Part shown: positions 1 through 64,000 of the stretch, one piece after another
Position numbering within the stretch: the first letter of the stretch is position 1
How the letters are laid out: each line of letters begins with the position of its first letter
From: Miltoncostaea oceani
GTDB lineage: Bacteria > Actinomycetota > Thermoleophilia > Miltoncostaeales > Miltoncostaeaceae
Assembly (NCBI RefSeq): GCF_018141545.1
Contig: NZ_CP064357.1
Span: 310,001-374,000 of the forward strand
DNA: 64,000 bases
Reading direction: 5' to 3'
The notes under the pieces: model-generated
The model's database searches: none
Told to the model about the DNA's origin: nothing
The model's input: the letters and a program-made list of their open reading frames with translations, nothing else
Program-made: the position numbers and the translations under genes

Positions 1-1714
<1,714 letters not shown>

Positions 1715-2097
1715 CGGCCCAAACCTGGCAGGCGACTGGAGAGAAGTCCCCGTTTGTGAGGGGCGCGACGGGCCCTGTGCGATCCCGCGTCAGTGCGGAT
1801 GCGATAAGAGTTGTGCGCGTCGTCGCGGGGGCGCATGTTCGGGACGTAAAGAACAGAGGGAACGAGAAGAGAGCGAGCGGACGACCCCACCCACTCTCAG
1901 ATGCCTTCGGGCTTTCTCTGCGTCGCCACACTCAGCCCTTCTCGCCCCCTCTGATCTTTCGCCTACTCGCCCGGACCCCGGTGGCCCCTATGAGTGGAAC
2001 CGACCCACAGGGCGACGCACGAGGTCCCATTCGTGAGCTGTTAGAAGCACGAAACGGCCTCAACAGCCCGAAAAGGGGCACTTACGCGCGCTGAGGC
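1715..2097. other. Intergenic region upstream of the S8 protease
   Basis: About 380 bases with no convincing gene. It lies upstream of the minus-strand protease and downstream of the minus-strand gene ending at 2098, so it should hold the protease promoter. A CAGGTT hexamer sits 7 bases before the protease ATG on the minus strand, a weak match to the TAnnnT pattern used elsewhere in the window. I see no clear terminator hairpin. Confidence 0.4.
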
Positions 2098-2310
2098 TCA
2101 GCCCTCGACGCTGATTGCGCAGGCGGGCTCGGCGAGGCCGACTCCGGCCCAGTAGGCCCGCAGGCCCGCGACGAGGTCCTCCGAGTGGACGTGGTTCTCG
2201 CCGGACACCCCGATCTCGAAGTAGCCGAGGAGGTCCTTGCGGACGTACAGCGTCGCTCCCGGGTGCTCTTCCAGGAACTCGGAGATCAGCTGCTCCAGAG
2301 GCTTCTTCAT
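2098..2310 (-). CDS. Small hypothetical protein, 70 aa
   Basis: I chose the ATG at 2310 (MKKPLEQLISEFLEEHPGAT) because the longer reading adds low-complexity Arg/Pro sequence. The product is a small acidic, soluble protein with an N-terminal amphipathic helix followed by an alternating pattern (LYVRKDLLGYFEIGV) that suggests beta strands. No signal peptide or membrane segment is seen. It lies downstream of the 2393-2737 gene on the same strand with an 82-base gap. The family is not recognised. Confidence 0.6.
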   Translation of the reverse strand: MKKPLEQLISEFLEEHPGATLYVRKDLLGYFEIGVSGENHVHSEDLVAGLRAYWAGVGLAEPACAISVEG

Positions 2311-2392
2311 GGCGCGATGGTGCCCCGCGGCCGGCTCGAGCGCAGGCCTTTCCCCATTGGATCCCGGAGGCGCGCGCTGACGCCGCGGCGGT

Positions 2393-2737
2393 TCAGCTCG
2401 TGCCGAACACCAGGTGGAGACCAACAGGAGGTAGGAGGGCCGCGAGCTCCGGGTCGAGTCGGGCGATTCGCTCCATGGCGGTGCTGCGCTCCGGGCCGGT
2501 CGGCTCGCGCTGGGCGCTCAGGTCGACGGGAGTCTGGACTGCCGGGTGGCGGGCCAGCTCGACGCCGCAGTAGCCGACCAGGTGCTCGGCGGAGCCGGAG
2601 TAGACCTCGGTGAACCCACACGGCCCATCGGCGTCCTCGAACCAGGCGCTGATGGGGTCGGCCTCCATCTCGTCGATCCGCTTCGAGACCGCCTCGTTGA
2701 GAGGGACTCCGTAGATCAGGTAGACGATCGGATACAT
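2393..2737 (-). CDS. Hypothetical protein, 114 aa
   Basis: Starts MYPIVYLIYGVPLNEAVSKR at the ATG at 2737; sequence upstream of this in the same frame is Arg/Gly-rich and looks non-coding. The product is acidic with a hydrophobic start (a buried strand rather than a signal peptide) and three Cys or Gly-Phe-rich spots (GPCGFTEVYSG, GYCGVELA). It resembles small proteins of plasmids and phages in size and style, but I cannot name a family. It may be co-transcribed with the 70-aa gene that follows. Confidence 0.6.
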   Translation of the reverse strand: MYPIVYLIYGVPLNEAVSKRIDEMEADPISAWFEDADGPCGFTEVYSGSAEHLVGYCGVELARHPAVQTPVDLSAQREPTGPERSTAMERIARLDPELAALLPPVGLHLVFGTS

Positions 2738-2999
2738 CAGAGGCCTCTCAGCGATGGAGTCCTGAGCGCGGTCTCGGCGCTCGGCGGTCGCCCCGCCCGG
2801 ACCCCTCGAACCTACGTCGCCCGCGTCGCCCCGACGCACCCCGTACGACCTCTGTGAGCCAGAAGAGGGCTAGGCGTCGTCGCTGCGCGGCCTAATAGCC
2901 GGACGTTACAAGACGACGGTTCTGTCAGCGGCGCGGCTCGCAGGGAGGCCGGCGGGGGGCCTGGGCGCCCCACGGCCCGGCGTACTCACTCCCTGTCCT

Positions 3000-3935
3000 T
3001 CAGCGCGCGAGTGAGAGGGCTAGCGAGTCGCTGAAGCGTCCCGCCTGAGGCCCGCCGTTGCAGGTGCCGTCCGACTCACCCGGTCGCTTGATCCAGGCGA
3101 ATGCGTCGAGTCCTGGGAGGGAGGAGACGCGGGGCGCCCGTCCGAGTCGTCGCCCGGGCGGGTTGCACCAGGCGCCCTCGGGGGCCGGGCCGGCGCCGTT
3201 GCGGCTCGAGTCGATGACAAAGCGCGTCGATCCGCCGAGGAGCCTGCGCAGCTGCTGGCCGTAGGCGATCGAGGCAGTGTCGGTCTGGTGGTTGCTGACG
3301 TTCAGGGCGAACCCGCGCAGCCGGGAGACCCCACTGGCGCGAAGGCGGACGGCCATGGTCTGCGCGTCATGCCAGGACGAGTGCCCGGCGTCCAGGTAGA
3401 CGGCACGGCCGCCTGCGCTGAGCATCCGGCCGGCGCGGGACAGCTGCCCGTAGCGCGCCTGGCGGCCCGCAGCGTCCAGGCAGTCGGCGCCGGCGATGGC
3501 ATCCGGCTCGAGGATGACCGCGGCCCGGTGGCTGGAGAGGGTGCGCGAGACCTGACGCACGAGGCCCAGATAGCGGGCCGTGTCGGAGGCTCCACCGGCG
3601 CTGTGGCTGCCGCAGTCGCGGCCGGGGACCGCATAGACCACGACGAGCGCGAGGCGCCGGGACGACTTGGCCCGGGCGAGGTAGTCGCGTAGCTCACCCA
3701 GGCGCTCAGGGCCGGTCATCCAGAAGGCCTGGGGTTGGCGGGCGATACGGGCGACGGCGCGATGTCTCCCATCTCCGGCGCGTCGCATCTCGAGCATCCG
3801 CGCATGCGCAGCCGAGGCCTGATCGACGAGGACCGGGACCGCGAAGGGGTTCGGAGCGGCGAAGGCGGGAGACGGGGAGGACACCGAGGCCGCTGCAGCG
3901 GCGAGGGTGAGCGCACAGATCAGTCGAAGGGCCAT
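3000..3935 (-). CDS. Secreted glycoside hydrolase family 6 (endoglucanase/cellobiohydrolase)
   Basis: The mature protein has both GH6 signatures: VVYAVPGRDCGSHSAGG (V-x-Y-x2-P-x-R-D-C) and AVILEPDAIAG, which carries the catalytic aspartate. Later GH6 blocks (YLDAGHSSWHD, ALNVSNHQTD, FVIDSSRNGAG, DAFAWIKRPGESDG) are also present, so the catalytic domain is complete. A signal peptide begins MALRLICALTLAAAAA and ends near AFA. It should hydrolyse beta-1,4-glucans outside the cell by an inverting mechanism. There is no carbohydrate-binding module. An in-frame ATG at 3998 would add a basic 21-residue extension; I prefer 3935 because it gives a normal signal peptide. The divergent palindromes at 4030-4084 may control it. 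Confidence 0.92.
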   Translation of the reverse strand: MALRLICALTLAAAAASVSSPSPAFAAPNPFAVPVLVDQASAAHARMLEMRRAGDGRHRAVARIARQPQAFWMTGPERLGELRDYLARAKSSRRLALVVVYAVPGRDCGSHSAGGASDTARYLGLVRQVSRTLSSHRAAVILEPDAIAGADCLDAAGRQARYGQLSRAGRMLSAGGRAVYLDAGHSSWHDAQTMAVRLRASGVSRLRGFALNVSNHQTDTASIAYGQQLRRLLGGSTRFVIDSSRNGAGPAPEGAWCNPPGRRLGRAPRVSSLPGLDAFAWIKRPGESDGTCNGGPQAGRFSDSLALSLAR

Positions 3936-4029
3936 CGGTCGAGCCTTGGGAAGGGCACGCGAGCGCCCTTTCTTCTCGCCTCGCCTGGATTGCGGCATGT
4001 CAATGCCCGGATCCGGGTGAGCCGCGTCC

Positions 4030-4051
4030 GGCGCCTATCGCGATAGGCGCC
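4030..4051. promoter_or_regulatory. 22-bp perfect palindrome, putative operator
   Basis: Each half reads GGCGCCTATCG and the two halves meet with no spacer. It lies between the divergent GH6 gene and the membrane protein gene at 4158. A perfect palindrome without a loop is more like a dimeric repressor site than a terminator. The regulator is unknown. Confidence 0.55.
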
Positions 4052-4055
4052 TCAA

Positions 4056-4084
4056 CGTGACAATCCAGGGGCCCGATTGTCACG
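4056..4084. promoter_or_regulatory. 10-9-10 inverted repeat, putative operator
   Basis: Perfect 10-base arms CGTGACAATC and GATTGTCACG separated by 9 bases, only 4 bases from the neighbouring 22-bp palindrome. Arm centres are about two helical turns apart, as expected for a second protein-binding site in the same divergent promoter region. Confidence 0.5.
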
Positions 4085-4144
4085 ATTGGCGGACACCTGG
4101 CGGGCCCCGGACAAGAGACTCGCGTGCGCCCGCGGCCGCATTCC

Positions 4145-4150
4145 TAGAGT
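4145..4150 (+). promoter_or_regulatory. -10 element TAGAGT, leaderless start
   Basis: TAGAGT lies 7 bases before the ATG at 4158, so transcription should begin at or next to the start codon. No Shine-Dalgarno sequence is present, which supports leaderless translation of the membrane protein gene. Confidence 0.55.
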
Positions 4151-4157
4151 CGCCGGC

Positions 4158-4697
4158 ATGTCCATCCTCGAACGACCGGGCGCCCCTCGGCGCCGCCCGT
4201 GGCCCCGAGCTGACGCGGAGCTCTCGCGTTGGCGCGATCCGGTGTCGCTCGCCTCGTGGGTCGGGCTCGCCTCGATCCCGGTCCTCAGCGTGGCGGCCAT
4301 TGCCGACCGGGCCGTCTGGTGGTGGCCACTCGGACTGGTCGGCTTCTACGTGGTGTCGGCCCTCGTGGTGCGCGACCGCTTCGCGCCGCTGGCGATGACG
4401 GCGGTCGGGGCGCTCAGCATCTCGCTCGTCCAGGGCTGGGACTTCAGTACCGTCACCCTCGGCGGGGTCTGCGCGCTTGGGCTCTGGGTGATGTGGAGGG
4501 CGCTGCTCTCACCGATGCCAAAGCCCGCAAGCCATCGGGGCTCAGAAGCCGAGCGGGCCTGGCTGTCCCACGAGGTCCGCCGGCTGCGCGTCGAGATCGA
4601 GCTGGACGAGGGAGATGACCCGCAGGTCTCCGCCGATCTGGCCCGCGATCTCCTCGAGCGCCGTGCCCACCTGGCGGCGCTCGAGGGAGAGGCCTAG
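4158..4697 (+). CDS. Small membrane protein with cytoplasmic helical tail, 179 aa
   Basis: Starts MSILERPGAPRRRPWPR at the ATG placed 7 bases after a TAGAGT -10 element; an in-frame upstream reading is unlikely. After a basic N-terminus there are about three hydrophobic segments (near WVGLASIPVLSVAAIA, WWWPLGLVGFYVVSALVV and FSTVTLGGVCALGLWVMW), then a charged helical tail rich in Glu/Arg that could form a coiled coil. Its stop overlaps the stop of the convergent gene at 4694 through a shared CTAG. Function is not recognised. Confidence 0.75.
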   Translation: MSILERPGAPRRRPWPRADAELSRWRDPVSLASWVGLASIPVLSVAAIADRAVWWWPLGLVGFYVVSALVVRDRFAPLAMTAVGALSISLVQGWDFSTVTLGGVCALGLWVMWRALLSPMPKPASHRGSEAERAWLSHEVRRLRVEIELDEGDDPQVSADLARDLLERRAHLAALEGEA

Positions 4698-5056
4698 CGG
4701 GACCGCATCTGGGTGATCGCCTCGGCGAACCGCCCGTGGGCGTGGTAGGTGCCGAGCAGCCGGCCCTCGACCCAGTAGGCGGTCGGGGCGCGGCGGGAGA
4801 GGCCGCGGAGCACGACCTCGTGCTTGCCGACCCGGGCGATCGCGCAGGAGTCCGCGCGCGGGTGTTCGGCGAGCATGCCCGCGATGAAGGTCTCGTCGAC
4901 CTGCTCGAGCGCCTCGCGAAGCATCGCCTCGTTGCGGGCGACGAGCCCCGGCCAGACGAAGCGGAGCTGGGCGAGGGCGGCGCGCGGGGAGAAGGAGACC
5001 TCGGGCACCGTGTCGGTGGTGGCGGCGTTCTGGGGCGGTGCGACGAGGGTGCTCAT
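4694..5056 (-). CDS. Hypothetical soluble protein, 120 aa
   Basis: Starts MSTLVAPPQNAATTDTVPEV with a good ribosome binding site (GGAGAG) upstream of the ATG at 5056. After a disordered Pro/Thr-rich N-terminus it has a helical part (FVWPGLVARNEAMLREALEQ) and a beta-rich part (VGKHEVVLRGLSRRAPTAYW). It ends in MRSR. No membrane or metal-binding motifs are seen. It converges on the 4158 gene and shares the CTAG stop overlap. Family not recognised. Confidence 0.75.
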   Translation of the reverse strand: MSTLVAPPQNAATTDTVPEVSFSPRAALAQLRFVWPGLVARNEAMLREALEQVDETFIAGMLAEHPRADSCAIARVGKHEVVLRGLSRRAPTAYWVEGRLLGTYHAHGRFAEAITQMRSR

Positions 5057-5220
5057 GGTGATCTCTCCGGGTCTCGGGTTCAGGGGTTCTAATCGCTCAG
5101 CGCGTACACGCGATGATGGCTGAGAGGCCTCTTCGCGCGGGCGCTTCTCGCGCTCTCAGGAGGTGGTCGGTGGGCCGGGCAGGACTCCAAGCACGTTCGG
5201 TCAAGGCGGGCTTAGGCTCG

Positions 5221-5469
5221 ATGGCGCCGATGCCTTTCCTCGCCCTCATCTGGAGCATCGCCGGCGCCCTCAGCCTCGTGCTGTGCCTGGCGCGCGCTGA
5301 TGCCCTCTGGGCTTCGACCGCCGCGGCCATGGCGACGATGGGCATCCTCTCGAGCGCCGGCGCTGGAGTCCCCGTCCAGGTCCTGGCGGGGGAGGTGGCC
5401 TTCCTGGCGATCAGCTACATCCACTGGCGCTCGGTCTGGTCGTCGGACCCACCGCTGGCCGGCGGATAA
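5221..5469 (+). CDS. Small membrane protein, 82 aa
   Basis: From the ATG at 5221 (MAPMPFLALIWSIAGALSLV) the protein has about three hydrophobic stretches with short loops and a C-terminal SYIHWRSVWSSD segment. This start removes an Arg-rich extension that looks non-coding. It lies just upstream of the large family A gene on the same strand but has its own spacing of 40 bases and the next gene has its own promoter. Function unknown. Confidence 0.6.
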   Translation: MAPMPFLALIWSIAGALSLVLCLARADALWASTAAAMATMGILSSAGAGVPVQVLAGEVAFLAISYIHWRSVWSSDPPLAGG

Positions 5470-5495
5470 AGGGCGGCCCCGGGCGATCCCGGCCC

Positions 5496-5501
5496 TACGA
5501 T
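5496..5501 (+). promoter_or_regulatory. -10 element TACGAT, leaderless start
   Basis: TACGAT lies 8 bases before the ATG at 5510 of the family A paralogue, with no Shine-Dalgarno in between. This decides the start codon in favour of ATG rather than the adjacent GTG at 5507. Confidence 0.55.
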
Positions 5502-5509
5502 GAGCAGTG

Positions 5510-7384
5510 ATGAGCCGGGGACGAGGAGCGCGACCGTTGACGTCCCTCGCGGGCCCCCGTGTCCCTCGGGCGCCGATCGCGACCGGCCCTCCTGACATCG
5601 CACCACTCCTGACCGAGATCGAGCGCCGGGTGGTCGACCGGGCGGGGGACATCATCGAGACGGCGCTCGTCGACCATGTCCTCGAGCTCCCGAGGGACTA
5701 CTCGGGTCTCATGGGTGGCCTGAGCGGCGACACCCGGCTGCCGGCCATGGACCTGATGGTCCTCGCCGAGCTCTGCTGTGTGGAAGCTGATTTCGAGGAC
5801 GCACGCGCCCGGGTGAAGGAGGCGATCGCCCACCAGGAGGCATTCCTCACCGAGCTCGAGGCGGCGACCCTGTCGCCGCGGACCCGGGCCTCACAGCAGA
5901 TCTGGCGCCTGCTCAACCTCGACGGCATCAGCGACGCCACGAACGCACGCGCCGACTATCTCAAGGGACAACTCGACCTGCTCGAGGCGTGGACGGCGGT
6001 GCTGGGCGAGCTCGATGACGATCTGGAGATGGCCATATGCGGCGCCCGTCAGGGCTCGATGCCTGACGGGCAGTCCTGGCTCTTCGGCAGTGATGAGCGC
6101 CTGGTGCGCTGGCATCTGCGGCTGCGCGAGAGCGAGCGGTCCGTCATCGAGCTCCTCCGCAACGGCAAGCCGGACCTGGCCCGCGCGCTGACGGTGTCCC
6201 AGCTCACCGATCACCCCGACCGCGCGAGCAACCGGGCGTTCGTCGGCTCCTGGGATGATGAGGAATGGGAGATCGCCTCCCGCCTGGCACGGGCATCTGA
6301 GGAGCACATCACCGGGCTCGGTCTGTTCTCGAGGAAGTCCGCATTCGCGCTCGAGGCCGCCAGGGCCCGCCCGAGCGGGATCGCCGCAGAGCTTCTCGGC
6401 CCCCTGGCGAGCGGCCCCGAGGCCCGGCACCCGAACCACCGCCACCGGCCGCATCTGAAGCTCCCGCTCCGGGGCAGCGCCTCGGATGTCCATGAGACAT
6501 GGCGCGGCCTGATCCGCGACGCCGCCTACCACGGCTTGAACGGCGAGTACCACCTGCAGGACACCCGTCATCTGCGCGCGAGCGTCGGGGCGACCCGGGC
6601 CACCGTCCGACAGATGATCTCCGCCGGAGCCGAGCCCGTCGTGGTCGCTCGCTCGTTCAGTGAGACCCTCTATCCGAACCAGCAGACCATTCCGGAGCTC
6701 CCCGTCGACTTCAGGGAGGGCCGGTGCCTGTACCTGGGAGCGCGGGTCGAGGCGTCCGAGGACGGGCGGACCGTGGAGATGCTCGCCCTGACCGAGCTCA
6801 ACCTCTCGACCGGCGCCCGGCAGGCGAACACGATCCACGAGGCGGCGCGTTCCTGTCGGGACTGGCCGCTCGATCTCTCAGACCGCGAATGCGATGTGAT
6901 CGTCTCATGGTCAGGAGCCGCGCTCGAGCTGCATGACGAGCCGGACCGCTCGCACGTGACGCCACCGCCGGCGCTCGATGCGGTGCTCCAACCGAGTGCC
7001 TGCACACACCCTGGCGCCATGTGGAGGGAGGACCAGGCCATCGGGGACTCGCTTTCGGACCTGCTGGCGCTCGACTGCCCCCGGTGCCTTCGCAGCCGCC
7101 TGGCTGTGATCCCGGTCCACCGACTGCCGCTGTCGCACCCGAGCCGCCGGGAGGCGCTGGCGCATGAGGATGCCTACCTCACGCGCCAGCGCACCCGGGA
7201 GGCCCTTCGAGGGGCGGGCGAACAGCAGCTCGCCTCGATCACCTCGATCGAGGGGCTTGCGATGCGAGATGGCCTGGCCGATCTCTCTGTCCCGCGCTAC
7301 ACCGTCGAGCCATCCGCTCCGGCGACCGCCGCCACGGGACGCAGGACCATGAGGGACATCCTCGCCAACACCTCCCGGCGCTGA
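5510..7384 (+). CDS. Family A: large unknown protein with C-terminal CxH...CxxC module
   Basis: A 624-residue protein starting MSRGRGARPLTSL. The N-terminal 300 residues look alpha-helical (many Leu/Glu/Arg heptads); a middle part is beta-rich. The C-terminal part contains Cys498-x-His500 and Cys523-x2-Cys526, followed by RLAVIPVHRL, a helical stretch, AMRDGLADL and an Arg-rich tail ending RTMRDILANTSRR. The same order of motifs recurs in the genes at 29406 (minus) and 57129 (plus), so these are paralogues. The Cys/His pattern suggests a bound zinc; this is inference. There is no signal peptide, so it should be cytoplasmic. The N-terminus carries the shared M-[AGS]-R-G motif. No known family is recognised. 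Confidence 0.85.
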   Translation: MSRGRGARPLTSLAGPRVPRAPIATGPPDIAPLLTEIERRVVDRAGDIIETALVDHVLELPRDYSGLMGGLSGDTRLPAMDLMVLAELCCVEADFEDARARVKEAIAHQEAFLTELEAATLSPRTRASQQIWRLLNLDGISDATNARADYLKGQLDLLEAWTAVLGELDDDLEMAICGARQGSMPDGQSWLFGSDERLVRWHLRLRESERSVIELLRNGKPDLARALTVSQLTDHPDRASNRAFVGSWDDEEWEIASRLARASEEHITGLGLFSRKSAFALEAARARPSGIAAELLGPLASGPEARHPNHRHRPHLKLPLRGSASDVHETWRGLIRDAAYHGLNGEYHLQDTRHLRASVGATRATVRQMISAGAEPVVVARSFSETLYPNQQTIPELPVDFREGRCLYLGARVEASEDGRTVEMLALTELNLSTGARQANTIHEAARSCRDWPLDLSDRECDVIVSWSGAALELHDEPDRSHVTPPPALDAVLQPSACTHPGAMWREDQAIGDSLSDLLALDCPRCLRSRLAVIPVHRLPLSHPSRREALAHEDAYLTRQRTREALRGAGEQQLASITSIEGLAMRDGLADLSVPRYTVEPSAPATAATGRRTMRDILANTSRR

Positions 7385-7491
7385 GGCGTCCTGCCCTCAG
7401 GCGGAGATCCCGACTGGTCCCCGTGACGCCAAACATCTCGTGAGTGTCGGCCGGGGATGCGCGGAAGCCGGGGCGTCGTCGAGAAGGGCCC

Positions 7492-7550
7492 GGGGGAGGG
7501 GGCAATTTTTGACCCCCCACCAGCGGGGGGAGGGGGCAATTTTTGACCCC
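7492..7550. repeat. Two identical 25-bp direct repeats
   Basis: Identical copies at 7492-7516 and 7526-7550, each a G-rich tract followed by GCAATTTTTGACCCC. The 34-base period is about three helical turns. They lie 108 bases after the family A stop. They could be iterons, regulator sites or part of a mobile repeat. Confidence 0.75.
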
Positions 7551-7570
7551 ACAAAAGAAAGGGGGACTGA

Positions 7571-7685
7571 CTAGGTCTTCTTGGAGGAGGAAGAGCTGGT
7601 CCTACTGGGACCTAGGGGAAGTGACAGAGAGGACCTAGGGCCTAGGGGAACGAGGCCTAGCAGGACTAGGGGGCGCGCCCGCTAG
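7571..7685. repeat. Cluster of CTAG/CCTAGG motifs
   Basis: Seven CTAG tetramers occur in 115 bases (at 7571, 7612, 7635, 7642, 7657, 7666 and 7682), several as CCTAGG followed by GG. This is the region between family A and the lipoprotein gene and directly follows the 25-bp repeats. The last one forms the -10 of the lipoprotein gene; the rest may be protein-binding repeats. Confidence 0.6.
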
Positions 7686-7688
7686 GCT
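7683..7688 (+). promoter_or_regulatory. -10 element TAGGCT, leaderless start
   Basis: TAGGCT lies 6 bases before the ATG at 7695 of the lipoprotein gene, placing the transcript start at the A of the ATG. Confidence 0.55.
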
Positions 7689-7694
7689 GCCGCG

Positions 7695-8426
7695 ATGCGA
7701 CGACTGATCCCCGTGGTGTGCCTTGGGCTCCTGCTCGCCCTCGTCAGTGGGTGCGGCTCGGAGGACGGCGGCGAGGCGTCGCCCCCCGTCCCCGATGACG
7801 CCGCAGCGGTTGCGACCGCGACCACGGCCGAGGAGCCGACCCCCGCAGCACCGGCAGCTCCCGCTGAGCTGGCGCTCACGGTGAATGCCGCCGAGATGGC
7901 GGTCGCGGACTCCCTTCCGGACATCCCCTACTGGGAGGGCTACGCCTTTCGGGGGACCCGTAAGGGAGACGACGCCGTCTGCGTGAACCGGATCCCTCCC
8001 CGTGATGACCCCGACGCGACCGTCTCCCATGTCGTCGTGACAGGCCAGACGCTCGCGCTCGGTGAGCCCTTGGACGGTCCGTGTGCGAAGGCTGCGGAGA
8101 ACGCCGACAAGGCGATCGAGCGTGGGCGGACGTTCTTCCTCGCGATGGACGACGACGCGATCCTCCTCGAGGAAGTCGTTGCCGGCGCGCAGGAATCCCG
8201 TCCGGGATCGGTCGCGAACCTGCGCCGGATCGAGAACCGGATCCGTCAGCGCCTGAACGCCTATCTGCTCACGGGGGCCGAGACGTCGGTCGGGGCGAAC
8301 CTGATCCTCTCCGCGGCCTCTGACGCCGTCTTTGCCGCCGAGGCTCAGGATGTCGCGAAGATGGCCGAGATCCGGCGCGAGATCAGCGAGGCCCGGACGA
8401 CGATGACCGCGGAGTTCATCGGCTAG
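7695..8426 (+). CDS. Lipoprotein, 243 aa, function unknown
   Basis: MRRLIPVVCLGLLLALVSGC is a typical lipoprotein signal with a lipobox LVSG-C, so the protein should be lipid-anchored at the outer face of the membrane. A disordered Glu/Ala/Pro-rich linker of about 40 residues follows, then a compact domain with two Cys (DDAVCVNRIP and DGPCAKAAEN) that could form a disulfide, and a long helical C-terminus (RRIENRIRQRLNAYLL). It has its own leaderless promoter and is followed by a small hairpin. The family is not recognised. Confidence 0.8.
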   Translation: MRRLIPVVCLGLLLALVSGCGSEDGGEASPPVPDDAAAVATATTAEEPTPAAPAAPAELALTVNAAEMAVADSLPDIPYWEGYAFRGTRKGDDAVCVNRIPPRDDPDATVSHVVVTGQTLALGEPLDGPCAKAAENADKAIERGRTFFLAMDDDAILLEEVVAGAQESRPGSVANLRRIENRIRQRLNAYLLTGAETSVGANLILSAASDAVFAAEAQDVAKMAEIRREISEARTTMTAEFIG

Positions 8427-8462
8427 GGGTTGACCGCCCTTCCGATGTAAGGCTCGCCCTAG

Positions 8463-8480
8463 TGTCGCCACTTGGCGACA
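8463..8480 (+). terminator. Hairpin after lipoprotein gene
   Basis: A 7-bp stem TGTCGCC / GGCGACA with an ACTT loop lies 36 bases after the stop. There is no T-tract, so termination is possible but not certain. Confidence 0.4.
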
Positions 8481-8685
8481 GACCGGAGAGCCGAAGGATC
8501 AGGAGTCGACCGGGCTTGGCGCGTCAGCGGATCCTGATGTGGCAGCCGGTGACGGGAGCGCGCGCCTGCTGCGACGCCCTCTTGACGGTTGCTTCTCTCC
8601 ACGGTTAGGTTGAGCCGCCCTCACACTCGCCGTGGCGCTTGCACGTCCGGTGCGCGGGACCTCCTCAACCGACACGAGGCCAGCG

Positions 8686-9150
8686 ATGAGTTCCCGCGGT
8701 GTTGTTCTCTTGACGCTTGTGGGTCTTGCGGTGGGGCTGCTGGCCGGCGCGGAGAAGGCCCCCGCGACGATAGGCGTCGTCCAGAAGGGGTCGATCGAGT
8801 GCCACAGCGGCAGAACCTGGGCCGTGGCGCCGGTGATCAGGTCGAGCGGTGTCTCCTGGTGGTGGCCGTGGTTCTACACCGAGGAGAACGGCGTCGGGAA
8901 GTGGACCCGAGGGCAGATCCAGTTCCAGTGGCCGGGGCAGGGGCCGTGGCTGATCCCATCGAACGGCGTGAACGCAGGGGCGCAGGACGGGCCCCGGCAG
9001 GAGCGGTTCGGCACCCCCTTCCGGGCCGCTGTCAAGAACTACATCTACGACGCGACCGATGGGCGCTGGTACTACGACTATTCGGATGGACTGTGGTTCG
9101 CCGTGAACCAGGGCACCTTCAGGACGGGGACGGTCTATTGCAACCCGTGA
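8686..9150 (+). CDS. Secreted aromatic-rich protein, 154 aa
   Basis: Starts MSSRGVVLLTLVGLAVGLLA at 8686, preceded by a GAGG ribosome binding site and a TAGGTT -10 about 75 bases upstream; a longer reading from 8632 is unlikely. After the signal peptide the mature part is rich in Trp and Tyr (SGVSWWWPWFYTEENG, GRWYYDYSDGLWFAV) and has two Cys, one near each end, that could pair. It may be a small extracellular beta protein. Family not recognised. The next gene follows after 28 bases and may share its transcript. Confidence 0.7.
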   Translation: MSSRGVVLLTLVGLAVGLLAGAEKAPATIGVVQKGSIECHSGRTWAVAPVIRSSGVSWWWPWFYTEENGVGKWTRGQIQFQWPGQGPWLIPSNGVNAGAQDGPRQERFGTPFRAAVKNYIYDATDGRWYYDYSDGLWFAVNQGTFRTGTVYCNP

Positions 9151-9178
9151 TGGGCCGTGTCGAGGATCGGATTCCGCT

Positions 9179-9901
9179 GTGAGCGCGCCGCCGGCACCTG
9201 GGAGCCCCCACCGTCGAGCTAGGCCGTGGGTTGGGCGGTCAGCCGCGACGCTGATCGCGGTGAGCGTCGTCGCGGCGTTGGGGCTGGGGGTGGCACCGAG
9301 CCTCGTCTCGAACGAGAAGGCCGCCGCCCAGAACCCCTCTCTCAATCCCATGGAGAAAGTGGTTGCGGGAGGCTTCTATAAAGCGCGTCTCACCTACGAG
9401 AGGACGACGCCGGTCTACCGGCCGGGGTACAGCAGCTCGAACTTGGACGATGTGCTCGTGAGCTGCCTCACCATGAGTCCTCGTCGTTGGGACGGGAGGA
9501 GCTACAAGGCCAGATGCAGTGTGAGCTGGCTGGCTCGTGAGTATCGGCGCCTGACTCCTACGACGTACGGATACATGCTTCTTCGGCGCTGCAAGCTGGT
9601 GCCAACGCGCTCCTGGGCGCGACGCTGGGGGAGCACCCGGGCGATCATCGTTCCGACCGTTGGGCGCTTTAGCGTCTTGAACGGGACTGCGACCACCAAG
9701 TGCCGGGTTGTTCAGCGGCTCGGCCGGGTCGACCGGTTCGGCCGGTACACGCCGACCATCGCGTCGCAGGCGCCGATTCCCCCGCGGGTGCCCCCCGTTC
9801 GAGCGACCCCCGCCCCGCCGCCCGCCGCCCCGGTGCCCGGCTACGCCGGCCCGCCCCCGTTCCCCCCTCCGCCTCCACCCTCAGCGACGCCTTTGTCGTG
9901 A
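9179..9901 (+). CDS. Secreted protein with Pro-rich tail, 240 aa
   Basis: Begins at a GTG. A basic N-region is followed by a hydrophobic core (SAATLIAVSVVAALGLGVAP) and a likely cleavage site before NEKAAAQNPS. The mature domain is basic with four Cys (LVSCLTM, KARCSV, RRCKLV, TKCRVV) likely paired in two disulfides. The last 50 residues are a Pro/Ala repeat (PPFPPPPPPSA), typical of a wall-spanning or disordered tail. It follows the aromatic-rich secreted protein by 28 bases. Function unknown. Confidence 0.7.
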   Translation: MSAPPAPGSPHRRARPWVGRSAATLIAVSVVAALGLGVAPSLVSNEKAAAQNPSLNPMEKVVAGGFYKARLTYERTTPVYRPGYSSSNLDDVLVSCLTMSPRRWDGRSYKARCSVSWLAREYRRLTPTTYGYMLLRRCKLVPTRSWARRWGSTRAIIVPTVGRFSVLNGTATTKCRVVQRLGRVDRFGRYTPTIASQAPIPPRVPPVRATPAPPPAAPVPGYAGPPPFPPPPPPSATPLS

Positions 9902-10053
9902 TCGGACGCGCGCGTCCCGGCGCCCGCTCCTTGGCGCCGGTCGGCGGGGGATGAGTGGGAACGCCAGGCGGGGCGCCGGGACGCGGCGGCGGCCCCATCC
10001 TGGAACGGTGAGAAACGAGCGGGGGAGACGGGCCCCGCTCGCACACTGGCCCG

Positions 10054-10806
10054 ATGGACCGACGCCAGATCATCGCCATGGGAGGCGGGGGCTTCTCGGA
10101 GGAGCCTGACAACCCACTCCTCGACGACTTCGTCTTCTCACAGTCCGGAGCGGAACGACCCCGCATCCTCTTCCTGCCGACGGCGATGGGCGACCACCCG
10201 GGGCTGCTGCTGAAGTTCTACGCGGCGATGGGCCCCCGCTCGTGCGTGCCGAGCCACCTGCCGATGTTCGTGCGCGGCCGCCAGGATGTCCGCGAGCAGA
10301 TCCTCGGGCAGGACATCATCTACGTCGGCGGGGGCAACAGCGCGAACCTGCTCGCCATCTGGCGCGCCCACGGCATCGACCTGATCCTGCGCGAGGCCTG
10401 GGAGCGCGGGATTCTGATCGCCGGCCTCTGCGCCGGGGCGATGTGCTGGTTCGAGCGTGGCATCACCGCCAGCTTCGGCGGTGATCATCTGGTCCCCTTC
10501 GACGACGGCCTCGGGATGCTCGCCGGAGCCTTCTGCCCCCACTACGACTCGGACCCGCGCCGGGCCCCCGCCCTCCAGGCCGCCGTCGCCGAAGGGGCCA
10601 TGGACGGTTACGGCGTCGAGGACGGCGCCGCGCTCCACTTCCGCGGCCTCGACCTGGTGGAGGCGGTCAGCTCACGTGAGAGCGCCGCCGCGCACCGCGT
10701 GTCGCTCGACCCGACCGGCGGTGTGCTGGAGACCCGTCTGGAGACCCGCTACCTGGATGTCTCCCCGCCCGGACAGTCCGGGATCGGACCCTCGTTCCCC
10801 TGGTAG
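10054..10806 (+). CDS. Peptidase E-like S51 family hydrolase
   Basis: The protein opens with IIAMGGGGFSEEPDNPLLDD and has the class I glutamine amidotransferase-like fold of S51 peptidases: IIYVGGGNSANLLAIW, the nucleophile elbow IAGLCAGAMCWFE (here the expected Ser in the GxSAG motif appears as Cys in LCAGAM), and HYDSDPRRAP with the conserved His. Length (250 aa) is normal. Known members cleave dipeptides after Asp or degrade cyanophycin-like peptides in the cytoplasm. The Ser-to-Cys reading at the elbow means the exact activity is uncertain. It converges on the gene at 10819. Confidence 0.82.
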   Translation: MDRRQIIAMGGGGFSEEPDNPLLDDFVFSQSGAERPRILFLPTAMGDHPGLLLKFYAAMGPRSCVPSHLPMFVRGRQDVREQILGQDIIYVGGGNSANLLAIWRAHGIDLILREAWERGILIAGLCAGAMCWFERGITASFGGDHLVPFDDGLGMLAGAFCPHYDSDPRRAPALQAAVAEGAMDGYGVEDGAALHFRGLDLVEAVSSRESAAAHRVSLDPTGGVLETRLETRYLDVSPPGQSGIGPSFPW

Positions 10807-10818
10807 CGGCCGCCGGCC

Positions 10819-11106
10819 CTACCTGGAGGTGATGGGGCTCTCGAGGCCGTGGACCCGGCGTCCGGCGTCGGTGAGCTCCCAGAGGTGCTCGGTCTCGGTC
10901 GGGTGGCATTCGAGGTGGCCTGCGTCGCGCATCAGGGTCAGCGCGCTCTGGAACTGGCCGTTGCGTGTGATCTCGGTGCGGGACACGACGACCGGCCGCA
11001 GCTGATCGGTGCTCTGACGGCCGTCCTGGTCGAGGATGGCTGCGATCGTCGCGGCGATCTGCGCGAGTGGCCCTCCCGGGCCGACGACCTCTGCGGGCGG
11101 GATCAT
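10819..11106 (-). CDS. Small putative winged-helix protein, 95 aa
   Basis: Starts MIPPAEVVGPGGPLAQIAAT at the ATG at 11106, with a TATGCT -10 about 37 bases upstream and a GAGAAG element before the start. The body has helices (FQSALTLMRDAGHLEC) followed by a beta-wing-like LWELTDAGRRVHGL, a pattern common at the C-end of winged-helix domains. This suggests, but does not prove, DNA binding. Longer in-frame readings add Arg/Pro-rich sequence. Confidence 0.6.
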   Translation of the reverse strand: MIPPAEVVGPGGPLAQIAATIAAILDQDGRQSTDQLRPVVVSRTEITRNGQFQSALTLMRDAGHLECHPTETEHLWELTDAGRRVHGLESPITSR

Positions 11107-11238
11107 CTTCTCGTGTTCCTTGTCTCGGGTGCTCTGGCCTCGAGCATAGGCCGTGCGCCCCCGGCTGCAGGCCAGGGCGAGAGACCTGGGGGGCGGGGCC
11201 TTGGGCCTCGGCGCCGCAAGACCCATGAGACGCGGCGG

Positions 11239-11595
11239 CTACCCCAGCTGGTCGGTGTACATCCCGTCGCGCCCGGTCTGCTCGAAGTAGGAGAGCCGGT
11301 TCAGGTCGGGGGTGGCGCCGGGAGTGCTCGCGTCACACGGCGCCCAGCCCTGTCCGGAGACCATGACCGAGAACCAGCCGCGCGCGAGACACTCTGCGAT
11401 GCCCGGCCATGAGCCCTGCCAGGCCGATGCCTTCGGGTCGTGTCCCTCGCAATCGCAGCCGAGGCGCTGGCCCTTGCAGACGGAGCATCGCTCGACGTCG
11501 CAGCCGGGACGGTGGTGCTCTTCGACGCAGGCCCCGCAGTCCGGGCAGTCGGGGAGCTCCTGTGCCATCTGGGGATCCCCGGAGTCCGCCGGCAT
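11239..11595 (-). CDS. Cys-rich zinc-ribbon-like protein, 118 aa
   Basis: The N-terminal half has ten Cys and two His in the order CPDCGAC, HHRPGC, CSVCKGQRLGCDCEGH, an arrangement likely to bind two zinc ions. The C-terminal half (GIAECLARGWFSVMV, FEQTGRDGMYTDQL) looks like a small alpha/beta segment. Similar arrangements are seen in hypothetical proteins of actinobacterial plasmids and genomes. The start overlaps the stop of the upstream gene (TGATG), so translation is coupled to it. An internal ATG at 11568 is an alternative start. Confidence 0.7.
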   Translation of the reverse strand: MPADSGDPQMAQELPDCPDCGACVEEHHRPGCDVERCSVCKGQRLGCDCEGHDPKASAWQGSWPGIAECLARGWFSVMVSGQGWAPCDASTPGATPDLNRLSYFEQTGRDGMYTDQLG

Positions 11596-11915
11596 CAGGA
11601 GGCGTCCTCGTCGACGCTGACGCGCTCACCGATGCCCGGGAGCCGCAGCTCGAGGACGTCGACCATCCAGCCGGGCATCCCGCCGTAGCTGGCGCCGACA
11701 GCGTCGATGACGACCTGCTCGGTCGTCTCCGGGTCCTTGAAGGCCGCAAGCGCCTCGGGGTTGTCGGCGAGGTGGAGCCCGAGGTTCACGAGCAGGTTCA
11801 TCAGATCCACGGCCGGGTCGTGATCGCCGTCCAGGCCATCGGTGAGGAAGTCGGCGGCGGCATTCAGCGCGGTGCTCACCGTGGTGCGGTCGATCGTCGT
11901 CGGGGTCTCGCTCAC
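11595..11915 (-). CDS. Acidic helical protein, 106 aa
   Basis: I chose the GTG at 11915 (VSETPTTIDRTTVSTALNAA) because a GAGGAG ribosome binding site lies just upstream and a TACGTT -10 some 35 bases upstream; the longer ORF runs through non-coding sequence. The product is acidic and helical (DPAVDLMNLLVNLGLHLADN) with no membrane segments. It is the first gene of a two-gene unit with the Cys-rich protein at 11239. Function unknown. Confidence 0.65.
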   Translation of the reverse strand: MSETPTTIDRTTVSTALNAAADFLTDGLDGDHDPAVDLMNLLVNLGLHLADNPEALAAFKDPETTEQVVIDAVGASYGGMPGWMVDVLELRLPGIGERVSVDEDAS

Positions 11916-12154
11916 GTCTGTCTCCTCGCGGCGCTGGGGGTCCCCATCAACGTAAGCCGCCCTCGGCGCCGTGCCTCGCCCGGGAGGAGACCCTCCGGAC
12001 AAGAGGATCGACGTGCCCCAAGCGCCTGCGAAGCAGCCGATCGCACCCCGGTAACGGCCCCTGCCGCCGCGAGAGATGGGGCGACCGGCTTCCCGGTCTC
12101 GTTCAACGACGATCGTGGGAGCTGGCGGGTGTCCCCGCCCGATCCCACAAGGGG

Positions 12155-12694
12155 TCAGTCGCTGTTGTCGGCGAGGATCAGCAGGCGCCACTTGCCGAAG
12201 AACGGGTCGGTGGCCTCACCGTTCCACTCGAGAAGCCTGTCGAGGTCGGCCGGCAGCTGATCCGATGCCAGCGCCTCGAGCAGCCCGGCGTTCTCCTCAC
12301 CGTCGATGTCGATGGGGTAGAGCCCCTCGAGCAGGAGGGGGTAGGCGCGCCGGCAGCGCGCCGGCCAGAGACCCGCGAACGATGACTCCAGGAGGCGGTC
12401 GTAGGCGACCAGTTCATCCAGGAGCGGAGGGCCGAAGGCGCCGATGTTCGATGAGTGGAGCTCGCGGCTGATCCGCTCCATCGCACTCAGCGTCTCGGGC
12501 CGGGGGGTGAGGATGGTGCCGACGACCTCGACCTGCGCACAACCGACGCCGGCGCACTGGTGGATCAGCCGCATCCACGAACGGCTGGATCCGGGCTGCC
12601 AGAACACCTCCGATGCCTCATCGAGCTCGGGAGAGAGAACCAGCAGCGGCAACCTCAGGCCGAGCTCGTCCGGGTAGGCGACGTCTTCGTTCAT
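12155..12694 (-). CDS. Hypothetical acidic protein, 179 aa
   Basis: Starts MNEDVAYPDELGLRLPLLVL at the ATG lying 8 bases after a TAGTGT -10, which argues against the slightly longer GTG start at 12706. The protein has an N-terminal alpha/beta part with three Cys (IHQCAGVGCAQ, ARCRRAYP) and an acidic, Leu-rich C-terminus (LLEALASDQLPADLDRLLEW). Cytoplasmic. It lies upstream of, but divergent from, the nrd operon. No family recognised. Confidence 0.7.
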   Translation of the reverse strand: MNEDVAYPDELGLRLPLLVLSPELDEASEVFWQPGSSRSWMRLIHQCAGVGCAQVEVVGTILTPRPETLSAMERISRELHSSNIGAFGPPLLDELVAYDRLLESSFAGLWPARCRRAYPLLLEGLYPIDIDGEENAGLLEALASDQLPADLDRLLEWNGEATDPFFGKWRLLILADNSD

Positions 12695-12702
12695 CACCAC
12701 TG

Positions 12703-12708
12703 ACACTA
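12703..12708 (-). promoter_or_regulatory. -10 element TAGTGT (minus strand)
   Basis: On the minus strand TAGTGT is 8 bases before the ATG at 12694; no Shine-Dalgarno is present, so this looks leaderless. Confidence 0.5.
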
Positions 12709-12996
12709 GCCGACGACGCGAGAGCGCCGGCGCCTCTCGACTCCGCTCACCTATCCCATGGGGGCGCCCCCGGAACCGGCCAGGGTTCGTGTCAGAGGCC
12801 TCGATGAGAGGCGCCGAGAATCATCTTCCTGACTCGCCGCTACCGTGCGGGTTTTCACCGCCTTTCGCCTGCAAACGGCAAGGTCCGGAGCGGATGCGAA
12901 AGCCCGGCAATCGGGACCGGGCGGGGTAGTGTCAGTCATCCGTCGCGCCGTTGGCGCGCACCCCTTTCGAGACGCCCCAAGGAGGCCTCCACACCC

Positions 12997-13242
12997 ATGA
13001 CCACTCAGATCGCCAGCGCCACCATCACCCTCTACACCCGCCCCGGCTGCCCCGGCTGCCGGATGAGCAAGCAGGTCCTCGAGCGCAACGGCGTCGAGTT
13101 CGAATCCCGAGATGTCAGCGAGGACGCCGACGCGCTCGCCGCGATCCAGACCCTCGGCTACACGTCCCTGCCGGTAGTCGTCGCCGGCCTCGAGCACTGG
13201 TCGGGCTACCAGCCGGACCGCCTCCAGGCCCTCAGCGCCTGA
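12997..13242 (+). CDS. nrdH: NrdH-redoxin (electron donor for class Ib RNR)
   Basis: An 81-residue glutaredoxin-like protein with the redox motif Cys18-Pro-Gly-Cys21 in LYTRPGCPGC, the cis-Pro region SLPVVV and the NrdH signature HWSGYQPDRL near the end. NrdH is reduced by thioredoxin reductase and reduces the C-terminal cysteines of NrdE. A GGAGG ribosome binding site precedes the ATG, and a TAGTGT hexamer at 12927 is a candidate -10 giving a leader of about 55 bases. First gene of nrdHIEF; nrdI follows after 5 bases. Confidence 0.93.
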   Translation: MTTQIASATITLYTRPGCPGCRMSKQVLERNGVEFESRDVSEDADALAAIQTLGYTSLPVVVAGLEHWSGYQPDRLQALSA

Positions 13243-13247
13243 TCGGC

Positions 13248-13649
13248 GTGGAGCTGCGGATCGTCTACTACAGCGCCCCGAGTGGGAACACCCGGCGCTT
13301 TGTCGAGCGCCTCGGCCTGCCGGCTGCTCGCGTCGACGATGACGAGGCCCTGCGCGCCCTCGGCGAGGGCCCGATCTGCCTGGTGACCCCGACCTACAGC
13401 GGCCGCGTCCCGGCTCCGGTGGCCCGCTTCCTGCGGACTCCTGAGCACCGGTCCCGGCTCGCCGGTGTGATCGCCGGGGGGAGCACAAACTTCGGCGCTG
13501 ACTTCGGCCGGGCGGGCAAGCTCGTCTCCTCGGCGTGCGGGGTCCCGCTCTTGCACACCTTCGAGCTCAGCGGCCTGCCCGAGGACCTCGAGATCACCCG
13601 CAGACAACTGGAGAGCATGTGCAAGTCCCCGCACCCATCGACTACCTGA
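13248..13649 (+). CDS. nrdI: NrdI flavodoxin-like protein
   Basis: GTG start; 133 residues. The flavodoxin-like phosphate loop is visible in YYSAPSGNTRRFVERL, the FMN-binding strand in LVTPTYSGRVPAPV, and the NrdI-specific Gly-rich segment in VIAGGSTNFGADFG. NrdI supplies oxidant that builds the manganese-tyrosyl radical in NrdF. Its 3' end overlaps the start of nrdE by about 31 bases, so translation of the two is probably coupled. Confidence 0.92.
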   Translation: MELRIVYYSAPSGNTRRFVERLGLPAARVDDDEALRALGEGPICLVTPTYSGRVPAPVARFLRTPEHRSRLAGVIAGGSTNFGADFGRAGKLVSSACGVPLLHTFELSGLPEDLEITRRQLESMCKSPHPSTT

Positions 13650-16600
13650 GCCTCAACAGTGAGCTGAACATCTACGGCCCCGACGGCCGTATCCAGTTCG
13701 CAAAGGACCGCGAGGCGGTGCGGGGCTACTTCCTGGAGCACGTCAACCCGAACACGGTCTTCTTCCACAACCTGGAGGAGAAGCTCGAGTACCTGGTGGC
13801 CAACGGCTACTACGAGGCCGCGTTCCTCGCCCAGTACCGGCCGGCGTTCGTGAAGGAGCTCTTCAAGGCGATCTACGCCCGGCGCTACCGGTTCACGACC
13901 TTCGTCGGCGCCTACAAGTTCTTCACCGGCTACGCACTGAAGACCTTCGACGGCAGTCGCTACCTCGAGCGGTACGAGGACCGGATCGTCGTCTGCGCCC
14001 TCTACCTGGCGCGCGGGTCGGAGAAGCAGGCCCGCCTCCTGGCCGAGGAGATGATCGCCCAGCGTTTCCAGCCGGCGACCCCGACCTTCCTGAACTCCGG
14101 CAAGGCCCAGCGCGGCGAGCTGGTGTCGTGCTTCCCCGCCGGCACGCCGGTCGAGACGACCGAGGGCCCGAAGGCCATCGAACTGATCCGGGTCGGCGAC
14201 ACGGTCATCACCCACGACGGCTCGGCCAAGGCCGTCACCGACGTGATGGAGCGCGCCAACGAGGAGGGCCTCGTCGCCCTCTCGATCTCCGGTGTCTCCG
14301 ACGTCTACTACAGCACCCCTGAGCACCCGGTCCTCGTCCACCGCCCCGGCGCCCAGCACGACCTGCGGCCGTGCCTGGTCGGCGACGGCGACCAGACCGA
14401 CGTCTGGTGGGTCCGCGCCGGCGACGTCCAGGAGGGCGACCTGCTGGCGATCGACCCCCGTCGCATCGGCGAGGCGACGGCTGAGGAGGACGTGGCCGCC
14501 CTCGCGGTCCCCTCCAACGTCGCGACGCTCGAGCGCCCCTCGCGGTCGAAGGCGGCCAGGGCGGCCGCTGGCGCCCAGGCGACTGAGGTCCTCCGGGTCA
14601 TCGCCGGGCACCTCATGGCCCCCGTGACCAAGGCCCGCCGGACGCCCCGCGCGCCCATCACCGTCTACAACCTCGAGGTCGAGGACAACCACACCTACCT
14701 GGCGCGCGGCGTGGTGGTCCACAACTGCTTCCTGATCCAGATCGAGGACTCGATGAACTCGATCGGGCGCGCCGTCAACAGCGCCCTCCAGCTGTCCAAG
14801 CGTGGCGGCGGGGTGGCCTTCAGCCTCTCCAACCTGCGCGGCGCCGGCGACCCGATCAAGAACATCGAGGACCAGTCGAGCGGCGTCCTGCCGGTCATGA
14901 AGCTGCTCGAGGACTGCTTCTCCTACGCCGACCAGCTCGGCGCCCGGCAGGGAGCCGGGGCCGTCTACCTCCACGCCCACCACTGGGACATCGAGACGTT
15001 CCTCGACTGCCGCCGCGAGGCCGCCGACGAGAAGATCCGGATCAAGACCCTCTCACTCGGGGTCGTCGTCCCCGACATCACCTTCGAGCTCGCCCGGGGG
15101 GACGAGGACATGTACCTGTTCTCCCCCTACGACGTCGCCCGCAAGTACGGCAAGCCCTTCTCGGACGTTGTGATCAGCGACGTCTACCGCGAGCTCGTCG
15201 ACGACCCGGGGGTGCGCAAGCGCAAGATCAAGGCGCGCGCGTTCTTCCAGCTCCTCGCCGAGGTCCAGTTCGAGTCCGGCTACCCGTATCTGCTGTTCGA
15301 GGACAACGCCAACCGGGCCAGCGCGGTGCCCGGGAGGATCGTCATGTCGAACCTCTGCGTGACGGGTGAGACCGAGCTCCTGACCGACAAGGGGCCCCGC
15401 CGGGCGAAGGACCTCCATGAGTCCGGCGAGGATCTGCGCGTGATGGTCGACCGGCGCACCATCGGGACTCGAGAGGCGAGCCTGCGCGGCCTGGAGGAGT
15501 ACCCGGCGATCCCCATGGCCCTGACCGCTCGACAGGCCGAGGTCTTCAAGGTCTCGACCGTCGAGGGCTTCGAGCTGCGCGCGACCGCTTGGCACAAGAT
15601 GTTCATCGAGCGCGATGGGGAGGTCCTCGAGGTCCGTCTCGCGGAGCTGATGCCCGGCGACCACCTGCTCGTCCAGTCCGGTGAGGGCCGCTTCGGCGAC
15701 CATCACGACCCGGACCTCGCGTACCTCGCCGGCTGGCTGGCGGGAGACGGGACCTTTGGGGAGCTGAGGAGCGGCGCCGACACCGCTCGCTGGGACCTCT
15801 ACGGGGACAAGGACCAGTTCGTACCGGATCTCGAGCTGGCAGCCGTCAACAGCCTTGCTCAGCACCATGACGGCGATGTCCACCACTCCTCGACGCTGAC
15901 GCCTGCCTTCCGTGGCGAGTACGCCGGCCGGCGCAGCCTCTCGAGCGCGCCGCTCACCCGGGTGCTCGAGCGGCACGGTATGACGCGTGAGTCCAAGCTG
16001 CGGGTCCCGCAGTTCGTGAGCGAGGGCAGCCGCGAGACGGTCTGTGCCTATCTGTCCGGCGTCTACCAGGCCGACGGGTCGGTGTGCGGCGACGCGAAGG
16101 CCAAGACGTGCTCGATCCAGCTGGGCTCCGTCGACCGCGGGTTCCTCGTCGAGGTCCAGCGTCTGCTTCTGAACCTCGGGATGTTCAGCCGGATCTACGC
16201 CACCAGGAAGGCCGGCACGAGCCTCCTGCCCGATGGCCGCGGTGGGCAGCGCGAGTACCCGACCCAGCAGCTCTACACCCTCCGCATCAGCGACGCCGTC
16301 GGACGAGAGCGGTTCATGGACACCGTCGCGCTCTCACCGGAGGCGCAGGTCAAGTTCGAGCGCCTGAACGCGCCGTTCCAGAAGCCCTACTACCAGGCGC
16401 CCCACCGCTTCCGGGCACGCGTCGCGTCCGTCGCACCGGACGGGATCGAGGACGTCTACGACACGACCGTGGATGAGGCCCATTCGCTCATCTTCAACGG
16501 CTTGGTGACTGGGAACTGCTCGGAGATCCTGCAGCCCCAGGAGGCCTCTGAGATCGATGACGAGCAGGCCTTCGTGGAGGTCGGCAAGGACGTCAGCTGC

Positions 16601-17497
16601 AACCTCGGCAGCCTCAATATCTCCCAGGTCATGGCGGGTCCGGACATCCGCCGGACCATCGACGCCGCGATCCGTGCCCTGTCAGCGGTCTCGGACATGT
16701 CCGACATCAGCTGCGTGCCGACGATCCAGGCCGGCAACCGGCGCTCACACGCGGTCGGGCTCGGCCAGATGAACCTCCACGGCTACCTGGCGAGCCAGGA
16801 GATCCACTACGACTCGCCGGAGGCGGTCGACTTCGTGGACGCCTACTTCCGGACGGTCGCCTACCACGCGCTCTGGACCTCGAGTGTCATCGCCCGCGAG
16901 ACCGGCGAGTCCTTCGACGGCTTCACCGAGAGCGGCTACCACTCGGGGGCCTTCTTCGAGCGGTATGCCAAGGCCTGGCGCCCCCGCACCGCGAAGGTGC
17001 GGCGGATCATGCGCGACGCGGGCATCGAGCTTCCGAGCGTCGAGGACTGGGCGCGGCTTGCCCGCCATGTCCGCCGGCACGGCATGTACAACCAGAACCT
17101 CCAGGCCGTCGCCCCGACGGGCTCGATCAGCTACGTCAACCACGCGACCGCCTCGATCCACCCGATCACCTCGATGATCGAGATGCGCAAGGAGGGCAAG
17201 ATGGGCCGGGTCTACTACCCGGCGGCCCACCTGGACGACGAGAACGCCGAGTACTTCAAGGACGCGTATGAGATCGGCCCTTACGCGCTGATCGACGTCT
17301 ACGCCGCCGCCGCCCAGCACGTGGACCAGGGGCTCTCCTGCACTCTCTTCTTCACCGAGGAGGCCTCGACGCGCGACATCAACCGGGCCCAGATCTACGC
17401 CTGGCGCAAGGGCCTGAAGACCCTCTACTACGTGCGCGTGCGAAGCGCCGTGCTCGAGGGCACCGACACCGAAGGATGTGTTTCATGCGCAGTCTGA
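13619..17497 (+). CDS. nrdE: Ribonucleotide reductase class Ib large subunit with two inteins
   Basis: GTG start at 13619 (VQVPAPIDYLSLNSELNIYG). The 1292-residue precursor becomes about 706 residues after removal of two inteins, the normal NrdE length. Exteins have all class Ib landmarks: PTFLNSGKAQRGELVS then Cys (first redox Cys), NIEDQSSGVLPVMKLLED, MSNL then CSEI (radical-bearing catalytic Cys), GLGQMNLHGYLA, APTGSISYVNHATASIHP and the C-terminal shuttle pair GCVSC. It makes deoxyribonucleoside diphosphates in the cytoplasm with NrdF. Enzyme activity must depend on protein splicing because both inteins interrupt active-site cysteines. The stop region overlaps nrdF. Confidence 0.95.
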   Translation: MQVPAPIDYLSLNSELNIYGPDGRIQFAKDREAVRGYFLEHVNPNTVFFHNLEEKLEYLVANGYYEAAFLAQYRPAFVKELFKAIYARRYRFTTFVGAYKFFTGYALKTFDGSRYLERYEDRIVVCALYLARGSEKQARLLAEEMIAQRFQPATPTFLNSGKAQRGELVSCFPAGTPVETTEGPKAIELIRVGDTVITHDGSAKAVTDVMERANEEGLVALSISGVSDVYYSTPEHPVLVHRPGAQHDLRPCLVGDGDQTDVWWVRAGDVQEGDLLAIDPRRIGEATAEEDVAALAVPSNVATLERPSRSKAARAAAGAQATEVLRVIAGHLMAPVTKARRTPRAPITVYNLEVEDNHTYLARGVVVHNCFLIQIEDSMNSIGRAVNSALQLSKRGGGVAFSLSNLRGAGDPIKNIEDQSSGVLPVMKLLEDCFSYADQLGARQGAGAVYLHAHHWDIETFLDCRREAADEKIRIKTLSLGVVVPDITFELARGDEDMYLFSPYDVARKYGKPFSDVVISDVYRELVDDPGVRKRKIKARAFFQLLAEVQFESGYPYLLFEDNANRASAVPGRIVMSNLCVTGETELLTDKGPRRAKDLHESGEDLRVMVDRRTIGTREASLRGLEEYPAIPMALTARQAEVFKVSTVEGFELRATAWHKMFIERDGEVLEVRLAELMPGDHLLVQSGEGRFGDHHDPDLAYLAGWLAGDGTFGELRSGADTARWDLYGDKDQFVPDLELAAVNSLAQHHDGDVHHSSTLTPAFRGEYAGRRSLSSAPLTRVLERHGMTRESKLRVPQFVSEGSRETVCAYLSGVYQADGSVCGDAKAKTCSIQLGSVDRGFLVEVQRLLLNLGMFSRIYATRKAGTSLLPDGRGGQREYPTQQLYTLRISDAVGRERFMDTVALSPEAQVKFERLNAPFQKPYYQAPHRFRARVASVAPDGIEDVYDTTVDEAHSLIFNGLVTGNCSEILQPQEASEIDDEQAFVEVGKDVSCNLGSLNISQVMAGPDIRRTIDAAIRALSAVSDMSDISCVPTIQAGNRRSHAVGLGQMNLHGYLASQEIHYDSPEAVDFVDAYFRTVAYHALWTSSVIARETGESFDGFTESGYHSGAFFERYAKAWRPRTAKVRRIMRDAGIELPSVEDWARLARHVRRHGMYNQNLQAVAPTGSISYVNHATASIHPITSMIEMRKEGKMGRVYYPAAHLDDENAEYFKDAYEIGPYALIDVYAAAAQHVDQGLSCTLFFTEEASTRDINRAQIYAWRKGLKTLYYVRVRSAVLEGTDTEGCVSCAV
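14129..14725 (+). other. Intein 1 in NrdE (mini-intein, 199 aa)
   Basis: Precursor residues 171-369. It starts with Cys (block A, CFPAGTPVETTEG), has block B STPEHPVLVH with the Thr-x2-His pattern, and ends VVVHN followed by Cys (+1), with the expected penultimate His. There is no LAGLIDADG or HNH endonuclease; the middle Ala/Arg-rich segment may be a decayed linker. It sits before the first redox-active Cys of NrdE. Confidence 0.93.
15356..16516 (+). mobile_element. Intein 2 in NrdE with LAGLIDADG endonuclease (387 aa)
   Basis: Precursor residues 580-966. Block A is CVTGETELLTDKGPRRA, block B is RATAWHKMF. The central homing endonuclease has two LAGLIDADG motifs, YLAGWLAGDGTFG and YLSGVYQADGSV, each with the acidic residue, so cleavage activity is plausible. 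The end reads GLVTGN then Cys; the usual penultimate His is Gly. It interrupts MSNL/CSEI at the radical-bearing Cys. Confidence 0.93.
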
Positions 17498-18492
17498 GCG
17501 ACGAGGCAACCACGCCGGCGCCCGGGGGCGCCCTCGCACCATCGGCGTTGATCGTCCCGAAGCGTGCGATCAACTGGAACGCCCTCGAGGACGAGCTCGA
17601 CAAGATGGTCTGGGAGAAGCTCATCACCCAGTTCTGGGTGGCGACGCGCTTCCCGATCTCCAACGACCTCACCTCCTGGCGCAAGCTGACGCCGGCCGAG
17701 CAGGAGCTCGTGCTCCACGTCTTCGCCGGCCTGACGCTGCTGGACACGATCCAGGGCTCGGTCGGTGCGCCGGCGCTGCTCGCTGATGCGGCCACCCCGC
17801 ACGAGGAAGCGGTGCTCGCGAACATCGCCTTCATGGAGCACGTCCACGCCCAGTCCTACTCTCAGATCTTCCAGACGCTCGCGTCGACCACGGAGATCAA
17901 CGCGGCCTTCCGCTGGGCGGCCGAGAACGAGCGCCTGCAGTTCAAGGCGCGGACGATCCAGGGTCTCTACGCCGACCCGGATCCGCTTCGGCGCAAGGTC
18001 GCCTCGGTGATGCTCGAGTCGTTTCTGTTCTACTCGGGCTTCTTCCTGCCGCTCTGGCTGAACGGCCACGCACGGCTGCCCAACACCGCGGACATCATCA
18101 AGTTCATCATCCGCGATGAGGCGATCCACGGCTACTACATCGGCCACAAGTTCCAGCGCGGCCTGGAGCGTGAGCGAAAGCGGACCCAAGGTGAGATCAA
18201 GGACTTCGCCTACGACCTGCTCGGCGAGCTCTACGACAACGAGGTCCGCTACACCCAGGACCTCTACGACGCCTTCGGGCTGACCGAGGACGTCAAGGTC
18301 TTCCTGCGCTACAACGCCAACAAGGCCCTCATGAACCTCGGCCTCGAGCCGCTGTTCCCGTCCGAGCCGGTGAACCCGATCGTGCTGAGCGGCCTGTCCC
18401 TCGGTGCCGAGACCCACGACTTCTTCTCGACCACCGGGTCGTATGTGGTCGGGCGCTCCGAGCCGACGACCGACGAGGACTGGGACTTCTGA
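17485..18492 (+). CDS. nrdF: Ribonucleotide reductase class Ib small subunit
   Basis: The 335-residue ferritin-like protein has the metal ligands of NrdF: Asp in LTLLDTIQGS, Glu and His in NIAFMEHVHAQSYSQIF (which also holds the radical Tyr), Glu in AAENERLQFKA, and Glu/His in FIIRDEAIHGYYIG. It carries the Mn2 or Fe2 tyrosyl radical cofactor. The ATG at 17485 lies 8 bases after GAAGGA and overlaps the nrdE stop by 13 bases; an in-frame ATG at 17476 is too close to that site. It ends SEPTTDEDWDF, the usual type of tail that docks onto NrdE. Last gene of the operon. Confidence 0.95.
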   Translation: MRSLSDEATTPAPGGALAPSALIVPKRAINWNALEDELDKMVWEKLITQFWVATRFPISNDLTSWRKLTPAEQELVLHVFAGLTLLDTIQGSVGAPALLADAATPHEEAVLANIAFMEHVHAQSYSQIFQTLASTTEINAAFRWAAENERLQFKARTIQGLYADPDPLRRKVASVMLESFLFYSGFFLPLWLNGHARLPNTADIIKFIIRDEAIHGYYIGHKFQRGLERERKRTQGEIKDFAYDLLGELYDNEVRYTQDLYDAFGLTEDVKVFLRYNANKALMNLGLEPLFPSEPVNPIVLSGLSLGAETHDFFSTTGSYVVGRSEPTTDEDWDF

Positions 18493-18497
18493 GGGTC

Positions 18498-18536
18498 CCC
18501 GCTCACCCCCGGCCCCAACAGCCGGCGGTGAGCGGG
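18498..18536. terminator. Bidirectional hairpin between nrdF and convergent gene
   Basis: Ten-base arms CCCGCTCACC and GGTGAGCGGG enclose a second, shorter GC-rich pairing. It lies 5 bases after the nrdF stop and just before the stop of the minus-strand gene at 18540. No T-tract, as is usual in GC-rich actinobacteria. Confidence 0.65.
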
Positions 18537-18539
18537 TGA

Positions 18540-18821
18540 TCACTCGCCGCGGCGCACCTCGATGACCTCGGCGGGGGTCCCCAGGCGGGCGATGAGCGCC
18601 TCGACCTGGAGGCGGGCCTCGGCCTGCGGTCGCTCGATGATCAGCTCGTAGCGGCCGGGGCCGAGGACACCCGACTCCGAGCAGTCAGGGATCGGATCCG
18701 TCTCAACGCGGTCGTCGATCGCGAGCGTCGCCTCCATGAACGCCTCGGCGTCGGGAACCGCGAGGACGAAGCTCCAGATGTCCCAGCTCTCGTCAGGTGT
18801 CCCGCTCACAGTCCTCCTCAT
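18540..18821 (-). CDS. Hypothetical protein, 93 aa
   Basis: Starts MRRTVSGTPDESWDIWSFVL. A TATGTT -10 lies 23 bases before the ATG, giving a leader of about 17 bases. The protein has alternating strand/helix pattern (SWDIWSFVLAVPDAEAFMEA, RYELIIERPQAEARLQVEAL) like a small ferredoxin-like alpha/beta fold. Soluble, acidic. Function unknown. Confidence 0.65.
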   Translation of the reverse strand: MRRTVSGTPDESWDIWSFVLAVPDAEAFMEATLAIDDRVETDPIPDCSESGVLGPGRYELIIERPQAEARLQVEALIARLGTPAEVIEVRRGE

Positions 18822-18910
18822 CGCCGGCGGCCACCGGCCCGATCAACATAGGCCGCCCGGGCCCAGCGGGCTGCCCTCGTGATGCCGTGAGGGCCGGGAG
18901 AGCGTGGACC

Positions 18911-19441
18911 TCAGGGGGTCTCGGGAGCCGCCCCGTCGCCCGCGACGGGGCGGCCGCGCAGGACGACGGTGCGGGCAATCTTGTCGTGAAGGCCCTGGCG
19001 CCGGGCGGTGAAGGCGACCATCAGGTAGCCGATCAGCAGCGTCAGGTTCGAGACGATCTTCGCGAGGTGCCGGGCGAGGGCCCGGTTGAAGGTCAGCCGC
19101 CGGCCCTGCGCATCGGCGACGTGGAGCCCGAGGAGCTGCTTGCCGGGAGTCGCCTGCTGGGCGCTCGACTCGAAGAAGGCCGCGTATGCGAGTCCCACGA
19201 TGAAGAAGTAGAGGTTGGCGAGCCCTCCGAGGTGATCGAGCTTCATCGCGACCTCATCGCCGGACACCCCATGGCCTCCGAGCCACATGGAGGCGACGAT
19301 GAACGCGAGGCTGGCGCCCGCGACGAGGACGGCGTCGAGGAGGGAGGCGACGACCCGGCGCCAGAAGCCGCCGTACGCGGACCGCTCCATCGGCGGCTGA
19401 TCGAGGGGTGCCGGCGACTGATCGGACGAAGGGCTGCTCAT
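18911..19441 (-). CDS. RDD family membrane protein
   Basis: A disordered N-terminus (MSSPSSDQSPAPLDQPP) precedes the RDD domain: GGFWRRVVASLLDAVLVAG carries the Arg/Asp pattern of the first helix, and QQATPGKQLLGLHVADAQG plus RHLAKIVSNLTLLIGYLMV are the conserved later parts. Three to four transmembrane helices place it in the cytoplasmic membrane. Some RDD proteins are sodium/proton antiporters, but most have unknown roles. The start is preceded by a GCCGGCG element also found before other genes here. Confidence 0.88.
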   Translation of the reverse strand: MSSPSSDQSPAPLDQPPMERSAYGGFWRRVVASLLDAVLVAGASLAFIVASMWLGGHGVSGDEVAMKLDHLGGLANLYFFIVGLAYAAFFESSAQQATPGKQLLGLHVADAQGRRLTFNRALARHLAKIVSNLTLLIGYLMVAFTARRQGLHDKIARTVVLRGRPVAGDGAAPETP

Positions 19442-19612
19442 CGCCGGCGATCATGGGGAGCGTGTCGACCGGCACGTGAAATCCTTCCCTGTCGGGGTCA
19501 TTGGCGCCCTGGCGCCCACAGTTGTTCTCGCCCGGGATCGTGCACGTCGAGGTCCACGGGCACTGACAGTCCTCACAGGTCGAGGATTGCCCTCGTTACC
19601 CGACCCCGCGTC

Positions 19613-19618
19613 TACGTT
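19613..19618 (+). promoter_or_regulatory. -10 element TACGTT, leaderless start
   Basis: TACGTT is 6 bases before the ATG at 19625. This fixes the start of the radical SAM gene and shows that the long upstream open frame is not coding. Confidence 0.6.
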
Positions 19619-19624
19619 CGGGGG

Positions 19625-20548
19625 ATGACCGCCCCCTCACTCACGACCGTCCGCCTCGACTCCGATCTCGATGAGTCGGTCAACTGGGTGACGGACCTCG
19701 GCGGCGCGGACGGGATGATCGAGACCCGCTACGTGCGCCGCCGCGACGACTACCTGATCTGCTACCTGTCCTCACAGGGAGGCTGCGGGCGCGGGTGCCG
19801 GATGTGCGCACTGACGGCGAGCCGCCAGACCCGCGGGATCGACATGACCGTCCCGCAGATCATCGCTCAGGCGCGGACGGTGCTCGACCACTACGACGGC
19901 CTCGTGGCCGACGGCTGCCCGGTCGCGCAGACGATCCACTTCAACTTCATGTCGCGCGGCGAGGTGCTCGCGAACCCGCTGATCCGCGACGGCGCCGACG
20001 AGATGCTCTGGGCTCTGACGCAGATGTCGCGCGAGCGAGGGCTGATGCCCTCCTTCAAGCTGTCCACCATCATGCCGCGCGCGATGGCCGATGAGGACCT
20101 GAACCGGATCTTCGGTGGGATCCCGGTTGACTTCTACTACTCCCTCTACTCGACCGACCCCGGTTTTCGCCGGCGCTGGCTGCCGGACGCCCTGGACCAC
20201 GAGGAGGCGCTCGCCAAGCTGGTGCGCTACCAGGCCGCGAGTCGCAAGGTGCCGGTGATCCACTGGGCCTACATCGAGGGGGAGAACGACAGCGTCGCCG
20301 ACACACAGGCGATCGTCGCCGCCGTGAACGCCGCCGGCCTGCGCTGCGACGTGAACATCGTCCGCTACAACCCCTTCTCCGCGGAGCAGGGGCGCGAGCC
20401 AGCACTCGAGGTGATCGAGCGCAACGCCGCCATCCTCGCCGCGGGCATCCCGGGAGCACGGGTCCAGATCGTCGGTCGGGTCGGCTTCGACGTCAAGGCA
20501 TCCTGCGGGATGTTCGTCGGCGGACGTCAGCGCCAGACCGTCGGCTGA
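19625..20548 (+). CDS. RlmN/Cfr-like radical SAM methyltransferase
   Basis: A 307-residue protein. The [4Fe-4S] cluster motif Cys54-x3-Cys58-x2-Cys61 lies in SSQGGCGRGCRMC, preceded by Cys46 (LICYLSSQGG) at the position of the RlmN resolving cysteine, and a C-terminal KASCGMF (Cys294) matches the methyl-carrying cysteine region. All five functional cysteines are therefore kept. RlmN methylates C2 of adenosine in 23S rRNA and some tRNAs. The N-terminal HhH domain of ordinary RlmN (about 350-380 aa) is missing and the motif after the cluster (ALTASRQTRGID) diverges, so the substrate may differ. Starts leaderless. Confidence 0.82.
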   Translation: MTAPSLTTVRLDSDLDESVNWVTDLGGADGMIETRYVRRRDDYLICYLSSQGGCGRGCRMCALTASRQTRGIDMTVPQIIAQARTVLDHYDGLVADGCPVAQTIHFNFMSRGEVLANPLIRDGADEMLWALTQMSRERGLMPSFKLSTIMPRAMADEDLNRIFGGIPVDFYYSLYSTDPGFRRRWLPDALDHEEALAKLVRYQAASRKVPVIHWAYIEGENDSVADTQAIVAAVNAAGLRCDVNIVRYNPFSAEQGREPALEVIERNAAILAAGIPGARVQIVGRVGFDVKASCGMFVGGRQRQTVG

Positions 20549-20580
20549 GCCCGCGGCCCTTGTTCAAGCGAAGGGCCGCT

Positions 20581-20611
20581 CGTGTGGGCAATGACGTCCG
20601 TTGTTCACACG
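20581..20611. terminator. 11-bp hairpin between convergent genes
   Basis: Arms CGTGTGGGCAA and TTGTTCACACG pair over 11 positions (two G-U), with a 9-base loop. It lies 32 bases after the radical SAM stop and 25 bases from the stop of the convergent gene at 20637. Confidence 0.5.
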
Positions 20612-20636
20612 GGTGAGAACTCGAATGCGGTGAGGT

Positions 20637-21056
20637 TCAGCCGGCGGCGTTCGCGAGCAGCCAGGCCTCGGTCGCGGGTTCACCGGCGAGACGCCGGACC
20701 TCGGCAGGGTCGATCAGGGGCTGGGCGGCGAGGCTCGAGTAGTCGCTGGTGATCATCAGCGCCATGCTCTCGCCGAGGACCCGGGTGAGGGAGAGGGCGA
20801 TCCGCGGGTGCTCGTCATCGGGCGTGCCGGCGAAGGCGCCGAGCCTGCTGAGCTCCTCGATGGTGCGGCAGGCCGCGATCAGCGGCAGGCCGATCTGGCG
20901 GCCGATCATCACCATCTCGCGCAGCGCGGCCTCATGGGAGGCGGGGTCGTCCTGGCTGTCGGCGAGGAGGCGGATCGCGTCCTCATAGGTGGGGATGGCG
21001 TCGATGACGACGCGGGCGAACTCTCGCTTCCAGAGCACGATCTGATCGGGTTCCAT
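20637..21056 (-). CDS. Hypothetical helical protein, 139 aa
   Basis: Starts MEPDQIVLWKREFARVVIDA; TATGGT lies 8 bases before the ATG, so it should be leaderless. The protein is almost all alpha-helical (AALREMVMIGRQIGLPLIAA, EELSRLGAFAG, LTRVLGESMALMITSDYS) with a single Cys. No signal peptide or membrane span. The family is not recognised. Confidence 0.7.
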   Translation of the reverse strand: MEPDQIVLWKREFARVVIDAIPTYEDAIRLLADSQDDPASHEAALREMVMIGRQIGLPLIAACRTIEELSRLGAFAGTPDDEHPRIALSLTRVLGESMALMITSDYSSLAAQPLIDPAEVRRLAGEPATEAWLLANAAG

Positions 21057-21064
21057 GAGTCGCG

Positions 21065-21070
21065 ACCATA
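21065..21070 (-). promoter_or_regulatory. -10 element TATGGT (minus strand)
   Basis: TATGGT on the minus strand is 8 bases before the ATG at 21056; leaderless architecture. Confidence 0.5.
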
Positions 21071-21173
21071 GGCGCCGTCCCGTGCCACCGAGGCCCTTCT
21101 CGCTTGCGTCCGAGTACCGCGTCGAGCAGGAAAAGTCCGCTCACGAGAACCAGGCAGCCGTCGTGCGAGGGCC

Positions 21174-21179
21174 TACGTT
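21174..21179 (+). promoter_or_regulatory. -10 element TACGTT
   Basis: TACGTT is 10 bases before the ATG at 21190 (MARGQG). An upstream ATG at 21181 is too close to be transcribed. A further ATG at 21214 has an AAGGA-type ribosome binding site, so the true start is either 21190 or 21214. Confidence 0.5.
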
Positions 21180-21189
21180 GATGTCAGTA

Positions 21190-22305
21190 ATGGCACGCGG
21201 ACAAGGAAAGAACATGAAGATGGCGACCCCGACGGTGCGGAGCACTTCCGCCGCCCCTGGTCCCCTGACCGCGACCCTCGCCGCCCAGGCGACCCCGAGC
21301 GACCCGGCGATCCGTCACCGGCGTATCGGCTCGACGGCCCGGCGTGCGGCGACCCTCTGCGCCCTCGGCACCGTTCTCCTCTCGGCCCCCGCGCTCGCCG
21401 CGGCGGCTCCCGGTGACGCCCCGGCCGCCAACTGCCCGGACGGCATCGTCCTCGGCGTCGGCATCGCCCCTCCGGCGACCGTGGCCCCCGGCCAGACCCA
21501 GACCTTCGACTACACGGTCTGCGACCGCGTCGTCTCCGACTCGGAGTACGTGACCTCGCAGGTCGTCCGCCTCCAGGACCCCCGGCGCTCGCCGACCTAC
21601 CCCGGCAACGCGGTCCCGATGACCCCCGCGAACCGCAGCGCCTACCCGAACATGAGCGGCACCTACACCGTGCCGATGGGCTCCGCCCCCGGCACCTACT
21701 CGGTGGTCGTGAACTACTACTCCTCGCCCGGTGCGCTGAACTCGCAGGCGACGATCAACTTCGGCGTCGCGGCCCCGACGGTCGCCCCGCCCTCCACACC
21801 CGCATCCCCGATGCCCGAGCCGATCTCGCCCGCTCCGGTCGCCCCCGCCCCGGCGGCAGCCCCGGCGCCGGTCTTCGTGCCGCGCGGCGAGCCCGGTCCG
21901 GTCGCGCGTCCCCTGGCCGCCCGTCTGGCGCTGGTCAAGACGGCCGACCGCCGTGTCGTCCGCGCCGGTGGCACCGTCCGCTGGACCCTTCGCCTTCGCA
22001 GCACCGGCACCGGCGCCGCGCGCGCCGTCCAGCTCTGCGACACCCTGCCCCGAGGCATGAGCCTCGTCCGCGCCCCCGGCGCGAAGCTCCGCGGTGGCAA
22101 GGTCTGCTGGAGCCTCGGCACCCTGGCTCCCGGCGCCTCCCGCGTCCGGGTCCTGACCAGCCGTGTCGACCGCAACATCGGCACCGCCCGCCTGATGACC
22201 AACCGCGCCGCCGCCACGGCCTCGAACGCCCCCCGTGTCGCCGACGATGCCAGCGTCAGCGCCCTCGGCAGTCCGCGTCAGCGCACCGTCGCCACCACGG
22301 GCTGA
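21190..22305 (+). CDS. Secreted DUF11-type surface protein, 371 aa
   Basis: A long N-terminus precedes a hydrophobic signal segment (RRAATLCALGTVLLSAPALA). The mature protein has an Ig-like domain with two Cys (ANCPDGIVLG, YTVCDRVVSD), a Pro/Ala-rich linker (PSTPASPMPEPISPAP), and a DUF11-like beta domain (LALVKTADRRVVRAGGTVRW, ARAVQLCDTLPRGMSLVRA). DUF11 domains are repeats of cell-surface proteins. The start is ambiguous: 21190 (MARGQGKNMK, matching the shared M-A-R-G motif) or 21214 with a better ribosome binding site. It resembles the protein at 24912 in layout, so the two may serve the same envelope structure. A 15-bp hairpin terminator follows. Confidence 0.8.
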   Translation: MARGQGKNMKMATPTVRSTSAAPGPLTATLAAQATPSDPAIRHRRIGSTARRAATLCALGTVLLSAPALAAAAPGDAPAANCPDGIVLGVGIAPPATVAPGQTQTFDYTVCDRVVSDSEYVTSQVVRLQDPRRSPTYPGNAVPMTPANRSAYPNMSGTYTVPMGSAPGTYSVVVNYYSSPGALNSQATINFGVAAPTVAPPSTPASPMPEPISPAPVAPAPAAAPAPVFVPRGEPGPVARPLAARLALVKTADRRVVRAGGTVRWTLRLRSTGTGAARAVQLCDTLPRGMSLVRAPGAKLRGGKVCWSLGTLAPGASRVRVLTSRVDRNIGTARLMTNRAAATASNAPRVADDASVSALGSPRQRTVATTG

Positions 22306-22317
22306 GCCTGACCTTCT

Positions 22318-22358
22318 GATCGGGGGTCCTCCACGAGCTGCGCGGAGGACCCCCGATC
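22318..22358. terminator. Strong 15-bp hairpin between convergent genes
   Basis: Arms GATCGGGGGTCCTCC and GGAGGACCCCCGATC pair perfectly around an 11-base loop, between the DUF11 gene and the minus-strand gene ending at 22371. Confidence 0.75.
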
Positions 22359-22370
22359 CCGTTACGGGCC

Positions 22371-23498
22371 CTACCAGCTCCCGCTGAGTGTCGGCGTGGA
22401 GGTCTGCTGGAGCGAGTTGTCCGCCGCGCAGCGAGCGCCGCCACCTGCGGTGAAGGGGAGCCCCGCGATCGTTCCCGACTGCGTCGTCGCGCCAGCGGAT
22501 CGGGTCCACTGGTAGACGGTGTCGCCGCTCAGCCAGTTCACGGCCCCGGTGAGGGTGGTGTTGGTGCCGAAGGTGTTGTTAGGCGTCTGGACGCGGCCGA
22601 TGGCGTTGGTGATCGTCGTGTTCGTGGAGGCGAAGTAGATGCCGCGCTGCCCCCCGTTTCGCTGGAGGAAGATCGAGGTCGCAGCCGGGAGGCTCGCCGG
22701 TGCGACAGGCTTGGAGAAGGTGATCGTCGCCTGGTCGCCCGCGCCGATCGTGCCGGCGACGCCGCCGTTGGTGAGTGCGATCGAGAGGACGCGGAAGTTC
22801 TGCCAGTCGGTGATCGCGGCCGGGCTGGAGTAGCTGCCGTTCGTCGCGCCGACGCCCGGCCTGATGCGATACTCGACGCTCGCGCCGTTGGCGTGCATGG
22901 TGGAATCGGTGTAGGTCGCCGCGGCCTGGTTGGTGGCGAGCGTCGTCCAGGCACCTCCGTTGACGCGGCGCTCGACGTCGTAGTTGTTCGCGCCAGGGGC
23001 GGCGGTCCAGCCGATGCTCGAGATGCTGCAGGGGTTGGTCGCCGAGAGGCTCGTAACGGGACCGATGAGCGAGCAGATGAGCTGGTTGGAGGTCGCACTC
23101 GAGGCGCTCGTCCATGACGTGCCCGTGATCAGGCTCGTGAGCCGGTAGTCGAGCTGGCCGATCGCATACGGGCCGGTGTCGGTGAAGCTCGTGACGTTCC
23201 CGGTGGAGGCGCTGCGGATGATCCAGGGGCCGCCGTTCGAGCGGCTCTCGAGCCGGTAGCTGGTGGCGCCGGGGACCGCGGTCCAGGAGACCGCGACGTT
23301 GACGCACGGACCGCCGGGGGTCGAGGCGGTGACGTTGGCCGAGGGGGCGAGGACCAGAGCCTGGGCGCCGGTCCCCGGATTGGAGGTCGAGGCGCTCCAG
23401 GCGGCGACCAGGCCGGCGGCGCCGCCGATGAGGAAGGCGATCATGACGAGGACGATGGCGCCGGCGTAGCGGCGGGGACGGGGCGCGCTGGACCTCAC
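22371..23498 (-). CDS. Secreted Fn3-like surface protein in TasA/SipW operon, 375 aa
   Basis: GTG start; the GTGA overlaps the stop of the signal peptidase gene by 4 bases. An N-terminal hydrophobic segment (YAGAIVLVMIAFLIGGAAGL) is followed by WSASTSNPGTGAQAL, a start similar to TasA-type proteins that SipW cleaves. Two fibronectin III-like domains follow (VSWTAVPGATSYRLESRSNG and IGWTAAPGANNYDVERRVNG) and a C-terminal beta domain. It is probably an extracellular matrix or fibre-associated protein processed by the upstream peptidase. Confidence 0.82.
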   Translation of the reverse strand: MRSSAPRPRRYAGAIVLVMIAFLIGGAAGLVAAWSASTSNPGTGAQALVLAPSANVTASTPGGPCVNVAVSWTAVPGATSYRLESRSNGGPWIIRSASTGNVTSFTDTGPYAIGQLDYRLTSLITGTSWTSASSATSNQLICSLIGPVTSLSATNPCSISSIGWTAAPGANNYDVERRVNGGAWTTLATNQAAATYTDSTMHANGASVEYRIRPGVGATNGSYSSPAAITDWQNFRVLSIALTNGGVAGTIGAGDQATITFSKPVAPASLPAATSIFLQRNGGQRGIYFASTNTTITNAIGRVQTPNNTFGTNTTLTGAVNWLSGDTVYQWTRSAGATTQSGTIAGLPFTAGGGARCAADNSLQQTSTPTLSGSW

Positions 23499-24121
23499 GG
23501 TCGCGTGCTCCCGCCTGAGCGCCAGATCGCATGCAGGGCACCGCCGAGCAGGAGCAGAACCGGGATCACCAGGAACGCGATCCGGCCCGGGCCGCTCTGG
23601 AGCGCCGTCATCGCCGTCCCGGCGTAGGGCACGCTCAGGAACTCGCGCCAGCCGGTCCCGGAGGCGTAGATGACCGGGGCCGCATCGGCGACGGGGTTGG
23701 CGTCGCCCTTGGTCGTGAAGGCCCGGCCGTTCTGGTCATCCGCGATCGCCGAGACGCGATGGGTGACGCGCGCCCCGCCGTTCTCTGGCGTGCGGGTGAA
23801 GGTGATCACGTCGCCGACCATGATCTGCTCGACCGGGACGGGACGGATGAAGCTGAGCGAACCGAGGGGGATGCGGGGTTCCATGCTCGGTCCCTGGATG
23901 ACCACCGTCCGGTAGCCGAGCGCGTGGGTGCCGAGAGTCGCCGCGCCGAGGGCGAGCCCGAGGGCGACGGCGAGAAAGAGCGCGAGGCTGCGCATCATCC
24001 GCATGGCGGTCAGCCCCGCGGCACGCGCGGCCCTCCTCGGGGGCAGAGGTGGTGATGCATGACTGAGGGGGCTCGTTTGAGCCCCCTCGCCATGATTCGT
24101 TTCGGTCGGTGGGACCGTCAT
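23495..24121 (-). CDS. SipW-like type I signal peptidase
   Basis: Contains the signal peptidase I nucleophile box VVIQGPSMEPRIPLGS and a downstream conserved block GDVITFTRTPENGGARVTHRV, where His follows in place of the usual catalytic Lys, as in the SipW/ER-type (Ser-His) class. Membrane helices lie near LALFLAVALGLALGA and at the C-terminus (IAFLVIPVLLLLGGALHAI). It should process the TasA-like and Fn3-like proteins encoded beside it. ATG at 24121 is 10 bases after the TasA-like stop; however a terminator-like hairpin at 24065-24088 falls inside this 5' part, and the next in-frame ATG (24004, MRMMRSLALFL) may be the real start. Confidence 0.88.
   Translation of the reverse strand: MTVPPTETNHGEGAQTSPLSHASPPLPPRRAARAAGLTAMRMMRSLALFLAVALGLALGAATLGTHALGYRTVVIQGPSMEPRIPLGSLSFIRPVPVEQIMVGDVITFTRTPENGGARVTHRVSAIADDQNGRAFTTKGDANPVADAAPVIYASGTGWREFLSVPYAGTAMTALQSGPGRIAFLVIPVLLLLGGALHAIWRSGGSTRP
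24065..24088 (-). terminator. Perfect 10-bp hairpin, possible attenuator
   Basis: Arms GAGGGGGCTC and GAGCCCCCTC around a 4-base GTTT loop. It lies just after the TasA-like gene on the minus strand, within the 5' end of the signal peptidase reading frame. It may reduce read-through so that the structural protein is made in excess. Confidence 0.6.
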
Positions 24122-24131
24122 CACCCAGGGA

Positions 24132-24701
24132 CTACTGGGCCGCGTCCCAGACCAGACGGAACGAGCCGACCTTGCCCTGATCGGCGTTGGTCGAGGCGGT
24201 CACCAGCTCCCAGCTCACGTTGAAGGTGTGAGCCTCGCCGGCGGGCCACAGGGCGCCACCAGCGGCGTTCGCGAGCGGCAGCGCCGTCAGGTTCGCGTCC
24301 CAGGCGCCGCGCGAAGCACACGGGCCGGCAGCGGCGACGGGGTAGTAGCAGTAGTCGCGTGCGGCGTCGTGGATGCTGAGGCGCAGGCTGGACTCGATGC
24401 CCGACGTGGAGAGCTGGTCCTGCGTCAGCGAGACGGCCATCGGGATCGAGCCGGCGTTGGTCAGCTCGACCGTGTCAGAGCCGGAGTCCCCCGGAGCGAC
24501 GTTGGCGGCGGTGAAGACGGCGAGGCCGTCCTTGTCGTTGGTCAGGTCCAGGGTGCCCGCGGTGACGGTGTTCCCGGGGTTGGTGGTCTGGTCACTCCAT
24601 GCCGCGAGGCTGCCGAGGGTGATTGCAGCACCCGCGGAGCCCACAGCGAGGAGTGTGAGGGCGAGACGGCGGTATGAAGACAGTGACTTCAAGCTCAACA
24701 C
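24132..24701 (-). CDS. TasA/camelysin-like surface protein
   Basis: The N-terminus (SYRRLALTLLAVGSAGAAIT) with LAAWSDQTTNPGNTVTAG matches the SipW-dependent signal of TasA/camelysin proteins. The mature domain follows the family pattern: AGTLDLTNDKDG, NVAPGDSGSDTVELTNAGSI and C-terminal WELVTASTNADQ. There is one pair of Cys (DYCYYP, GPCASRG). TasA-type proteins form extracellular fibres in biofilm matrix. First gene of the TasA-SipW-Fn3 unit. The ribosome binding site AGGAAGGA lies very close to the GTG at 24701, so a TTG a few codons downstream could be the true start. Confidence 0.85.
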   Translation of the reverse strand: MLSLKSLSSYRRLALTLLAVGSAGAAITLGSLAAWSDQTTNPGNTVTAGTLDLTNDKDGLAVFTAANVAPGDSGSDTVELTNAGSIPMAVSLTQDQLSTSGIESSLRLSIHDAARDYCYYPVAAAGPCASRGAWDANLTALPLANAAGGALWPAGEAHTFNVSWELVTASTNADQGKVGSFRLVWDAAQ

Positions 24702-24899
24702 ATCCTTCCTGGCGCGATGTCGCGCGATTGGGTTGATGTCGATTCAAGCGGGCGCACGTCAGATACCGACGTTTCATGCGAGTGGCAGGGGCCCAGATCA
24801 TCGAAACTAACCGTCCGGTCAGTGTCTGCGCGCTGAGCTCCATGAACCGCGACCGCGCCCGGCCAACGCGAGAATGGCTCGGCCGAGGTGCCTGACACC

Positions 24900-24905
24900 T
24901 AGCGT
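24900..24905 (+). promoter_or_regulatory. -10 element TAGCGT, leaderless start
   Basis: TAGCGT is 6 bases before the ATG at 24912. It drives the surface protein/L,D-transpeptidase pair. Confidence 0.55.
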
Positions 24906-24911
24906 GGGTCG

Positions 24912-26330
24912 ATGACATCCTCACGAATCGCGCTGCTGCGCCTCGTCGCGCTCGCCGGTCTGGCGCTCGCCGGTCTCACCCTGTTCGCCACACCCGCCCT
25001 CTCGGCGAACTCGGTGTCGCTGAACCGCGCGCCGGCCCCGCCTCAGGCGGTCCTCAATGACGGGGCGAACCAGGTGACCTACAACTACTCGATCACCTTC
25101 GACTCGACCCCGGATGAGTACACGGTCGAGGTGCTGAACCCGTCCGGCGTCGCGGTCCAGTTCGACACCTTCCCGGCCTCCGGGGCGAGCTCACCGATCG
25201 TCGGCAACGGGGCCTACACGATCCCCGCCGGCGCCACGCCCGGCAACTGGAACGTGAGGATCAGCTACTACTCGAACGTCCAGCTGGAGGCGAGTGCGCT
25301 CGTGAGCTTCAACGTCACCGACGCCGTCGGGACGCTCGCGATCCAGAAGTTCGACGACCTGAACGGCAACGGGCAGCGCGAGGCGGGGGAGCCCGGAGTC
25401 AGCAACTGGCCGATCAGGCTGATCGGCCCGACCGGCCTCTCCTCGGTCCAGCGCGACTTCGCCACCGGCGCCGACGGCTCGTTGGTGATCAGCAGCCTCC
25501 TCGTGGGCGAGTATCAGGTCCAGGAGGGGACGATGGCCGGCTGGATCGCCATCGGCCCGACCTCCCTGACCCGGTCGGTGAGCTCGGGTCAGACGACCAG
25601 CGCGGTCTTCGCCAACGCCCGCCTGGGTGAGATCTGCGGATTCGCCTACCGCGACGTCAACGAGAACGGCGTCCGCGACCCGCAGGAGCTCACCCCGGTC
25701 CCCCAGACGACGATCACGCTCTCGGGTGCGGCGGCCGGCTCGGTGGTCACAGGCGCCGACGGTCGCTACTGCTTCGGTTCGCTTCCCCCGGGTGTCTACC
25801 GCGTCGCCGCGAACGGCCCGGTGGGTCTCATCAGCTCCGGCGACGCCGACGGCCCGGCCAACGGCCGCGCCCTGATCGGTCCGCTGACGCTGCTCTCCGG
25901 CGCGCGGATCATCGACCAGGACTTCGGATTCCGCCCGCCGGCCGCGGTGATCGCCCTGACCAAGAAGGCCTCGAAGCCGAGCGTGAAGGCCGGCGCGGTC
26001 GTCACGTTCACCATGCGCGTCCGCAACACCTCCACCTCGATCGCGCGGGATGTGGTGGTCAGCGACCCGATCCCGGCCGGGGTCAGCATCTCCAAGCTCG
26101 GGGGAGCGCGCCTGATCCGCGGTGAGCTCGTCTGGCGTGTCGGGAACCTGGCTCCCGGCGCGGGCCGCACCGTCAGCTTCCGCGCGAAGACCGATCGCTC
26201 CGGGGGCGTCAAGCGCGTCCTGAACATCGCCGAGGCTGAGGCCTCGAACGCCGCCCGGGTGCGCGCGAGCGCGCCGGTGCGAATCATCCAGACCCGGATC
26301 ATCGCCCGCCCGGTCCCGGTGACCCGATGA
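24912..26330 (+). CDS. Secreted surface protein with SdrD_B-like and DUF11 domains, 472 aa
   Basis: Signal peptide MTSSRIALLRLVALAGLALA to about LSA. An Ig-like domain comes first, then two SdrD B-like domains with their calcium-type loops (KFDDLNGNGQREAGEPG and AYRDVNENGVRDPQE), then a DUF11 domain (KKASKPSVKAGAVVTFTMRV, DVVVSDPIPAGVSISKLG). The tail is a run of short beta strands and Arg. SdrD B-like domains form stiff calcium-bound stalks on the cell surface. No LPXTG motif is seen, so anchoring is by another route. The stop overlaps the start of the L,D-transpeptidase gene (ATGA), so the pair is translationally coupled. Confidence 0.88.
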   Translation: MTSSRIALLRLVALAGLALAGLTLFATPALSANSVSLNRAPAPPQAVLNDGANQVTYNYSITFDSTPDEYTVEVLNPSGVAVQFDTFPASGASSPIVGNGAYTIPAGATPGNWNVRISYYSNVQLEASALVSFNVTDAVGTLAIQKFDDLNGNGQREAGEPGVSNWPIRLIGPTGLSSVQRDFATGADGSLVISSLLVGEYQVQEGTMAGWIAIGPTSLTRSVSSGQTTSAVFANARLGEICGFAYRDVNENGVRDPQELTPVPQTTITLSGAAAGSVVTGADGRYCFGSLPPGVYRVAANGPVGLISSGDADGPANGRALIGPLTLLSGARIIDQDFGFRPPAAVIALTKKASKPSVKAGAVVTFTMRVRNTSTSIARDVVVSDPIPAGVSISKLGGARLIRGELVWRVGNLAPGAGRTVSFRAKTDRSGGVKRVLNIAEAEASNAARVRASAPVRIIQTRIIARPVPVTR

Positions 26331-27085
26331 GCGGCCGTATCCTCTGGCTCGGTCCGCTCCGGCGTGCCGCCCTCGGACTCGTGCTGATTGCCGCGGCGAT
26401 CGGGATGGCCCTCATCGGCCCGATCCCCTCGGCCGATGGCGCGACGGCGCGTCCGCCCGCTCCGAAGGGGACCGAGATCGCCCGGGTGCTCGTTCCGCTG
26501 AGCGCGACCTCGGCGCCGGGCGCCGGCCGGGTGCGGATGAAGCTCACCCCCACCGGCGGCTACACCTCCTCGGCGACCAAGCTCGCCGTCACGGCCCACC
26601 GGGTCGTGCGCGGGCGCGAGTACCTGCAGGTCATCCTCCCGATGCGCCCCAACGGCTCTCGTGGCTGGATCCCGGCAGATCTCGTCCGTCTCCACCGGAC
26701 GACCTGGAGCGTGCATGTGCGCGTGTCCACCCGGACGATCGAGATCCGTCGCGGCGGCCGCCTCATCAAGCGCAGCCCGGTCGTGGTCGGCAAGCCCTCC
26801 ACGCCGACGCCCTACGGCACCTTCGCGGTCCGTGAGATCGTGCGTCAGCCCGGCAACGGCGGCTTCTACGGCCCCTGGGTCCTGACGCTGACCGCCTACT
26901 CGAACGTCCTCGAGAGGTTCGCCGGGGGACCGGGCCTCGTCGCGATCCACGGCCGCGGTGGAGCGGCGTTGAGCGACCCCCTCGGCTCGGCTCGATCGCA
27001 CGGTTGCATCCGCATCCCCAACGGGATCGTGACCTTCCTGGCGAAGAACCTCGAAGCCGGCGTGCCGGTCCGCGTCACGCGCTAG
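26327..27085 (+). CDS. L,D-transpeptidase (YkuD domain)
   Basis: A signal or anchor segment (RRAALGLVLIAAAIGMALIG) is followed by an SH3-like region and the YkuD catalytic domain. The motif HGRGGAALSDPLGSARSHGC gives His-Gly ... Ser-His-Gly-Cys, with the Cys as nucleophile. These enzymes form 3-3 crosslinks in peptidoglycan or attach proteins to it, outside the membrane. Co-translated with the SdrD/DUF11 surface protein, it could fix that protein to the wall; this is inference. A strong hairpin terminator follows. Confidence 0.92.
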   Translation: MSGRILWLGPLRRAALGLVLIAAAIGMALIGPIPSADGATARPPAPKGTEIARVLVPLSATSAPGAGRVRMKLTPTGGYTSSATKLAVTAHRVVRGREYLQVILPMRPNGSRGWIPADLVRLHRTTWSVHVRVSTRTIEIRRGGRLIKRSPVVVGKPSTPTPYGTFAVREIVRQPGNGGFYGPWVLTLTAYSNVLERFAGGPGLVAIHGRGGAALSDPLGSARSHGCIRIPNGIVTFLAKNLEAGVPVRVTR

Positions 27086-27096
27086 GGGAACGAGAA

Positions 27097-27123
27097 GCGG
27101 GCGGTGGTGCTCCCACCGCCCGC
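27097..27123 (+). terminator. 11-bp hairpin after L,D-transpeptidase
   Basis: Arms GCGGGCGGTGG and CCACCGCCCGC around a 5-base loop, starting 12 bases after the stop. Confidence 0.7.
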
Positions 27124-27169
27124 TAGGATGCCGCCCATCGCGCGTACTCGCGCCTCACAGGAGCGGATA

Positions 27170-27925
27170 ATGCTGACAAGGCACCCCTTGGTGCTTTCCC
27201 TCGTCGTGCTCACGATCGCCGCGTCAGCGGCGTGCGGCGGATCCGACGACTCATCGACACCCGCGGCGCCCTCATCCGGGGGTGGTAACACCGCCTTCGG
27301 CGTCGACATCAGCGCGTACCGGATCATCGAGTCGGACGGCTCGGCGGAGTTCGGATGCGAGGCGGGGGAGTGGGGGGTCTTCGAGGGCGACGCCACCGAG
27401 CAGATCACCTGTGGTGCGACCGAGCACATCGCCGAGGCCCTGGCCGCCGAGCGCGCCTCCGACGAGGAGTTGCCGGTGGAGCTGCTCGATGCGCGCGATG
27501 TGCTGATGGACGCCCGCGATGTGGTCCAGCGCGTCGTCGCGAGCGGCGAGGAGATCACGCCCGACTCCCTGCAGGCCGAGAGCGAGGCCACTGGCACCGA
27601 GAGCATCCGGTTCGCGGTCGAGAACTCGCCGGTGCCGGGCCCGGAGCGCCCGACGTTCTTCCCTCTCGTCACCCTCGCGGAGGCTGACGGTGAGTACACC
27701 CTGAGCACCTTCCCGCCGGCCGATGGCTCGAACCGCTACGTGGACACGCCGGGTGTCGGGGGCGACGGCGCGATGTGGATCACCTGGGACGAGGCGGACC
27801 CGGTGGGCGAGGGTCGCTGCGACAACGGCGTGCGCCAGCGCGACGAGTGGTGTGAGCTGTCTGCCGAGGATGTCGACGGCGACACGGCCAATCAGGACTT
27901 CATCTGGACGCCGACCGCGCCCTGA
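27170..27925 (+). CDS. Lipoprotein, 251 aa
   Basis: Starts MLTRHPLVLSLVVLTIAASA at the ATG at 27170, with CAGGAG ribosome binding site and a TAGGAT -10 about 40 bases upstream. The lipobox SAACG puts the lipid-anchored Cys at about residue 23. A Ser/Pro/Gly linker is followed by an acidic alpha/beta domain with paired Cys (FGCEAGEW, QITCGATE) and a second pair near the end (GRCDNGVR, EWCELSA). Extracellular, function unknown. Confidence 0.78.
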   Translation: MLTRHPLVLSLVVLTIAASAACGGSDDSSTPAAPSSGGGNTAFGVDISAYRIIESDGSAEFGCEAGEWGVFEGDATEQITCGATEHIAEALAAERASDEELPVELLDARDVLMDARDVVQRVVASGEEITPDSLQAESEATGTESIRFAVENSPVPGPERPTFFPLVTLAEADGEYTLSTFPPADGSNRYVDTPGVGGDGAMWITWDEADPVGEGRCDNGVRQRDEWCELSAEDVDGDTANQDFIWTPTAP

Positions 27926-27931
27926 GGGATG

Positions 27932-28666
27932 TCAGGGGCCCCCGACCAGCTGCTGGTCGGGGCCGATCGCCTCGATGATCCAGGGAACGTGGGCGCAGCG
28001 CCTGAGCAGCTCTCGGTGGCTGTTCAGGTCCGTCCTCTCCAACACCCGATGATGGCCGTCGTCTCCGATCGATGAGAGGTGGACCTGCCGCAGCCTCGGG
28101 CCATGACGGGAGAGGATCCCGTCGCCCGTCCCGAGGGGATCCTCCAGCGTGCTCAGGTGGGCGAGGTCGAGACAGAGGCCGGCGTGCGGGAGCGCCGCGA
28201 ACCAGTCCGCGAGCTCGTCCGCGTCGCTGAAGCCCGGGCGCCGGCCGTCGAGGTTCTCGATCACGAGGGTCTGGCCGAAGACACCCCAGCGTTCGGGCTC
28301 CTCGATGACATCGGGGTGGACGATCACCGGGGCGCCACGCAGCAGCGACTGGAGCCGGCGCAGGCGGTCGATGCGCTCCGCCTCATCGAGGGCTCCGAGG
28401 TCCTTTGCCGGCGCGTGGAGGGAGGCGTGGATGGCGATGGCCGGGGGATCGTCGCGCAGGGACCGCTCGAGCCCCTCGAGCTCATGGGCGGACAGGCAGG
28501 AGTACTCGCCGATGAGGGGGTTCACCGCCGCCATCAGTCCTCGCAGCCGTGTCCAGTCGCCGCGCGCATCGGTGAACGCCCCGCTCGAGACTCCGACGCG
28601 TCGGCCGCCTCGCCGTAGCAGCTGGCAGCCAGGGTGGTGTGAGGGGGACTGGCCGGAGGGTCTCAT
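27932..28666 (-). CDS. Xylose isomerase-like TIM-barrel protein
   Basis: Sugar phosphate isomerase/epimerase (AP endonuclease family 2) fold: GVSSGAF at strand 1, IAIHASLHAP, PVIVHPDVI, TLVIENLDGRRPG (metal-binding Glu), GLCLDLAHLS (Asp/His), RQVHLSSIGDDGHH and WIIEAIG are the successive barrel strands with metal ligands. The ATG at 28666 is 7 bases after a TACCCT element; this start fits the barrel start and is preferred over longer readings. Substrate unknown; the short length (244 aa) points to a divergent member. Confidence 0.8.
   Translation of the reverse strand: MRPSGQSPSHHPGCQLLRRGGRRVGVSSGAFTDARGDWTRLRGLMAAVNPLIGEYSCLSAHELEGLERSLRDDPPAIAIHASLHAPAKDLGALDEAERIDRLRRLQSLLRGAPVIVHPDVIEEPERWGVFGQTLVIENLDGRRPGFSDADELADWFAALPHAGLCLDLAHLSTLEDPLGTGDGILSRHGPRLRQVHLSSIGDDGHHRVLERTDLNSHRELLRRCAHVPWIIEAIGPDQQLVGGP
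27940..27962. terminator. 10-bp hairpin at 3' end of TIM-barrel gene
   Basis: Arms CCCCGACCAG and CTGGTCGGGG with a 3-base loop lie within the last codons of the minus-strand gene and just after the plus-strand lipoprotein stop. It could end both transcripts. Confidence 0.5.
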
Positions 28667-28673
28667 CGCAGCG

Positions 28674-28679
28674 AGGGTA
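28674..28679 (-). promoter_or_regulatory. -10 element TACCCT (minus strand)
   Basis: On the minus strand TACCCT lies 7 bases before the ATG at 28666, leaderless. Confidence 0.5.
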
Positions 28680-28718
28680 GGTGCGAAGGCTCCTCGTCCG
28701 CGAGGCTTTGCCGAAGCT

Positions 28719-29381
28719 TCAGGCGGCGAAGCCCGACTCGCGCAGGAGATCGGCAAGAGCGGACTCGGGGGCTGGCGCCGCGCACGCTCCCGATGTCTCA
28801 TCGCGCTCGATCCGCCATTCGCGCTCGCGCCAGCGGTGGATCATGAGCAGCCGGGTGGCCCCGGGCTGCTCGAAGGTGGACCCGTAGAGGAACTTCAGAT
28901 GGGTGATGCGGGCGCCGGAGATCCTCACCGGACGCTCGAAGACGATCGTGTCGCCGCGCCGCACCCGGGGGAGGGCCTTCATACGCTCCAGATGGGCGGT
29001 GCAGCGCGCCCGCCACCGCTCGACGACCCTGGCCTGCCCGGGCGCGTGGATGACCTCGGGAGGGTCGAGCAGCGCGAGGATGCGGGCCGGGCACTTGGCG
29101 GGCGAGTGGAAGGATGAACCCTCGATGGAGATGGTGTAGTCCATGTCGCGGTAGTGCTTGTGCCACTGGAGGCGGGCGACCAGGCAGACGACGACATCGC
29201 CGCCTCCCTCGGTCGGCGCGCGGTAGGCGATGTAGGAGTCACGGAGGTTCGGGCTCGCACAGTCGACGACCTCGCCGGGCAGATCATCGAGGGCGGCCGA
29301 GAGCACCGACCGGTTCGTCTCATCGGCATCACGCCAGATGCGACCGCTGCGCTGGAGGTCCCGGAACGGTGCGGTGATCAC
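28719..29381 (-). CDS. Hypothetical protein, 220 aa
   Basis: GTG start 6 bases after a TAGCGT -10, so leaderless. The protein has an alpha/beta N-terminal half (SYIAYRAPTEGGGDVVVCLV, WHKHYRDMDYTISIEGSS) and a C-terminal beta part (GDTIVFERPVRISGARITHL, LLMIHRWREREWRIERD). This style is seen in proteins of large phages and plasmids, but I cannot name the family. It is separated by 24 bases from the family B gene upstream of which it does not lie in an obvious operon, having its own promoter. Confidence 0.7.
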   Translation of the reverse strand: MITAPFRDLQRSGRIWRDADETNRSVLSAALDDLPGEVVDCASPNLRDSYIAYRAPTEGGGDVVVCLVARLQWHKHYRDMDYTISIEGSSFHSPAKCPARILALLDPPEVIHAPGQARVVERWRARCTAHLERMKALPRVRRGDTIVFERPVRISGARITHLKFLYGSTFEQPGATRLLMIHRWREREWRIERDETSGACAAPAPESALADLLRESGFAA

Positions 29382-29387
29382 GAGGTC

Positions 29388-29393
29388 ACGCTA
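29388..29393 (-). promoter_or_regulatory. -10 element TAGCGT (minus strand)
   Basis: TAGCGT on the minus strand is 6 bases before the GTG at 29381; it overlaps the 3' flank of the family B gene. Confidence 0.5.
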
Positions 29394-29405
29394 CGACGGA
29401 AACGA

Positions 29406-30665
29406 TCAGATGCCGCGCCCGCGGCGCATCAGGCCGGCGACCGAGCGGGGGGAGCCACCCGCAGGGACCGCGGGCCGGTGTGCGTGGGCGCGAGGGTCGA
29501 GGGCGATCTGCCCGTCGCGGATCCTCAGGGCGTCCAGGCTCGTGATCGGCCGAGCATCCCCCTCGAGGAAGGCCATCGCGGCGCGGATGCGTAGGTACTC
29601 ATCCTCGCGGCCGGTGAGGTCGACCCCCTGGACACGGTGCAGAGGGGCGATCGCGACGCGCTCGCGCAGGCAGTCAGGGCAGGCCAGGCGCATCTGATCG
29701 GGGTCGAGGGTACCGAGGCGGTCCAGTTCCCAGGTTGCCCCGCGATGGTCGCATCCCGCGCTCGGCAACTTCAGGGCGTCGGAGCCGGAAGGGGTCTTGA
29801 TGTTGCTCATGAGGGCGGTGCGATCGCTCGCCCACAGGTGCTGTATGGGAGCGTTCCTTCCCCTGCCCACCTCACTCAGGCGGACGAGGTGGGGCTTACC
29901 CGTCCCCGAGGAGACGCGCAGGCTGACCTGAAGTTTCAGGCTCGTCTCGACGACGGCGCTGACGCCGGCCAGATCGGTGGCGATGAAGTCGGCCAGGGCG
30001 TCCTTGCGCGCGCGCAGGCCGATGATCCGTGGAGAATCACCGACAAGCTCGGCGTCGGTCCTCCAACTGTCGGGGTGCCGGAGGACGGCGTGGAGGCGCT
30101 GGATGATCTGCTCGCGGCTCGTGGCCGGCGTTTCGACGGTCCGCGGCTTGCGCAGGCCGAACAGGGCCTCCGCACGGTCGCCGCAGAGGCGACGGGTCTC
30201 GTAGTCGAAAACGGTGTCGGCGATCAGTCCTGCATCGAGATCGAGCCAGGTCTGTGAGGGCAGGCTGCCCTTTCCTAGGAACCCCTCGAAGATGGCCAGG
30301 CGACGGGCTGCGCTGAGGGTCATGGGCTGCGGGTCCTCGGCCGTCGGCCGCAGGGAGCGCCGCAGTTCGAGTGCTCGGGAGATGTCGTCGTTGATCAGTG
30401 CGAGTCGGATGCCGATGCCGACGCGCTCCTCGGCCGAGTTCGCGAAGGCCTGGGCGCGACGGATCGCGGCACCGGCATCCCCGCCGGAGATTCGGCCCGT
30501 GGTCGCCTCGCGACCCTCGTAGGGGCTGGCGTAGCTCTCGAGCGCCTCCCGCGCCGCGGCGGCGGGATCGTAGTTCTCGGGGAAGGTCCGCTCGCTTGGC
30601 GCGGCGAGGGTGCGTCGCCGGTTTCGCAGGCCGAATGAGTCGCGCCCGCTTGATCCCCGTCCCAT
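29406..30665 (-). CDS. Family B: unknown protein with C-terminal CxH...CxxC module
   Basis: A 419-residue paralogue of the proteins at 5510 and 57129. It starts MGRGSSGRDSFGLRNRRRTL (ATG at 30665, with CATATT 7 bases upstream) and has a helical N-terminal part. The C-terminal module has Cys305-x-His307 and Cys329-x2-Cys332, followed by RVAIAPLHRV, an ALRIRDGQIAL element and the tail RSVAGLMRRGRG. These motifs occur in the same order in families A and C, while the N-terminal halves differ. Likely zinc-binding and cytoplasmic; function unknown. Confidence 0.85.
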   Translation of the reverse strand: MGRGSSGRDSFGLRNRRRTLAAPSERTFPENYDPAAAAREALESYASPYEGREATTGRISGGDAGAAIRRAQAFANSAEERVGIGIRLALINDDISRALELRRSLRPTAEDPQPMTLSAARRLAIFEGFLGKGSLPSQTWLDLDAGLIADTVFDYETRRLCGDRAEALFGLRKPRTVETPATSREQIIQRLHAVLRHPDSWRTDAELVGDSPRIIGLRARKDALADFIATDLAGVSAVVETSLKLQVSLRVSSGTGKPHLVRLSEVGRGRNAPIQHLWASDRTALMSNIKTPSGSDALKLPSAGCDHRGATWELDRLGTLDPDQMRLACPDCLRERVAIAPLHRVQGVDLTGREDEYLRIRAAMAFLEGDARPITSLDALRIRDGQIALDPRAHAHRPAVPAGGSPRSVAGLMRRGRGI

Positions 30666-30764
30666 ACCTCTCAATATGCGCCATCGAAGGGCTTATGACG
30701 CGGTCCTGCGTCAGATTCTCGAGTGTGTTTTCAGTGCGTGATCCGACCCCGGCCGATGGTGGCC

Positions 30765-31211
30765 TCAGGCGAGCGGGAAGGCCTCGATGCGGAGGTTCGG
30801 GAGGCGGGCGCTGACGCGCTCGAGAACCGCCCGGCGGTGGCAGCGGTCGAGGGAGGGGCACATGCACATGACCACGACCCGCTCGATGGCGAGCACCTCG
30901 ACCAGTCGATCGAGCGTTGGGGCCGCCGTCTGCTCGAGGTGCTCGCCGAGCGCGGCAATCGCGCCCTCGTGGTCGGCCTGCCAGCGGTCGGCCAGGTGAT
31001 CGGCAGCACCAAGGGCCGGCACCGAGGCGTAGCGCAGCCCCGCGGCGGTGATCTCCTGCTCGAGGCCGGCGCGATCGTAGCCGGGTCGCTGCGAGCGCGG
31101 GCGCCGGCGCACGTCGAGCACCAGCGTGATGCCGGCGGTGCTCAGCTGGGAGGCCAGGTCTGCCGGGGAGCGGGTGCGCTGATAGCCGACATGCCAGAGG
31201 ATCGGTTCCAT
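30765..31211 (-). CDS. DUF488 family protein, 148 aa
   Basis: Typical DUF488 layout: ILWHVGYQRTRSPADLASQL at the start, then LVLDVRRRPRSQRPGYD, and a C-terminal VVVMCMCPSLDRCHRR with the conserved Cys-x-Cys/His cluster. Such proteins are small, cytoplasmic and of uncertain role. The ATG at 31211 is 7 bases after a TACCCT element, supporting this start over longer readings. Confidence 0.85.
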   Translation of the reverse strand: MEPILWHVGYQRTRSPADLASQLSTAGITLVLDVRRRPRSQRPGYDRAGLEQEITAAGLRYASVPALGAADHLADRWQADHEGAIAALGEHLEQTAAPTLDRLVEVLAIERVVVMCMCPSLDRCHRRAVLERVSARLPNLRIEAFPLA

Positions 31212-31218
31212 GCCGGAG

Positions 31219-31224
31219 AGGGTA
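31219..31224 (-). promoter_or_regulatory. -10 element TACCCT (minus strand)
   Basis: TACCCT on the minus strand lies 7 bases before the ATG at 31211 of the DUF488 gene. Confidence 0.5.
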
Positions 31225-31353
31225 GGCGCGGGCCCGACCGGCGGGGGCCGAACCCTCATCGCGGGGCACGCCGGCTCAGGGGGGGGCTGCGACCGGCATG
31301 GCCGTCGCGCAGTCCCGACTCGCTCGCCCCAGATGCCAGGGCGTGATCAGACT

Positions 31354-32724
31354 TCAGCCGGTGGCGGCCTGGTAGTTCCCGAGGACCTCGGCCGCAGACA
31401 GAGCCCGGCTGTAGATCGCGACCTCGTCGATGTTGCCGCGGATGCGGTCGCCCGAGTTCGGGCTCGCCGGGTCGGCCCCGATCCGGGTCGGAGTGTTGCC
31501 GTTGGTGGTGCCGAGGTTCGGGTTGTCGCTGGTGCCGACGAGAATCCCGTTCAGGTAGATCGACAGGATGTTGCCCTGGCGGGTTCCGACGATGTGGTAC
31601 CACTGGTTCGGGAGCATCGTCGCCGCGCCGATCAGAGTCGTCCCGTCCTCGGCCCAGAGCAGCGGCCGGTCTCCGTCGACCCAGAGAGCCCCGGCCTCAC
31701 GGGCTCCACCGACAGCCTTCGGGTCGGTCAGGACAGGCGCGTTGACCCAGGCCTCGAAGGTCCAGTCTCCGGTCCTGATGCCGAGCTCGTTGGCGGTCGG
31801 GCCTGCGATGTAGCCGCCGTTGAAGAAGAGTGAGCCGCCGGGGACGACCCCGATCGCGGAGTTGCTGACACTCCCGCCGGCGACGTTGCCGTCGAATCCA
31901 TTTCCGGAGATGTCCGCGATCTCGCCGCCGACGATGTTCATCGGCCAGTAGAGCCCCGGGCCGCGCGATGCGATGACCTGGGCGTAGGTCGGCGGAGCTG
32001 CGCCGATCACGACCTGCTCGGTGTGGACGTCGGCACCGGCGCGGTCATCGGTGGCCCTGACCGAGACCTGGCGGGCGCCGGCGGTCGGGTAGGCGTGGAC
32101 GACGGTCTCGCCGGTCCCGTCATCGAAGGCGCCGTCGCCGTCGAGGTCCCACTCGATCAGCGTCAGGTCCCCATCGAGGTCGACGGACGCGTTGGTGAAG
32201 GTGACGTTGCGGGTCGCCTGCGGGGCGGCCGGCATGTAGGAGAAGTCGGCCTGGGGGAGGACGTTCGGCGCCGGCGGTGAGCACTGGGTCGAGCGGCTGA
32301 CCACGGGCTGGCGGTCCCCGAGGGCCTGGAGCCTCCACACCTCGCCGGTTGCCGCCTTCACGAAGAGGGTCAGTGTCTGGTCGTCGGTGCGGTCCTCATC
32401 GACCAGGATGCGGGTGTCGAGAGCCGGCCCTCCATCGAAGGGGCAGACACCGCTGACCACATCGAGGTTGGTCTCACCCGAGCTGTAGGAGGCGAGGGCG
32501 GTCGGGGCGGAGTAGGCCTGCCCGGCGAGACTGAAGGCGCGGTCGTGGCGCGCCGAGTTCCAGACCGAGTAGAGATGCGCCTTGGCCCGGGTCGTCTCCG
32601 CCTGCTCGGTCACGCCGAGGTACATCGAGACACCCTGGCTTGCGAGCAGCATGATCACACTGATCGTCGTGAGCAGCTCGATGAGCGTGAAGCCGCGGCG
32701 GGAGCGGCGATGGAGGCGGCGCAT
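31354..32724 (-). CDS. Pseudopilin-like protein fused to PKD and LamG domains, 456 aa
   Basis: The N-terminus has a class III/type IV pilin signal: RRSRRG then FTLIELLTTISVIMLLASQG, with Gly at -1, Phe at +1 and Glu at +5. After a pilin-like helix and small beta domain there is a PKD-like domain (LIEWDLDGDGAFDDGTG) and a C-terminal LamG/concanavalin-type domain (WTFEAWVNAPVL, WYHIVGTRQGNILSIYLNGI, IRGNIDEVAIYSRALSAAEV). It should be processed by a prepilin peptidase and assembled or anchored at the membrane, presenting a carbohydrate- or protein-binding domain. A second protein of this layout is at 53939. Confidence 0.88.
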   Translation of the reverse strand: MRRLHRRSRRGFTLIELLTTISVIMLLASQGVSMYLGVTEQAETTRAKAHLYSVWNSARHDRAFSLAGQAYSAPTALASYSSGETNLDVVSGVCPFDGGPALDTRILVDEDRTDDQTLTLFVKAATGEVWRLQALGDRQPVVSRSTQCSPPAPNVLPQADFSYMPAAPQATRNVTFTNASVDLDGDLTLIEWDLDGDGAFDDGTGETVVHAYPTAGARQVSVRATDDRAGADVHTEQVVIGAAPPTYAQVIASRGPGLYWPMNIVGGEIADISGNGFDGNVAGGSVSNSAIGVVPGGSLFFNGGYIAGPTANELGIRTGDWTFEAWVNAPVLTDPKAVGGAREAGALWVDGDRPLLWAEDGTTLIGAATMLPNQWYHIVGTRQGNILSIYLNGILVGTSDNPNLGTTNGNTPTRIGADPASPNSGDRIRGNIDEVAIYSRALSAAEVLGNYQAATG

Positions 32725-32874
32725 ACCCAGGGTCTAGGGCGCCCCGGAGAGGCACGCCCCTTTCTGACGGATTGCAGGCCGAATGGGGAGGGCGAGCCGT
32801 CCCCGGGTGCGGGCGTGGCCCGCCGGCGCTCGAGCGGGGGATGAGTCCGTCCGGGCGAAGGTTCCTCGGTGAGC

Positions 32875-33252
32875 TCAGGCGCGGGGCGCCTTGGCGTCGG
32901 CCCATCGCGGCTGGTCGTCCATCAGGGACAGCAGCCTGCGGGCCCGGTCGCGTGTCGTGACGGCGAGGACCTGTCGCGTGTATCCGTCGCTGCGGACGCC
33001 CCCGAGCTGCGTGATGCGCTCGTCGGCTTCCTTCTTGGTCGGGAAGATCCACGGCGACGGCGCGGTCCGCTCGCGCGGCAGGCCCTGATGGATGTAGCTC
33101 TCCAAGACGACGAAGAACCCCATCAGCATGCCCTGGTTCATGCCCTCCGAGTAGGCGTCCAGCGCCGCGTCGCGGTCCTTGAGTGGAAGCGCCCTCGCCG
33201 CGTCGAAACCCCTCAGCTCGATGAGGTCGAGTTCGCGATCGCTCAGGGGCAT
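32875..33252 (-). CDS. Hypothetical protein, 125 aa
   Basis: Starts MPLSDRELDLIELRGFDAAR at the ATG at 33252, 5 bases after GGAGG. The first half is helical (DRDAALDAYSEGMNQGMLMG), the second alpha/beta (PSPWIFPTKKEADERITQLG, RQVLAVTTRDRARRLLSL). Soluble and basic-acidic mixed. Function unknown. Confidence 0.7.
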   Translation of the reverse strand: MPLSDRELDLIELRGFDAARALPLKDRDAALDAYSEGMNQGMLMGFFVVLESYIHQGLPRERTAPSPWIFPTKKEADERITQLGGVRSDGYTRQVLAVTTRDRARRLLSLMDDQPRWADAKAPRA

Positions 33253-33324
33253 GCGTTCCTCCACCTTTCCCGGCGTCGTGCCGGCGCAGGGCAGGGACTG
33301 CCGCTTAGATGGCGCAACGGTGCA

Positions 33325-34332
33325 CTAGCGAAAGGCCACCGACCGCCGCACCACAGAGCCCACCGTCGCTCCGGCCGAGAGGAATCTCACCTCGAGCACG
33401 TAGCGCCCCCTGGGGACTCGCGCCGGACGCCGGTAGCCGACGCGAACCGTCCGAGGGCCGGTGACGCGCACGGAGGCAAGGGTGATGCGCCGACCCTTAC
33501 CTACGAGACGGACGACTAGCGCGCCCGCTGTAGGCAGGCGGATCCCGGTGCTGAGCCTCCGGCCGCTCACACCGACCTTCGTCAGTGCGGCGGGTGCGGA
33601 GGCCACAGTGGGACGGACGTTGGTCAGCTTCGTTTCGAAGCGCGCCAGCGGCGCGAGATCATCTTGATTCGACGCGAGCCAGCCGCAGACCATGAAGTTT
33701 CCGAGAGTGTCAAGAGTGACGGTCTTCGGGAAGGAGAACGCGCCCTCGACGCGATCGCCGGAGGCGATCCAGGTGCCCGTCTCGGACGCCGGCGTCGGTG
33801 CACACGGGGCTCCTCCCGCCGCTCGGTATGCGACGTAGAGGTAACGCGGGGCTTCGGTCTGCCCCGAGAAGGTCACCACGAACGCACGACGCAACGGCGC
33901 CAGAGCCGGAGCGGTCATGACGACGTTGGCGAGCGGAGCTCTCACGACCAGCGTCCCCGTCTGGGCGGCGAGCACGTTGAAGTCAGCGTCTCGGAGCCAC
34001 CCACACAGCAGGTACGTCCCGGCAGACGAGAAGGTCTCTAGCACACTGATCCGTCGTGCTCCGGTTCCCCGCACGTTGTTGACGAGATAGCTGCCAGGAT
34101 CCGCCTCAGGACTCGGAGCGCACCCTGCTCCCCCAGCGGGTCGGTACTTGACGTGGAGCCAGCTCTGAGCATCGCTTTGGACGTCCGCGCCGAACGTCGT
34201 AGCGATCTCTGCGACAGGGGTGCTCGGGATGATCGTGAAGCTCGCACCCACCGCGCTGGTCGCGCTGACCCCGACTGCGATGGCGATCACTGCGCCCGCT
34301 ACCCAGGTCCGCAGACCTGATCGACTGCTCAT
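33325..34332 (-). CDS. Secreted protein with tandem repeat and shared C-terminal domain, 335 aa
   Basis: Signal peptide near TWVAGAVIAIAVGVSATSAV. The mature protein holds two copies of a domain of about 100 residues: each has a YRPAGGAGCAP- or YRAAGGAPCAP-type element and ends in LLCGWL or MVCGWL, so each copy probably has a disulfide. The last 75 residues (VGKGRRITLASVRV, RRPARVPRGRYVLEVR) closely match the end of the protein at 34695. A TATGCT -10 at about 34379 and an AGGGGAG ribosome binding site precede the ATG. Confidence 0.8.
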   Translation of the reverse strand: MSSRSGLRTWVAGAVIAIAVGVSATSAVGASFTIIPSTPVAEIATTFGADVQSDAQSWLHVKYRPAGGAGCAPSPEADPGSYLVNNVRGTGARRISVLETFSSAGTYLLCGWLRDADFNVLAAQTGTLVVRAPLANVVMTAPALAPLRRAFVVTFSGQTEAPRYLYVAYRAAGGAPCAPTPASETGTWIASGDRVEGAFSFPKTVTLDTLGNFMVCGWLASNQDDLAPLARFETKLTNVRPTVASAPAALTKVGVSGRRLSTGIRLPTAGALVVRLVGKGRRITLASVRVTGPRTVRVGYRRPARVPRGRYVLEVRFLSAGATVGSVVRRSVAFR

Positions 34333-34694
34333 CGCTGTTGCTCCCCTGATCGACTCATCCGCGCACCTGGGCTCGCGAGCATACTCAACCAGCCTTCGGC
34401 TGCTTGCACCTCCCCGAAAGGACAGGCTCGGAGCCGGTGAGGTGCCCCAGTGGTTCTGGCTGCGAAGTGTCTCGGAGGAGGTGCAGGCGTACGTCCGCCT
34501 TGGTGTCCGCTGAGGGCGGTATCACGGTTGAGAGAGGTGGACGCCGGAAGCCGTCGATCGGCACCCCCTGGAGAGGGTGGAGAAGGGCGCTAGCGAGGGT
34601 CAAACTGGACCGAGTCCTAGGGGTGAAAGGGCAAGGGGCGATCGGGCAAGTCGCACCGCGCCCGATTCCCGCGTCCCGCAACCCGCGAGAAGCC
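34333..34694. other. Intergenic region between two secreted-protein genes
   Basis: About 360 bases upstream of the 33325 gene on the minus strand and downstream of the 34695 gene. It should contain the promoter of the former (TATGCT at about 34379-34384 on the minus strand). No credible gene or strong hairpin is seen. Confidence 0.4.
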
Positions 34695-36221
34695 CTACCG
34701 GAGCCAGACGGCCTGACGCACGACGGCCCGCGGCTGGCCGGGCGCGCGCACCTCGAGCACGTAGCGTCCCGGACGCACTCGAGCCGGTCGGCGGTAGGTG
34801 ATGGTGATGGTGCGAGGCCGGCCGGCGCGCGTGCTAGCGAGGCTGATGCGACGCCCCTGGCCGACCAGGATCACGTTGAGGCGCCTGCCGTTGCCTGAGC
34901 GGATCCGAACCTTGAGCGTGCGCCCATAGGCCCGAGCCGAGAGGATGCGCGGGCGGACTGTGAACGCTCTCGGGGGCGAGAGGGGCGTGCCGGCGGCCGG
35001 CGGGGCCGGGGTTTTCGGAGCTGGCTCTGAGACCACCGGCGGAGGCAGAAGTGGCCCTTCGTTCACCGGCCCGGGGAATGGGTTGCCGCCGGGTGCCGTC
35101 TCGTCACGGACGGCCGGGATGATGACCTCGATCGGCTCGCTGATCGATCCATCTGCGGCGAAGCCACGGACCGTGATGCGAACGGGCCACCAAGGATCGC
35201 GCGCGCTGCTCGCATCCGGCCCGGCGAGGTCCTCACGCAGGTTTCCGTCCACGTACCAGCGGTAGTGAGTCGCACCTGAGGCCCGCACCGTCCAGGCTGA
35301 CGTCGAAACAGCCGTCGCCTCGAGGCGCACCGCCGGCGGTGCTGGTGGGTTCCTGCAGCTCTCCGCGGGACAGAGGAAGAGGCTGTCGTAGATGTTCCAG
35401 AGCCGGGAGCCGTCCCGGCCGATGATCGGTCCGTCCGGATTGAAGTAGTCGTCGCGGCCGGGGTCGATGGATCCGGTCCCGAACGGGTCCATCAGGTCTC
35501 CCTCGGCGATGTGTCCCTGATCATCTCCGTGGGGTGCGTTTCGGCCGACGGCGCCCAGCGCGTGGAAGAGCTCGTGGGTGAAGACCAAGTTGTCGGGGAA
35601 GTCGAAGCCGCCGGTGAGAGCCAGGCCGCTCCCATTCAGGGCCCGGTCCTGCGCGGGGGAGATCGGTGTCGGCTGGAACAGGGCGCTCGATCCGCCCCGC
35701 CCGCAGCACCCGATCTCGGTGACGCCGGCCCAGGTGATGAAGGGGGTCCTCCCGATCCGCTGCCTGAGTTCGGCGTACACAGTGGCGAGGTCGGGGTAAC
35801 CCGCCTGCGGTCCGAGCACGATCTCGACGATGTCGACATGGCTGCTCGAGCAGGCGCCTGCGCCGGTGCGCACCCGGATGCCCTTGCGGCCACCGCTGGC
35901 CTCGAGGATGTCCTCTTCGCTATACCGCACTACGTCTTGAATCAGGGCGCCCATCCGGGCTCGATCCGGGACGACGTCCGCAGGGCGCGCGTAGAAGAGC
36001 TGGATCGTGGGTGCACCCGCCCGCTCCTCGGCGGGCGCGAACGAGCGCATCTGCCCGCACCAGTCCTCGGCGAGGGGCGCTGAGGTGGCCCTGTCGGCCG
36101 CTCCCGGAGCGATGAGCGCACCGCAGGCAACCAGCACGCAGAGCAGAGCCCCCCTGCGCGATCGCAGGCCTACCGGTGGGGCGCTCGCGCCTGCCGGCGA
36201 TGACGAATGGAGAGCGATCAT
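34695..36221 (-). CDS. Secreted metzincin-like zinc metalloprotease, 508 aa
   Basis: A signal segment (SRRGALLCVLVACGALIAPG) leads to a protease domain with the zinc motif FTHELFHALGAV (HExxHxxG) and a possible Met-turn in EGDLMDPFG. Other landmarks are ITWAGVTEIGCCGRGGSSAL and a Cys pair FLCPAESCRNP. A beta domain and a Pro-rich linker follow, then a C-terminal domain (VGQGRRISLASTRA, RRPARVRPGRYVLEVR) shared with the protein at 33325. Extracellular protease of unknown substrate. The start lies 14 bases after the SGNH gene stop, so the two are one unit. An N-terminal extension of the frame to 36698 is non-coding. Confidence 0.85.
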   Translation of the reverse strand: MIALHSSSPAGASAPPVGLRSRRGALLCVLVACGALIAPGAADRATSAPLAEDWCGQMRSFAPAEERAGAPTIQLFYARPADVVPDRARMGALIQDVVRYSEEDILEASGGRKGIRVRTGAGACSSSHVDIVEIVLGPQAGYPDLATVYAELRQRIGRTPFITWAGVTEIGCCGRGGSSALFQPTPISPAQDRALNGSGLALTGGFDFPDNLVFTHELFHALGAVGRNAPHGDDQGHIAEGDLMDPFGTGSIDPGRDDYFNPDGPIIGRDGSRLWNIYDSLFLCPAESCRNPPAPPAVRLEATAVSTSAWTVRASGATHYRWYVDGNLREDLAGPDASSARDPWWPVRITVRGFAADGSISEPIEVIIPAVRDETAPGGNPFPGPVNEGPLLPPPVVSEPAPKTPAPPAAGTPLSPPRAFTVRPRILSARAYGRTLKVRIRSGNGRRLNVILVGQGRRISLASTRAGRPRTITITYRRPARVRPGRYVLEVRAPGQPRAVVRQAVWLR

Positions 36222-36235
36222 CCTTGTCCTGACGT

Positions 36236-39016
36236 CTAGCGGGTCAGGGTCCGGGTGACGCTTGCGCGAGCGCCGCCTGCCCGCACCTTCACGCTCAGTC
36301 GCCCGGCCGTGACGCCGCGCAGACGCACCGACCAGCGCCCACGGACCACCCGGACGAGCGTTCCGCCCGTGGTAGTGGCTGAGCAGCGCGCCGCACGGCT
36401 CCGCTGGCCCGTGGTGAGCGAACGGCACACGCCGCCCGAGACCCGGAGGAGCGCCACGACCCGAACCGAGGAGACCCCCACTGCGGTGCCACGCAGGACC
36501 TTCCACCCGGGCGCCCGCCCGCGCTGAGCGCGGCACCTGGCGGCCGAAGCTCGGGGCGCGCAGGCCCTCTGGGTGATGGTCACCCGAGGCCGCGGGCTCG
36601 CAGTGGGACCTTGCACGTTCCGTCCTGGCGGCGCGGGGACTGCGGGAACGGGTGCGACCGGTCCGGGCGCGAAGATGGGGGCGGGGGCCGCCTTGCACGC
36701 ATCGCCGACGCCGTCGCGGTCAGAGTCGGCCTGGTCGGGGTTGGCCAGGACCGCGCAGTTGTCAGTCGAGTCGGGAACCCCGTCGTCGTCCACGTCCCCG
36801 AGATCACCCGGGAGGGTCGGCGGCGTGGCGGCGAGGGCGCAGTGCGCGCCGGTCTGGGCTCCCCACGGCCCCGGCTCCTGACCAGGGTTCGGAATCGTGG
36901 GGCAGTTGTCCGCCTCGTTGGCCACTCCATCGCGGTCGGCGTCCGCGGCAGGGCCGTCCAGGGGGCTCGGGTCGCACGCATCCGCCAGGCGGTCGCCGTC
37001 GATATCGGGTCCGACGGTGCAGTTGGCAGGCACCTGGACCGAGTAGGGCACGCTACCGAGGAAGCGTCCATCGACGGTCCACGCCTCGAGCCGGTGCGCG
37101 CCGGGAGCAGCGCCCACCGGCACTCTGAAATCGATGCGGGTGCTGCCTCGCACGGTGACGCGCGCGACCTCGGTCGGAAGGGAGAAGTTCGCGACGACCA
37201 CCTGCGTCCCGTCTGGCAGATCCTGCAAGCTCGCAGGCACATTTGAGGACCAGGCGACCACCCGACCATCAGGGCCGGTGAGGGCGCGGATGTAGCCAGT
37301 CGCCGCGGGCGTCGGCCGCGGCAGGCCAGGCGGTGGGTTGCGCTCGGTGAAGATGCGCCCGCTGGTCACCCAGGCCAAACGGAATGCCTGGGCCCACGAG
37401 TCCCAGCCAGTCCGGTTCGGGTGGAAGCTCTCGGGGATCCCGGGCCAGGCGCGGTAGGAGTGGAACCACTCATTGCCGTTGCCGGCGAAGGCGCCGCGAC
37501 CGGCCAGCCACTCGAGCGGACGGTTCTCGTACACGACGCCTGCCTGCTCGGCGGCTGATTCCTGGGACCCGAGCAGCCGGGGAAGGAGCTGGTCGCTGAT
37601 CCAGCGGCATTCGGCGCCGCTGAAGCCGAGGGTGGATTCGCGGCTGACCGCCGTTCCCTGGACGGTCGTGATCGTGTTGTCGGGGCCGCGGCGCGTCTCG
37701 GCTCTGCAGCTCTCCGGAGGCGCCGCGGGGTTCGGCAAACCGCTCAGGATCACGAGCGGCTCGGCCCCGTTGTGGGTGCCGGCCTGCTTGATCTCGCGCA
37801 GTGTCGCGGTGATCTTCGCCTCGGCGTCGGCGGCGCGCGCGAGCCAGTGCTGCTGCCGTGCGGGACTCGAGCAGTCGGAGCGGGTGCATTCGATGATCAA
37901 CTCACTGAGACCGGCATCCACGCCCAGGTCGTTGCCTCCAACCGACACCAGGACGATGTCCGCTCCCCCGAGGGCGCGGAGCCTGGCGATCTGAGGGGGC
38001 TGCCCGTTCTCGGTGACGGCCCTGCGCAGATCCTCGGTCTTGGCGCCGCTGCAGGCGAGGAAGTGGATGGTGTCGGCGAACGTCTCCACTGACTGGTAGG
38101 CCCAGCTGTGCTCGCTCCGGTGGCACGATCCACTGGCGCCGTAGTCCCCTGCGCCCTCCCCGGAGATGTAGGAGTCGCCGAGGATGGCGACCTCCACATC
38201 GTTGTCGCAGTTGAGGTCCCCTGCCCGCCGCGGCCCGTAGGGGCACCGGCCGAAGGGGGGCTCGCCCGCCACCACCTGGACCTGGACCGGCAGGTGTTCG
38301 AGAAGGGTCGTGGTTCCGAACGTCAGGCCGCCGGTCAGGGTATAGCCCTCACAGATCGCCGTGACCGTGATCTGGGAGCCGGGGGCCTGGCTGTCCGGCA
38401 CGGCGATGGTGAACCCATTCGGCCGGTCGTCGATGCGAACGCGCTCGATGCGATTGCCGCCGGCAAGCCCCTGGATCCGGAGTGCCATACGGTCCTCGCC
38501 GGTCAGCCGCGGGCAGGGCGCCGGCCCGAGCGGCGCCCCGCTCAGGACCCTCACGGACCCGCCGGGCACGACGGTGGTCTGGGCAACCTGGGTGGAACGC
38601 GCCGGTCCGGTGACCGTGTAGGGGACCGCATCCGAGGTCCAGACCACCCGCGTGGTCCGCGGGGGGCCGGCGCTCACCACGACGCACTCGAGACGCACGC
38701 TGTGCGGTCCGGTCGCCGCGGTGGTGACGGTCGGGAAGAGCGCCCGCCGAGCGGTCCCGGTTGCGTCTTGCCAGGTAAGTCGTTGAACGCCGTCCACGTA
38801 GCCACGCAGCTCGGAACTCTGGTCGCCGGTATCCGCCGGGCAGTCTTCGTCGGTGACGAGGGTGAACCCGAACCCGGCGGGTCCTTCGGTCGGCCCGATC
38901 GTCGAGATCCCGAACGCCTGCCCGGCGCCGGGGGCGAGGAGCAGAGCGCCGACCAAAACGATCATCAGCGCGCGCGACGCAGATCGCAGGTTCCCGGTGT
39001 CGAGCGAAGTGTGCAT
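36236..39016 (-). CDS. Large secreted SGNH hydrolase with thrombospondin type 3 repeats, 926 aa
   Basis: Start at MHTSLDTGNLRSASRALMIV (ATG 39016) with a signal peptide ending near GQA. After Ig-like domains comes an SGNH/GDSL esterase domain: ILGDSYISGEGAGDYG (nucleophile Ser block), VSVGGNDLGVDAG (block III) and SFHPNRTGW (catalytic His). Downstream are calcium-binding thrombospondin type 3 repeats (DIDGDRLADACDPSPLDG, DADRDGVANEADNCPTIP, DVDDDGVPDSTDNCAVLANP) and a C-terminal domain rich in disulfides. It should be an extracellular esterase or acetylhydrolase on a calcium-stiffened stalk. First gene of a unit with the metalloprotease at 34695. Confidence 0.9.
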   Translation of the reverse strand: MHTSLDTGNLRSASRALMIVLVGALLLAPGAGQAFGISTIGPTEGPAGFGFTLVTDEDCPADTGDQSSELRGYVDGVQRLTWQDATGTARRALFPTVTTAATGPHSVRLECVVVSAGPPRTTRVVWTSDAVPYTVTGPARSTQVAQTTVVPGGSVRVLSGAPLGPAPCPRLTGEDRMALRIQGLAGGNRIERVRIDDRPNGFTIAVPDSQAPGSQITVTAICEGYTLTGGLTFGTTTLLEHLPVQVQVVAGEPPFGRCPYGPRRAGDLNCDNDVEVAILGDSYISGEGAGDYGASGSCHRSEHSWAYQSVETFADTIHFLACSGAKTEDLRRAVTENGQPPQIARLRALGGADIVLVSVGGNDLGVDAGLSELIIECTRSDCSSPARQQHWLARAADAEAKITATLREIKQAGTHNGAEPLVILSGLPNPAAPPESCRAETRRGPDNTITTVQGTAVSRESTLGFSGAECRWISDQLLPRLLGSQESAAEQAGVVYENRPLEWLAGRGAFAGNGNEWFHSYRAWPGIPESFHPNRTGWDSWAQAFRLAWVTSGRIFTERNPPPGLPRPTPAATGYIRALTGPDGRVVAWSSNVPASLQDLPDGTQVVVANFSLPTEVARVTVRGSTRIDFRVPVGAAPGAHRLEAWTVDGRFLGSVPYSVQVPANCTVGPDIDGDRLADACDPSPLDGPAADADRDGVANEADNCPTIPNPGQEPGPWGAQTGAHCALAATPPTLPGDLGDVDDDGVPDSTDNCAVLANPDQADSDRDGVGDACKAAPAPIFAPGPVAPVPAVPAPPGRNVQGPTASPRPRVTITQRACAPRASAARCRAQRGRAPGWKVLRGTAVGVSSVRVVALLRVSGGVCRSLTTGQRSRAARCSATTTGGTLVRVVRGRWSVRLRGVTAGRLSVKVRAGGARASVTRTLTR

Positions 39017-39301
39017 CCGCGCAGCCCTCGCGTCATGGCGACTCAGGCACTGCGCCTGTCCCCGCGATGTCAGAGTGGTTCGACACTCTCTGCGCGGCCC
39101 CTCATCGTCGCCACTAGCCGAACGGGTGGTTCTTCCGCTCCGCATGCCCCAGGGCCGGCCATCCCTGCGCGCTGCGCGGATCTCGGTCCCCTCCGTCGCC
39201 GCCCCTCATGGACCGGCGCGTGGGCCGGTGGTCCCTAGCCTCGGCGCCCGACGGCCCAGACGCGGAATCGCATCCCGCTGGGACCTGAGGGGCGCAGAGT
39301 C

Positions 39302-40123
39302 CTAGGCCACCTGCGTGCCGGCGAAGGCCCGGGGGCCGAAGTCCCCCAGGCCCGGCCGGGCACCTGTCAGGTCCCGGCAGCCGCGGATGATCCGCAAGGG
39401 ATCGAGGCTCAGCGTCCGCTCCAGCGCGCGCTCGCTCTCGAGGTGGCTCGTGCCGGGGAACGGGTAGCCGAGACTGGTGAGCGCGAGGCGCTGGCCCACC
39501 GTGAGCGGGATGACCTCCATGTACTCCTCGTGGACGCCGCGTCCGTCGAGGAGCCCATAGCCCCCGATGCCACTCGCCCCCGGCTCGTTCGCAAGGCCGA
39601 GAGCCACGTGCTCCAGCATCATCGTGCGATCGCGGGTCGGGTCGTCGTCGAGGAGGTCCTCGACAGATGCCCCCTCGGCGAGCATCCGCTCGAGCGCCTC
39701 GGCGCGCCGGGCGGCGATCGGCTCCAGGCTGCTCACATCGGGAGGGTGAGGGAGATCGTCGACCCGGACCCCGACCCGGCCGTAGCGGACGATGACCCGT
39801 TCCTTGGGCAGATAGGCGGCGATCGCGAGGCCGAGCCCCCGCCGCCTTGTGACCATGTCCCGCACCAGATCATCTCCGGCACCGAGGAGCGTCTCGACGC
39901 TCACGGCCTGTCCCATGCGCTCGATGGCTGCGGCGAAGCCCTCCGCGAGCCGGCGCGCGAGGTAGGGGGTGCGGATGTCGCGGAGCTCGAACGCGGGCTG
40001 GAAGGCGCTCACCACGGCGAGGCATCCCGCCGCGGCGACCGCGTCGAACCGCGGGTGGGCGGGGGCGTCGACTTCGTTGCAGCAGGCGACGACGAGGTCG
40101 GTGGTCGTGCGGGGAATGTCCAT
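39302..40123 (-). CDS. PP2C-like fold protein, function uncertain, 273 aa
   Basis: The C-terminal pattern (GGYGLLDGRGVHEEYMEVIP, LTVGQRLALTSLGYPFPGTS, LESERALERTLSLDPLRIIR, GLGDFGPRAFAGTQ) follows that of a PP2C-like hypothetical family in which an Asp-Gly-Tyr-Pro block and a final Asp-Asp-Arg-Ala block occur. Here Asp in the Ser-Asp-Gly block is replaced (TSLGYP) and the final DDRA block is GPRA, so catalytic metal sites may be lost. Cytoplasmic. I assign the fold only tentatively. Confidence 0.5.
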   Translation of the reverse strand: MDIPRTTTDLVVACCNEVDAPAHPRFDAVAAAGCLAVVSAFQPAFELRDIRTPYLARRLAEGFAAAIERMGQAVSVETLLGAGDDLVRDMVTRRRGLGLAIAAYLPKERVIVRYGRVGVRVDDLPHPPDVSSLEPIAARRAEALERMLAEGASVEDLLDDDPTRDRTMMLEHVALGLANEPGASGIGGYGLLDGRGVHEEYMEVIPLTVGQRLALTSLGYPFPGTSHLESERALERTLSLDPLRIIRGCRDLTGARPGLGDFGPRAFAGTQVA

Positions 40124-40240
40124 GGCCGCACTCTGTTGAGGCGGCCGACAGCGTCGCTGAGATCTCGCGTCGCGTGTGCGAGGTGGCCCTCGGGGCAACG
40201 GCGCCGAGCCCATGTTCAAGGCCGCGGACTCGGCAGCCTG

Positions 40241-40276
40241 GCCGGGGCGACGTTCTCACTCGAACGTCGCCCCGGC
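40241..40276. terminator. Perfect 15-bp hairpin
   Basis: Arms GCCGGGGCGACGTTC and GAACGTCGCCCCGGC with a 6-base loop, located 15 bases beyond the minus-strand lipoprotein stop at 40292. Strong terminator candidate for that gene. Confidence 0.75.
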
Positions 40277-40291
40277 TCGTTGCTTAGAGGA

Positions 40292-41005
40292 TCAGGAGGA
40301 GGCCACGAGGGTCTTCTCCCAGGCCCCGTCCTCGCCGACGACCACCTCGTAGTCCAGACGCGAGGCGCCGCCCCCAGCCCCGGCCCCGGGCCCGCGCAGC
40401 GCGACCTGGCAGTCGGCGGTGCCGCCGGACGGGTCCGTGCAGGTGACCTCGTCGACGCACTGGCCGTCATCTCCCGAGCAGCTGACCTCGTCGACACTCG
40501 ATGCGAGCTCCAGGGCGAGGTCCTCGCTGTCGATCGACACTGCCGAGACCACCGGGTCCGCGAGCGGGTCGAGACTGCAGCTCAGCGGGGTCGCGAACTG
40601 CTGCCCCTGCGCCAGGCTGATCGAAGTGTGGATGATCGCGGTCTCGCCCGGCTCGACGCGTACTGCCACGTCGGATCCGAATCGGTTCGTCGGCTCTCCA
40701 TCGGAGATGACGCCGACGCTCGATCCGAGGCGCATCCGCGCCGGCACCTCGCCGGCGTTGGTCACGGGCGCGGAGATGGCGACCAGCTCGTCACCGACCG
40801 CCTCGCACGTCGTGGGGCCGACCGTCACCAGGGACGGGTCGAAGACGCCGCCGGAGGGGGCGGCACTCGTCTCTGCGGGCGCCGGGGCTGATCCTGCGGG
40901 TGAGCCCTCATCATCATCACCTCCCCCACAGGCACTGAGAGCGAGCACCATCAGGAGCGCCACGGCGGCGCTCCCCATGGCAGTCGGGCGAAAGACGGAT
41001 CTCAT
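40292..41005 (-). CDS. Lipoprotein, 237 aa
   Basis: MRSVFRPTAMGSAAVALLMV then LALSACGGGDDDEG is a lipoprotein signal with lipobox LSAC. A GGGAGA ribosome binding site precedes the ATG at 41005. A disordered Ala/Pro/Ser linker leads to a beta-sandwich-like domain with several Cys (PTTCEAVG, LSCSLDP) and a C-terminal Cys pair cluster (EVSCSGDDGQCVDEVTCTDP, then DCQVAL). Extracellular, function unknown. Confidence 0.8.
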   Translation of the reverse strand: MRSVFRPTAMGSAAVALLMVLALSACGGGDDDEGSPAGSAPAPAETSAAPSGGVFDPSLVTVGPTTCEAVGDELVAISAPVTNAGEVPARMRLGSSVGVISDGEPTNRFGSDVAVRVEPGETAIIHTSISLAQGQQFATPLSCSLDPLADPVVSAVSIDSEDLALELASSVDEVSCSGDDGQCVDEVTCTDPSGGTADCQVALRGPGAGAGGGASRLDYEVVVGEDGAWEKTLVASS

Positions 41006-41159
41006 TGATCTCCCTCGAGTCTGCTTCGGACGGACGCAGACCCTAACCGGTGGGAGGGCGCGTACGTTCGGGCGGCCCGGCTCGGACGTCAAGCGTGGCC
41101 CGCCGGCGGTCGATGAGAAACTTTCACGAGCAATCACATGCATGTCTTGACAGAGGTGC

Positions 41160-41165
41160 TACCTT
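41160..41165 (+). promoter_or_regulatory. -10 element TACCTT, leaderless start
   Basis: TACCTT is 7 bases before the ATG at 41173 of a 44-codon gene. A TTGACA hexamer at 41147 is too close (7 bases) to be its -35. Confidence 0.5.
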
Positions 41166-41172
41166 CATCGCA

Positions 41173-41307
41173 ATGAGCTCCACCACTGGATACACGTTGG
41201 CACTCCACCTGACCGCGGGCATCGCTGATGCCGCCGCGCATCAGGTCGTGCTTGCGGCCCAGGGGATCCAGGAGCACATGCCTCCAGGCGATAGGTGGGA
41301 CATCTAG
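41173..41307 (+). CDS. Small leaderless gene, 44 aa
   Basis: MSSTTGYTLALHLTAGIADA begins 7 bases after a TACCTT -10 and ends before a canonical hairpin terminator at 41343, so this is a complete transcription unit of about 190 bases upstream of the tRNA array. The peptide is mildly amphipathic (ALHLTAGIADAAAHQVVLAA) with two His. It could be a small protein or a leader. It is too short to recognise. Confidence 0.6.
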   Translation: MSSTTGYTLALHLTAGIADAAAHQVVLAAQGIQEHMPPGDRWDI

Positions 41308-41342
41308 CCAAGCCGGCTAGACATCCAGACCGAAACGCCAGG

Positions 41343-41362
41343 GGGCGGCCAACAGGCCGCCC
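41343..41362 (+). terminator. Rho-independent terminator
   Basis: Stem GGGCGGCC / GGCCGCCC with an AACA loop followed by TTTCT. It ends the transcript of the 44-aa gene. Confidence 0.85.
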
Positions 41363-41660
41363 TTTCTCGTTCCTGGAGGCGTTCCGCCGCTGAAGGCCTT
41401 GCCAGCCCTCAAGCGGCCACACGACCCAGGCAGCTTCGCACCGCAGGACCCCGCTCCACCCACTCACACACCGACAGACGACAGGAGATCACCGCCAACC
41501 AGACTCGATCAGGCAATACCCCTCGTAGGGAGAAAGCCGCCCACGCGCCATGAACCTGCCGGACAGCAGGGAGTGCGCGGGCCAGCGGGCTCCAAACCGT
41601 CAAGGACGAGAGAGGTCTGAACATCACCCAGGAGGCGCCCCTGTCCGGCGCACGCATCAC
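41363..41660. other. Region between terminator and first tRNA
   Basis: About 300 bases with no supported gene. It should contain the promoter for the start of the tRNA array. Open frames here are antisense or frame shadows of tRNA sequence. Confidence 0.4.
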
Positions 41661-41737
41661 GCTCGAGTAGCTCAGTTGGGAGAGCGCCGCGGTCACATCG
41701 CGGGTCACTTGCGCTGGTTCGAACCCAGCCTCGAGCA
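41661..41737 (+). tRNA. tRNA-Val (CAC), unusual variable loop
   Basis: Acceptor GCTCGAG / CTCGAGC, D-arm GCTC/GAGC, anticodon stem CCGCG/CGCGG with loop GTCACAT (anticodon CAC, U33 present), T-arm GCTGG/CCAGC with TTCGAAC. Between anticodon and T stems are 9 bases instead of 4-5, an apparent insertion. No CCA encoded. Confidence 0.8.
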
Positions 41738-41807
41738 CTAAGACAAAGAAGCTGGAGGATCGCAGTCTCCTCCGTCCACTGTTTCATCCGCAGTAACCGC
41801 ACCACGC

Positions 41808-41880
41808 GGGGGATTAGCTCAGTTGGGAGAGCGCCTGCTTTGCAAGCAGGAGGTCGTCGGTTCGACCCCGTCATCCTCCA
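41808..41880 (+). tRNA. tRNA-Ala (TGC)
   Basis: Acceptor GGGGGAT / ATCCTCC plus A73, anticodon stem CCTGC/GCAGG with loop TTTGCAA. The T-stem has one mismatch (position 50-64). No CCA encoded. Confidence 0.95.
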
Positions 41881-42070
41881 TCATCGTCACTTCACGAAAC
41901 GTCCCGAGTCTCATCGAGTGTGGCCCGCCAGATCGGCGGGCCGGTGGTTCCGGGAGATCAGCCGCCCTGCGCAGACCTTTGGGTCAGGCGCAGCCCGGGC
42001 ACTCCGGGTGGCGAGCACCAAAGTGTCGACCAGCCCATCGTTCAACGATGGGAGCGGGCGGCGCACACCC

Positions 42071-42158
42071 GCCGGTGTGGTGGAATTTGGGAGACACGCC
42101 GGGCTCAGACCCCGGTGCTCTTCGCAAGGGCGTGCAGGTTCGAGACCTGCCACCGGCA
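42071..42158 (+). tRNA. tRNA-Leu (CAG)
   Basis: Type II tRNA with a long variable arm. Acceptor GCCGGTG / CACCGGC, anticodon stem CCGGG/CCCGG with loop CTCAGAC, T-arm GCAGG/CCTGC. Confidence 0.95.
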
Positions 42159-42332
42159 TAGGGGCGAGAGGCCCGCCGCGCCAGACCTGGCCGCGGCACA
42201 GGAGGGAACCAGCAGAGACCGGCCACGCGAGATCCAGGCGTCCTGGTAGATGCTCAGGGGTTAAGGGGCCCAAGCCATGCCTAGTCCTAGAGATCCCGGC
42301 AACCTTATGCTTCCTTCACGCAGGATCGCACA

Positions 42333-43397
42333 GTGCACATCCTCGAAGTTTCGTGGCTGGCTGGTCTGCTCGAAGGAGAGGGCTGGTTCGGAACAACGAC
42401 CCAGCGAGGGAGGCGGACCCCGGCAGTCCAGGTCGAGATGACCGATCGAGATGTGGTGGAGCGCGCGGCCTCACTCATGGGCGTAGGAGTGATGGACCGG
42501 GCCCAGAGGAATCCGCTTCATTCTCAATGCTTCATGGCGCGAGTCTCTGGGAACCGAGCCGCCGACCTTATGACCATCTTGGCAGGCGAGCTTGGTCATC
42601 GCAGATCAGAGAGAATCTCCGGGGTCCTGTCCGACTGGGCTTCCCGTCCGGATTCCACACCGAAGCTCACGGCAACGACGATTGCCGAGATCCTGGAGGC
42701 ACGGTCCTCCTCGAGCTACTCGCAGCGGGCGATGGCAGAGAGGCATGGCGTCAGTCGGCTGACAATCCGTCGAATCCAACGAGAACAGGGTTTCGCGAGG
42801 AACGATGCGCCTACTCGGTCGAGCCTCTTCAGCGTCATCGGGCCGGCGACGTGCCGTGACCGGCAAGTGGCCTGGCTAGCGGGACTCTTAGAAGGAGAGG
42901 GCAGCTTCATGCACCCCGCACCTTCTCGTCCCCGCTCCCCGGTCGTTAGTCTGTCCATGACTGACCAAGATGTGGTCGAACGGGCCGCCTCCATCCTCGG
43001 CGTGTCAGCGTGCCGAACGGCGCCGCGCAGCTCAACAGGTAGAGCCGTGTGGTGCGTACAAGCGCGGGGTAGGCGCGCTGTCGCAACCATGATGGCGGTA
43101 GATCCCTATATGGGCGAGCGCCGATCTCTCAGAATAGAGGAGGTTCTGGCGGCGTGTCCGATGACAGGGCCGCGTCGTAAGGTTTCCAGGTCGCAGGCGG
43201 AGGAGATCGCTGCTCGGATGAGGCGCGGGCACTCAGCTCAGTCTCTCGCCCGCGAGTTCTCCCTGTCGGTGAGGCGGGTGTATGAGCTGGCGCGGCCGGG
43301 TGCGCTGGCCACGGAGCCTGCTCCGATCACGATCGGCCATGAAGGGGACGAGCAGTCCCATACGATGGGGCCGCCCGTCAACCGCCCTTCGTTCTGA
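42333..43397 (+). CDS. Tandem LAGLIDADG homing endonuclease with HTH domains, 354 aa
   Basis: GTG start; a TATGCT hexamer lies about 25 bases upstream. The protein is a tandem duplication: each half has a LAGLIDADG-type motif (WLAGLLEGEGWF at residues 8-19 and WLAGLLEGEGSF at 181-192), a VEMTDRDVVERAASLMGV- or LSMTDQDVVERAASILGV-like element, and a helix-turn-helix (RAMAERHGVSRLTIRRIQRE; AQSLAREFSLSVRRVYELAR). The acidic Glu needed for metal binding is kept in both motifs. Such enzymes cut long DNA sites. It is free-standing in the tRNA array, not inside an intron or intein that I can see. Confidence 0.88.
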   Translation: MHILEVSWLAGLLEGEGWFGTTTQRGRRTPAVQVEMTDRDVVERAASLMGVGVMDRAQRNPLHSQCFMARVSGNRAADLMTILAGELGHRRSERISGVLSDWASRPDSTPKLTATTIAEILEARSSSSYSQRAMAERHGVSRLTIRRIQREQGFARNDAPTRSSLFSVIGPATCRDRQVAWLAGLLEGEGSFMHPAPSRPRSPVVSLSMTDQDVVERAASILGVSACRTAPRSSTGRAVWCVQARGRRAVATMMAVDPYMGERRSLRIEEVLAACPMTGPRRKVSRSQAEEIAARMRRGHSAQSLAREFSLSVRRVYELARPGALATEPAPITIGHEGDEQSHTMGPPVNRPSF

Positions 43398-43469
43398 CAT
43401 GGCAAATCCTCAGCGGGGTCGCGCATGCTTTGGATCGGTGGAGAGGGTTGCAGAAACGTCTAGCAACGA

Positions 43470-43543
43470 GGGGGTGTAGCTCAGCTTGGGAGAGCGTCTG
43501 CATGGCATGCAGAAGGTCGCGGGTTCGAACCCCGCCACTTTCA
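43470..43543 (+). tRNA. tRNA-Ala (GGC)
   Basis: Acceptor GGGGGTG / CACTTTC with several G-U pairs, anticodon stem TCTGC/GCAGA with loop ATGGCAT, T-arm GCGGG/CCCGC. Confidence 0.94.
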
Positions 43544-43822
43544 CTCAGATCCGGCTCACAGCATGGGAGCCGCCAGTTCAGCATCGCGGCGCGCGCCCCG
43601 TCCCCGTGGGGGGTTGCGGAGCGGGCAGGACGCCTGGCCCAACCCGGGCGGCGAATAGGGGCGGCAAGCCCTCGCGCCGTAGTGTCGTCATCTTCTCGTG
43701 CGCGCCCAGTGGCGAAGTCTGCCGCCGGGGCAACCGGCCAGGGCTTCTGACCCGGCTGGGAATAGCGCCTCTTCGTGAGGCACCGCGCCGGCGCTGTCTT
43801 CCTCCCGCTCACCGCGGGACGC

Positions 43823-43895
43823 GCGACCGTAGCTCAGTTGGTAGAGCGTCTGCCTTCCAAGCAGAACGTCGTCGGTTCGAACCCGATCGGTCGCT
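43823..43895 (+). tRNA. tRNA-Gly (TCC)
   Basis: Acceptor GCGACCG / CGGTCGC plus T73, anticodon stem TCTGC/GCAGA with loop CTTCCAA. Confidence 0.95.
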
Positions 43896-43939
43896 TCGTA
43901 ATCCGTCCGTCCACGTCCACTCTCAGACCCAACTCACAT

Positions 43940-44013
43940 GGGGCTATCGTCTAGTTGGTCCAGGACACCACCCTCTCACGGTGGAGACGGGAGTTCGAAC
44001 CTCCCTAGCCCTA
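43940..44013 (+). tRNA. tRNA-Glu (CTC)
   Basis: Acceptor GGGGCTA / TAGCCCT (first pair G-U), anticodon stem CCACC/GGTGG with loop CTCTCAC, T-arm GGGAG/CTCCC. Confidence 0.93.
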
Positions 44014-44093
44014 CTGGTCTACCCCGTGATTCCGCGCGATGGGCGGCATCACTCGAAACTCGAGGGCTGCCTTCCCCTCGGGAGAGGTTCCTT

Positions 44094-44165
44094 GCCGGCT
44101 TAGCTCAGAGGTAGAGCACTTTCCTGGTACGAAAGGGGCCGTCGGTTCGAGTCCGACAGTCGGCT
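44094..44165 (+). tRNA. tRNA-Thr (GGT)
   Basis: Acceptor GCCGGCT / AGTCGGC, anticodon stem CTTTC/GAAAG with loop CTGGTAC, T-arm GTCGG/CCGAC. Confidence 0.95.
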
Positions 44166-44292
44166 TGTTGTGAATCAGGTTCGGTGTGCCGTCTCGCATA
44201 GACACCGACTCAGGGCAGCGCCCTCACTGGCCAAGAGATAGGCGAGCGCCGGACCGGGGTTTACCCGCCGAGGAGCTCGTGGCGGTTCACGA

Positions 44293-44364
44293 TGGGAGAT
44301 GGTCCAGAGGTACGGACACCGGCTGCTGACGCCGGGGACCCTGGTTCGAGCCCAGGTCTCCCAA
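44293..44364 (+). tRNA. tRNA-Gln (CTG) with G33
   Basis: Acceptor TGGGAGA / TCTCCCA plus A73 (U1-A72 as in tRNA-Gln), anticodon stem CCGGC/GCCGG, loop TGCTGAC, T-arm CCTGG/CCAGG. Position 33 is G instead of the nearly universal U, so decoding may be impaired or the tRNA may be degenerate. Confidence 0.85.
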
Positions 44365-44424
44365 TCCTGGCTCGTTCCTCTACGAGCCGTCCCCGAGGTA
44401 TCCGGGCAGGAGCCTGTCCGGCGT

Positions 44425-44497
44425 GCGGCCGTAGCTCAGCTGGTAGAGCGCCAGGTTGCCAACCTGGAGGTCGCGGGTTCGAGTCCCGCCGGCCGCT
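44425..44497 (+). tRNA. tRNA-Gly (GCC)
   Basis: Acceptor GCGGCCG / CGGCCGC plus T73, anticodon stem CCAGG/CCTGG with loop TTGCCAA, T-arm GCGGG/CCCGC. Confidence 0.96.
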
Positions 44498-44622
44498 TCA
44501 TCACTCTGTCCATCGCGCGCGAACCCGTCGGGTCTCATGCCGCAGACGACGGGCGAGAGGCAAGGGAAGTGCATCTTCGGCGTCGTGTCGCGGTGCCGAC
44601 ATCGCATCACCGCAGGACCCTG

Positions 44623-44696
44623 GGAAGGGTAGCTCAGTTGGTTAGAGCGCCGCTCTGATGAGGCGGATGTCGAAGGTTCGAGTCCTTCTCCTTCCA
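44623..44696 (+). tRNA. tRNA-Ile (GAT)
   Basis: Acceptor GGAAGGG / TCCTTCC, anticodon stem CCGCT/GGCGG with loop CTGATGA, discriminator A. Confidence 0.95.
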
Positions 44697-44762
44697 TGCA
44701 CGTGAGAGACCCGCCGAGAGAAAATCTGGGCGGGAGCTAGGTCCGCCCTCTGGGCGGTTCGA

Positions 44763-44835
44763 GGGGCTGTAGCTCAGTCGGGAGAGCGTTCGCTTCGCAT
44801 GCGAAAGGCCGCCGGTTCGATTCCGGCTAGCTCCA
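44763..44835 (+). tRNA. tRNA-Ala (CGC)
   Basis: Acceptor GGGGCTG / TAGCTCC, anticodon stem TTCGC/GCGAA with loop TTCGCAT, T-arm GCCGG/CCGGC. Confidence 0.95.
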
Positions 44836-44908
44836 TGTGTTGTCCAGACACCAGCCCCCCTCGGGATAGTTCTCCGGTTCAGCGCGGCCACCAAGGTCGC
44901 GTCATCGT

Positions 44909-44981
44909 GGTGCGCGTAGCTCAGCGGTAGAGCTCCCGGTTGTGGTCCGGGCGGTCGTGGGTTCGAATCCCATCGTGCACC
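44909..44981 (+). tRNA. tRNA-His (GTG)
   Basis: Acceptor GTGCGCG / CGTGCAC with C73 and the extra G at -1 (44909) typical of tRNA-His; anticodon stem CCCGG/CCGGG with loop TTGTGGT. Confidence 0.95.
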
Positions 44982-45025
44982 CTCCTCCTCAGGTCTCCAT
45001 CCCGGACATGGGCGTCCGGTGCTGT

Positions 45026-45098
45026 GCGGCCGTAGCTCAGCTGGTAGAGCATCCGCTTCCCAAGCGGAGAGTCGTCGGTTCGAGTCCGATCGGCCGCT
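45026..45098 (+). tRNA. tRNA-Gly (CCC)
   Basis: Acceptor GCGGCCG / CGGCCGC, anticodon stem TCCGC/GCGGA with loop TTCCCAA. A CTTCTT microsatellite starts immediately after it. Confidence 0.96.
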
Positions 45099-45137
45099 TC
45101 TTCTTCTTCTTCTTCTCCTCCTCCTCAGCGTTTCCCC

Positions 45138-45177
45138 GCCCCGCGCCGTGGGCTTCTTAAGCCCGGCGGCGCGGGGC
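45138..45177. terminator. Long nested hairpin in tRNA array
   Basis: Outer arms GCCCCGCGCC and GGCGCGGGGC with an inner GGGCTT / AAGCCC pairing, followed by TTCCCT. It may end the transcript from the upstream tRNAs or act in processing. Confidence 0.65.
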
Positions 45178-45208
45178 TTCCCTCTGGTTCGGGCTCGACT
45201 CACTCCCT

Positions 45209-45295
45209 GCGGGGGTGGCGGAATGGTAGACGCGCCGGGTTGAGGGCCTGGTGAGCTTTTTACAGCTCGTGGGGGTCCGAATCCCCCTCCCCGCA
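45209..45295 (+). tRNA. tRNA-Leu (GAG)
   Basis: Type II; acceptor GCGGGGG / TCCCCGC, anticodon stem CCGGG/CCTGG with loop TTGAGGG, T-arm GGGGG/CCCCC. The T-loop is TCCGAAT, with C at position 55 in place of the usual pseudouridine-forming U. Confidence 0.92.
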
Positions 45296-45369
45296 CTGAT
45301 CTCCAGGCCCCACTTCGTGAGCGTCCGACCAAGGCGGTAGGGGAAATCTGCAGCGGCTCATCCGGGGCC

Positions 45370-45375
45370 TAGTCT
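45370..45375 (+). promoter_or_regulatory. -10 element TAGTCT, leaderless start
   Basis: TAGTCT is 6 bases before the ATG at 45382. Confidence 0.55.
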
Positions 45376-45381
45376 GACCCC

Positions 45382-45732
45382 ATGGCCAGAGGTCGCAGTG
45401 TCCGCTCCGCCCTGTCAACGCTCGCTCCGCCTGCGCGGTATCTGGATGACGAGATCCCGACGCTGCCGGCGCAGACCGAAGGCGAGTTCATCGACGCCTA
45501 CGGCTTGGTGACCGCCGCGGGGCTCCATGAGGCGCTCAGCGCCCTCCCGACTGTCGCCTCGACCATCGAGGCCTACCGCGCCGCCGGCGCCAGGACCGAA
45601 GCCGAGCTCTACCGCGGCAGCTACATCGTGATCAGCCAGGAGCTACTTCGCCGGGCGGCCCTCGGGCACCTCGACCAGGACGATCGGACCGCCGCGGCGT
45701 GCGCCGCCGCCCGCCAGATCCTCGGGGAGTAG
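45382..45732 (+). CDS. Hypothetical protein with M-A-R-G start, 116 aa
   Basis: Starts MARGRSVRSALSTLAPPARY, leaderless. Its body is helical (EFIDAYGLVTAAGLHEALSA, ELLRRAALGHLDQDDRTAAA) with no metal or membrane signals. It sits alone between tRNA-Leu and tRNA-Thr on the same strand as the array. The N-terminal MARGR links it to other proteins in the window. Function unknown. Confidence 0.78.
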   Translation: MARGRSVRSALSTLAPPARYLDDEIPTLPAQTEGEFIDAYGLVTAAGLHEALSALPTVASTIEAYRAAGARTEAELYRGSYIVISQELLRRAALGHLDQDDRTAAACAAARQILGE

Positions 45733-45930
45733 GGAACTCGAAGGAGGGCCGGCCCCGCCGGCCTCTCGTGCGTCACGCAGCGGCGCCTTCTTTGAGGGTG
45801 CTGCGTTCGGCTGGGCATGGTTGTGGACGATCCGGTTGATCTGCGGAGTCTGATAGGCACCGCCCGCCAGGTTCGGCTCCTGGGACAACCACTTGAGCAA
45901 TCTCTCCCGCCGTCCCTTCTGATGGCGCGC

Positions 45931-46004
45931 GCCGACGTAGCTCAGACGGCCAGAGCACCCGTCTCGTAAGCGGGAGGCCCGGGGTTCGAATCCCCGCGTC
46001 GGCT
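45931..46004 (+). tRNA. tRNA-Thr (CGT)
   Basis: Acceptor GCCGACG / CGTCGGC plus T73, anticodon stem CCCGT/GCGGG with loop CTCGTAA, T-arm CGGGG/CCCCG. Confidence 0.95.
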
Positions 46005-46260
46005 CCTCCTCCTCCCCCGTCTTCCTCACGACCCTCGACCGCATGATCGCGAGACCGGCAACGGGGCCCAGGGCGGCAAGTGCCGCGCCGCAGGGGCGCT
46101 GACGCGTCCTCGCCGATCGCGGTCTCAGATAGCGCCGGATCCCGAGGAAGGACTGGCCACAAGATGGGCGCGGGCGCTGTCCCGATAGGACAGGCGGTCC
46201 GAGTTCCACCGGGCACGGTGGAGCATGATGAGTCTCCCAGGCCAGGGAGGCTCCCGTCCG

Positions 46261-46291
46261 GCGGGGCCGGCATGGACGATGCCGGCCCCGC
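46261..46291. terminator. Perfect 13-bp hairpin (first of a pair)
   Basis: Arms GCGGGGCCGGCAT and ATGCCGGCCCCGC with a 5-base loop. It is followed 7 bases later by a second 13-bp hairpin. Confidence 0.65.
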
Positions 46292-46298
46292 TCGTCCA

Positions 46299-46331
46299 CC
46301 TCACCCCACCCGCTCCATGGGTGGGGTGAGG
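46299..46331. terminator. Perfect 13-bp hairpin (second of a pair)
   Basis: Arms CCTCACCCCACCC and GGGTGGGGTGAGG with a 7-base loop, followed by TTGTT on the plus strand. Likely terminator for transcription from the upstream tRNAs. Confidence 0.7.
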
Positions 46332-46392
46332 TTGTTCCATCGGTCGGCGAGGCATCCGCGAGGGCGCCCCCGGCCGATCGTGTGTCCACCCT

Positions 46393-46466
46393 GGGGGTGT
46401 AGCTCAGCTGGCTAGAGCACCGGATTGTCAATCCGGAGGTCGCGGGTTCGAGTCCCGTCACTCCCG
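46393..46466 (+). tRNA. tRNA-Asp (GTC)
   Basis: Acceptor GGGGGTG / CACTCCC with G73, anticodon stem CCGGA/TCCGG with loop TTGTCAA. Confidence 0.96.
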
Positions 46467-46523
46467 CTTCATGAAGGGCATGTCAGCGCGGGCCCTCGTC
46501 GAGGGCGCCCGCCGCCGTCGGGG

Positions 46524-46826
46524 CTACTCCCGCGGGCGCTTGAAGGTCCAGCAGGTGCGCACGGGCGTGGAGACACCACCCGTGATGCCGCGCCGCTCGG
46601 CGCCGACCCAGACTTCATCCACCGTCTCGCTGACGAGTTCCCACCCCTCGGCTCCGAGGGCGTTCATGAACTCGACACGGGAGAACTCGGCCTCGACATT
46701 CGCCTCCCGCGCCTCGACAGCGCCGTCTACCGAACGCGCCACCGCCAGCGAGGACGTCCAACGCTGACGGCGCGGATCATACGACCACTCGACGGTCGCC
46801 CTGAGGTACTCCCAGCCTTGACTCAC
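46524..46826 (-). CDS. DUF4177-like small protein, 100 aa
   Basis: GTG start overlapping the stop of the upstream gene by 4 bases. The pattern GWEYLRATVEWSYD ... MNALGAEGWELVSETVDEVW is that of DUF4177-type proteins (aromatic start, then asparagine-leucine-gly-glu-gly-trp-glu-leu). These are small soluble proteins of unknown role. The longer in-frame reading is Pro/Arg-rich and non-coding. Confidence 0.72.
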   Translation of the reverse strand: MSQGWEYLRATVEWSYDPRRQRWTSSLAVARSVDGAVEAREANVEAEFSRVEFMNALGAEGWELVSETVDEVWVGAERRGITGGVSTPVRTCWTFKRPRE

Positions 46827-47008
46827 CGCCGGAACAGGAGGAGGTGGTTCAGGTTGGCCTGGTGCTGTTCGGCCTCCTGCCACGCGGCGTCAACGCCTTG
46901 CTGCCTCCGCAGGCCTTGATCTACGTGGTGTCGATAGGCGGCCTCGCGTTCAGCAAGGTGCCTACTCACTTCACGGTTGATCTGAGACCGGATGTACTCG
47001 TCCTGCAC
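46823..47008 (-). CDS. Small coiled-coil protein, 61 aa
   Basis: GTG start at 47008 with AAGGA upstream. A single highly charged helix (RSQINREVSRHLAEREAAYR, DAAWQEAEQHQANLNHLLLF) with Gln/His/Arg-rich composition, probably a coiled coil. It is translationally coupled to the DUF4177-like gene and lies 61 bases after the gene ending at 47070. Function unknown. Confidence 0.68.
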   Translation of the reverse strand: MQDEYIRSQINREVSRHLAEREAAYRHHVDQGLRRQQGVDAAWQEAEQHQANLNHLLLFRR

Positions 47009-47069
47009 CCGCGCGTCCTTCCCTCGTGCCGGTCCGGGCAGGATACATCGGGACGGCGGGACCTGGCAC

Positions 47070-47663
47070 TCACCGCGAGCGGCCGAGATACCGCTTCCAG
47101 ATGCGGCGCAGCTCGCCAGCCTCGAAGTCCGGTAGGCCTCGGCTGAGCCGTGCGAGGGAGACACCTCGGCTCGAGGTGATGAACCTCGGGCTGACCAGCA
47201 GCTCCCCGCCATCGCGCCAGATCGGCGGTAGCTCCCCGGACGCGTGTGCCCGCTCGTACTCGCTGAGGGAAAGGCCCGTCGCCCAGTAGGCGCGCAACGC
47301 CTCGTCGGTGCCCTTGCTCGAGGCGACGTCCCAGGCGAGCACCGGGTAGGCGAAGGGCTCGGGTCCCTCATAGGAGATCTCGATCGGGGTGGGGTCGTAC
47401 ATCGGGCCGGCCCCGGCCGAGCCACGGACCCAACGCGCGAGGCCCTCCATCTGCGCCGAGCAGAAGAGCCCCTCCAGGCGCCCCTCACGGTCGTCGGGCC
47501 TCAGGGCATCGGCGCGGACGAAGAGCTCATGGGCGGGGCCGTAGTCGGTCGCCTTGTCCGTTCCGCCGGCGCGGTAGACCCGGCGCCGGACCTCGGGGCG
47601 CTCCCCCTCGGGCGTACGGGACAAGGTGGTCGGGGCCGCTCTGATGCCTCGTCCTCTCGCCAT
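47070..47663 (-). CDS. Hypothetical protein with M-A-R-G start, 197 aa
   Basis: I chose the ATG at 47663 (MARGRGIRAAPTTLSRTPEG), 9 bases after a TACGCT -10; an ATG two codons upstream is only 3 bases from the -10. A basic disordered N-terminus precedes an alpha/beta domain (SAGAGPMYDPTPIEISYEGP, AYWATGLSLSEYERAHASGE, LLVSPRFITSSRGVSLARL) and a basic tail RRIWKRYLGRSR. It has one Cys and no membrane span. Family not recognised; it may head the unit that continues with the 61- and 100-residue genes. Confidence 0.75.
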   Translation of the reverse strand: MARGRGIRAAPTTLSRTPEGERPEVRRRVYRAGGTDKATDYGPAHELFVRADALRPDDREGRLEGLFCSAQMEGLARWVRGSAGAGPMYDPTPIEISYEGPEPFAYPVLAWDVASSKGTDEALRAYWATGLSLSEYERAHASGELPPIWRDGGELLVSPRFITSSRGVSLARLSRGLPDFEAGELRRIWKRYLGRSR

Positions 47664-47672
47664 CCTCATCCG

Positions 47673-47678
47673 AGCGTA
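47673..47678 (-). promoter_or_regulatory. -10 element TACGCT (minus strand)
   Basis: TACGCT on the minus strand is 9 bases before the ATG at 47663 (MARG start). Confidence 0.5.
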
Positions 47679-47777
47679 GGGGAGGCCCGCGAGGACGTGA
47701 TGCTCTTCAGACATGGGCCTGGTCCCTTTGGGCCCGAAGTGCCTCGCGGCGCGGACCGTCCGTGCCGGGGGATCCAT

Positions 47778-47852
47778 GCGGCGTTGGTGAAGCGGCCGAA
47801 CACATCGGACTTTCAATCCGACAAATCACGGGTTCGAATCCCGTACGCCGTA
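47778..47852 (+). tRNA. tRNA-Glu (TTC)
   Basis: Acceptor GCGGCGT / ACGCCGT (first pair G-U), D-arm GTG/CAC, anticodon stem TCGGA/TCCGA with loop CTTTCAA, T-arm ACGGG/CCCGT. Variable loop of 6 bases. Confidence 0.92.
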
Positions 47853-47876
47853 TCGAGAGTGGTATCCGGCGCGGGC

Positions 47877-48203
47877 TCAGACGCCGGGGTGTGAGCAGCT
47901 GATGCGCAGGTGGGCACTCGAGCCGGGGATCGCACTCACCTCGACGGCCGCGTCGCCGGCCGGCTCCGGGGAGATCTCGATCGAGAAGCGCATGCCGAGG
48001 GCGCCGCTCGCGCGGCACAGGAGATCGAGGGACGGTGGCGACTGGCCGGCCTCGAGCTCCGTCAGCTCATCGGGGTGGAGGCTGAGGATGTCCGCGAGCT
48101 CGAGCGAGCTGACGCCGGTGCGGATCCGGTGGTCGTGGAGGGACCCGGCCGGGGCGCGGGCGAGGATCAACCGTGCCTCGCGGGTGTCGTCGGTCGTGGG
48201 CAT
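47877..48203 (-). CDS. XRE-type helix-turn-helix regulator, 108 aa
   Basis: A five-helix Cro/CI-like HTH lies at about residues 22-70: GSLHDHRIRTGVSSLELADI, then LHPDELTELEAGQSPPSLD and LLCRASGALG. A small C-terminal beta part follows (RFSIEISPEPAGDAAVEVSA). It should be a DNA-binding repressor, possibly of its own region. ATG at 48203 is 8 bases after TACTGT, so leaderless. Confidence 0.85.
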   Translation of the reverse strand: MPTTDDTREARLILARAPAGSLHDHRIRTGVSSLELADILSLHPDELTELEAGQSPPSLDLLCRASGALGMRFSIEISPEPAGDAAVEVSAIPGSSAHLRISCSHPGV

Positions 48204-48211
48204 CGCCGGCG

Positions 48212-48217
48212 ACAGTA
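48212..48217 (-). promoter_or_regulatory. -10 element TACTGT (minus strand)
   Basis: On the minus strand TACTGT is 8 bases before the ATG at 48203. Confidence 0.5.
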
Positions 48218-48302
48218 GGCGCCCGGGCGATGCCTCTGCGGCACTTGCGCCTCCGGACGAGGCCGTCCGCGCGGAACGGGGATGCGCACGAGGGCAGGCG
48301 GC

Positions 48303-48308
48303 TACTGT
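48303..48308 (+). promoter_or_regulatory. -10 element TACTGT, leaderless start
   Basis: TACTGT is 6 bases before an ATG at 48315 that opens a 23-codon ORF. It is the same hexamer that serves the divergent XRE gene. Confidence 0.5.
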
Positions 48309-48314
48309 CAGTCC

Positions 48315-48386
48315 ATGGGCTCATCCATCACGCGTTCTCACACCCCGGCCTTCGTCCGCGGCAAGAGGGTCATCGAGCTGCCCTGA
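48315..48386 (+). CDS. Candidate leaderless small protein, 23 aa
   Basis: MGSSITRSHTPAFVRGKRVI followed by ELP and a TGA. It is placed exactly at leaderless spacing from a TACTGT -10 and lies in the gap between two minus-strand genes, so it has no competing frame. It is basic in the middle. Support is positional only; there is no ribosome binding site and no homologue I recognise. Confidence 0.45.
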   Translation: MGSSITRSHTPAFVRGKRVIELP

Positions 48387-48408
48387 TCCGCGTGAGGACT
48401 CGCGGGGT

Positions 48409-49074
48409 TCAGGAGGGGGTCGCAGGCTCCTTCTCCGAGGAGGCGGCCGCTCGCTGGCGCCGGACATGGCGGCGCTCTCGGACCCCGATCACGGCGCCGA
48501 CTGCCGCCATGACGGCGAACGCGACGCCGAAGGCGACCCACGGCTTGTCGGCGAAGGCCTTGCCGGCGAAGTAGCCGATGAGGGCCGCCTGGGTCGACCA
48601 GAGAACGGCACCCACGCTGTCGAACAGGAGGAAGCGCCGGTAGGACATCTGCCCGGCGCCGCAGGAGAGGTTGATGGCGATCCGGATCCCCGGCAGGAAG
48701 CGGCCGGCGAGGACGAGCGCCGCCCCTTGGCGGGCGACCATCCTCTCCGCGGCCTCGATGCGCCCGGCCCCGGCGACCTTCACGACGCCACGTCGGATCG
48801 GTCCCCGTCCGCGACGGCCGGTCCAGTAGGCGGTCGAGTCGCCGATCACGGCTCCGACCGCGCCGGCGGCGATCACGAGGGGCAGGCTGAGGGTGCCGTC
48901 GGCCGCGAGGACCGCGGCGGCCACGATCGCGGTCTCACCCGGGAACAGCGGGAAGACCCCATCTCCAGCGACCACGAGCAGGACTGCCCAGTAGCCGAAG
49001 CGCGCGGCGGCGTCGGCGAGCTCGCCGAACGATCCGCCGACCGCCGCGGTGAGACTCCCGATCAGGCCGCTCAC
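48409..49074 (-). CDS. DedA family membrane protein, 221 aa
   Basis: Conserved DedA/SNARE-associated features: VVAGDGVFPLFPGETAIVAA (the re-entrant Phe-Pro-Gly-Glu motif), GAVIGDSTAYWTGRRGRG (Gly-Asp), and GRFLPGIRIAINLSCGAGQM (Arg-Phe-x-Pro-Gly). DedA proteins flip lipids such as undecaprenyl phosphate or phosphatidylethanolamine across the membrane. GTG start overlaps the stop of the upstream CorC-like gene by 4 bases, so they are co-translated. Confidence 0.92.
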   Translation of the reverse strand: MSGLIGSLTAAVGGSFGELADAAARFGYWAVLLVVAGDGVFPLFPGETAIVAAAVLAADGTLSLPLVIAAGAVGAVIGDSTAYWTGRRGRGPIRRGVVKVAGAGRIEAAERMVARQGAALVLAGRFLPGIRIAINLSCGAGQMSYRRFLLFDSVGAVLWSTQAALIGYFAGKAFADKPWVAFGVAFAVMAAVGAVIGVRERRHVRRQRAAASSEKEPATPS

Positions 49075-50366
49075 TCCGCGCTCACCGGACGGGCTGTGCA
49101 GCGGACCCGGACGATGCGCGTCCCCCGGACCTCCTCGACCCGAAGCGTCCACTCGCCGGCTTCCACCACGTCATCGACCTGGGCGGGGCGCCCGAGCCGG
49201 CTGAAGATGAGGCCGCCGATGCTGGTCACGCCCTCCTCAGCCAGATGGAGGCCGTGCTCCTCCAGGTCCTCGAGGGAGACGTGGCCGCGCGTGATGATGT
49301 CTCCGTCCTCGGCGATCACCATGTCGGGCTCGGGGTCGCGCTCGTCGTGGATCTCCCCGACGATCTCCTCGAGGACGTCCTCGAGGGAGACGACGCCGGC
49401 GAGCTCGCCGTACTCGTCAAGGACGACCGCGAGGGAGGCGCGCGCCTGGCGCATCCCGGCGAGGAGGATGTCCAGGGGCTGGGACTCGGGCACCAGGTGC
49501 ACGGGCCCGGCGAGCTCACCGACGGGCGTCTCCGGCGTCTCGACGTACCCCCGGCTGAGGGCGCTCAGGTGGACCACTCCTGTCGGCTGGTTCGCGCCGG
49601 AGACCACGGGGAAGCGGCTGTGCCGGCTCCCGAGGACCGAGAGCAGGGCCTCACGGGCCGTCTGCCCGGCAGGGATGGTGGTGACCGACGGCGCGGGGCT
49701 CATGACCTGGCGGGCTGAGGTCTCGTGGAGCTCGAGGACACCTTCGATCATCCCGGCCTCCTCGGGGTCGAGGGTGCCGCCGCGTTCGCTGTCGGCGATC
49801 AGGCGCTGGAAGTCCTCGGTCGTCAGGGCCATCTCGTGCTCGGAGGCGGGTGGGATCCCGAGGAGCCGGACGAGCCTCACCCCTGCGCCGTTGAGCACCG
49901 CGATCACCGGCGAGAAGACCAGGCGGAACGCCTCCAGCGGGAGGGCCAGGCGTGTCGCGGTGGCCTCCGCCTTCTGGATCGCGATCGTCTTCGGGGCGAG
50001 CTCACCGACGACCACATGCAGGACGGTGATCACCGCGAAGGCGATCGCCCCCGCCGCGAAGACCCCTGCGGCCTCGCCCGCGCCGGCCCGCTCGAGGACC
50101 GGCTCCAGCACGCTCGCGACGGCGGGCTTGCCGAGCCAGCCGAGCCCGAGGGCGGTGACGGTGATGCCGAGCTGGCAGGCGGCGAGGTAGCGGTCGATCT
50201 CGTGGGACTGACGGGTCGCGAGGGCCGCGGAGCGGGAACCTCCGGCGGCCATCGCCTCGAGGCGGACCACCCGCGCGCGGGCGAGGGCGAACTCGGCGGC
50301 GACGAAGAAGCCCGTCGCCAGGATCAATACGACGACGGCCAGCAGGCCGACGATGGTGCCACTCAT
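49071..50366 (-). CDS. CNNM/CorC (HlyC-like) transporter with CBS domains, 431 aa
   Basis: Order: N-terminal DUF21/CNNM membrane domain (TIVGLLAVVVLILATGFFVA, ELAPKTIAIQKAEATAT), a CBS pair (MSPAPSVTTIPAGQTAREAL, VVLDEYGELAGVVSLEDVLE), and a C-terminal CorC_HlyC domain (ERDPEPDMVIAEDGDIITRG). The family exports Mg2+ or other divalent cations. A ribosome binding site AAGGAG lies 10 bases before the ATG. First gene of a pair with the DedA protein. Confidence 0.93.
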   Translation of the reverse strand: MSGTIVGLLAVVVLILATGFFVAAEFALARARVVRLEAMAAGGSRSAALATRQSHEIDRYLAACQLGITVTALGLGWLGKPAVASVLEPVLERAGAGEAAGVFAAGAIAFAVITVLHVVVGELAPKTIAIQKAEATATRLALPLEAFRLVFSPVIAVLNGAGVRLVRLLGIPPASEHEMALTTEDFQRLIADSERGGTLDPEEAGMIEGVLELHETSARQVMSPAPSVTTIPAGQTAREALLSVLGSRHSRFPVVSGANQPTGVVHLSALSRGYVETPETPVGELAGPVHLVPESQPLDILLAGMRQARASLAVVLDEYGELAGVVSLEDVLEEIVGEIHDERDPEPDMVIAEDGDIITRGHVSLEDLEEHGLHLAEEGVTSIGGLIFSRLGRPAQVDDVVEAGEWTLRVEEVRGTRIVRVRCTARPVSAE

Positions 50367-50490
50367 GTGCGGTGGACTCCTTGGTAGGACCACCGGCGGT
50401 CAAGGGGGCCGGGCGGTCTCAGATGACGGGCCCGAACGTAGGCGCTCCCGGCCTCATTTCACCGGAAACTCACCGTTCGCGGGTCGGCCC

Positions 50491-50721
50491 TCAGGGCTCG
50501 ATTCGCCCGCTGGGCGCGCATCCGGGCAGATAGCCGGTCCACATGCCGCCCTCATCGAGCGCGATGTCGACGTCGAAGTCGTCGTACTCGCCGAGCGGGA
50601 TGATCTGGGTGACGGTGCCGGGACCGAAGAGGCTGCGGACGCGATCACCGATGACCAGCTGGTCGACGCGGTGAAACGGCTCATCGACGACGCACGGTGC
50701 GGTGGTGCTGGGGTCGCTCAT
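50491..50721 (-). CDS. Hypothetical acidic protein, 76 aa
   Basis: ATG at 50721 with AGGAGT 9 bases upstream. The sequence DQLVIGDRVRSLFGPGTVTQ and YDDFDVDIALDEGG look like a small SH3-type beta barrel, often found in regulators that bind nucleic acid or peptide. Acidic, soluble. Function unknown. Confidence 0.68.
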   Translation of the reverse strand: MSDPSTTAPCVVDEPFHRVDQLVIGDRVRSLFGPGTVTQIIPLGEYDDFDVDIALDEGGMWTGYLPGCAPSGRIEP

Positions 50722-50754
50722 GCGCGGGTGACTCCTGTGGTTGTGAGTGCGGGG

Positions 50755-51000
50755 TCAGAAGGGTGGGTCAGGGTCGTCCTCTGCGGTCGCCGCGCTCGCC
50801 AGTGCGAGACCGATCGGACAGTGGCACAGCTCCTCGGCCGGAACAGGCTGAGAGCAGCACTCGCCGCTTGGCAGGAGCCGACCGCAGCACTGCGCGACGA
50901 TCATCCTTCCCTCGTTGCAGCAGTCCGGGCAACGCGGCCTGGGGGTCCGGGGGGAGATGGCGGGAGCCTGTCCTTGGGCCTGTGAGTGTCCGCGCGCCAT
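50755..51000 (-). CDS. Cys-rich protein with M-A-R-G start, 81 aa
   Basis: Starts MARGHSQAQGQAPAISPRTP, then RCPDCCNEGRMIVAQCCGRL and SGECCSQPV, EELCHC: nine Cys and a His arranged like two zinc ribbons. The MARG start is shared with other proteins in this window. Likely a small zinc-binding protein; partner unknown. Confidence 0.72.
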   Translation of the reverse strand: MARGHSQAQGQAPAISPRTPRPRCPDCCNEGRMIVAQCCGRLLPSGECCSQPVPAEELCHCPIGLALASAATAEDDPDPPF

Positions 51001-51041
51001 TGGTCAGAGGGTGCCACGGCCTCGCCAGGGAGAGGCCGTTC

Positions 51042-51497
51042 TCACCGGGTCGGTTCCTCGAGTATCAGCAGGTCGAGGTCCTTGGCGCCGACGATCTCCG
51101 GGTTGGCTTTCGCCCACGCCCGGGCCTGGGCGCGCAGCCGCTCCTGGTCGTCGGTCATGTAGATGACGAGCACGCCGCTTCGCAGGTCGCTGTCGTCGTA
51201 GAGCTTGGTGCGAAGGAGCTGGTCGATCCACTGCCATGCCGAGTCCTCGAACTCGCCGTTCTCGTCCATCAGGTCCTCGACCGAGAGGATGTCCAGACGG
51301 ACGCCGCTCTGGCCGTAGGTCGAGAAGGCGATCCGGCTGATGGGCGCCTCGAGATCATCGGAGTCCGAGAGCCCGAGCGTCCCCTCGAGCGCCTGCGCGG
51401 CGGCGGTCACCTGCTCACCGGCACCCTCGGCGCGCACGGCCTGGAGCAGCGCCCGCGTGCCGCCGGCCAGGTCGTTCATCCCGTTCGTCTCGCTCAT
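51042..51497 (-). CDS. Hypothetical protein, 151 aa
   Basis: ATG at 51497 (MSETNGMNDLAGGTRALLQA) has an AGGAG ribosome binding site 8 bases upstream; a TATGTT -10 lies about 37 bases further upstream. It has a helical N-terminus and an alpha/beta C-terminus (VLVIYMTDDQERLRAQARAW, DLDLLILEEPTR). Soluble and acidic. Family not recognised. Confidence 0.7.
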   Translation of the reverse strand: MSETNGMNDLAGGTRALLQAVRAEGAGEQVTAAAQALEGTLGLSDSDDLEAPISRIAFSTYGQSGVRLDILSVEDLMDENGEFEDSAWQWIDQLLRTKLYDDSDLRSGVLVIYMTDDQERLRAQARAWAKANPEIVGAKDLDLLILEEPTR

Positions 51498-51659
51498 CTG
51501 GAGGCTCCTGGTCGTTGAGAGGACAGCACCTCCAACATAGGACGCTCATCTGTCAGCGACTCCCATCGCCGAGCCTCCCCGGGCATCGGGCGCCGTATGG
51601 TGATGAGGCCGAACCGCGTCGCGGTCCGGCTGACAGGCACCGGCAGAGGGGAACCGAGG

Positions 51660-51809
51660 ATGTCCGACGATCAGACCCATGCGCCCGGGCAGGCAATCGA
51701 GGGCCTCGAGGCGGAGGCGATGGGGAGTCTCATCGCGGCCTTCGACCTCGCCGACAGGCACGGCCTCGACATCGACGACCTGATCGACCGGGTGCGCCAA
51801 GGACGCTGA
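51660..51809 (+). CDS. Small acidic helical protein, 49 aa
   Basis: ATG at 51660 (MSDDQTHAPGQAIEGLEAEA) has GAGG-type sequence shortly upstream; a longer frame starts upstream but reads as Arg-rich. The product is a single amphipathic acidic helix (SLIAAFDLADRHGLDIDDLI). It lies between convergent transcription of the ZIP gene and divergent of the 151-aa gene. Function unknown. Confidence 0.55.
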   Translation: MSDDQTHAPGQAIEGLEAEAMGSLIAAFDLADRHGLDIDDLIDRVRQGR

Positions 51810-51816
51810 ACGGGGG

Positions 51817-52578
51817 CTAGCCGGCGATCAGCTGGTTCAGGACGAGCATCAGGATGAACCCGAGCATGCAGCTGAGGGTTACGACCCGCTCACTGCCACC
51901 GCGGACACCGGCGGGGATCAGCTCGTCGACGCACACGTAGAGCATTGCGCCGGCGGCGAAGGCGAGGCTGAGCGGGAGAAGCCCCGAAGCGACCCCGACG
52001 ATCGCAAAGGCGGCGAAGGCCGCGGGGATCTCGATCAGACCGCTCGATGCGGCGACGGCGAAGATCCGCCGTCGCGGCATCCGGGATGCCAGGAAGGGGA
52101 TCGCCACGGAGAACCCCTCCGGCACGTTGTGGGCCATGATCGCGATCGCGAGCGGGAGACCGAGCTCGGTCCCGCCGACGGCGAAGGCCACACCGACCGC
52201 CATCCCCTCGGGGATGTTGTGGAGCGAGAGCGCGCCGAAGACCAGCCAACCCCGTCGGCGCGCGTCAGGAGTCCCGTCCTCGGGACCCCGGGGTGGGTGG
52301 AGGTGAGGGACCAGGCGATCGAGTCCGAGCATCAGCGCGACGCCGAGCACGAGCCCGGTGATCACCTCGATCAGTGCCCCCTGCTCGAGAGCCGGGTTCA
52401 GGAGCCCGAACGACAGGGCGGCAAGCATGACCCCGGCCGCGAAGCCGAGCCCTCCGTCCAGGAGCCGATCGCCCGGTGAGCGCCACACGTAGATGCCGAG
52501 CGCGCCGATCACCGTTCCGAGGCCGGCCAGCGTCATCCAGAGGGCGAACAGCGGTTCCACGCCGATGAGGATGCGCAA
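51817..52578 (-). CDS. ZIP family metal transporter, 253 aa
   Basis: TTG start with GAGGAGT about 7 bases upstream. Eight transmembrane helices fit the family, with a His-rich loop (VPHLHPPRGP), the metal-site motifs ALSLHNIPEGMAVGVAFAVG (His-Asn-x2-Pro-Glu-Gly) and MAHNVPEGFSVAIP (His-Asn-x2-Pro-Glu). The family moves Zn2+ or Fe2+ into the cytoplasm. tRNA-Gln lies 50 bases upstream on the other strand. Confidence 0.92.
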   Translation of the reverse strand: MRILIGVEPLFALWMTLAGLGTVIGALGIYVWRSPGDRLLDGGLGFAAGVMLAALSFGLLNPALEQGALIEVITGLVLGVALMLGLDRLVPHLHPPRGPEDGTPDARRRGWLVFGALSLHNIPEGMAVGVAFAVGGTELGLPLAIAIMAHNVPEGFSVAIPFLASRMPRRRIFAVAASSGLIEIPAAFAAFAIVGVASGLLPLSLAFAAGAMLYVCVDELIPAGVRGGSERVVTLSCMLGFILMLVLNQLIAG

Positions 52579-52628
52579 TCAGCGACTCCTCGGATGTCAT
52601 CCTCGCATCGGCCGAGCGACACCACGAT

Positions 52629-52700
52629 GGGTGGTGGCCAAATGGTAAGGCGCCGGATTTTGGTCCCGGTGATTGCAGGTTCGAATCCTGCCCACCCAAC
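52629..52700 (+). tRNA. tRNA-Gln (TTG)
   Basis: Acceptor TGGGTGG / CCACCCA plus A73, anticodon stem CCGGA/CCCGG (31-39 is an A-C mismatch) with loop TTTTGGT, T-arm GCAGG/CCTGC. Confidence 0.93.
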
Positions 52701-52730
52701 TCACCTCACCGTATGGTGATCACACACGCG

Positions 52731-52803
52731 CCGTCTTAGCTCAGCTGGTAGAGCAGTCGCCTTGTAAGCGACAGGTCGCCGGTTCGACCCCGGCAGACGG
52801 CTT
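52731..52803 (+). tRNA. tRNA-Thr (TGT)
   Basis: Acceptor GCCGTCT / AGACGGC plus T73, anticodon stem GTCGC/GCGAC with loop CTTGTAA. Only 30 bases after tRNA-Gln. Confidence 0.96.
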
Positions 52804-52857
52804 CTCCCCTTCCCCTCACATCGAGGCCGGTGCGGCTGCATCCCGCCGTGCCCGTCG

Positions 52858-52863
52858 TAGCGT
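52858..52863 (+). promoter_or_regulatory. -10 element TAGCGT, leaderless start
   Basis: TAGCGT is 7 bases before the ATG at 52871, which decides between two in-frame ATGs. Confidence 0.55.
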
Positions 52864-52870
52864 GATGGGT

Positions 52871-53140
52871 ATGACGACGCAGATCCTGATCGGTCTCATC
52901 CTCGCTGGCGCCGCGGTCTGGGCGTGGGGCCAGGGGACCCGCCTGCGGGCGGTCGGCCTCGGCGCCCTCGCCCTCGTGCTCGCGCTCCCCGAGGCCTCAG
53001 CCACGGGCGCGCAGAACCTCGGCTCCGCCCTCGCCACCGAGAGCGCGAGCTCCCTCATCACCCTCGCCATCATCGCCATCGGCCTCGCCACCATGCTCGG
53101 CTGGCGACCGCGAAAGAACCCCGGCAAGACTCGTCCCTGA
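52871..53140 (+). CDS. Small membrane protein, 89 aa
   Basis: Starts MTTQILIGLILAGAAVWAWG. Three hydrophobic segments (start, GLGALALVLALP, LITLAIIAIGLATMLGW) and a short basic C-terminus RPRKNPGKTRP. It could be a holin-like or assembly helper protein, but that is a guess. It lies between tRNA-Thr and the MARGS gene on the same strand. Confidence 0.65.
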   Translation: MTTQILIGLILAGAAVWAWGQGTRLRAVGLGALALVLALPEASATGAQNLGSALATESASSLITLAIIAIGLATMLGWRPRKNPGKTRP

Positions 53141-53193
53141 TGCGTGCGCCTGGCCCCCTCGGGCGAGATCCCTCTCGGCGCTCGGACGGGGTC

Positions 53194-53199
53194 TAGTCT
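53194..53199 (+). promoter_or_regulatory. -10 element TAGTCT
   Basis: TAGTCT is 9 bases before the ATG at 53209 (MARGSS start), and only 3 bases before a GTG; the ATG is preferred. Confidence 0.5.
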
Positions 53200-53208
53200 C
53201 GAGTGGCG

Positions 53209-53910
53209 ATGGCGCGAGGAAGCAGCACCCACACACGCTGCACGCCGCCTCGCGGCAGGACCCTCGCCCCGGGCCCGCCGGCATCTGATGATCCGAAGGC
53301 AGCCCTCCCCGTGCCGGACGTGCCGAGGAGGACGAGCCGCGACTGCTCGGCGGCCCTGATGGGCGAGGTACTCGATCGCCTCGGCGCGCGCGCGGTGATC
53401 AGGGAGCCCTATCGGGATCTGCTGAACCCGGAGCGGACCGAGACCTACGAGGTACGGGTCCACGATGATGAGGGATGGGTTGTCGAGTGGAGCACCTATT
53501 CATCGAGCGGGGGCGAGCCGCGGGTCGGCTCGGCGATCCTTGTCTGCAACTATCTCGTCTACGACATCAACGGCTCGGAATGGCAGAACACCTGCGGGGT
53601 GGGCTCTCGGAGCATCCTCGTCCGACGCAGCGACCATGCCGACATCGCAGTCATCAGCTTCACCGTCGACGACATCGACGCCCAGCTCACCCGGATCCGA
53701 GAGGTCCCCGGTGGCTTCCAGACGGAGTGGGTCGACGCGACGTCGCTTCGCCTGGTGCGACCCGACGAACAGCGATCGATGGCGCGCAGGAAGGTGGGAG
53801 ATGGCGATCCAGCCAACGGCCGGATCGCCGCGATGCCGGCGGGGATCCGAGGGGCCGACCGGGAGCTGCTGACGGTGCCGCTGAACTTCCTCTCGGCCAT
53901 CGGCAAGTAG
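53209..53910 (+). CDS. Hypothetical protein with M-A-R-G start, 233 aa
   Basis: MARGSSTHTRCTPPRGRTLA is a disordered, basic N-terminus of about 50 residues. The rest is alpha/beta with strands EVRVHDDEGWVVEWSTYSSS, SILVRRSDHADIAVISFTVD and a last helical part, MPAGIRGADRELLTVPLNFL. Two Cys (VCNYLVYDIN, WQNTCGVG) might pair. Cytoplasmic by lack of signal peptide. Family not recognised. Confidence 0.76.
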   Translation: MARGSSTHTRCTPPRGRTLAPGPPASDDPKAALPVPDVPRRTSRDCSAALMGEVLDRLGARAVIREPYRDLLNPERTETYEVRVHDDEGWVVEWSTYSSSGGEPRVGSAILVCNYLVYDINGSEWQNTCGVGSRSILVRRSDHADIAVISFTVDDIDAQLTRIREVPGGFQTEWVDATSLRLVRPDEQRSMARRKVGDGDPANGRIAAMPAGIRGADRELLTVPLNFLSAIGK

Positions 53911-53938
53911 GCGGTCCCTCCCGGGGCGGGCCCGGGCG

Positions 53939-55411
53939 CTAGTGGAGGCTGAACGAGGAGCCGGTCGGGGAGAGCGTGAACGGCACGCCGGCCGCGCCCT
54001 CATCAGCCCCGGATGCGCCGTCGAAGCTCCAGAGGCTCCGCGTGTCCGAGTGCGCGGTCAGGGTCGCCGGCCGCGTCGAGCGGCCACCGGGGACGATGTC
54101 TCCCGGCTGGATCGCCGCCGCGGTCTGGCCGCGGGTGATACGCGCCGAGTCGACCTGGACGCCGAACTCGAAGGTCGGGGCGGCTCCTTCACGGCCGATC
54201 AGCGTCGGCGCAGTGCCGAAGGCCGGAGGGCTCGCAAGCGCGATAGTCGAGATCGCTGAGCCGTCGAGCAGGACCGCGACACCGTTCTGGGTGATCTGGA
54301 TCGCGACGTGGTGCCAGTTGTTGAGGCTGAGCCCCGCTGCCCACGGTGAGGAGACGTAGACGCCCGGGGCGGTGGCAACGGCCGCTCGGAGGCGGTAGGT
54401 GTTGTCGATCTGGATCGTCCAGCCGGCGTTGCCCCCGGTGGTGCTGAAGACGGCACCCTGGGGCGCGGGGGTCGGGGCGCCGGCGGTGCGACGGACCCAA
54501 CCGTCGAAGACGAGGGTGCTCGTGCCGGCCGTGTGGGTGCTGGAGTGGGCGGCGCTCAGGAAGCTGTCCGAGCCGTCGGTGCTTGCGAAGCCTGGCTGGG
54601 CGGCGACGGTGAGGGTCTGGCTGCTGGTCGCCGTCTCCCCGTCATCGTCGGTCACCCTCAGGGACACGGTGACCGGGCCGGGGGAGGGGTAGGAGGTCGT
54701 CGGGGCGGTGCCGGTCGCCTCGAAGGAACCGTTTCCGTCGAGGTCCCACTCACGCGTCGCGATGGTGCCGTCCGCGTCGCTCGAGGCGTCCGTGAAGGTC
54801 ACCGTGGCGTTCGCGGTCGGGCCCGTCGGGCTGTAGGTGAAGGAGGAGACCGGAGCCTGGTTGGCGGGACCGGCGGGCGCGCCGCCCCCCGCACTGCTCC
54901 AGCTCGGGACTCCGTCATCGCCGGGTCCGCACCCCTCGCCGGCCGCCGATGTCGGAGTCGGCAGGTTGCAGAGGGCGCCGGCGATGGTCGCCGACTGACT
55001 CCTCGAGACGTCGAATGCCCCCGCCTCGTTGGATCGCAGGCAGTAGATCAGCCCGGTCGATGCCTGGGCACAGACGGTGATCTGGTCGACGCCGTCGCGG
55101 TTGACCATGACCTGCTCGGGGTCGCGGGAGGCGGGCGTGGTGGTGATCACGTCGAGCTCTGGCTCAGCGGACTGGATCGCGCCCTGCAGGGTGGCGAGGA
55201 CCGGGTAGGCGCCGCTTCCGGCGTGGATCACCTTGGCGTTCTTGTAGGAGATCGTCACCGAGTTCTGGGCCTGGGTGCTGTTGGCGGTCTCCCGGATGCT
55301 GAGGAAGGTCGGGATGGCGATCGCCATCAGGATGATCAGGACCGCGATCACGACGATCAGCTCGACGAGGGTGAAGGCGCTCCGATGGGGCCTCAGGTGG
55401 GGGAGGGGCAC
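53939..55411 (-). CDS. Second pseudopilin-PKD-LamG protein, 490 aa
   Basis: GTG start. The N-terminus is HLRPHRSA then FTLVELIVVIAVLIILMAIA: a type IV pilin-like signal with Glu at +5 but Ala instead of Gly at -1. After a pilin-type head (with Cys pairs) come a PKD domain (TREWDLDGNGSFEATGTAPT, PVTVSLRVTDDDGETATSSQ) and a LamG-like domain (STLVFDGWVRRTAGA, GLSLNNWHHVAIQITQNG). Layout matches the gene at 31354. Likely assembled on or near the cell surface after prepilin cleavage. Confidence 0.86.
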   Translation of the reverse strand: MPLPHLRPHRSAFTLVELIVVIAVLIILMAIAIPTFLSIRETANSTQAQNSVTISYKNAKVIHAGSGAYPVLATLQGAIQSAEPELDVITTTPASRDPEQVMVNRDGVDQITVCAQASTGLIYCLRSNEAGAFDVSRSQSATIAGALCNLPTPTSAAGEGCGPGDDGVPSWSSAGGGAPAGPANQAPVSSFTYSPTGPTANATVTFTDASSDADGTIATREWDLDGNGSFEATGTAPTTSYPSPGPVTVSLRVTDDDGETATSSQTLTVAAQPGFASTDGSDSFLSAAHSSTHTAGTSTLVFDGWVRRTAGAPTPAPQGAVFSTTGGNAGWTIQIDNTYRLRAAVATAPGVYVSSPWAAGLSLNNWHHVAIQITQNGVAVLLDGSAISTIALASPPAFGTAPTLIGREGAAPTFEFGVQVDSARITRGQTAAAIQPGDIVPGGRSTRPATLTAHSDTRSLWSFDGASGADEGAAGVPFTLSPTGSSFSLH

Positions 55412-55745
55412 GAGCTTTCTCTAGCAACCCACCACGGAGGCACGGCCGATTCTGGCTCCGGCCTATCCCTGCGACCAGGCCGAGGCCGGTAGGTCCTGGG
55501 CCAGGCGACGTCTCAGAGAGCCTCGCAGAGGCTCAACCATCTGAATGAGGGTTAGCTAGACCTCAACCTCAGACTAAGGTATCTGCGCCGTATAGCGGCG
55601 TAACGAGCAGAGAACGCAGTCTTTTCGTGGCCGGTCTCGCGTCCTCGGTGCGGATGAGACTCGATCACAGCTCGATGCTTGGGTCTGGGAGGCCTTCTGC
55701 GGGAGTTCCCGGCGCGGGAAGGTCCTGGGTAGGCAGCGTGAGTCG
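55412..55745. other. Intergenic region with lower GC
   Basis: About 330 bases between the divergent pilin-LamG gene and a small plus-strand gene. It includes an AT-richer stretch near 55540-55640 with a short CGCCG/CGGCG hairpin around TATAG. It should hold both promoters; I see no gene or confident -10. Confidence 0.4.
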
Positions 55746-56018
55746 ATGCCCGGGGTCCTTCTTCGCCTTCTCGCGCCGCTTCCCTTCGGTTTCGGCCCCC
55801 CGCCTGGGGGCGCTCCCGACACCGATCTCGCGGCAGCGCGGCGGAGTGCGAGGGCCTTGATCCGGGCGCTTCTCGCCCAAGGGCCCGAGCGGGATGGCTT
55901 GGCGGCTCTCGTCCTCGGCGAATACGCGCTCGCCCTGGCCGCTGAGGATCCGGATGAGCAGCTGGCGGGCTTTCGGCTGGTCTGCCAGATGATCCAGGCG
56001 CGCCCCGCAGAGGACTAG
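55746..56018 (+). CDS. Small hypothetical protein, 90 aa
   Basis: Starts MPGVLLRLLAPLPFGFGPPP. The second half is a coherent helical protein (ARALIRALLAQGPERDGLAA, LVLGEYALALAAEDPDEQLA). Its TAG stop is shared through CTAG with the stop of the convergent metallophosphoesterase gene, which supports it as a real gene. Start is uncertain. Family not recognised. Confidence 0.5.
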   Translation: MPGVLLRLLAPLPFGFGPPPGGAPDTDLAAARRSARALIRALLAQGPERDGLAALVLGEYALALAAEDPDEQLAGFRLVCQMIQARPAED

Positions 56019-57010
56019 GCGGGGAACGAGTCCAGGTCGTCGGGGAGCGGGCACTCGCCGGCCTGCTCCCAGACCGAATGCGCGGGACCGCGAGGGACCC
56101 AATCGGATCCGAGGCGGATCCTCCCCGTCGGCGAGATGACGGCGATCCCGAGCCTCCGCCCACCAGCGTCGATCAGGTGGACGTTCCCCTCAGGGTCCGA
56201 CTCGCATGATGCGCTCGGGCTGTGACCGACGATCTGGCGGTATCCCTCCGGGGCGTGCTCCAGCAGGCTGCGCCAGTCCTGCCAGAGGGCGCCTCCGCGG
56301 GCGGCCGAGCCGCCACGGTGCTCGTCAACGCCGAAGAGGGACGCGGACTGGTCATGGCGCGATCCGAGGAAGGACTCCCAGAGCGAGTTGATCGCCTCGG
56401 CGCCGTCGCTCGCCGAGCCCTCCGGGAAGAGCTGCTCGTCGGCCCCGGCGTGGCTGATCAGGACGCCGGCGTGGCTGATCGCCCCCGGCATCCTGCCCTG
56501 CCAGGCCACCCGGTCGAGGCCGCGGCCGAGGTCCGGGATCATGTGGGGGGCCGGAAGACCATCGAATCGCTTCCCACCCATGATCGCCGCCTCGTGGTTG
56601 CCGGGCAGCCAGACGTCGAAGAGGTCCGCCAGCCCGAGGCACTCCATGTCGCCGTCGTGGTTGCGACCGTCGACCAGGTCTCCGATCGAGACGAGGGTGG
56701 CGCCCGCGCCGACGCGGTTACCCTCCCGCAGCAGCCCGAGCTCTTCGAGGGCCTCCTCGAGGACCTCGGCCTGACCGTGGACGTCGGAGATCACCACCAT
56801 CGAACCGGGGTCTGCCTCGATCACCCGCGCGAGCTCATCGAGCCGGTAGTGGGGCGGGCGGATCGCTCCGGGGGTGGTCCCGAGCATCACCAGGTCGCGT
56901 GTGTGCTCCATCTGCTGCTCGGGCCCCCAACGATCGCTCGCCGAGGGGCGCGGGCCGCGCAGAGCGATCGCAGCAGGTGCCCCCTGATGTGTCCGTTGTC
57001 CGCGCGCCAT
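56015..57010 (-). CDS. Calcineurin-like metallophosphoesterase with M-A-R-G start, 331 aa
   Basis: PPP-type phosphatase motifs in order: VVISDVHGQAEVL (Asp-x-His), LVSIGDLVDGRNHDG (Gly-Asp-x2-Asp), LPGNHEAAIMG (Gly-Asn-His-Glu), ISHAGADEQ and QIVGHSPSA. These bind two metal ions and hydrolyse phosphoesters, perhaps diadenosine polyphosphates or protein/nucleotide phosphates. The start at 57010 (MARGQRTHQGAPAA) lies 8 bases from a TACGAT -10; the ATG at 57016 is too close. A disordered basic N-terminus precedes the domain. Divergent from family C. Confidence 0.9.
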   Translation of the reverse strand: MARGQRTHQGAPAAIALRGPRPSASDRWGPEQQMEHTRDLVMLGTTPGAIRPPHYRLDELARVIEADPGSMVVISDVHGQAEVLEEALEELGLLREGNRVGAGATLVSIGDLVDGRNHDGDMECLGLADLFDVWLPGNHEAAIMGGKRFDGLPAPHMIPDLGRGLDRVAWQGRMPGAISHAGVLISHAGADEQLFPEGSASDGAEAINSLWESFLGSRHDQSASLFGVDEHRGGSAARGGALWQDWRSLLEHAPEGYRQIVGHSPSASCESDPEGNVHLIDAGGRRLGIAVISPTGRIRLGSDWVPRGPAHSVWEQAGECPLPDDLDSFPA

Positions 57011-57018
57011 CTGCATCG

Positions 57019-57024
57019 ATCGTA
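57019..57024 (-). promoter_or_regulatory. -10 element TACGAT (minus strand)
   Basis: TACGAT on the minus strand lies 8 bases before the ATG at 57010. Confidence 0.5.
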
Positions 57025-57112
57025 GGTCGCCCACGGGCAGCTCGAGCTCTTCTCGCGGCGGCGGCCCGGGGCACTGAGGCGGGCGACTTCGAGCGCGCCG
57101 CAGAAGGCGGCC

Positions 57113-57118
57113 TACATT
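57113..57118 (+). promoter_or_regulatory. -10 element TACATT
   Basis: TACATT is 10 bases before the ATG at 57129 of the family C gene; no Shine-Dalgarno sequence is seen. Confidence 0.5.
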
Positions 57119-57128
57119 CCTGGATGAG

Positions 57129-58691
57129 ATGGGCAGAGGCCGGAACCAGCGCGGTGCTCCCGCACCCTCACCAGTCGGCCGGCAGCCCGCTGACGAGCTG
57201 GCCGTGCAGGCTCTCCTTGAGAACCACGCCGCGATCGAGCAGGCCTTTGCGAGCCAGCTGCAGACGTACGTGGGACCGTCATACCGGCACGTCTCAGACC
57301 TCATCGAGCACCCGGATCCGATCGAAGCCGTCTCCTTCATCGATGCTGAGCTTTCACGACCGGGAAGGTTCCGGGTGGTGCCGCTCCTGCTCGAGGACGC
57401 GGTCCGCACCGTCGAGGCGATCGCCGAGGGTGTCGAGGCAGACCCGCTTCAGGAGTTCGAGAACCTGCGCCGGCGGACCCTCTTGCGGCTGCGCCACACC
57501 CAGCCCCGCCACCGTGGTCATCTCAACGACGCTCTCGAGCACCTGGGCGGCCTGCCGGGAACGCAGTCGCTGCTCGAGAAGCTCTTCGACCTCGGGTGCG
57601 ATCATCGCGCCGAGCCGGCGCTCGGCGTCCTCGTCAGCTTCCTCCGGCTGCATGGGCTGCGCCACCACGCAAAGGGGCTCTCCGAGATCGATGACGAGGG
57701 CCGCGCCCGCATCGCGTTGCTGCTGCAGGCACCGAGTCTCAGTCGCCGCGCGCTCGGCGAGAACTGGCTGCTCAGCACCGACCACATGCCCCTGAGCGCG
57801 GAGGACATCGACCTCGTCGAGATGACGCGCCTCTCAGGCGCCCGCCACGCCCGCCTTATCGGGATCCCTCCCGGTGAGCCTCCCTCCTGCGCGACATCCC
57901 GAGAGTGGAAGACACAGATCGTCGCCGACGCCCGCTCCCTGCGGCCGGCCGACACCCCCAGACGGATCACCCGCCTGGTGAGTGCCGAGTGCTTCAAGCG
58001 GATTCGCGCCGAGGCGCGGTGCGAGAACGCGACGACGGCCTGGGTCAAGGCGGAAGGGAAGGTCTTCCTCTGCTACCAGGTCCCGATGCACAGCGACGTC
58101 GGCCCACTGATCGCCGAGGCCCTCTTGCCGATGCATGAGAACGGCTGGCTTCGTGGGCCGGAAGCCGAGGCCGCCGGGGTGATCGGCAAGGAATGGGACA
58201 CCCTCGTGGTGCGCGGCCACATCGACACGCGGGAGGTCCTCCTCCGGGTCGACCCCTCACCGTCCATCCCTCTGATGCCACCTGCCGAGAAACCACTGTG
58301 GCTGCGTGATGACTGCGGGCACCCAACCCCGACCTTCCGCCACCTGATGGACGGGTCGGTGGCTGTGGTCTGTGAGTCCTGTCGCAACCAACGCATCGCC
58401 CTGATCCCCCGCCACCGGCTCGACGAGGCGGCGCTGCGGGAATCCCCGCTCCGGGCCCTCGAGGATCAGAGTCGCGCCGAGCTCGACTCCTACCTGTGCG
58501 AGGAGCGCGAGTACTCCGCCCTGGCAGGCCTGCCGGCTGCTCCGGAGGGTCTCGATGCCAACACCGCGCTCGACTTCTACCGTGTCCGGGACGGCATCGT
58601 GGAGCTGTCGCCGGCGAACTTCCGCCGAGAGGACCGCCCTGTGGTCCAGAGCGCGTCGGTGCGCGGGATGATCCGCTCGCGGGCCCGCTGA
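57129..58691 (+). CDS. Family C: unknown protein with C-terminal CxH...CxxC module
   Basis: A 520-residue paralogue of the proteins at 5510 and 29406. Starts MGRGRNQRGAPAPSPVGRQP. A long helical N-terminal part (LTSLRL-type repeats, HRGHLNDALEHLGGLPGTQS) leads to a beta-rich middle and the C-terminal module: Cys396-x-His398 (DDCGHPTPTF), Cys415-x2-Cys418 (VCESCRNQ), then RIALIPRHRL, FYRVRDGIVEL and the Arg-rich tail SVRGMIRSRAR. Likely zinc-binding, cytoplasmic, function unknown. It precedes the dNMP kinase-like gene by 65 bases. Confidence 0.86.
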   Translation: MGRGRNQRGAPAPSPVGRQPADELAVQALLENHAAIEQAFASQLQTYVGPSYRHVSDLIEHPDPIEAVSFIDAELSRPGRFRVVPLLLEDAVRTVEAIAEGVEADPLQEFENLRRRTLLRLRHTQPRHRGHLNDALEHLGGLPGTQSLLEKLFDLGCDHRAEPALGVLVSFLRLHGLRHHAKGLSEIDDEGRARIALLLQAPSLSRRALGENWLLSTDHMPLSAEDIDLVEMTRLSGARHARLIGIPPGEPPSCATSREWKTQIVADARSLRPADTPRRITRLVSAECFKRIRAEARCENATTAWVKAEGKVFLCYQVPMHSDVGPLIAEALLPMHENGWLRGPEAEAAGVIGKEWDTLVVRGHIDTREVLLRVDPSPSIPLMPPAEKPLWLRDDCGHPTPTFRHLMDGSVAVVCESCRNQRIALIPRHRLDEAALRESPLRALEDQSRAELDSYLCEEREYSALAGLPAAPEGLDANTALDFYRVRDGIVELSPANFRREDRPVVQSASVRGMIRSRAR

Positions 58692-58742
58692 GCATGTGAG
58701 TCCTGGCAGGCGAGAGGCCCGCCCCCTGTGAGGTCGGGCGCG

Positions 58743-58748
58743 TAGGCT
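58743..58748 (+). promoter_or_regulatory. -10 element TAGGCT, leaderless start
   Basis: TAGGCT lies 8 bases before the GTG at 58757 of the kinase-like gene. Confidence 0.55.
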
Positions 58749-58756
58749 CGGGACCT

Positions 58757-59497
58757 GTGTCCCATGACCCCAAGGCGCTGCGCGCCCGCATCCTCGCCGA
58801 CTGTCCCCTCGCCCTCTCCGACCTGCCCCCCGGCGAGCGCGACCGCACCTTCGAGGTCCTCTGGGCGGCGATCACACGCCCGGACCCGGGTCTTTCCCGG
58901 CGTCCCACGGCGCCGAGTCGCGCCCATGAGTCGCTTCCCGCCCGCGCCCCCCGGCTGATCGGCCTCGCGGGCGCCCCGCAGGCCGGCAAGGATGTGATCG
59001 CCGCCCATCTGAGCAGCCGCTTCTCCTCGGTCTCTCATCTGGCCTTCTCCGACCCGATCCTCGGGGAGGTGAATGCGTTCCTCGAGCCCTTCGGCGTCGA
59101 GATCCACGACCAGAACAAGAGCACCCCCGAATACCGGCTCACCCTGCAGCAGTGGGCGATGATGCGCCGACGCGAATCGGAGACCTACTGGTCGGCGCAG
59201 GCGTCCGCGCGCGTCGAGGGCCTCTGGCGCGATGGCGCGCGGATGGTCGTCGCGACCGGAGTGCGGGACGAGTTCGATGTCCGCGCCGTCCTCGGCCTCG
59301 GAGGGCAGATGTGGAGGGTGGAGCGACCCGGCAGCGACCAGGACCTGAGCCATCCGATCGAGCGATCGCTGGCGGGTCTTCCGGACTCGGTCTTCAGCGC
59401 GACGCTCGTCAACGACTCCGAAGGTGACGTCAGCGACTTCTGCCGGCGCGCCGAGCTCCTGCTCGAGCGTGCGGCGGTCGTGCCCTCGCGCGTATAA
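58757..59497 (+). CDS. Deoxynucleoside monophosphate kinase-like P-loop protein, 246 aa
   Basis: P-loop GLAGAPQAGKDVIAAHL is followed by LAFSDPILGEVNAFLEPFGV and a conserved later part VVATGVRDEFDVRAVLGLGG with MWRVERPGSD, the layout of phage-type dNMP kinases (T4 gene 1 group). These phosphorylate dNMPs in DNA precursor supply, fitting the RNR genes at 13-18 kb. Leaderless GTG start. An Arg/Pro-rich segment follows the start before the domain. Activity is inferred. Confidence 0.82.
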   Translation: MSHDPKALRARILADCPLALSDLPPGERDRTFEVLWAAITRPDPGLSRRPTAPSRAHESLPARAPRLIGLAGAPQAGKDVIAAHLSSRFSSVSHLAFSDPILGEVNAFLEPFGVEIHDQNKSTPEYRLTLQQWAMMRRRESETYWSAQASARVEGLWRDGARMVVATGVRDEFDVRAVLGLGGQMWRVERPGSDQDLSHPIERSLAGLPDSVFSATLVNDSEGDVSDFCRRAELLLERAAVVPSRV

Positions 59498-59560
59498 GCA
59501 CTAGGCCCCTGGGAGGCGAGAAGGGGGAGGGCCCGGGCGCGCAGGCCGGACTATCGGGTG

Positions 59561-60928
59561 ATGAGCAACCCGATCAACGCCGCGTCGCGAAGGGCCCCGG
59601 ACTCACAGGAACGCGAGCGGATCGTGATCATCGGTGGGGGCTTCGCCGGCTTCTACTGCGCCCTCGCCGCGGAACGCCACAACGGTGGCCGCCTGCATGT
59701 GACCCTCGTCTCCGAGTTGAACCACCTCGTCTACACGCCCTTCCTGCCTGAGGCGGCGGCGGGGACCCTCGAGCCGCGCCACGTGGTCGTTCCGATGCGC
59801 GGCACGCTCGGACCGACCCGCTTCGTGCTCGGCGCCGCCGTCTCCCATGACCCGGTGGCCGGGACGATCTCGGTGCGTCAGCCGACCGGCAACCTGAAGG
59901 TGGTCGAGTACGACCGCCTCCTAATCACCCCCGGCTCGATCACCCGCGTCTTCCCGATCCCGGGCCTTCGCGAGCACGCCGTCGGCTGCAAGACGCTCGC
60001 CGAGGCGGTCCACCTGCGCAATCAGGTGCTCCGCCAGCTCGAGCTCGCGGACGCGTCGATCTCCCCGCATGAGCGCCGGCGCCACCTGAACTTCGTCTTC
60101 GTCGGCGGGGGCTATGCGGGGGTCGAGGCCCTTGCGGAGATGGAGGACCTGGTCCGCGCGGCGATGCGGCTCTACCCGTCCCTCCGCGATGAGCGGGCCC
60201 GCTTCGTCCTCGTCGAGGCGACCGGCCGGATCTTCCCCGAGGTCGGCGAGGGCCTGTCCGATTACTCGATGGCCCAGCTGCGCGAACGGGGGATCGAGCT
60301 GCGGATGAACACCCAGCTGGTCGACGCGACCGGCGGCCGCGCCCTGCTCAGCGACGGTGAGGAGATCCCGACCGACACCCTGGTCTGGACCGCCGGCGTG
60401 CGACCCCATCCGTGCCTCGAGGCGCTCGGGATGCCTCTCAACGAGCGCGGGCAGGTGCTCGTCGACGAGTTCATGCGCGTCGGCGGCTACCCCCGGATCT
60501 TCGCCGCCGGCGACTGCGCGGCGGTTCCCGACCCCGCCCGCCCGGGGATGTCCTGCCCCCCGACGGCCCAGCACGCCATCCGCCAGGGGCGCCTCGCCGG
60601 ACGCAACTTCGCCCGGGTCGCCGCCGGTGAGGAGCCGAAGCCCTTCAACTACAAGACCCGCGGTGTCTTCGTGAACCTCGGCCGCTACAAGGGAGTGGCC
60701 CGCTTCGGGCAGCGCGGGGTGAAGGGCCTGCTGGCCTGGGTCGCAACCCGCCTCTACCACCTCAGCCAGATCCCCGGGACCGGTCGTAAGGCGCGCGTCC
60801 TGGCGGACTGGAGCCTCGACCTGCTGTGCCGGCGCGACACCGCCGAGCTCGGGACGCTCGGGCGCCCGGAGCCGCTTGAGCGCCGCGTCGGCCCCCGCCG
60901 GGGGCCAGAGGCTCGGCGCGAGCCCTAG
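59561..60928 (+). CDS. NADH dehydrogenase, type II (NDH-2)
   Basis: FAD-binding site IVIIGGGFAGFYCALAAERH; second nucleotide site FVFVGGGYAGVEALAEMED; GDCAAVPDP near the flavin, and a C-terminal amphipathic/membrane-docking part (GVKGLLAWVATRLYHLSQIP). It oxidises NADH and passes electrons to quinone without pumping protons, at the inner face of the membrane. ATG at 59561 chosen over the GTG one codon upstream. Its stop is shared through CTAG with the convergent gene at 60925. Confidence 0.93.
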   Translation: MSNPINAASRRAPDSQERERIVIIGGGFAGFYCALAAERHNGGRLHVTLVSELNHLVYTPFLPEAAAGTLEPRHVVVPMRGTLGPTRFVLGAAVSHDPVAGTISVRQPTGNLKVVEYDRLLITPGSITRVFPIPGLREHAVGCKTLAEAVHLRNQVLRQLELADASISPHERRRHLNFVFVGGGYAGVEALAEMEDLVRAAMRLYPSLRDERARFVLVEATGRIFPEVGEGLSDYSMAQLRERGIELRMNTQLVDATGGRALLSDGEEIPTDTLVWTAGVRPHPCLEALGMPLNERGQVLVDEFMRVGGYPRIFAAGDCAAVPDPARPGMSCPPTAQHAIRQGRLAGRNFARVAAGEEPKPFNYKTRGVFVNLGRYKGVARFGQRGVKGLLAWVATRLYHLSQIPGTGRKARVLADWSLDLLCRRDTAELGTLGRPEPLERRVGPRRGPEARREP

Positions 60929-61128
60929 TCCTCGGATGAAGGCCGCAGTCCGGTGGCACGCCACCAGCGCAGCTCGGGCTCACCGTCGAACCGGACCAGC
61001 CAGGACGGCCCGTCGTCGATCGCGAGCGTGTGCGGCTCGCTCACGGTCAGGCCGCGCCGGCCCATGGGCGTCTCGACCCGCATCGCCGCGGTGAGGCCCT
61101 GACCCCATGAGGGGTCCCCGCCGCCCAC
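60925..61128 (-). CDS. Small hypothetical protein, 67 aa
   Basis: GTG start 5 bases after the clpS stop, so translation is probably coupled to clpS. A beta-rich small protein (VSEPHTLAIDDGPSWLVRFD, PELRWWRATGLRP). Its stop overlaps the NDH-2 stop through CTAG. Function unknown. Confidence 0.62.
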   Translation of the reverse strand: MGGGDPSWGQGLTAAMRVETPMGRRGLTVSEPHTLAIDDGPSWLVRFDGEPELRWWRATGLRPSSED

Positions 61129-61133
61129 GCCGG

Positions 61134-61427
61134 TCAGCTCTGCTGGAGCTCGGCGAGTGTCAGGCCGAACTCGGCCAGCTGCTCGTGGTAGAGCTCGGCG
61201 GGCTCACGGTGGCCGCTCCACACCACGGCGCGGCCGCTCATGTGGATCTCGACCGCCATCTCGAGGCCGCGTTCCAGGCTCGTCGAGGGCAGGACCTTGT
61301 GGAGTGCGACCGTGACGCCTTCGAAGGTGTTGTGGTCGTCGTTCAGGACGATGACGAGCCAGGGGCGATCGACGCGGGCGGTGGTGTCGGTGTCCACATC
61401 GGGGCGGACCGGTGTCTGGGTGCTCAT
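61134..61427 (-). CDS. clpS: ClpS adaptor protein, 97 aa
   Basis: ClpS core: WLVIVLNDDHNTFEGVTVAL (Leu-Asn-Asp-Asp binding pocket), LEMAVEIHMSGRAVVWSGHR and LYHEQLAEFGLTLAEL. ClpS binds N-end rule substrates and delivers them to ClpAP/ClpCP protease. The ATG at 61427 is preceded by TATCCC at leaderless spacing. It forms a unit with the 67-aa protein downstream. Confidence 0.92.
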   Translation of the reverse strand: MSTQTPVRPDVDTDTTARVDRPWLVIVLNDDHNTFEGVTVALHKVLPSTSLERGLEMAVEIHMSGRAVVWSGHREPAELYHEQLAEFGLTLAELQQS

Positions 61428-61495
61428 GACCAAGGGATACGACGTCCGCGAGAGGCTGCAGCACCGGAGGTCGAGTGCCTTCCTGGCCGCGCGCC

Positions 61496-61942
61496 CTATA
61501 TGCCCTGAGCCACCTTCCACGTCCCGTCTTGCAGCACCATCTGTGCCTGACCCGAGCGGCCAGCGCCGCCCGGCCATGAGACTGCGAGCCGCACGACGGC
61601 GCGCGTTCCTGCTTCGCTCAGCACTTCGGCTTCGAACCGGCCGGCGCCCTCAGGCACCTCGGCAGCGCGGCACTGGGCGACGGTCTGACGTACCCACGCA
61701 TCGCGATCCAGGGGCGGGTCTGCCGTCAGATCGAAGCCGGCTGCCGTGTCCTCGGCGTCGCAACTGCTCACCGCCTCGAACCAGGCCTTCCCCGCAGCAG
61801 CCGGGTCGGTCCCATGGCTGTCCGGCAGGGCCTGTTGCTGGTCGCCACCACCACAGCCGGACAGGATGATCGTTGCTGCAACACCGGCTACGACCAGGGG
61901 CGCGCAGGATCGCGCCCCTGGTGGCCCTGACCTGCCGGTCAC
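61496..61942 (-). CDS. Lipoprotein, 148 aa, DUF4878-like
   Basis: Signal with lipobox ILSGC (VVAGVAATIILSGC) gives lipid anchoring. The rest resembles NTF2/DUF4878-type secreted domains (AAAGKAWFEAVSSCDAEDTA, VVRLAVSWPGGAGRSGQAQM) with a single extra Cys pair. GTG start at 61942. Extracellular; function unknown. Confidence 0.72.
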   Translation of the reverse strand: MTGRSGPPGARSCAPLVVAGVAATIILSGCGGGDQQQALPDSHGTDPAAAGKAWFEAVSSCDAEDTAAGFDLTADPPLDRDAWVRQTVAQCRAAEVPEGAGRFEAEVLSEAGTRAVVRLAVSWPGGAGRSGQAQMVLQDGTWKVAQGI

Positions 61943-62141
61943 AGACGATCGAGAAAGTGGCAGCGGGGGTTCCTGTCGCTCTACTGGTCCTCCGACCGGT
62001 GAGCCCCGGGTGTCCGAGACGCTGCGGTCGCAGGTCGCCGAGTCTAAGCCATCCTGGCGGGAGCAGCCAACGTGATCCTCTCGACCCCTTCGCTGTCGTC
62101 TCGATCGAGCGGCGACGTCGGTCCGCTAACTCCGCCCCGAG

Positions 62142-62867
62142 TCAGTGGGGCGCGTCCCGTGGCCCTTGCCCCGGCTCGCCTGACATCTCCTCATCGAGGG
62201 AGTCGAGCAACTGTGCGCGCGCCGGCCAGAGATCCCTGAAGCAGGGACCCTCGGCGTCAGCGGTGAGGGCATTGCCGCGGCGCTCGCCGAACCAGAGGGC
62301 GAAGGCGTCTGCGAAGTCCTCACTCTCGGACGCGGTGCGCCCGGCGTGGTCGGTGACCCATCGGCCTCCCTGGATGAGCCCGATCCCGTCCGTCCGCTTC
62401 CACCGCCGTTCTGTCAGCTGACCGTCGGCATCGCGCGCCGATTGCCAGCGGTGCGTGTACGCCTCCGGCCCATCTGGCAGATGCCGCTCGATCGCGTGAG
62501 CGAGCTCGTGGTCGAGGACCAAGGGCGCGAGTGCGAGCGTGAAGGCCCCGTTCTCCTCATCGGCGAAGACGACGATCCGGCGATTCCTGGGGTCATAGAG
62601 CGCGGCCGCCTGGGTGAATGCCTCGGGGCGGTGGTCGAGCAGGGTCACCGCGCCGAGCCAGAGTCCCGCCCCTGGGGGCCATCCGTCGACGATCGCGGTG
62701 ATCGCGCGGTCGACCCCGGACGGGAGGCGCTCCGCGACCTCGATATCGACTCTGTTCGCGAGGAGACTTCGGGTCCTGGTCGTCCGGAGGGCTGTATCGA
62801 GCGCCATCGTGCCATCCAGCCTGGGTGACGCGACCTGTGAGGCGCCTCCGGCCCGCCCCCGGCTCAT
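62142..62867 (-). CDS. Putative zinc metallopeptidase with M-S-R-G start, 241 aa
   Basis: MSRGRAGGASQVASPRLDGT gives a disordered basic N-terminus. The domain has VLDHELAHAIERHL (HExxH) and downstream ESEDFADAFALWFG as a candidate third ligand (Glu), the pattern of gluzincins such as lethal-factor-like peptidases. No signal peptide: it would act in the cytoplasm. Start codon overlaps the stop of the upstream gene (TAATG), so coupled. Substrate unknown; catalytic activity is inferred from motif only. Confidence 0.75.
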   Translation of the reverse strand: MSRGRAGGASQVASPRLDGTMALDTALRTTRTRSLLANRVDIEVAERLPSGVDRAITAIVDGWPPGAGLWLGAVTLLDHRPEAFTQAAALYDPRNRRIVVFADEENGAFTLALAPLVLDHELAHAIERHLPDGPEAYTHRWQSARDADGQLTERRWKRTDGIGLIQGGRWVTDHAGRTASESEDFADAFALWFGERRGNALTADAEGPCFRDLWPARAQLLDSLDEEMSGEPGQGPRDAPH

Positions 62868-63286
62868 TACGCCTTGAGGCCTGAGAAGGCGGTGTTGCGC
62901 GCGTCCGGTCCGCGGGCGATGAGTGCCGCGCCGTCCAGATCGAGAAGGAGCAGCCCCGCGGTCTTGCCAGCCTCCTCATCCGCCGGCCAGGCGATCACGT
63001 CGAGGGCGCGGGAGGTCGAGGTCCAGAGCCCGAGCTTCTGCCGGTCCGCCGCGATGCTCGTCCGCTCGGCATAGGTGAGGCTGTGGATCCGGGCTGTGAA
63101 GGAGTGCTCGCTCACCCCCCGTACCCATCCGTCAGGGTCAGCCTGCTCGGATGCCGGATCGGACCAGGACGCGACCTCGCAGGTCATCGTGAGGGCGATC
63201 GCCCGTTGCGGCTCGTCGCGGACCTCGATGATCCTCGCGTTCACCGCGTAGAAGGAGTGGCCGCTGATCCGGTGGAGGATGTCCAT
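62867..63286 (-). CDS. Hypothetical protein, 139 aa
   Basis: Starts MDILHRISGHSFYAVNARII. Beta-rich (IEVRDEPQRAIALTMTCEVA, ARIHSLTYAERTSIAADRQK) with an acidic C-terminus. TAATG overlap couples it to the downstream metallopeptidase, so the two may act together, e.g. as partner or inhibitor; that is speculation. Family not recognised. Confidence 0.7.
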   Translation of the reverse strand: MDILHRISGHSFYAVNARIIEVRDEPQRAIALTMTCEVASWSDPASEQADPDGWVRGVSEHSFTARIHSLTYAERTSIAADRQKLGLWTSTSRALDVIAWPADEEAGKTAGLLLLDLDGAALIARGPDARNTAFSGLKA

Positions 63287-63340
63287 GGGCCAACCGTAGG
63301 ACGGGTCCTTCTTCGCGCCTCGGTTCCCGCCGGTCCGGGG

Positions 63341-63601
63341 TCAGCCCCCGCGTGCTCCGAGCCAGCCCTTGCTGCGGCAGATCTCGGTTGCCTCTGTGAG
63401 GGTGAAGCGGGTCCGCGCGATGAAGTCGTCGCTGCGCGAGGAGGGGAGGGGCTCGTATTCCCACTGGCCTGAGCGGTTCATACAGAAGCCTCCAGAGCGG
63501 ACGATCGCCCAACGATCTCGGTCGCGCAGGGAGATCGTGACCCTCGTCTCCTCGAGCGAGAACTGACTGATGAACGGGACGAGCTCGGGCGGGATCTCCA
63601 T
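63341..63601 (-). CDS. Hypothetical protein, 86 aa
   Basis: ATG at 63601 6 bases after TATCTT, so leaderless. Helical and charged (MEIPPELVPFISQFSLEETR, ARTRFTLTEATEICRSKGWL) with one Cys near each end. Function unknown. Confidence 0.65.
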   Translation of the reverse strand: MEIPPELVPFISQFSLEETRVTISLRDRDRWAIVRSGGFCMNRSGQWEYEPLPSSRSDDFIARTRFTLTEATEICRSKGWLGARGG

Positions 63602-63607
63602 GAGGCG

Positions 63608-63613
63608 AAGATA
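63608..63613 (-). promoter_or_regulatory. -10 element TATCTT (minus strand)
   Basis: TATCTT on the minus strand lies 6 bases before the ATG at 63601. Confidence 0.55.
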
Positions 63614-63705
63614 CGACCGCACTGTCCTGCGGCGCGCGAACTGGTGTGAGGCGCGAGGCAGGCGGGCCGTACCGAAGCTTGCCGCTTCGGGTCCCCGCCA
63701 CAGGC

Positions 63706-63711
63706 TACGGT
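63706..63711 (+). promoter_or_regulatory. -10 element TACGGT, leaderless start
   Basis: TACGGT is 6 bases before the GTG at 63718 of the gene cut by the right edge. Confidence 0.5.
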
Positions 63712-63717
63712 GAGCAG

Positions 63718-64000
63718 GTGAGTGAACCCTTCCCCCGGGCGTCCGATGCCGACGAGAACGAACGCAACCTCGCCAGGCTGACTCTTGTCTGGGGGATGCT
63801 CGACCGGCTGGAGGTCGGTCCGAGCGGCCGGCTCGAGGGCCTCTCGGCATGCGAGAGGGATTGGCTTGGTCGCATCCTCATCTCCGGTCAGAGCGGCCTT
63901 GAGCTTCGGCTCGCTCTCGGGGTTGCGCTCAGTCTCTTCGAGTCCTCTCCGCGTCCGATGGTCAGGAACTCGATTGATCCTGGTCTCACGTCCGCCCTCG
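63718..64000 (+). CDS. Hypothetical protein, truncated at right edge
   Basis: GTG start (VSEPFPRASDADENERNLAR). The visible 94 codons give a helical soluble protein (GLSACERDWLGRILISGQSG, LALGVALSLFESSPRP). No metal or membrane motifs are seen yet, and the frame is open at base 64000. The family cannot be judged from this fragment. Confidence 0.65.
   Translation, partial: MSEPFPRASDADENERNLARLTLVWGMLDRLEVGPSGRLEGLSACERDWLGRILISGQSGLELRLALGVALSLFESSPRPMVRNSIDPGLTSAL

Follow-up and report, generated by a model that had tools for sequence, protein, structure and literature searches.

What role, if any, do two perfectly symmetrical elements play when they lie side by side between two divergent gene starts of Miltoncostaea oceani? 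The elements belong to the window, that is, the whole stretch of 64,000 nucleotides analysed here (C2:310001-374000), within a genome of 4.54 Mb divided into three contigs, of which C2 comprises 815,643 bp. The DNA is GC-rich (69.6%). An inverted-repeat scan located, exactly where the sequence-only reading had placed them, (i) a perfect palindrome of 22 bp, GGCGCCTATCG/CGATAGGCGCC (4030-4051; arms 4030-4040 and 4041-4051, 11 nt, 100% matched, gap 0); and (ii) a perfect 10-9-10 inverted repeat, hereafter IR2, CGTGACAATC-N9-GATTGTCACG (4056-4084; arms 4056-4065 and 4075-4084, 10 nt, 100% matched, 9-nt gap). The spacing between them is 4 bp (TCAA, 4052-4055), and neither element is assigned to a strand. 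The pair is real, locally unusual and unique in the genome, but it is an ordinary kind of feature.

The divergent placement described by the same reading was also borne out, as both elements are flanked by the starts of two genes. The first one, on the minus strand, encodes a GH6 glycoside hydrolase (P0001; 3003-3935, counted from the ATG at its hydrophobic leader), the identity of which is strong: it matches PF01341 (E 5.1e-52) and Cel6 structures. A longer reading frame begins at an ATG at 3998 and adds an R/K-rich extension resembling that of a paralogue located on contig C1; the gene may start at either 3935 or 3998. The second one, P0002 (4158-4697, plus strand), encodes an orphan protein of 179 aa with hydrophobic segments; its G+C at codon positions 1, 2 and 3 (0.75/0.54/0.87) is coding-like. 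No relatives of P0002 were found in the 60 related genomes, genome_contigs, phages, plasmids or viral_contigs, and no Pfam family matched it.

The spacer between both genes measures 222 bp (GH6 start at 3935) or 159 bp (start at 3998), and the palindrome is situated, respectively, 94 or 31 bp upstream of the GH6 start codon; from the end of IR2 to the start of P0002 there are 73 bp. A possible -10 element, TAGAGT (4145-4150, plus strand), was identified by eye 7 nt ahead of the P0002 start codon, where it would give a leaderless transcript, and a consensus scan returned no sigma-70-like site. Where P0002 converges at its 3' end with a 120-aa ORF (4694-5056), there is an ordinary terminator-like element, a hairpin with 12-bp arms (4652-4686, no strand). 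A Pfam scan of the neighbours recognised a subtilase, the GH6 enzyme, an S51 peptidase and a DUF11 protein, and no DNA-binding family among 18 neighbourhood proteins (to about 22 kb, with gaps). A weak helix-turn-helix match, below the cut-off, occurs at 47880-48203, 43 kb from the elements.

A general mark of operators is a symmetric dyad that lies upstream of a gene start or between two of them, and this is present here beside putative promoters. Our main reading, with a rough probability of 0.48, is that the two elements are adjacent candidate operators, which one or two dimeric DNA-binding proteins would bind, thereby controlling the divergent promoters of the GH6 and membrane-protein genes. 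Mechanistically, one dimer would recognise IR2 through its CGTGACAATC half-sites, spaced 19 bp from centre to centre, and a second one would sit next to it on the palindrome. If the GH6 gene starts at 3998, a repressor at the palindrome would cover the promoter or the leader; with a start at 3935, the position would be better suited to an activator or silencer acting from upstream. It is improbable that both elements form a composite two-operator bidirectional switch through which one or more undescribed C2 regulators would act on this divergent pair only, so that the secreted GH6 enzyme and the orphan membrane protein would be coupled.

These elements were compared with other inverted repeats in a 464-kb sample (the window plus 20 stretches of 20 kb, i.e., 200 kb of C2 and 200 kb of C1), using shuffled sequence as null model. 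The sample contains 82 inverted repeats with arms of at least 10 nt and gaps of at most 12 nt, against 32.75 expected from the shuffles. With 50% GC, the IR2 arms are the lowest of all 82 (the next ones reach 62%), and 0.1 repeats with arms of at most 50% GC are expected in 464 kb by shuffling; the palindrome arm, at 73% GC, is unremarkable. Pairs of inverted repeats lying at most 30 bp apart are expected 0.05 times per 464 kb, which argues for the operator reading; three such pairs were seen (4030-4084; window 46261-46332; L056 13653-13726), and the last two have a higher GC content and resemble ordinary tandem hairpins. When 3936-4157 (222 bp), a region picked after the fact, was shuffled (order-1), a proportion of 5e-5 of the shuffles contained two such repeats. 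Since perfect AT-rich arms stand between gene starts in a GC-rich genome, sequence-specific recognition is a better fit than selection for a stable hairpin. The zero gap of the palindrome lends the operator reading little weight, because zero-gap palindromes are also found past gene ends in this genome.

The main rival of the operator reading, possible but somewhat unlikely, is that the elements act as hairpins in tandem at the RNA level, either terminating or insulating in both directions or structuring the 5' leader of an extended transcript from either gene. On each strand, folding yields two hairpins (-29.5 and -31.6 kcal/mol; z -4.9 and -5.3 versus shuffles), although the z-score stems from the repeats themselves and, in consequence, RNA and DNA functions are not separable by it. 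Gene ends in this genome often carry hairpins that lack a T tract, some of them zero-gap palindromes, and the two further neighbouring pairs mentioned above point in the same direction. Nevertheless, the site lies between two gene starts, and the 82 repeats comprise 44 in called genes, 16 in convergent, 16 in tandem and 4 in divergent regions (the palindrome and IR2 being two of these four), plus 2 at edges. The gene calls behind these classes are codon-score based and not free of errors: the repeat at window 40241-40276, for one, is probably mislabelled as "divergent". Convergent regions of the sample, unlike divergent ones, are enriched in inverted repeats: divergent spacers add up to 29.9 kb of the 464 kb, so about two divergent repeats would be found there by chance and no clear enrichment is apparent. 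The low GC content of the IR2 arms also weighs against RNA hairpins, as do a consensus scan that returned no terminator-like site and the lack of any Rfam family in the window segment or the GH6-homologue loci. The elements do not have the form of an intrinsic terminator, in which a GC-rich hairpin beyond the end of a gene is followed by a T tract; T-tract-independent termination could still take place at them.

An unselected coincidence of two inverted repeats is unlikely. The earlier assertion that such a palindrome is expected far less than once in 64 kb is right for that length, as order-1 (Markov) shuffles of the window give 0.067 palindromes of at least 22 bp and one is seen. By extrapolation from these window shuffles, chance alone would yield about five palindromes of 22 bp over the full 4.5 Mb of the genome. 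The 464-kb sample contains five of at least 22 bp (1.0 expected from three shuffles), and palindromes of this size are not exceptional in the sampled genome. Three of the other four (L045 15568, L054 13765 and L058 8979) lie at most about 26 bp from a called gene 3' end and are terminator-like; the fourth (L057 17543) has no called gene nearby. Inverted repeats with arms of at least 10 nt are common too, with 33 expected by chance per 464 kb; in the window alone, allowing gaps of up to 20 nt, 19 were seen versus 4.5 expected from order-1 shuffles. Furthermore, the site shows no conservation and was picked for looking unusual. What argues against coincidence is the proximity of the two elements and the AT-rich arms of IR2, with the low expectations given above. 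Regarding the half-site GGCGCCTATCG, its only exact occurrences in the window are the two halves of the palindrome; at one mismatch it is found at 7 places versus 3.0 expected, a number reached by 5 of 100 shuffles.

At up to three mismatches, neither the palindrome nor IR2 has a second copy in the 4.54-Mb genome, and GTGACA...TGTCAC, with any spacer of 6-26, does not occur elsewhere in it. Elsewhere in the genome, the 16-bp core of the palindrome is matched twice, each time with 2 mismatches and within a long open frame; a direct-repeat arrangement of the half-site, a poorly chosen test, gave no match. The frequent, promoter-unrelated copies that the sequence-only reading had named as evidence against itself did not appear. 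The lack of further copies of either element also means that there is no sign of a regulon.

Regarding relatives, 241 bp around the elements gave, among 60 related genomes, a 26-bp match in one other genome, outside both elements, and no orthologous region for comparison was found in the relatives searched. Across 399 genomes of the class, IR2 at up to two mismatches was detected in its own genome and in one other, at 2 mismatches, its reversed control being found in one genome. The palindrome, at up to three mismatches, was detected in 31 of the 399 (its own included) versus 8 for its reversed control, an excess that speaks against its being absent elsewhere. Out of 32 places in other genomes, 29 loci were fetched; an open frame of 144 codons or more runs across every one of them, and many have GATCGCGATC at the place of the palindrome's TATCGCGATA, so these look-alikes were taken as coding-sequence matches. 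Promoter-linked relatives of either element were not found in the 398 other genomes of the class (29 of the 32 palindrome places examined). IR2 has exact matches at three places in genome_contigs, in unrelated organisms, and the exact scans of viral_contigs returned 0 and 0 matches. A literature search did not find CTATCGCGATAG, CCTATCGCGATAGG, GCCTATCGCGATAGGC or TGACAATCCAGGGG; GTGACAATC showed in none of the matches listed by a looser search (8 of 1,984). The absence of a regulon, of conservation in the 398 other class genomes and of a nearby DNA-binding family argues against the operator reading, the second general mark of operators being precisely recurrence at co-regulated promoters or conservation. 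In any case, recurrence would not be required of an operator whose regulator acts strictly locally.

Homologues of the GH6 gene are present in 4 of 61 genomes, including its own, where the paralogue sits on C1. Neither element was found in the 600-800 bp before the aligned start of this paralogue and of the three homologues from the 60 relatives; repeats with arms of at least 8 nt upstream of the four genes amount to three, all GC-rich, in L006 and L007, and these are probably inside a reading frame. The C1 paralogue and two same-genus homologues (L006, L007, L009) have in common an upstream block, TTCCATAGnCT ... TGCCGATAnnnGCGCCACGTG, that is not present at the GH6 gene of the window and, except for one TGCCGATA, is missing from the 464-kb sample; no Rfam match was found for it. 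In this block, CGATA and GCGCC are three bases apart, and in the palindrome half they are one base apart. As a link between palindrome and block, the motif pair was rejected: with 0-5 bases between its two parts, it has 5 occurrences in the 464-kb sample, the palindrome itself accounting for two, versus 0 to 14 for five control patterns. No close relatives of P0001 were found in viral_contigs, and no near DNA match in plasmids.

The C1 paralogue (L009 1-3927) adjoins a gene for a cellulose-synthase-like glycosyltransferase and is divergent from a GH26-like gene. The region is possibly a polysaccharide-synthesis cluster, and these two neighbours suggest polymer synthesis rather than cellulose breakdown. 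The operator idea put forward at the outset thus stands in part: the divergent placement and the operator-like dyad with AT-rich IR2 arms speak for it, but the proposed response to cellulose or glucan is unsupported, given (i) the absence of a CebR-operator match near the site; (ii) the lack of dyads at the GH6 paralogue and the three homologues; (iii) the synthesis-type genes beside the C1 paralogue; and (iv) the lack of a recognisable regulator gene among the tested neighbours.

That the elements are a mobile-element scar or recognition site, a site for site-specific recombination or a partition site of the 815-kb C2 is very improbable, since each occurs just once in the genome, the scanned neighbours include no recognisable recombinase and the ParB_N match that C2 offers lies about 451 kb away (C2:764977), even if C2 does carry many unmatched genes and phage-like cargo.

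Contig C2 itself may be a megaplasmid with phage-like cargo. The ParB_N match (G000:C2:764977-765198; L068) is in an open frame of 691 codons, unusually long for ParB. Phage-like nucleotide and translation genes, matched to PHROGs, are found at window 12997-18492 and 58757-59497 and at L045 6840-8066 and 14503-15567; the set includes the large and small subunits of ribonucleotide reductase, a thioredoxin-type protein, a dNMP kinase, a tyrosyl-tRNA synthetase and an exonuclease. No Terminase_6N match was found in the genome. The ORF of the ribonucleotide reductase large subunit (13535-17497; 1320 aa) matches PHROGs in separate blocks (34-200, 398-611 and 974-1320), which suggests one or more inserts such as inteins. 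In addition, C2 has 19 tRNA genes on the plus strand (window 41661-52802), mostly in one dense array, and within this tRNA region two strong hairpins 6 bp apart (46261-46332) resemble a tandem terminator.

If the pair is an operator, its 55 bp could serve as bait for regulator discovery in a lineage that has received little study; if it is not, the lesson is that perfect palindromes turn up fairly often in GC-rich genomes of this type.

We know of no operator sequence that matches the two elements, and four kinds of known systems can be compared with them. The CebR operator of Streptomyces is a 14-bp palindrome, TGGGAGCGCTCCCA, located upstream of cellulase genes under cellulose/cellobiose control. 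It is palindromic, as is the site, and would suit a GH6 gene, but its sequence differs: no match with up to three mismatches was found near 4030-4084, and the six matches in the window (8.8 expected) are at chance level. The CIRCE operator of HrcA has 9-bp arms, TTAGCACTC/GAGTGCTAA, and a 9-bp gap. IR2 has the same gap and nearly the same arm length, but the arms agree, by eye, at 5 of 9 positions, the flanking genes do not encode chaperones and the CIRCE consensus has no match at up to three mismatches in the window. The GC-rich, T-tract-less gene-end hairpins of this genome are perfect repeats, sometimes zero-gap or paired, like the two elements; unlike the elements, most of these hairpins are found beyond the 3' end of a gene, and their GC content is higher. 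Finally, dimeric regulators of the TetR, MarR and GntR types use dyad operators in divergent promoter regions. While the pair differs from these operators in being single-copy and having no regulator gene beside it, it resembles them in its perfect dyads, in the presence of two of them side by side and in its position between divergent genes.

Follow-up and report, generated by a model that had tools for sequence, protein, structure and literature searches.

A tRNA gene array of Miltoncostaea oceani is probably the largest cluster in a non-redundant second tRNA set on a chromid-like megaplasmid

Arrays of tRNA genes have been described on large actinobacterial plasmids. The Mycolicibacterium plasmid pCBMA213_1 (Morgado and Vicente 2018, PMC5966550) carries 32 tRNA genes in a single compact region, in which only the Met CAT anticodon is repeated; its isotypes are redundant, an HNH endonuclease gene lies within the array, genes for VWA and AAA ATPase proteins are found nearby and the median spacer is 128 nt. 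The arrays of the Arthrobacter plasmids NZ_CP104273 and NZ_CP099467 are likewise compact and comprise 37 and 34 tRNA genes, one per anticodon apart from a repeated Met and, once, a repeated Cys; Lys-TTT and Lys-CTT are complete, adjacent genes, and secY, secG and dut occur as housekeeping duplicates. A tRNA array unit (Tran 2016) is taken, in the usage found in PMC5966550, as at least 20 tRNA genes at a density of at least 2 per kb. It is unsettled why mobile elements should carry entire tRNA sets, and the replicon described here gives a testable case.

The window analysed, 64,000 nucleotides in all, comprises bases 310001-374000 of contig C2 of M. oceani. ARAGORN called 20 tRNA genes in its array, and 19 of these were backed by Rfam RF00005 with scores of 45-76 bits (gathering score 29). 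The two methods agree on 19 genes at 41661-52802, all on the plus strand, and a chance product is ruled out. The 20th call, Ile-GAT at 45819-45892, was made by ARAGORN only, had no Rfam support and was discarded as spurious. The array is composed as follows (window coordinates; each tRNA called by ARAGORN and Rfam):

41661-41737, plus strand, tRNA-Val(CAC), Rfam 54.9 bits
41808-41880, plus strand, tRNA-Ala(TGC), 91% identity to the chromosomal cognate
42071-42158, plus strand, tRNA-Leu(CAG)
42333-43397, plus strand, protein of 354 aa with LAGLIDADG_3 and helix-turn-helix parts, homing-endonuclease type, inside an array gap (family match E 2e-6)
43470-43543, plus strand, tRNA-Ala(GGC)
43823-43895, plus strand, tRNA-Gly(TCC)
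43940-44013, plus strand, tRNA-Glu(CTC)
44094-44165, plus strand, tRNA-Thr(GGT)
44293-44364, plus strand, tRNA-Gln(CTG), G not U at position 33, possibly impaired
44425-44497, plus strand, tRNA-Gly(GCC), Rfam 76.5 bits
44623-44696, plus strand, tRNA-Ile(GAT)
44763-44835, plus strand, tRNA-Ala(CGC)
44910-44981, plus strand, tRNA-His(GTG), 91% identity to the chromosomal cognate
45026-45098, plus strand, tRNA-Gly(CCC)
45209-45295, plus strand, tRNA-Leu(GAG), Rfam 45.4 bits
45931-46004, plus strand, tRNA-Thr(CGT)
46393-46466, plus strand, tRNA-Asp(GTC), 93% identity to the chromosomal cognate
47778-47852, plus strand, tRNA-Glu(TTC)
52628-52699, plus strand, tRNA-Gln(TTG)
52730-52802, plus strand, tRNA-Thr(TGT)

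An earlier sequence-only reading had counted the same 19 genes, and its isotype counts (three each of Gly, Thr and Ala, two each of Glu, Gln and Leu, and single Val, Ile, His and Asp) were matched exactly by the ARAGORN and Rfam calls; all 19 anticodons are different. Sixteen genes lie within 41661-46466 and the remaining three start at about 47778, 52628 and 52730. The reading was also right that no gene encodes CCA (0/19), as is the case for most chromosomal tRNA genes, and that an endonuclease gene, here of the LAGLIDADG type, occupies a gap in the array, which measures 1311 nt. Apart from this gap and spacers of 634, 1309 and 4773 nt, the genes are 29-386 nt apart. The proposal that such spacing sets the array apart did not hold, as the median spacer of 117 nt is close to the 128 nt of pCBMA213_1.

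Measured against the array unit, the density is 3.3 tRNA genes per kb for the first 16 genes and 1.7 per kb over all 19, and the count of 19 in the window, like that of the next cluster on C2 (11 conventional genes), stays below 20; the window array falls just short of the definition. The features by which the mycobacterial and Arthrobacter plasmid arrays are recognised were all found: redundant isotypes, an extrachromosomal replicon and an endonuclease gene inside the array. Nearby genes for VWA and AAA ATPase proteins are shared with pCBMA213_1, the VWA protein on C2 being CobT-like, and SecA, TatC and DnaK on C2 correspond to the housekeeping duplicates of the Arthrobacter plasmids.

The window array is half, and the largest piece, of a set of 38 conventional tRNA genes located at six places on C2, in which no acceptor type is repeated. 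This set covers 19 amino acids, both Met types and Sec. Outside the window, the tRNA genes and further translation genes on C2 are (C2 coordinates):

455.9 kb, tmRNA, the second in the genome, as C1 has its own
489 kb, two Ser tRNAs
496-502 kb, five Arg, three Pro, Met, Asn and Val tRNAs
602.6 kb, SeC tRNA, next to genes that by sequence resemble selB and selA
671 kb, Cys, Trp, Tyr and Phe tRNAs
760 kb, initiator-like Met tRNA
375924-377561, GluRS
386629-387924, short ThrRS that lacks an N-terminal editing part
766770-767441, RF2-like protein

The isotypes earlier listed as missing are thus absent from the window, yet Met, Arg, Ser, Phe, Pro, Asn, Cys, Trp and Tyr are encoded elsewhere on C2; Lys, also missing in the window, is present on C2 only as permuted halves. 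If 35 genes were drawn randomly from 43 types, all would be distinct with p ~1e-9. Taken as a whole, the C2 set can be described as a giant version of the arrays known on large actinobacterial plasmids, from which it differs by its dispersal (six places on an 816-kb replicon versus a single compact region on pCBMA213_1) and by its Lys locus (permuted halves versus conventional genes on pCBMA213_1).

The genome consists of three contigs, the chromosome C1 (3,679,875 bp), C2 (815,643 bp) and C3 (46,598 bp). C1 was sampled around its tRNAs (760 kb fetched). It has some 45 tRNA genes, three of them for Met and otherwise a single one for each anticodon. The window array had been suspected to lie in an accessory region. 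It is indeed on the 816-kb replicon and not on the 3.68-Mb chromosome, which does not lack these tRNA species: all 19 anticodons of the window also occur there. Since they belong to the normal chromosomal set of about 45, the array is redundant. A complete genome of the same genus has 47 tRNA genes, a number that is not exceeded in any of 60 relatives; as the C1 set is complete and the genomes of relatives reach only 47, the C2 genes are additional ones. The only anticodons on C2 that are new relative to the sampled chromosomal tRNAs are Arg-GCG and SeC.

Most C2 tRNAs appear well formed. Nearly every one has a 7-nt anticodon loop, U33, a purine at 37 and intact stems, and the discriminator base is usually that of the chromosomal cognate. 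In the window, loops, stems and discriminators are canonical except in Gln-CTG (G33) and Ala-GGC, the acceptor stem of which has several wobble pairs. Identity elements are in place, namely G3-U70 in all three Ala tRNAs and G-1/C73 in His. The initiator Met tRNA has T at 37 and two of three G:C anticodon-stem pairs; judged from sequence, this gene, Gln-CTG and a tRNA-like gene at C2:501913 look impaired. C2 tRNAs share a mean identity of 80% with their chromosomal cognates and of 74-76% with tRNAs of other plasmids (about 74% for pCBMA213_1). At these values it is not a recent chromosomal copy, and it is not close to those plasmids either.

Genes on C2 were called with a simple model of our own and the top families of the family scans were considered. 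Replication and repair are represented by an intein-containing DnaE, a DnaG-DnaB fusion, an NAD-dependent ligase, GyrA, GyrB, RecA and two RecD2 helicases. Window positions 13535-18492 encode NrdF and an NrdE that carries two intein-like insertions. Besides DnaK, SecA and TatC, sigma-70 factors were found, as well as a ParA-like protein and a VirB4-like conjugation ATPase on what is a separate contig of 815,643 bp. From this content C2 is best described as a chromid-like megaplasmid. A search for sister replicons with the DnaG-DnaB protein as probe gave no match. Class Ia and class IIb synthetases are absent from C2, and therefore the C2 set would be unable to work on its own.

We consider it fairly probable that the window array forms the largest cluster in a non-redundant second tRNA set which serves as an auxiliary decoding pool, probably charged mainly by host synthetases. 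The genes would be transcribed from C2; RNase P and RNase Z of the host would trim the transcripts, and the host CCA-adding enzyme would supply CCA. Most charging would run via host synthetases, while the GluRS and short ThrRS of C2 could serve the Glu and Thr tRNAs. Instead of patching a few rare codons, the extra pool would sustain translation of C2 genes during a shortage of host tRNAs or after damage to them. A one-of-each set together with replisome genes, sigma factors, two synthetases, a release-factor-like protein and a tmRNA of its own argues for a general hedge against host tRNA loss, in contrast to a specific rare-codon role. What C2 gains may be protection should host tRNAs be lost or damaged. 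When a tRNA array was deleted from the organism that carries it, no phenotype was apparent (Puerto-Galan and Vioque 2012, in the account of PMC5966550), and the benefit is therefore unproven.

The tRNA genes could instead have arrived with a phage or foreign ancestor of C2 and persist by inertia. The DnaG-DnaB fusion, the intein-bearing DnaE and NrdEF and the CobT-like VWA protein are phage-like, and a homing endonuclease sits inside the array; however, capsid, terminase and portal matches were none among the families listed for the C2 proteins scanned, and the tRNAs, at about 80% host identity too diverged for a recent copy, have kept their structures and identity bases in good order. A relic of this kind is unlikely. 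Compensation for codon usage, in which the array would raise tRNAs for codons frequent on C2 and rare on the chromosome, fits the data less well still. Codons ending in A or T are somewhat commoner on C2 (GAT 13.0 vs 6.0, GCA 9.8 vs 4.1, TCA 5.0 vs 1.4 per thousand), but when C2 codon use was compared with the anticodons, these turned out to be mostly those of common codons and not of the C2-enriched ones. The set matches host anticodons one by one, adds only the two new ones named above and has no Leu-TAA, Leu-TAG, Leu-CAA or Val-TAC. By simple wobble rules the C2 tRNAs, Lys counted, read 97.4% of C2 codons, with TCC, TTG, TCT and GTA among those left unread. The one-of-each design also speaks against rare-codon compensation, which we rejected for this misfit and regard as quite improbable. 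That C2 is a contaminant contig or the small chromosome of another organism, with these tRNAs as its ordinary set, is very improbable: a GC content of 70.1% against 74.8% in sampled C1 and a recorded contamination value of 3.87% would fit, but C2 has no class Ia or IIb synthetase, no ribosomal proteins among the families listed and no rRNA motif (weak evidence, because the sampled C1 pieces have none either), its VirB4-like ATPase and ParA-like protein point to a plasmid, and its tRNAs are closer to those of this host than to those of other plasmids.

Lys is the only one of the 20 standard amino acids without a conventional tRNA gene on C2. Instead, the following was found outside the window:

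C2:501564-501872, minus strand, two Lys tRNA-half units (CTT and TTT), each with the 3' half before the 5' half

Each unit reads TAATCGGA..TGCCCCCA, a spacer of 14 or 12 nt, then GGGGGTA..GCCGACT[C/T]T. Joined 5' to 3', the halves give canonical tRNA-Lys(CTT) and tRNA-Lys(TTT) with discriminator A and a G27-A43 mismatch as in chromosomal Lys. Six substitutions and one insertion in the D loop separate the two units, and each of these changes is tolerant or compensatory; as six random substitutions leave the halves fully intact in only about 0.2% of simulations, this suggests that constraint acts on the halves, whichever function is constrained. If the middle halves were read as a single Lys-CTT gene with a 133-nt insert, there would be no explanation for the outer two.

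Tentatively, and with confidence well below even, the Lys CTT and TTT units may be functional, circularly permuted bacterial tRNA genes joined between positions 35 and 36. As in the circularly permuted tRNA genes that algae and an archaeon possess (Soma 2014, PMC3978253; Chan 2011, PMC3218864), the 3' half precedes the 5' half and joining yields a canonical tRNA. In contrast to those, the Lys locus is bacterial, a bulge-helix-bulge junction is not visible and RtcB is absent, which eliminates RtcB-mediated joining. Duplex energies of the flanks were within 0.7 sd of shuffles, and a permuted group I intron was dismissed after RF00028 gave no match at E up to 10. With flank pairing, RtcB and group I intron all absent, no joining mechanism is in sight. 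The precursors would have to be joined at the anticodon loop by a novel ligation or self-splicing reaction, after which RNase P and RNase Z would open them. Should these genes work, they would be the first in bacteria as far as found in the literature, and would imply a novel tRNA-joining step and a complete second set for 21 amino acids.

The remaining weight is shared by two possible readings. The halves may be broken remnants of tandem copies, and Lys-Lys pairs are indeed adjacent on the Arthrobacter plasmids. Alternatively, the locus may encode a Y-RNA-like molecule. The bacterial Y RNA YrlA (RF02553) has the same order of T arm, loop-closed acceptor stem and D arm, and a similar arrangement in phage contig L110 adjoins a Ro60 gene, a genomic context of Y RNAs. 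However, the Lys locus has no closing stem beyond chance and keeps its anticodon halves, the units score 38.0 and 30.9 bits against an RF02553 gathering score of 69, and an ordinary tandem tRNA pair also reaches about 29 bits with this model. A Ro60/TROVE protein was not found in the genome (best TROVE match 11.5 bits, cut-off 23). A search for the permuted-Lys pattern returned no strict and one relaxed match (L110) among IMG/VR viral contigs and none among genome contigs. A scan with covariance model R1 covered 396 genomes of the phylum and 399 of the class. Most of the best 29 phylum loci overlap ordinary tRNA gene pairs; five of the 29 are without a tRNA call and look like Y RNAs. One further match in the class scan, in G472, scored 58 bits and lies beyond the 29 loci read.

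On the chromid-like megaplasmid C2, every standard amino acid except lysine had a conventional tRNA gene; tRNA-Lys(CTT) and tRNA-Lys(TTT) were present there solely as halves in permuted order. A degenerate tRNA-like gene lay directly upstream of each permuted unit, the first of which lacked U33 and was otherwise similar to the Lys halves:

C2:501564-501872 (L031:7564-7872 in the C2 stretch L031), minus strand: permuted tRNA-Lys pair (CTT, TTT), 3' half - spacer - 5' half
C2:501913-501986, minus strand: first degenerate tRNA-like gene
C2:501652-501718, minus strand: second degenerate tRNA-like gene

A hairpin set with the loop ATTTATA at C2:390980-391055 is possibly a degenerate tRNA-like sequence; neither ARAGORN nor Rfam gave a call there.

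Y RNA-like permuted tRNA mimics were found elsewhere. The phage contig IMGVR_UViG_3300043395_002573 (L110), which also encodes portal and terminase, carries one resembling tRNA-Lys:

L110:7528-9439: Ro60/TROVE protein gene and adjoining Y RNA-like permuted tRNA-Lys mimic

Among the loci from the phylum genomes, L125, L129 and L139 harbored two mimics each, ~240 nt apart, and L127 and L130 one each. At the mimics of these five loci no tRNA was called by ARAGORN, and their anticodon-loop letters were mostly un-Lys-like.

Further tRNA genes and translation proteins are encoded on C2:

C2:498447-498520: tRNA-Arg, anticodon GCG
C2:602579-606254: tRNA-SeC with adjoining SelB-like and SelA-like genes
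C2:386629-387924: short threonyl-tRNA synthetase without N-terminal editing part
C2:766770-767441: RF2-like protein (223 aa), GGQ motif present, N-terminal domain apparently missing

tRNA-Arg(GCG) is rare in bacteria. This anticodon was not found among the fetched chromosomal tRNAs, in which ACG reads its codons. The threonyl-tRNA synthetase gene, whose chromosomal counterpart is longer, is located near the array holding all three Thr tRNAs.

Within the window, ribonucleotide reductase genes were adjacent:

window 13535-17497: large subunit, two Hint/intein-like insertions
window 17476-18492: NrdF, next gene
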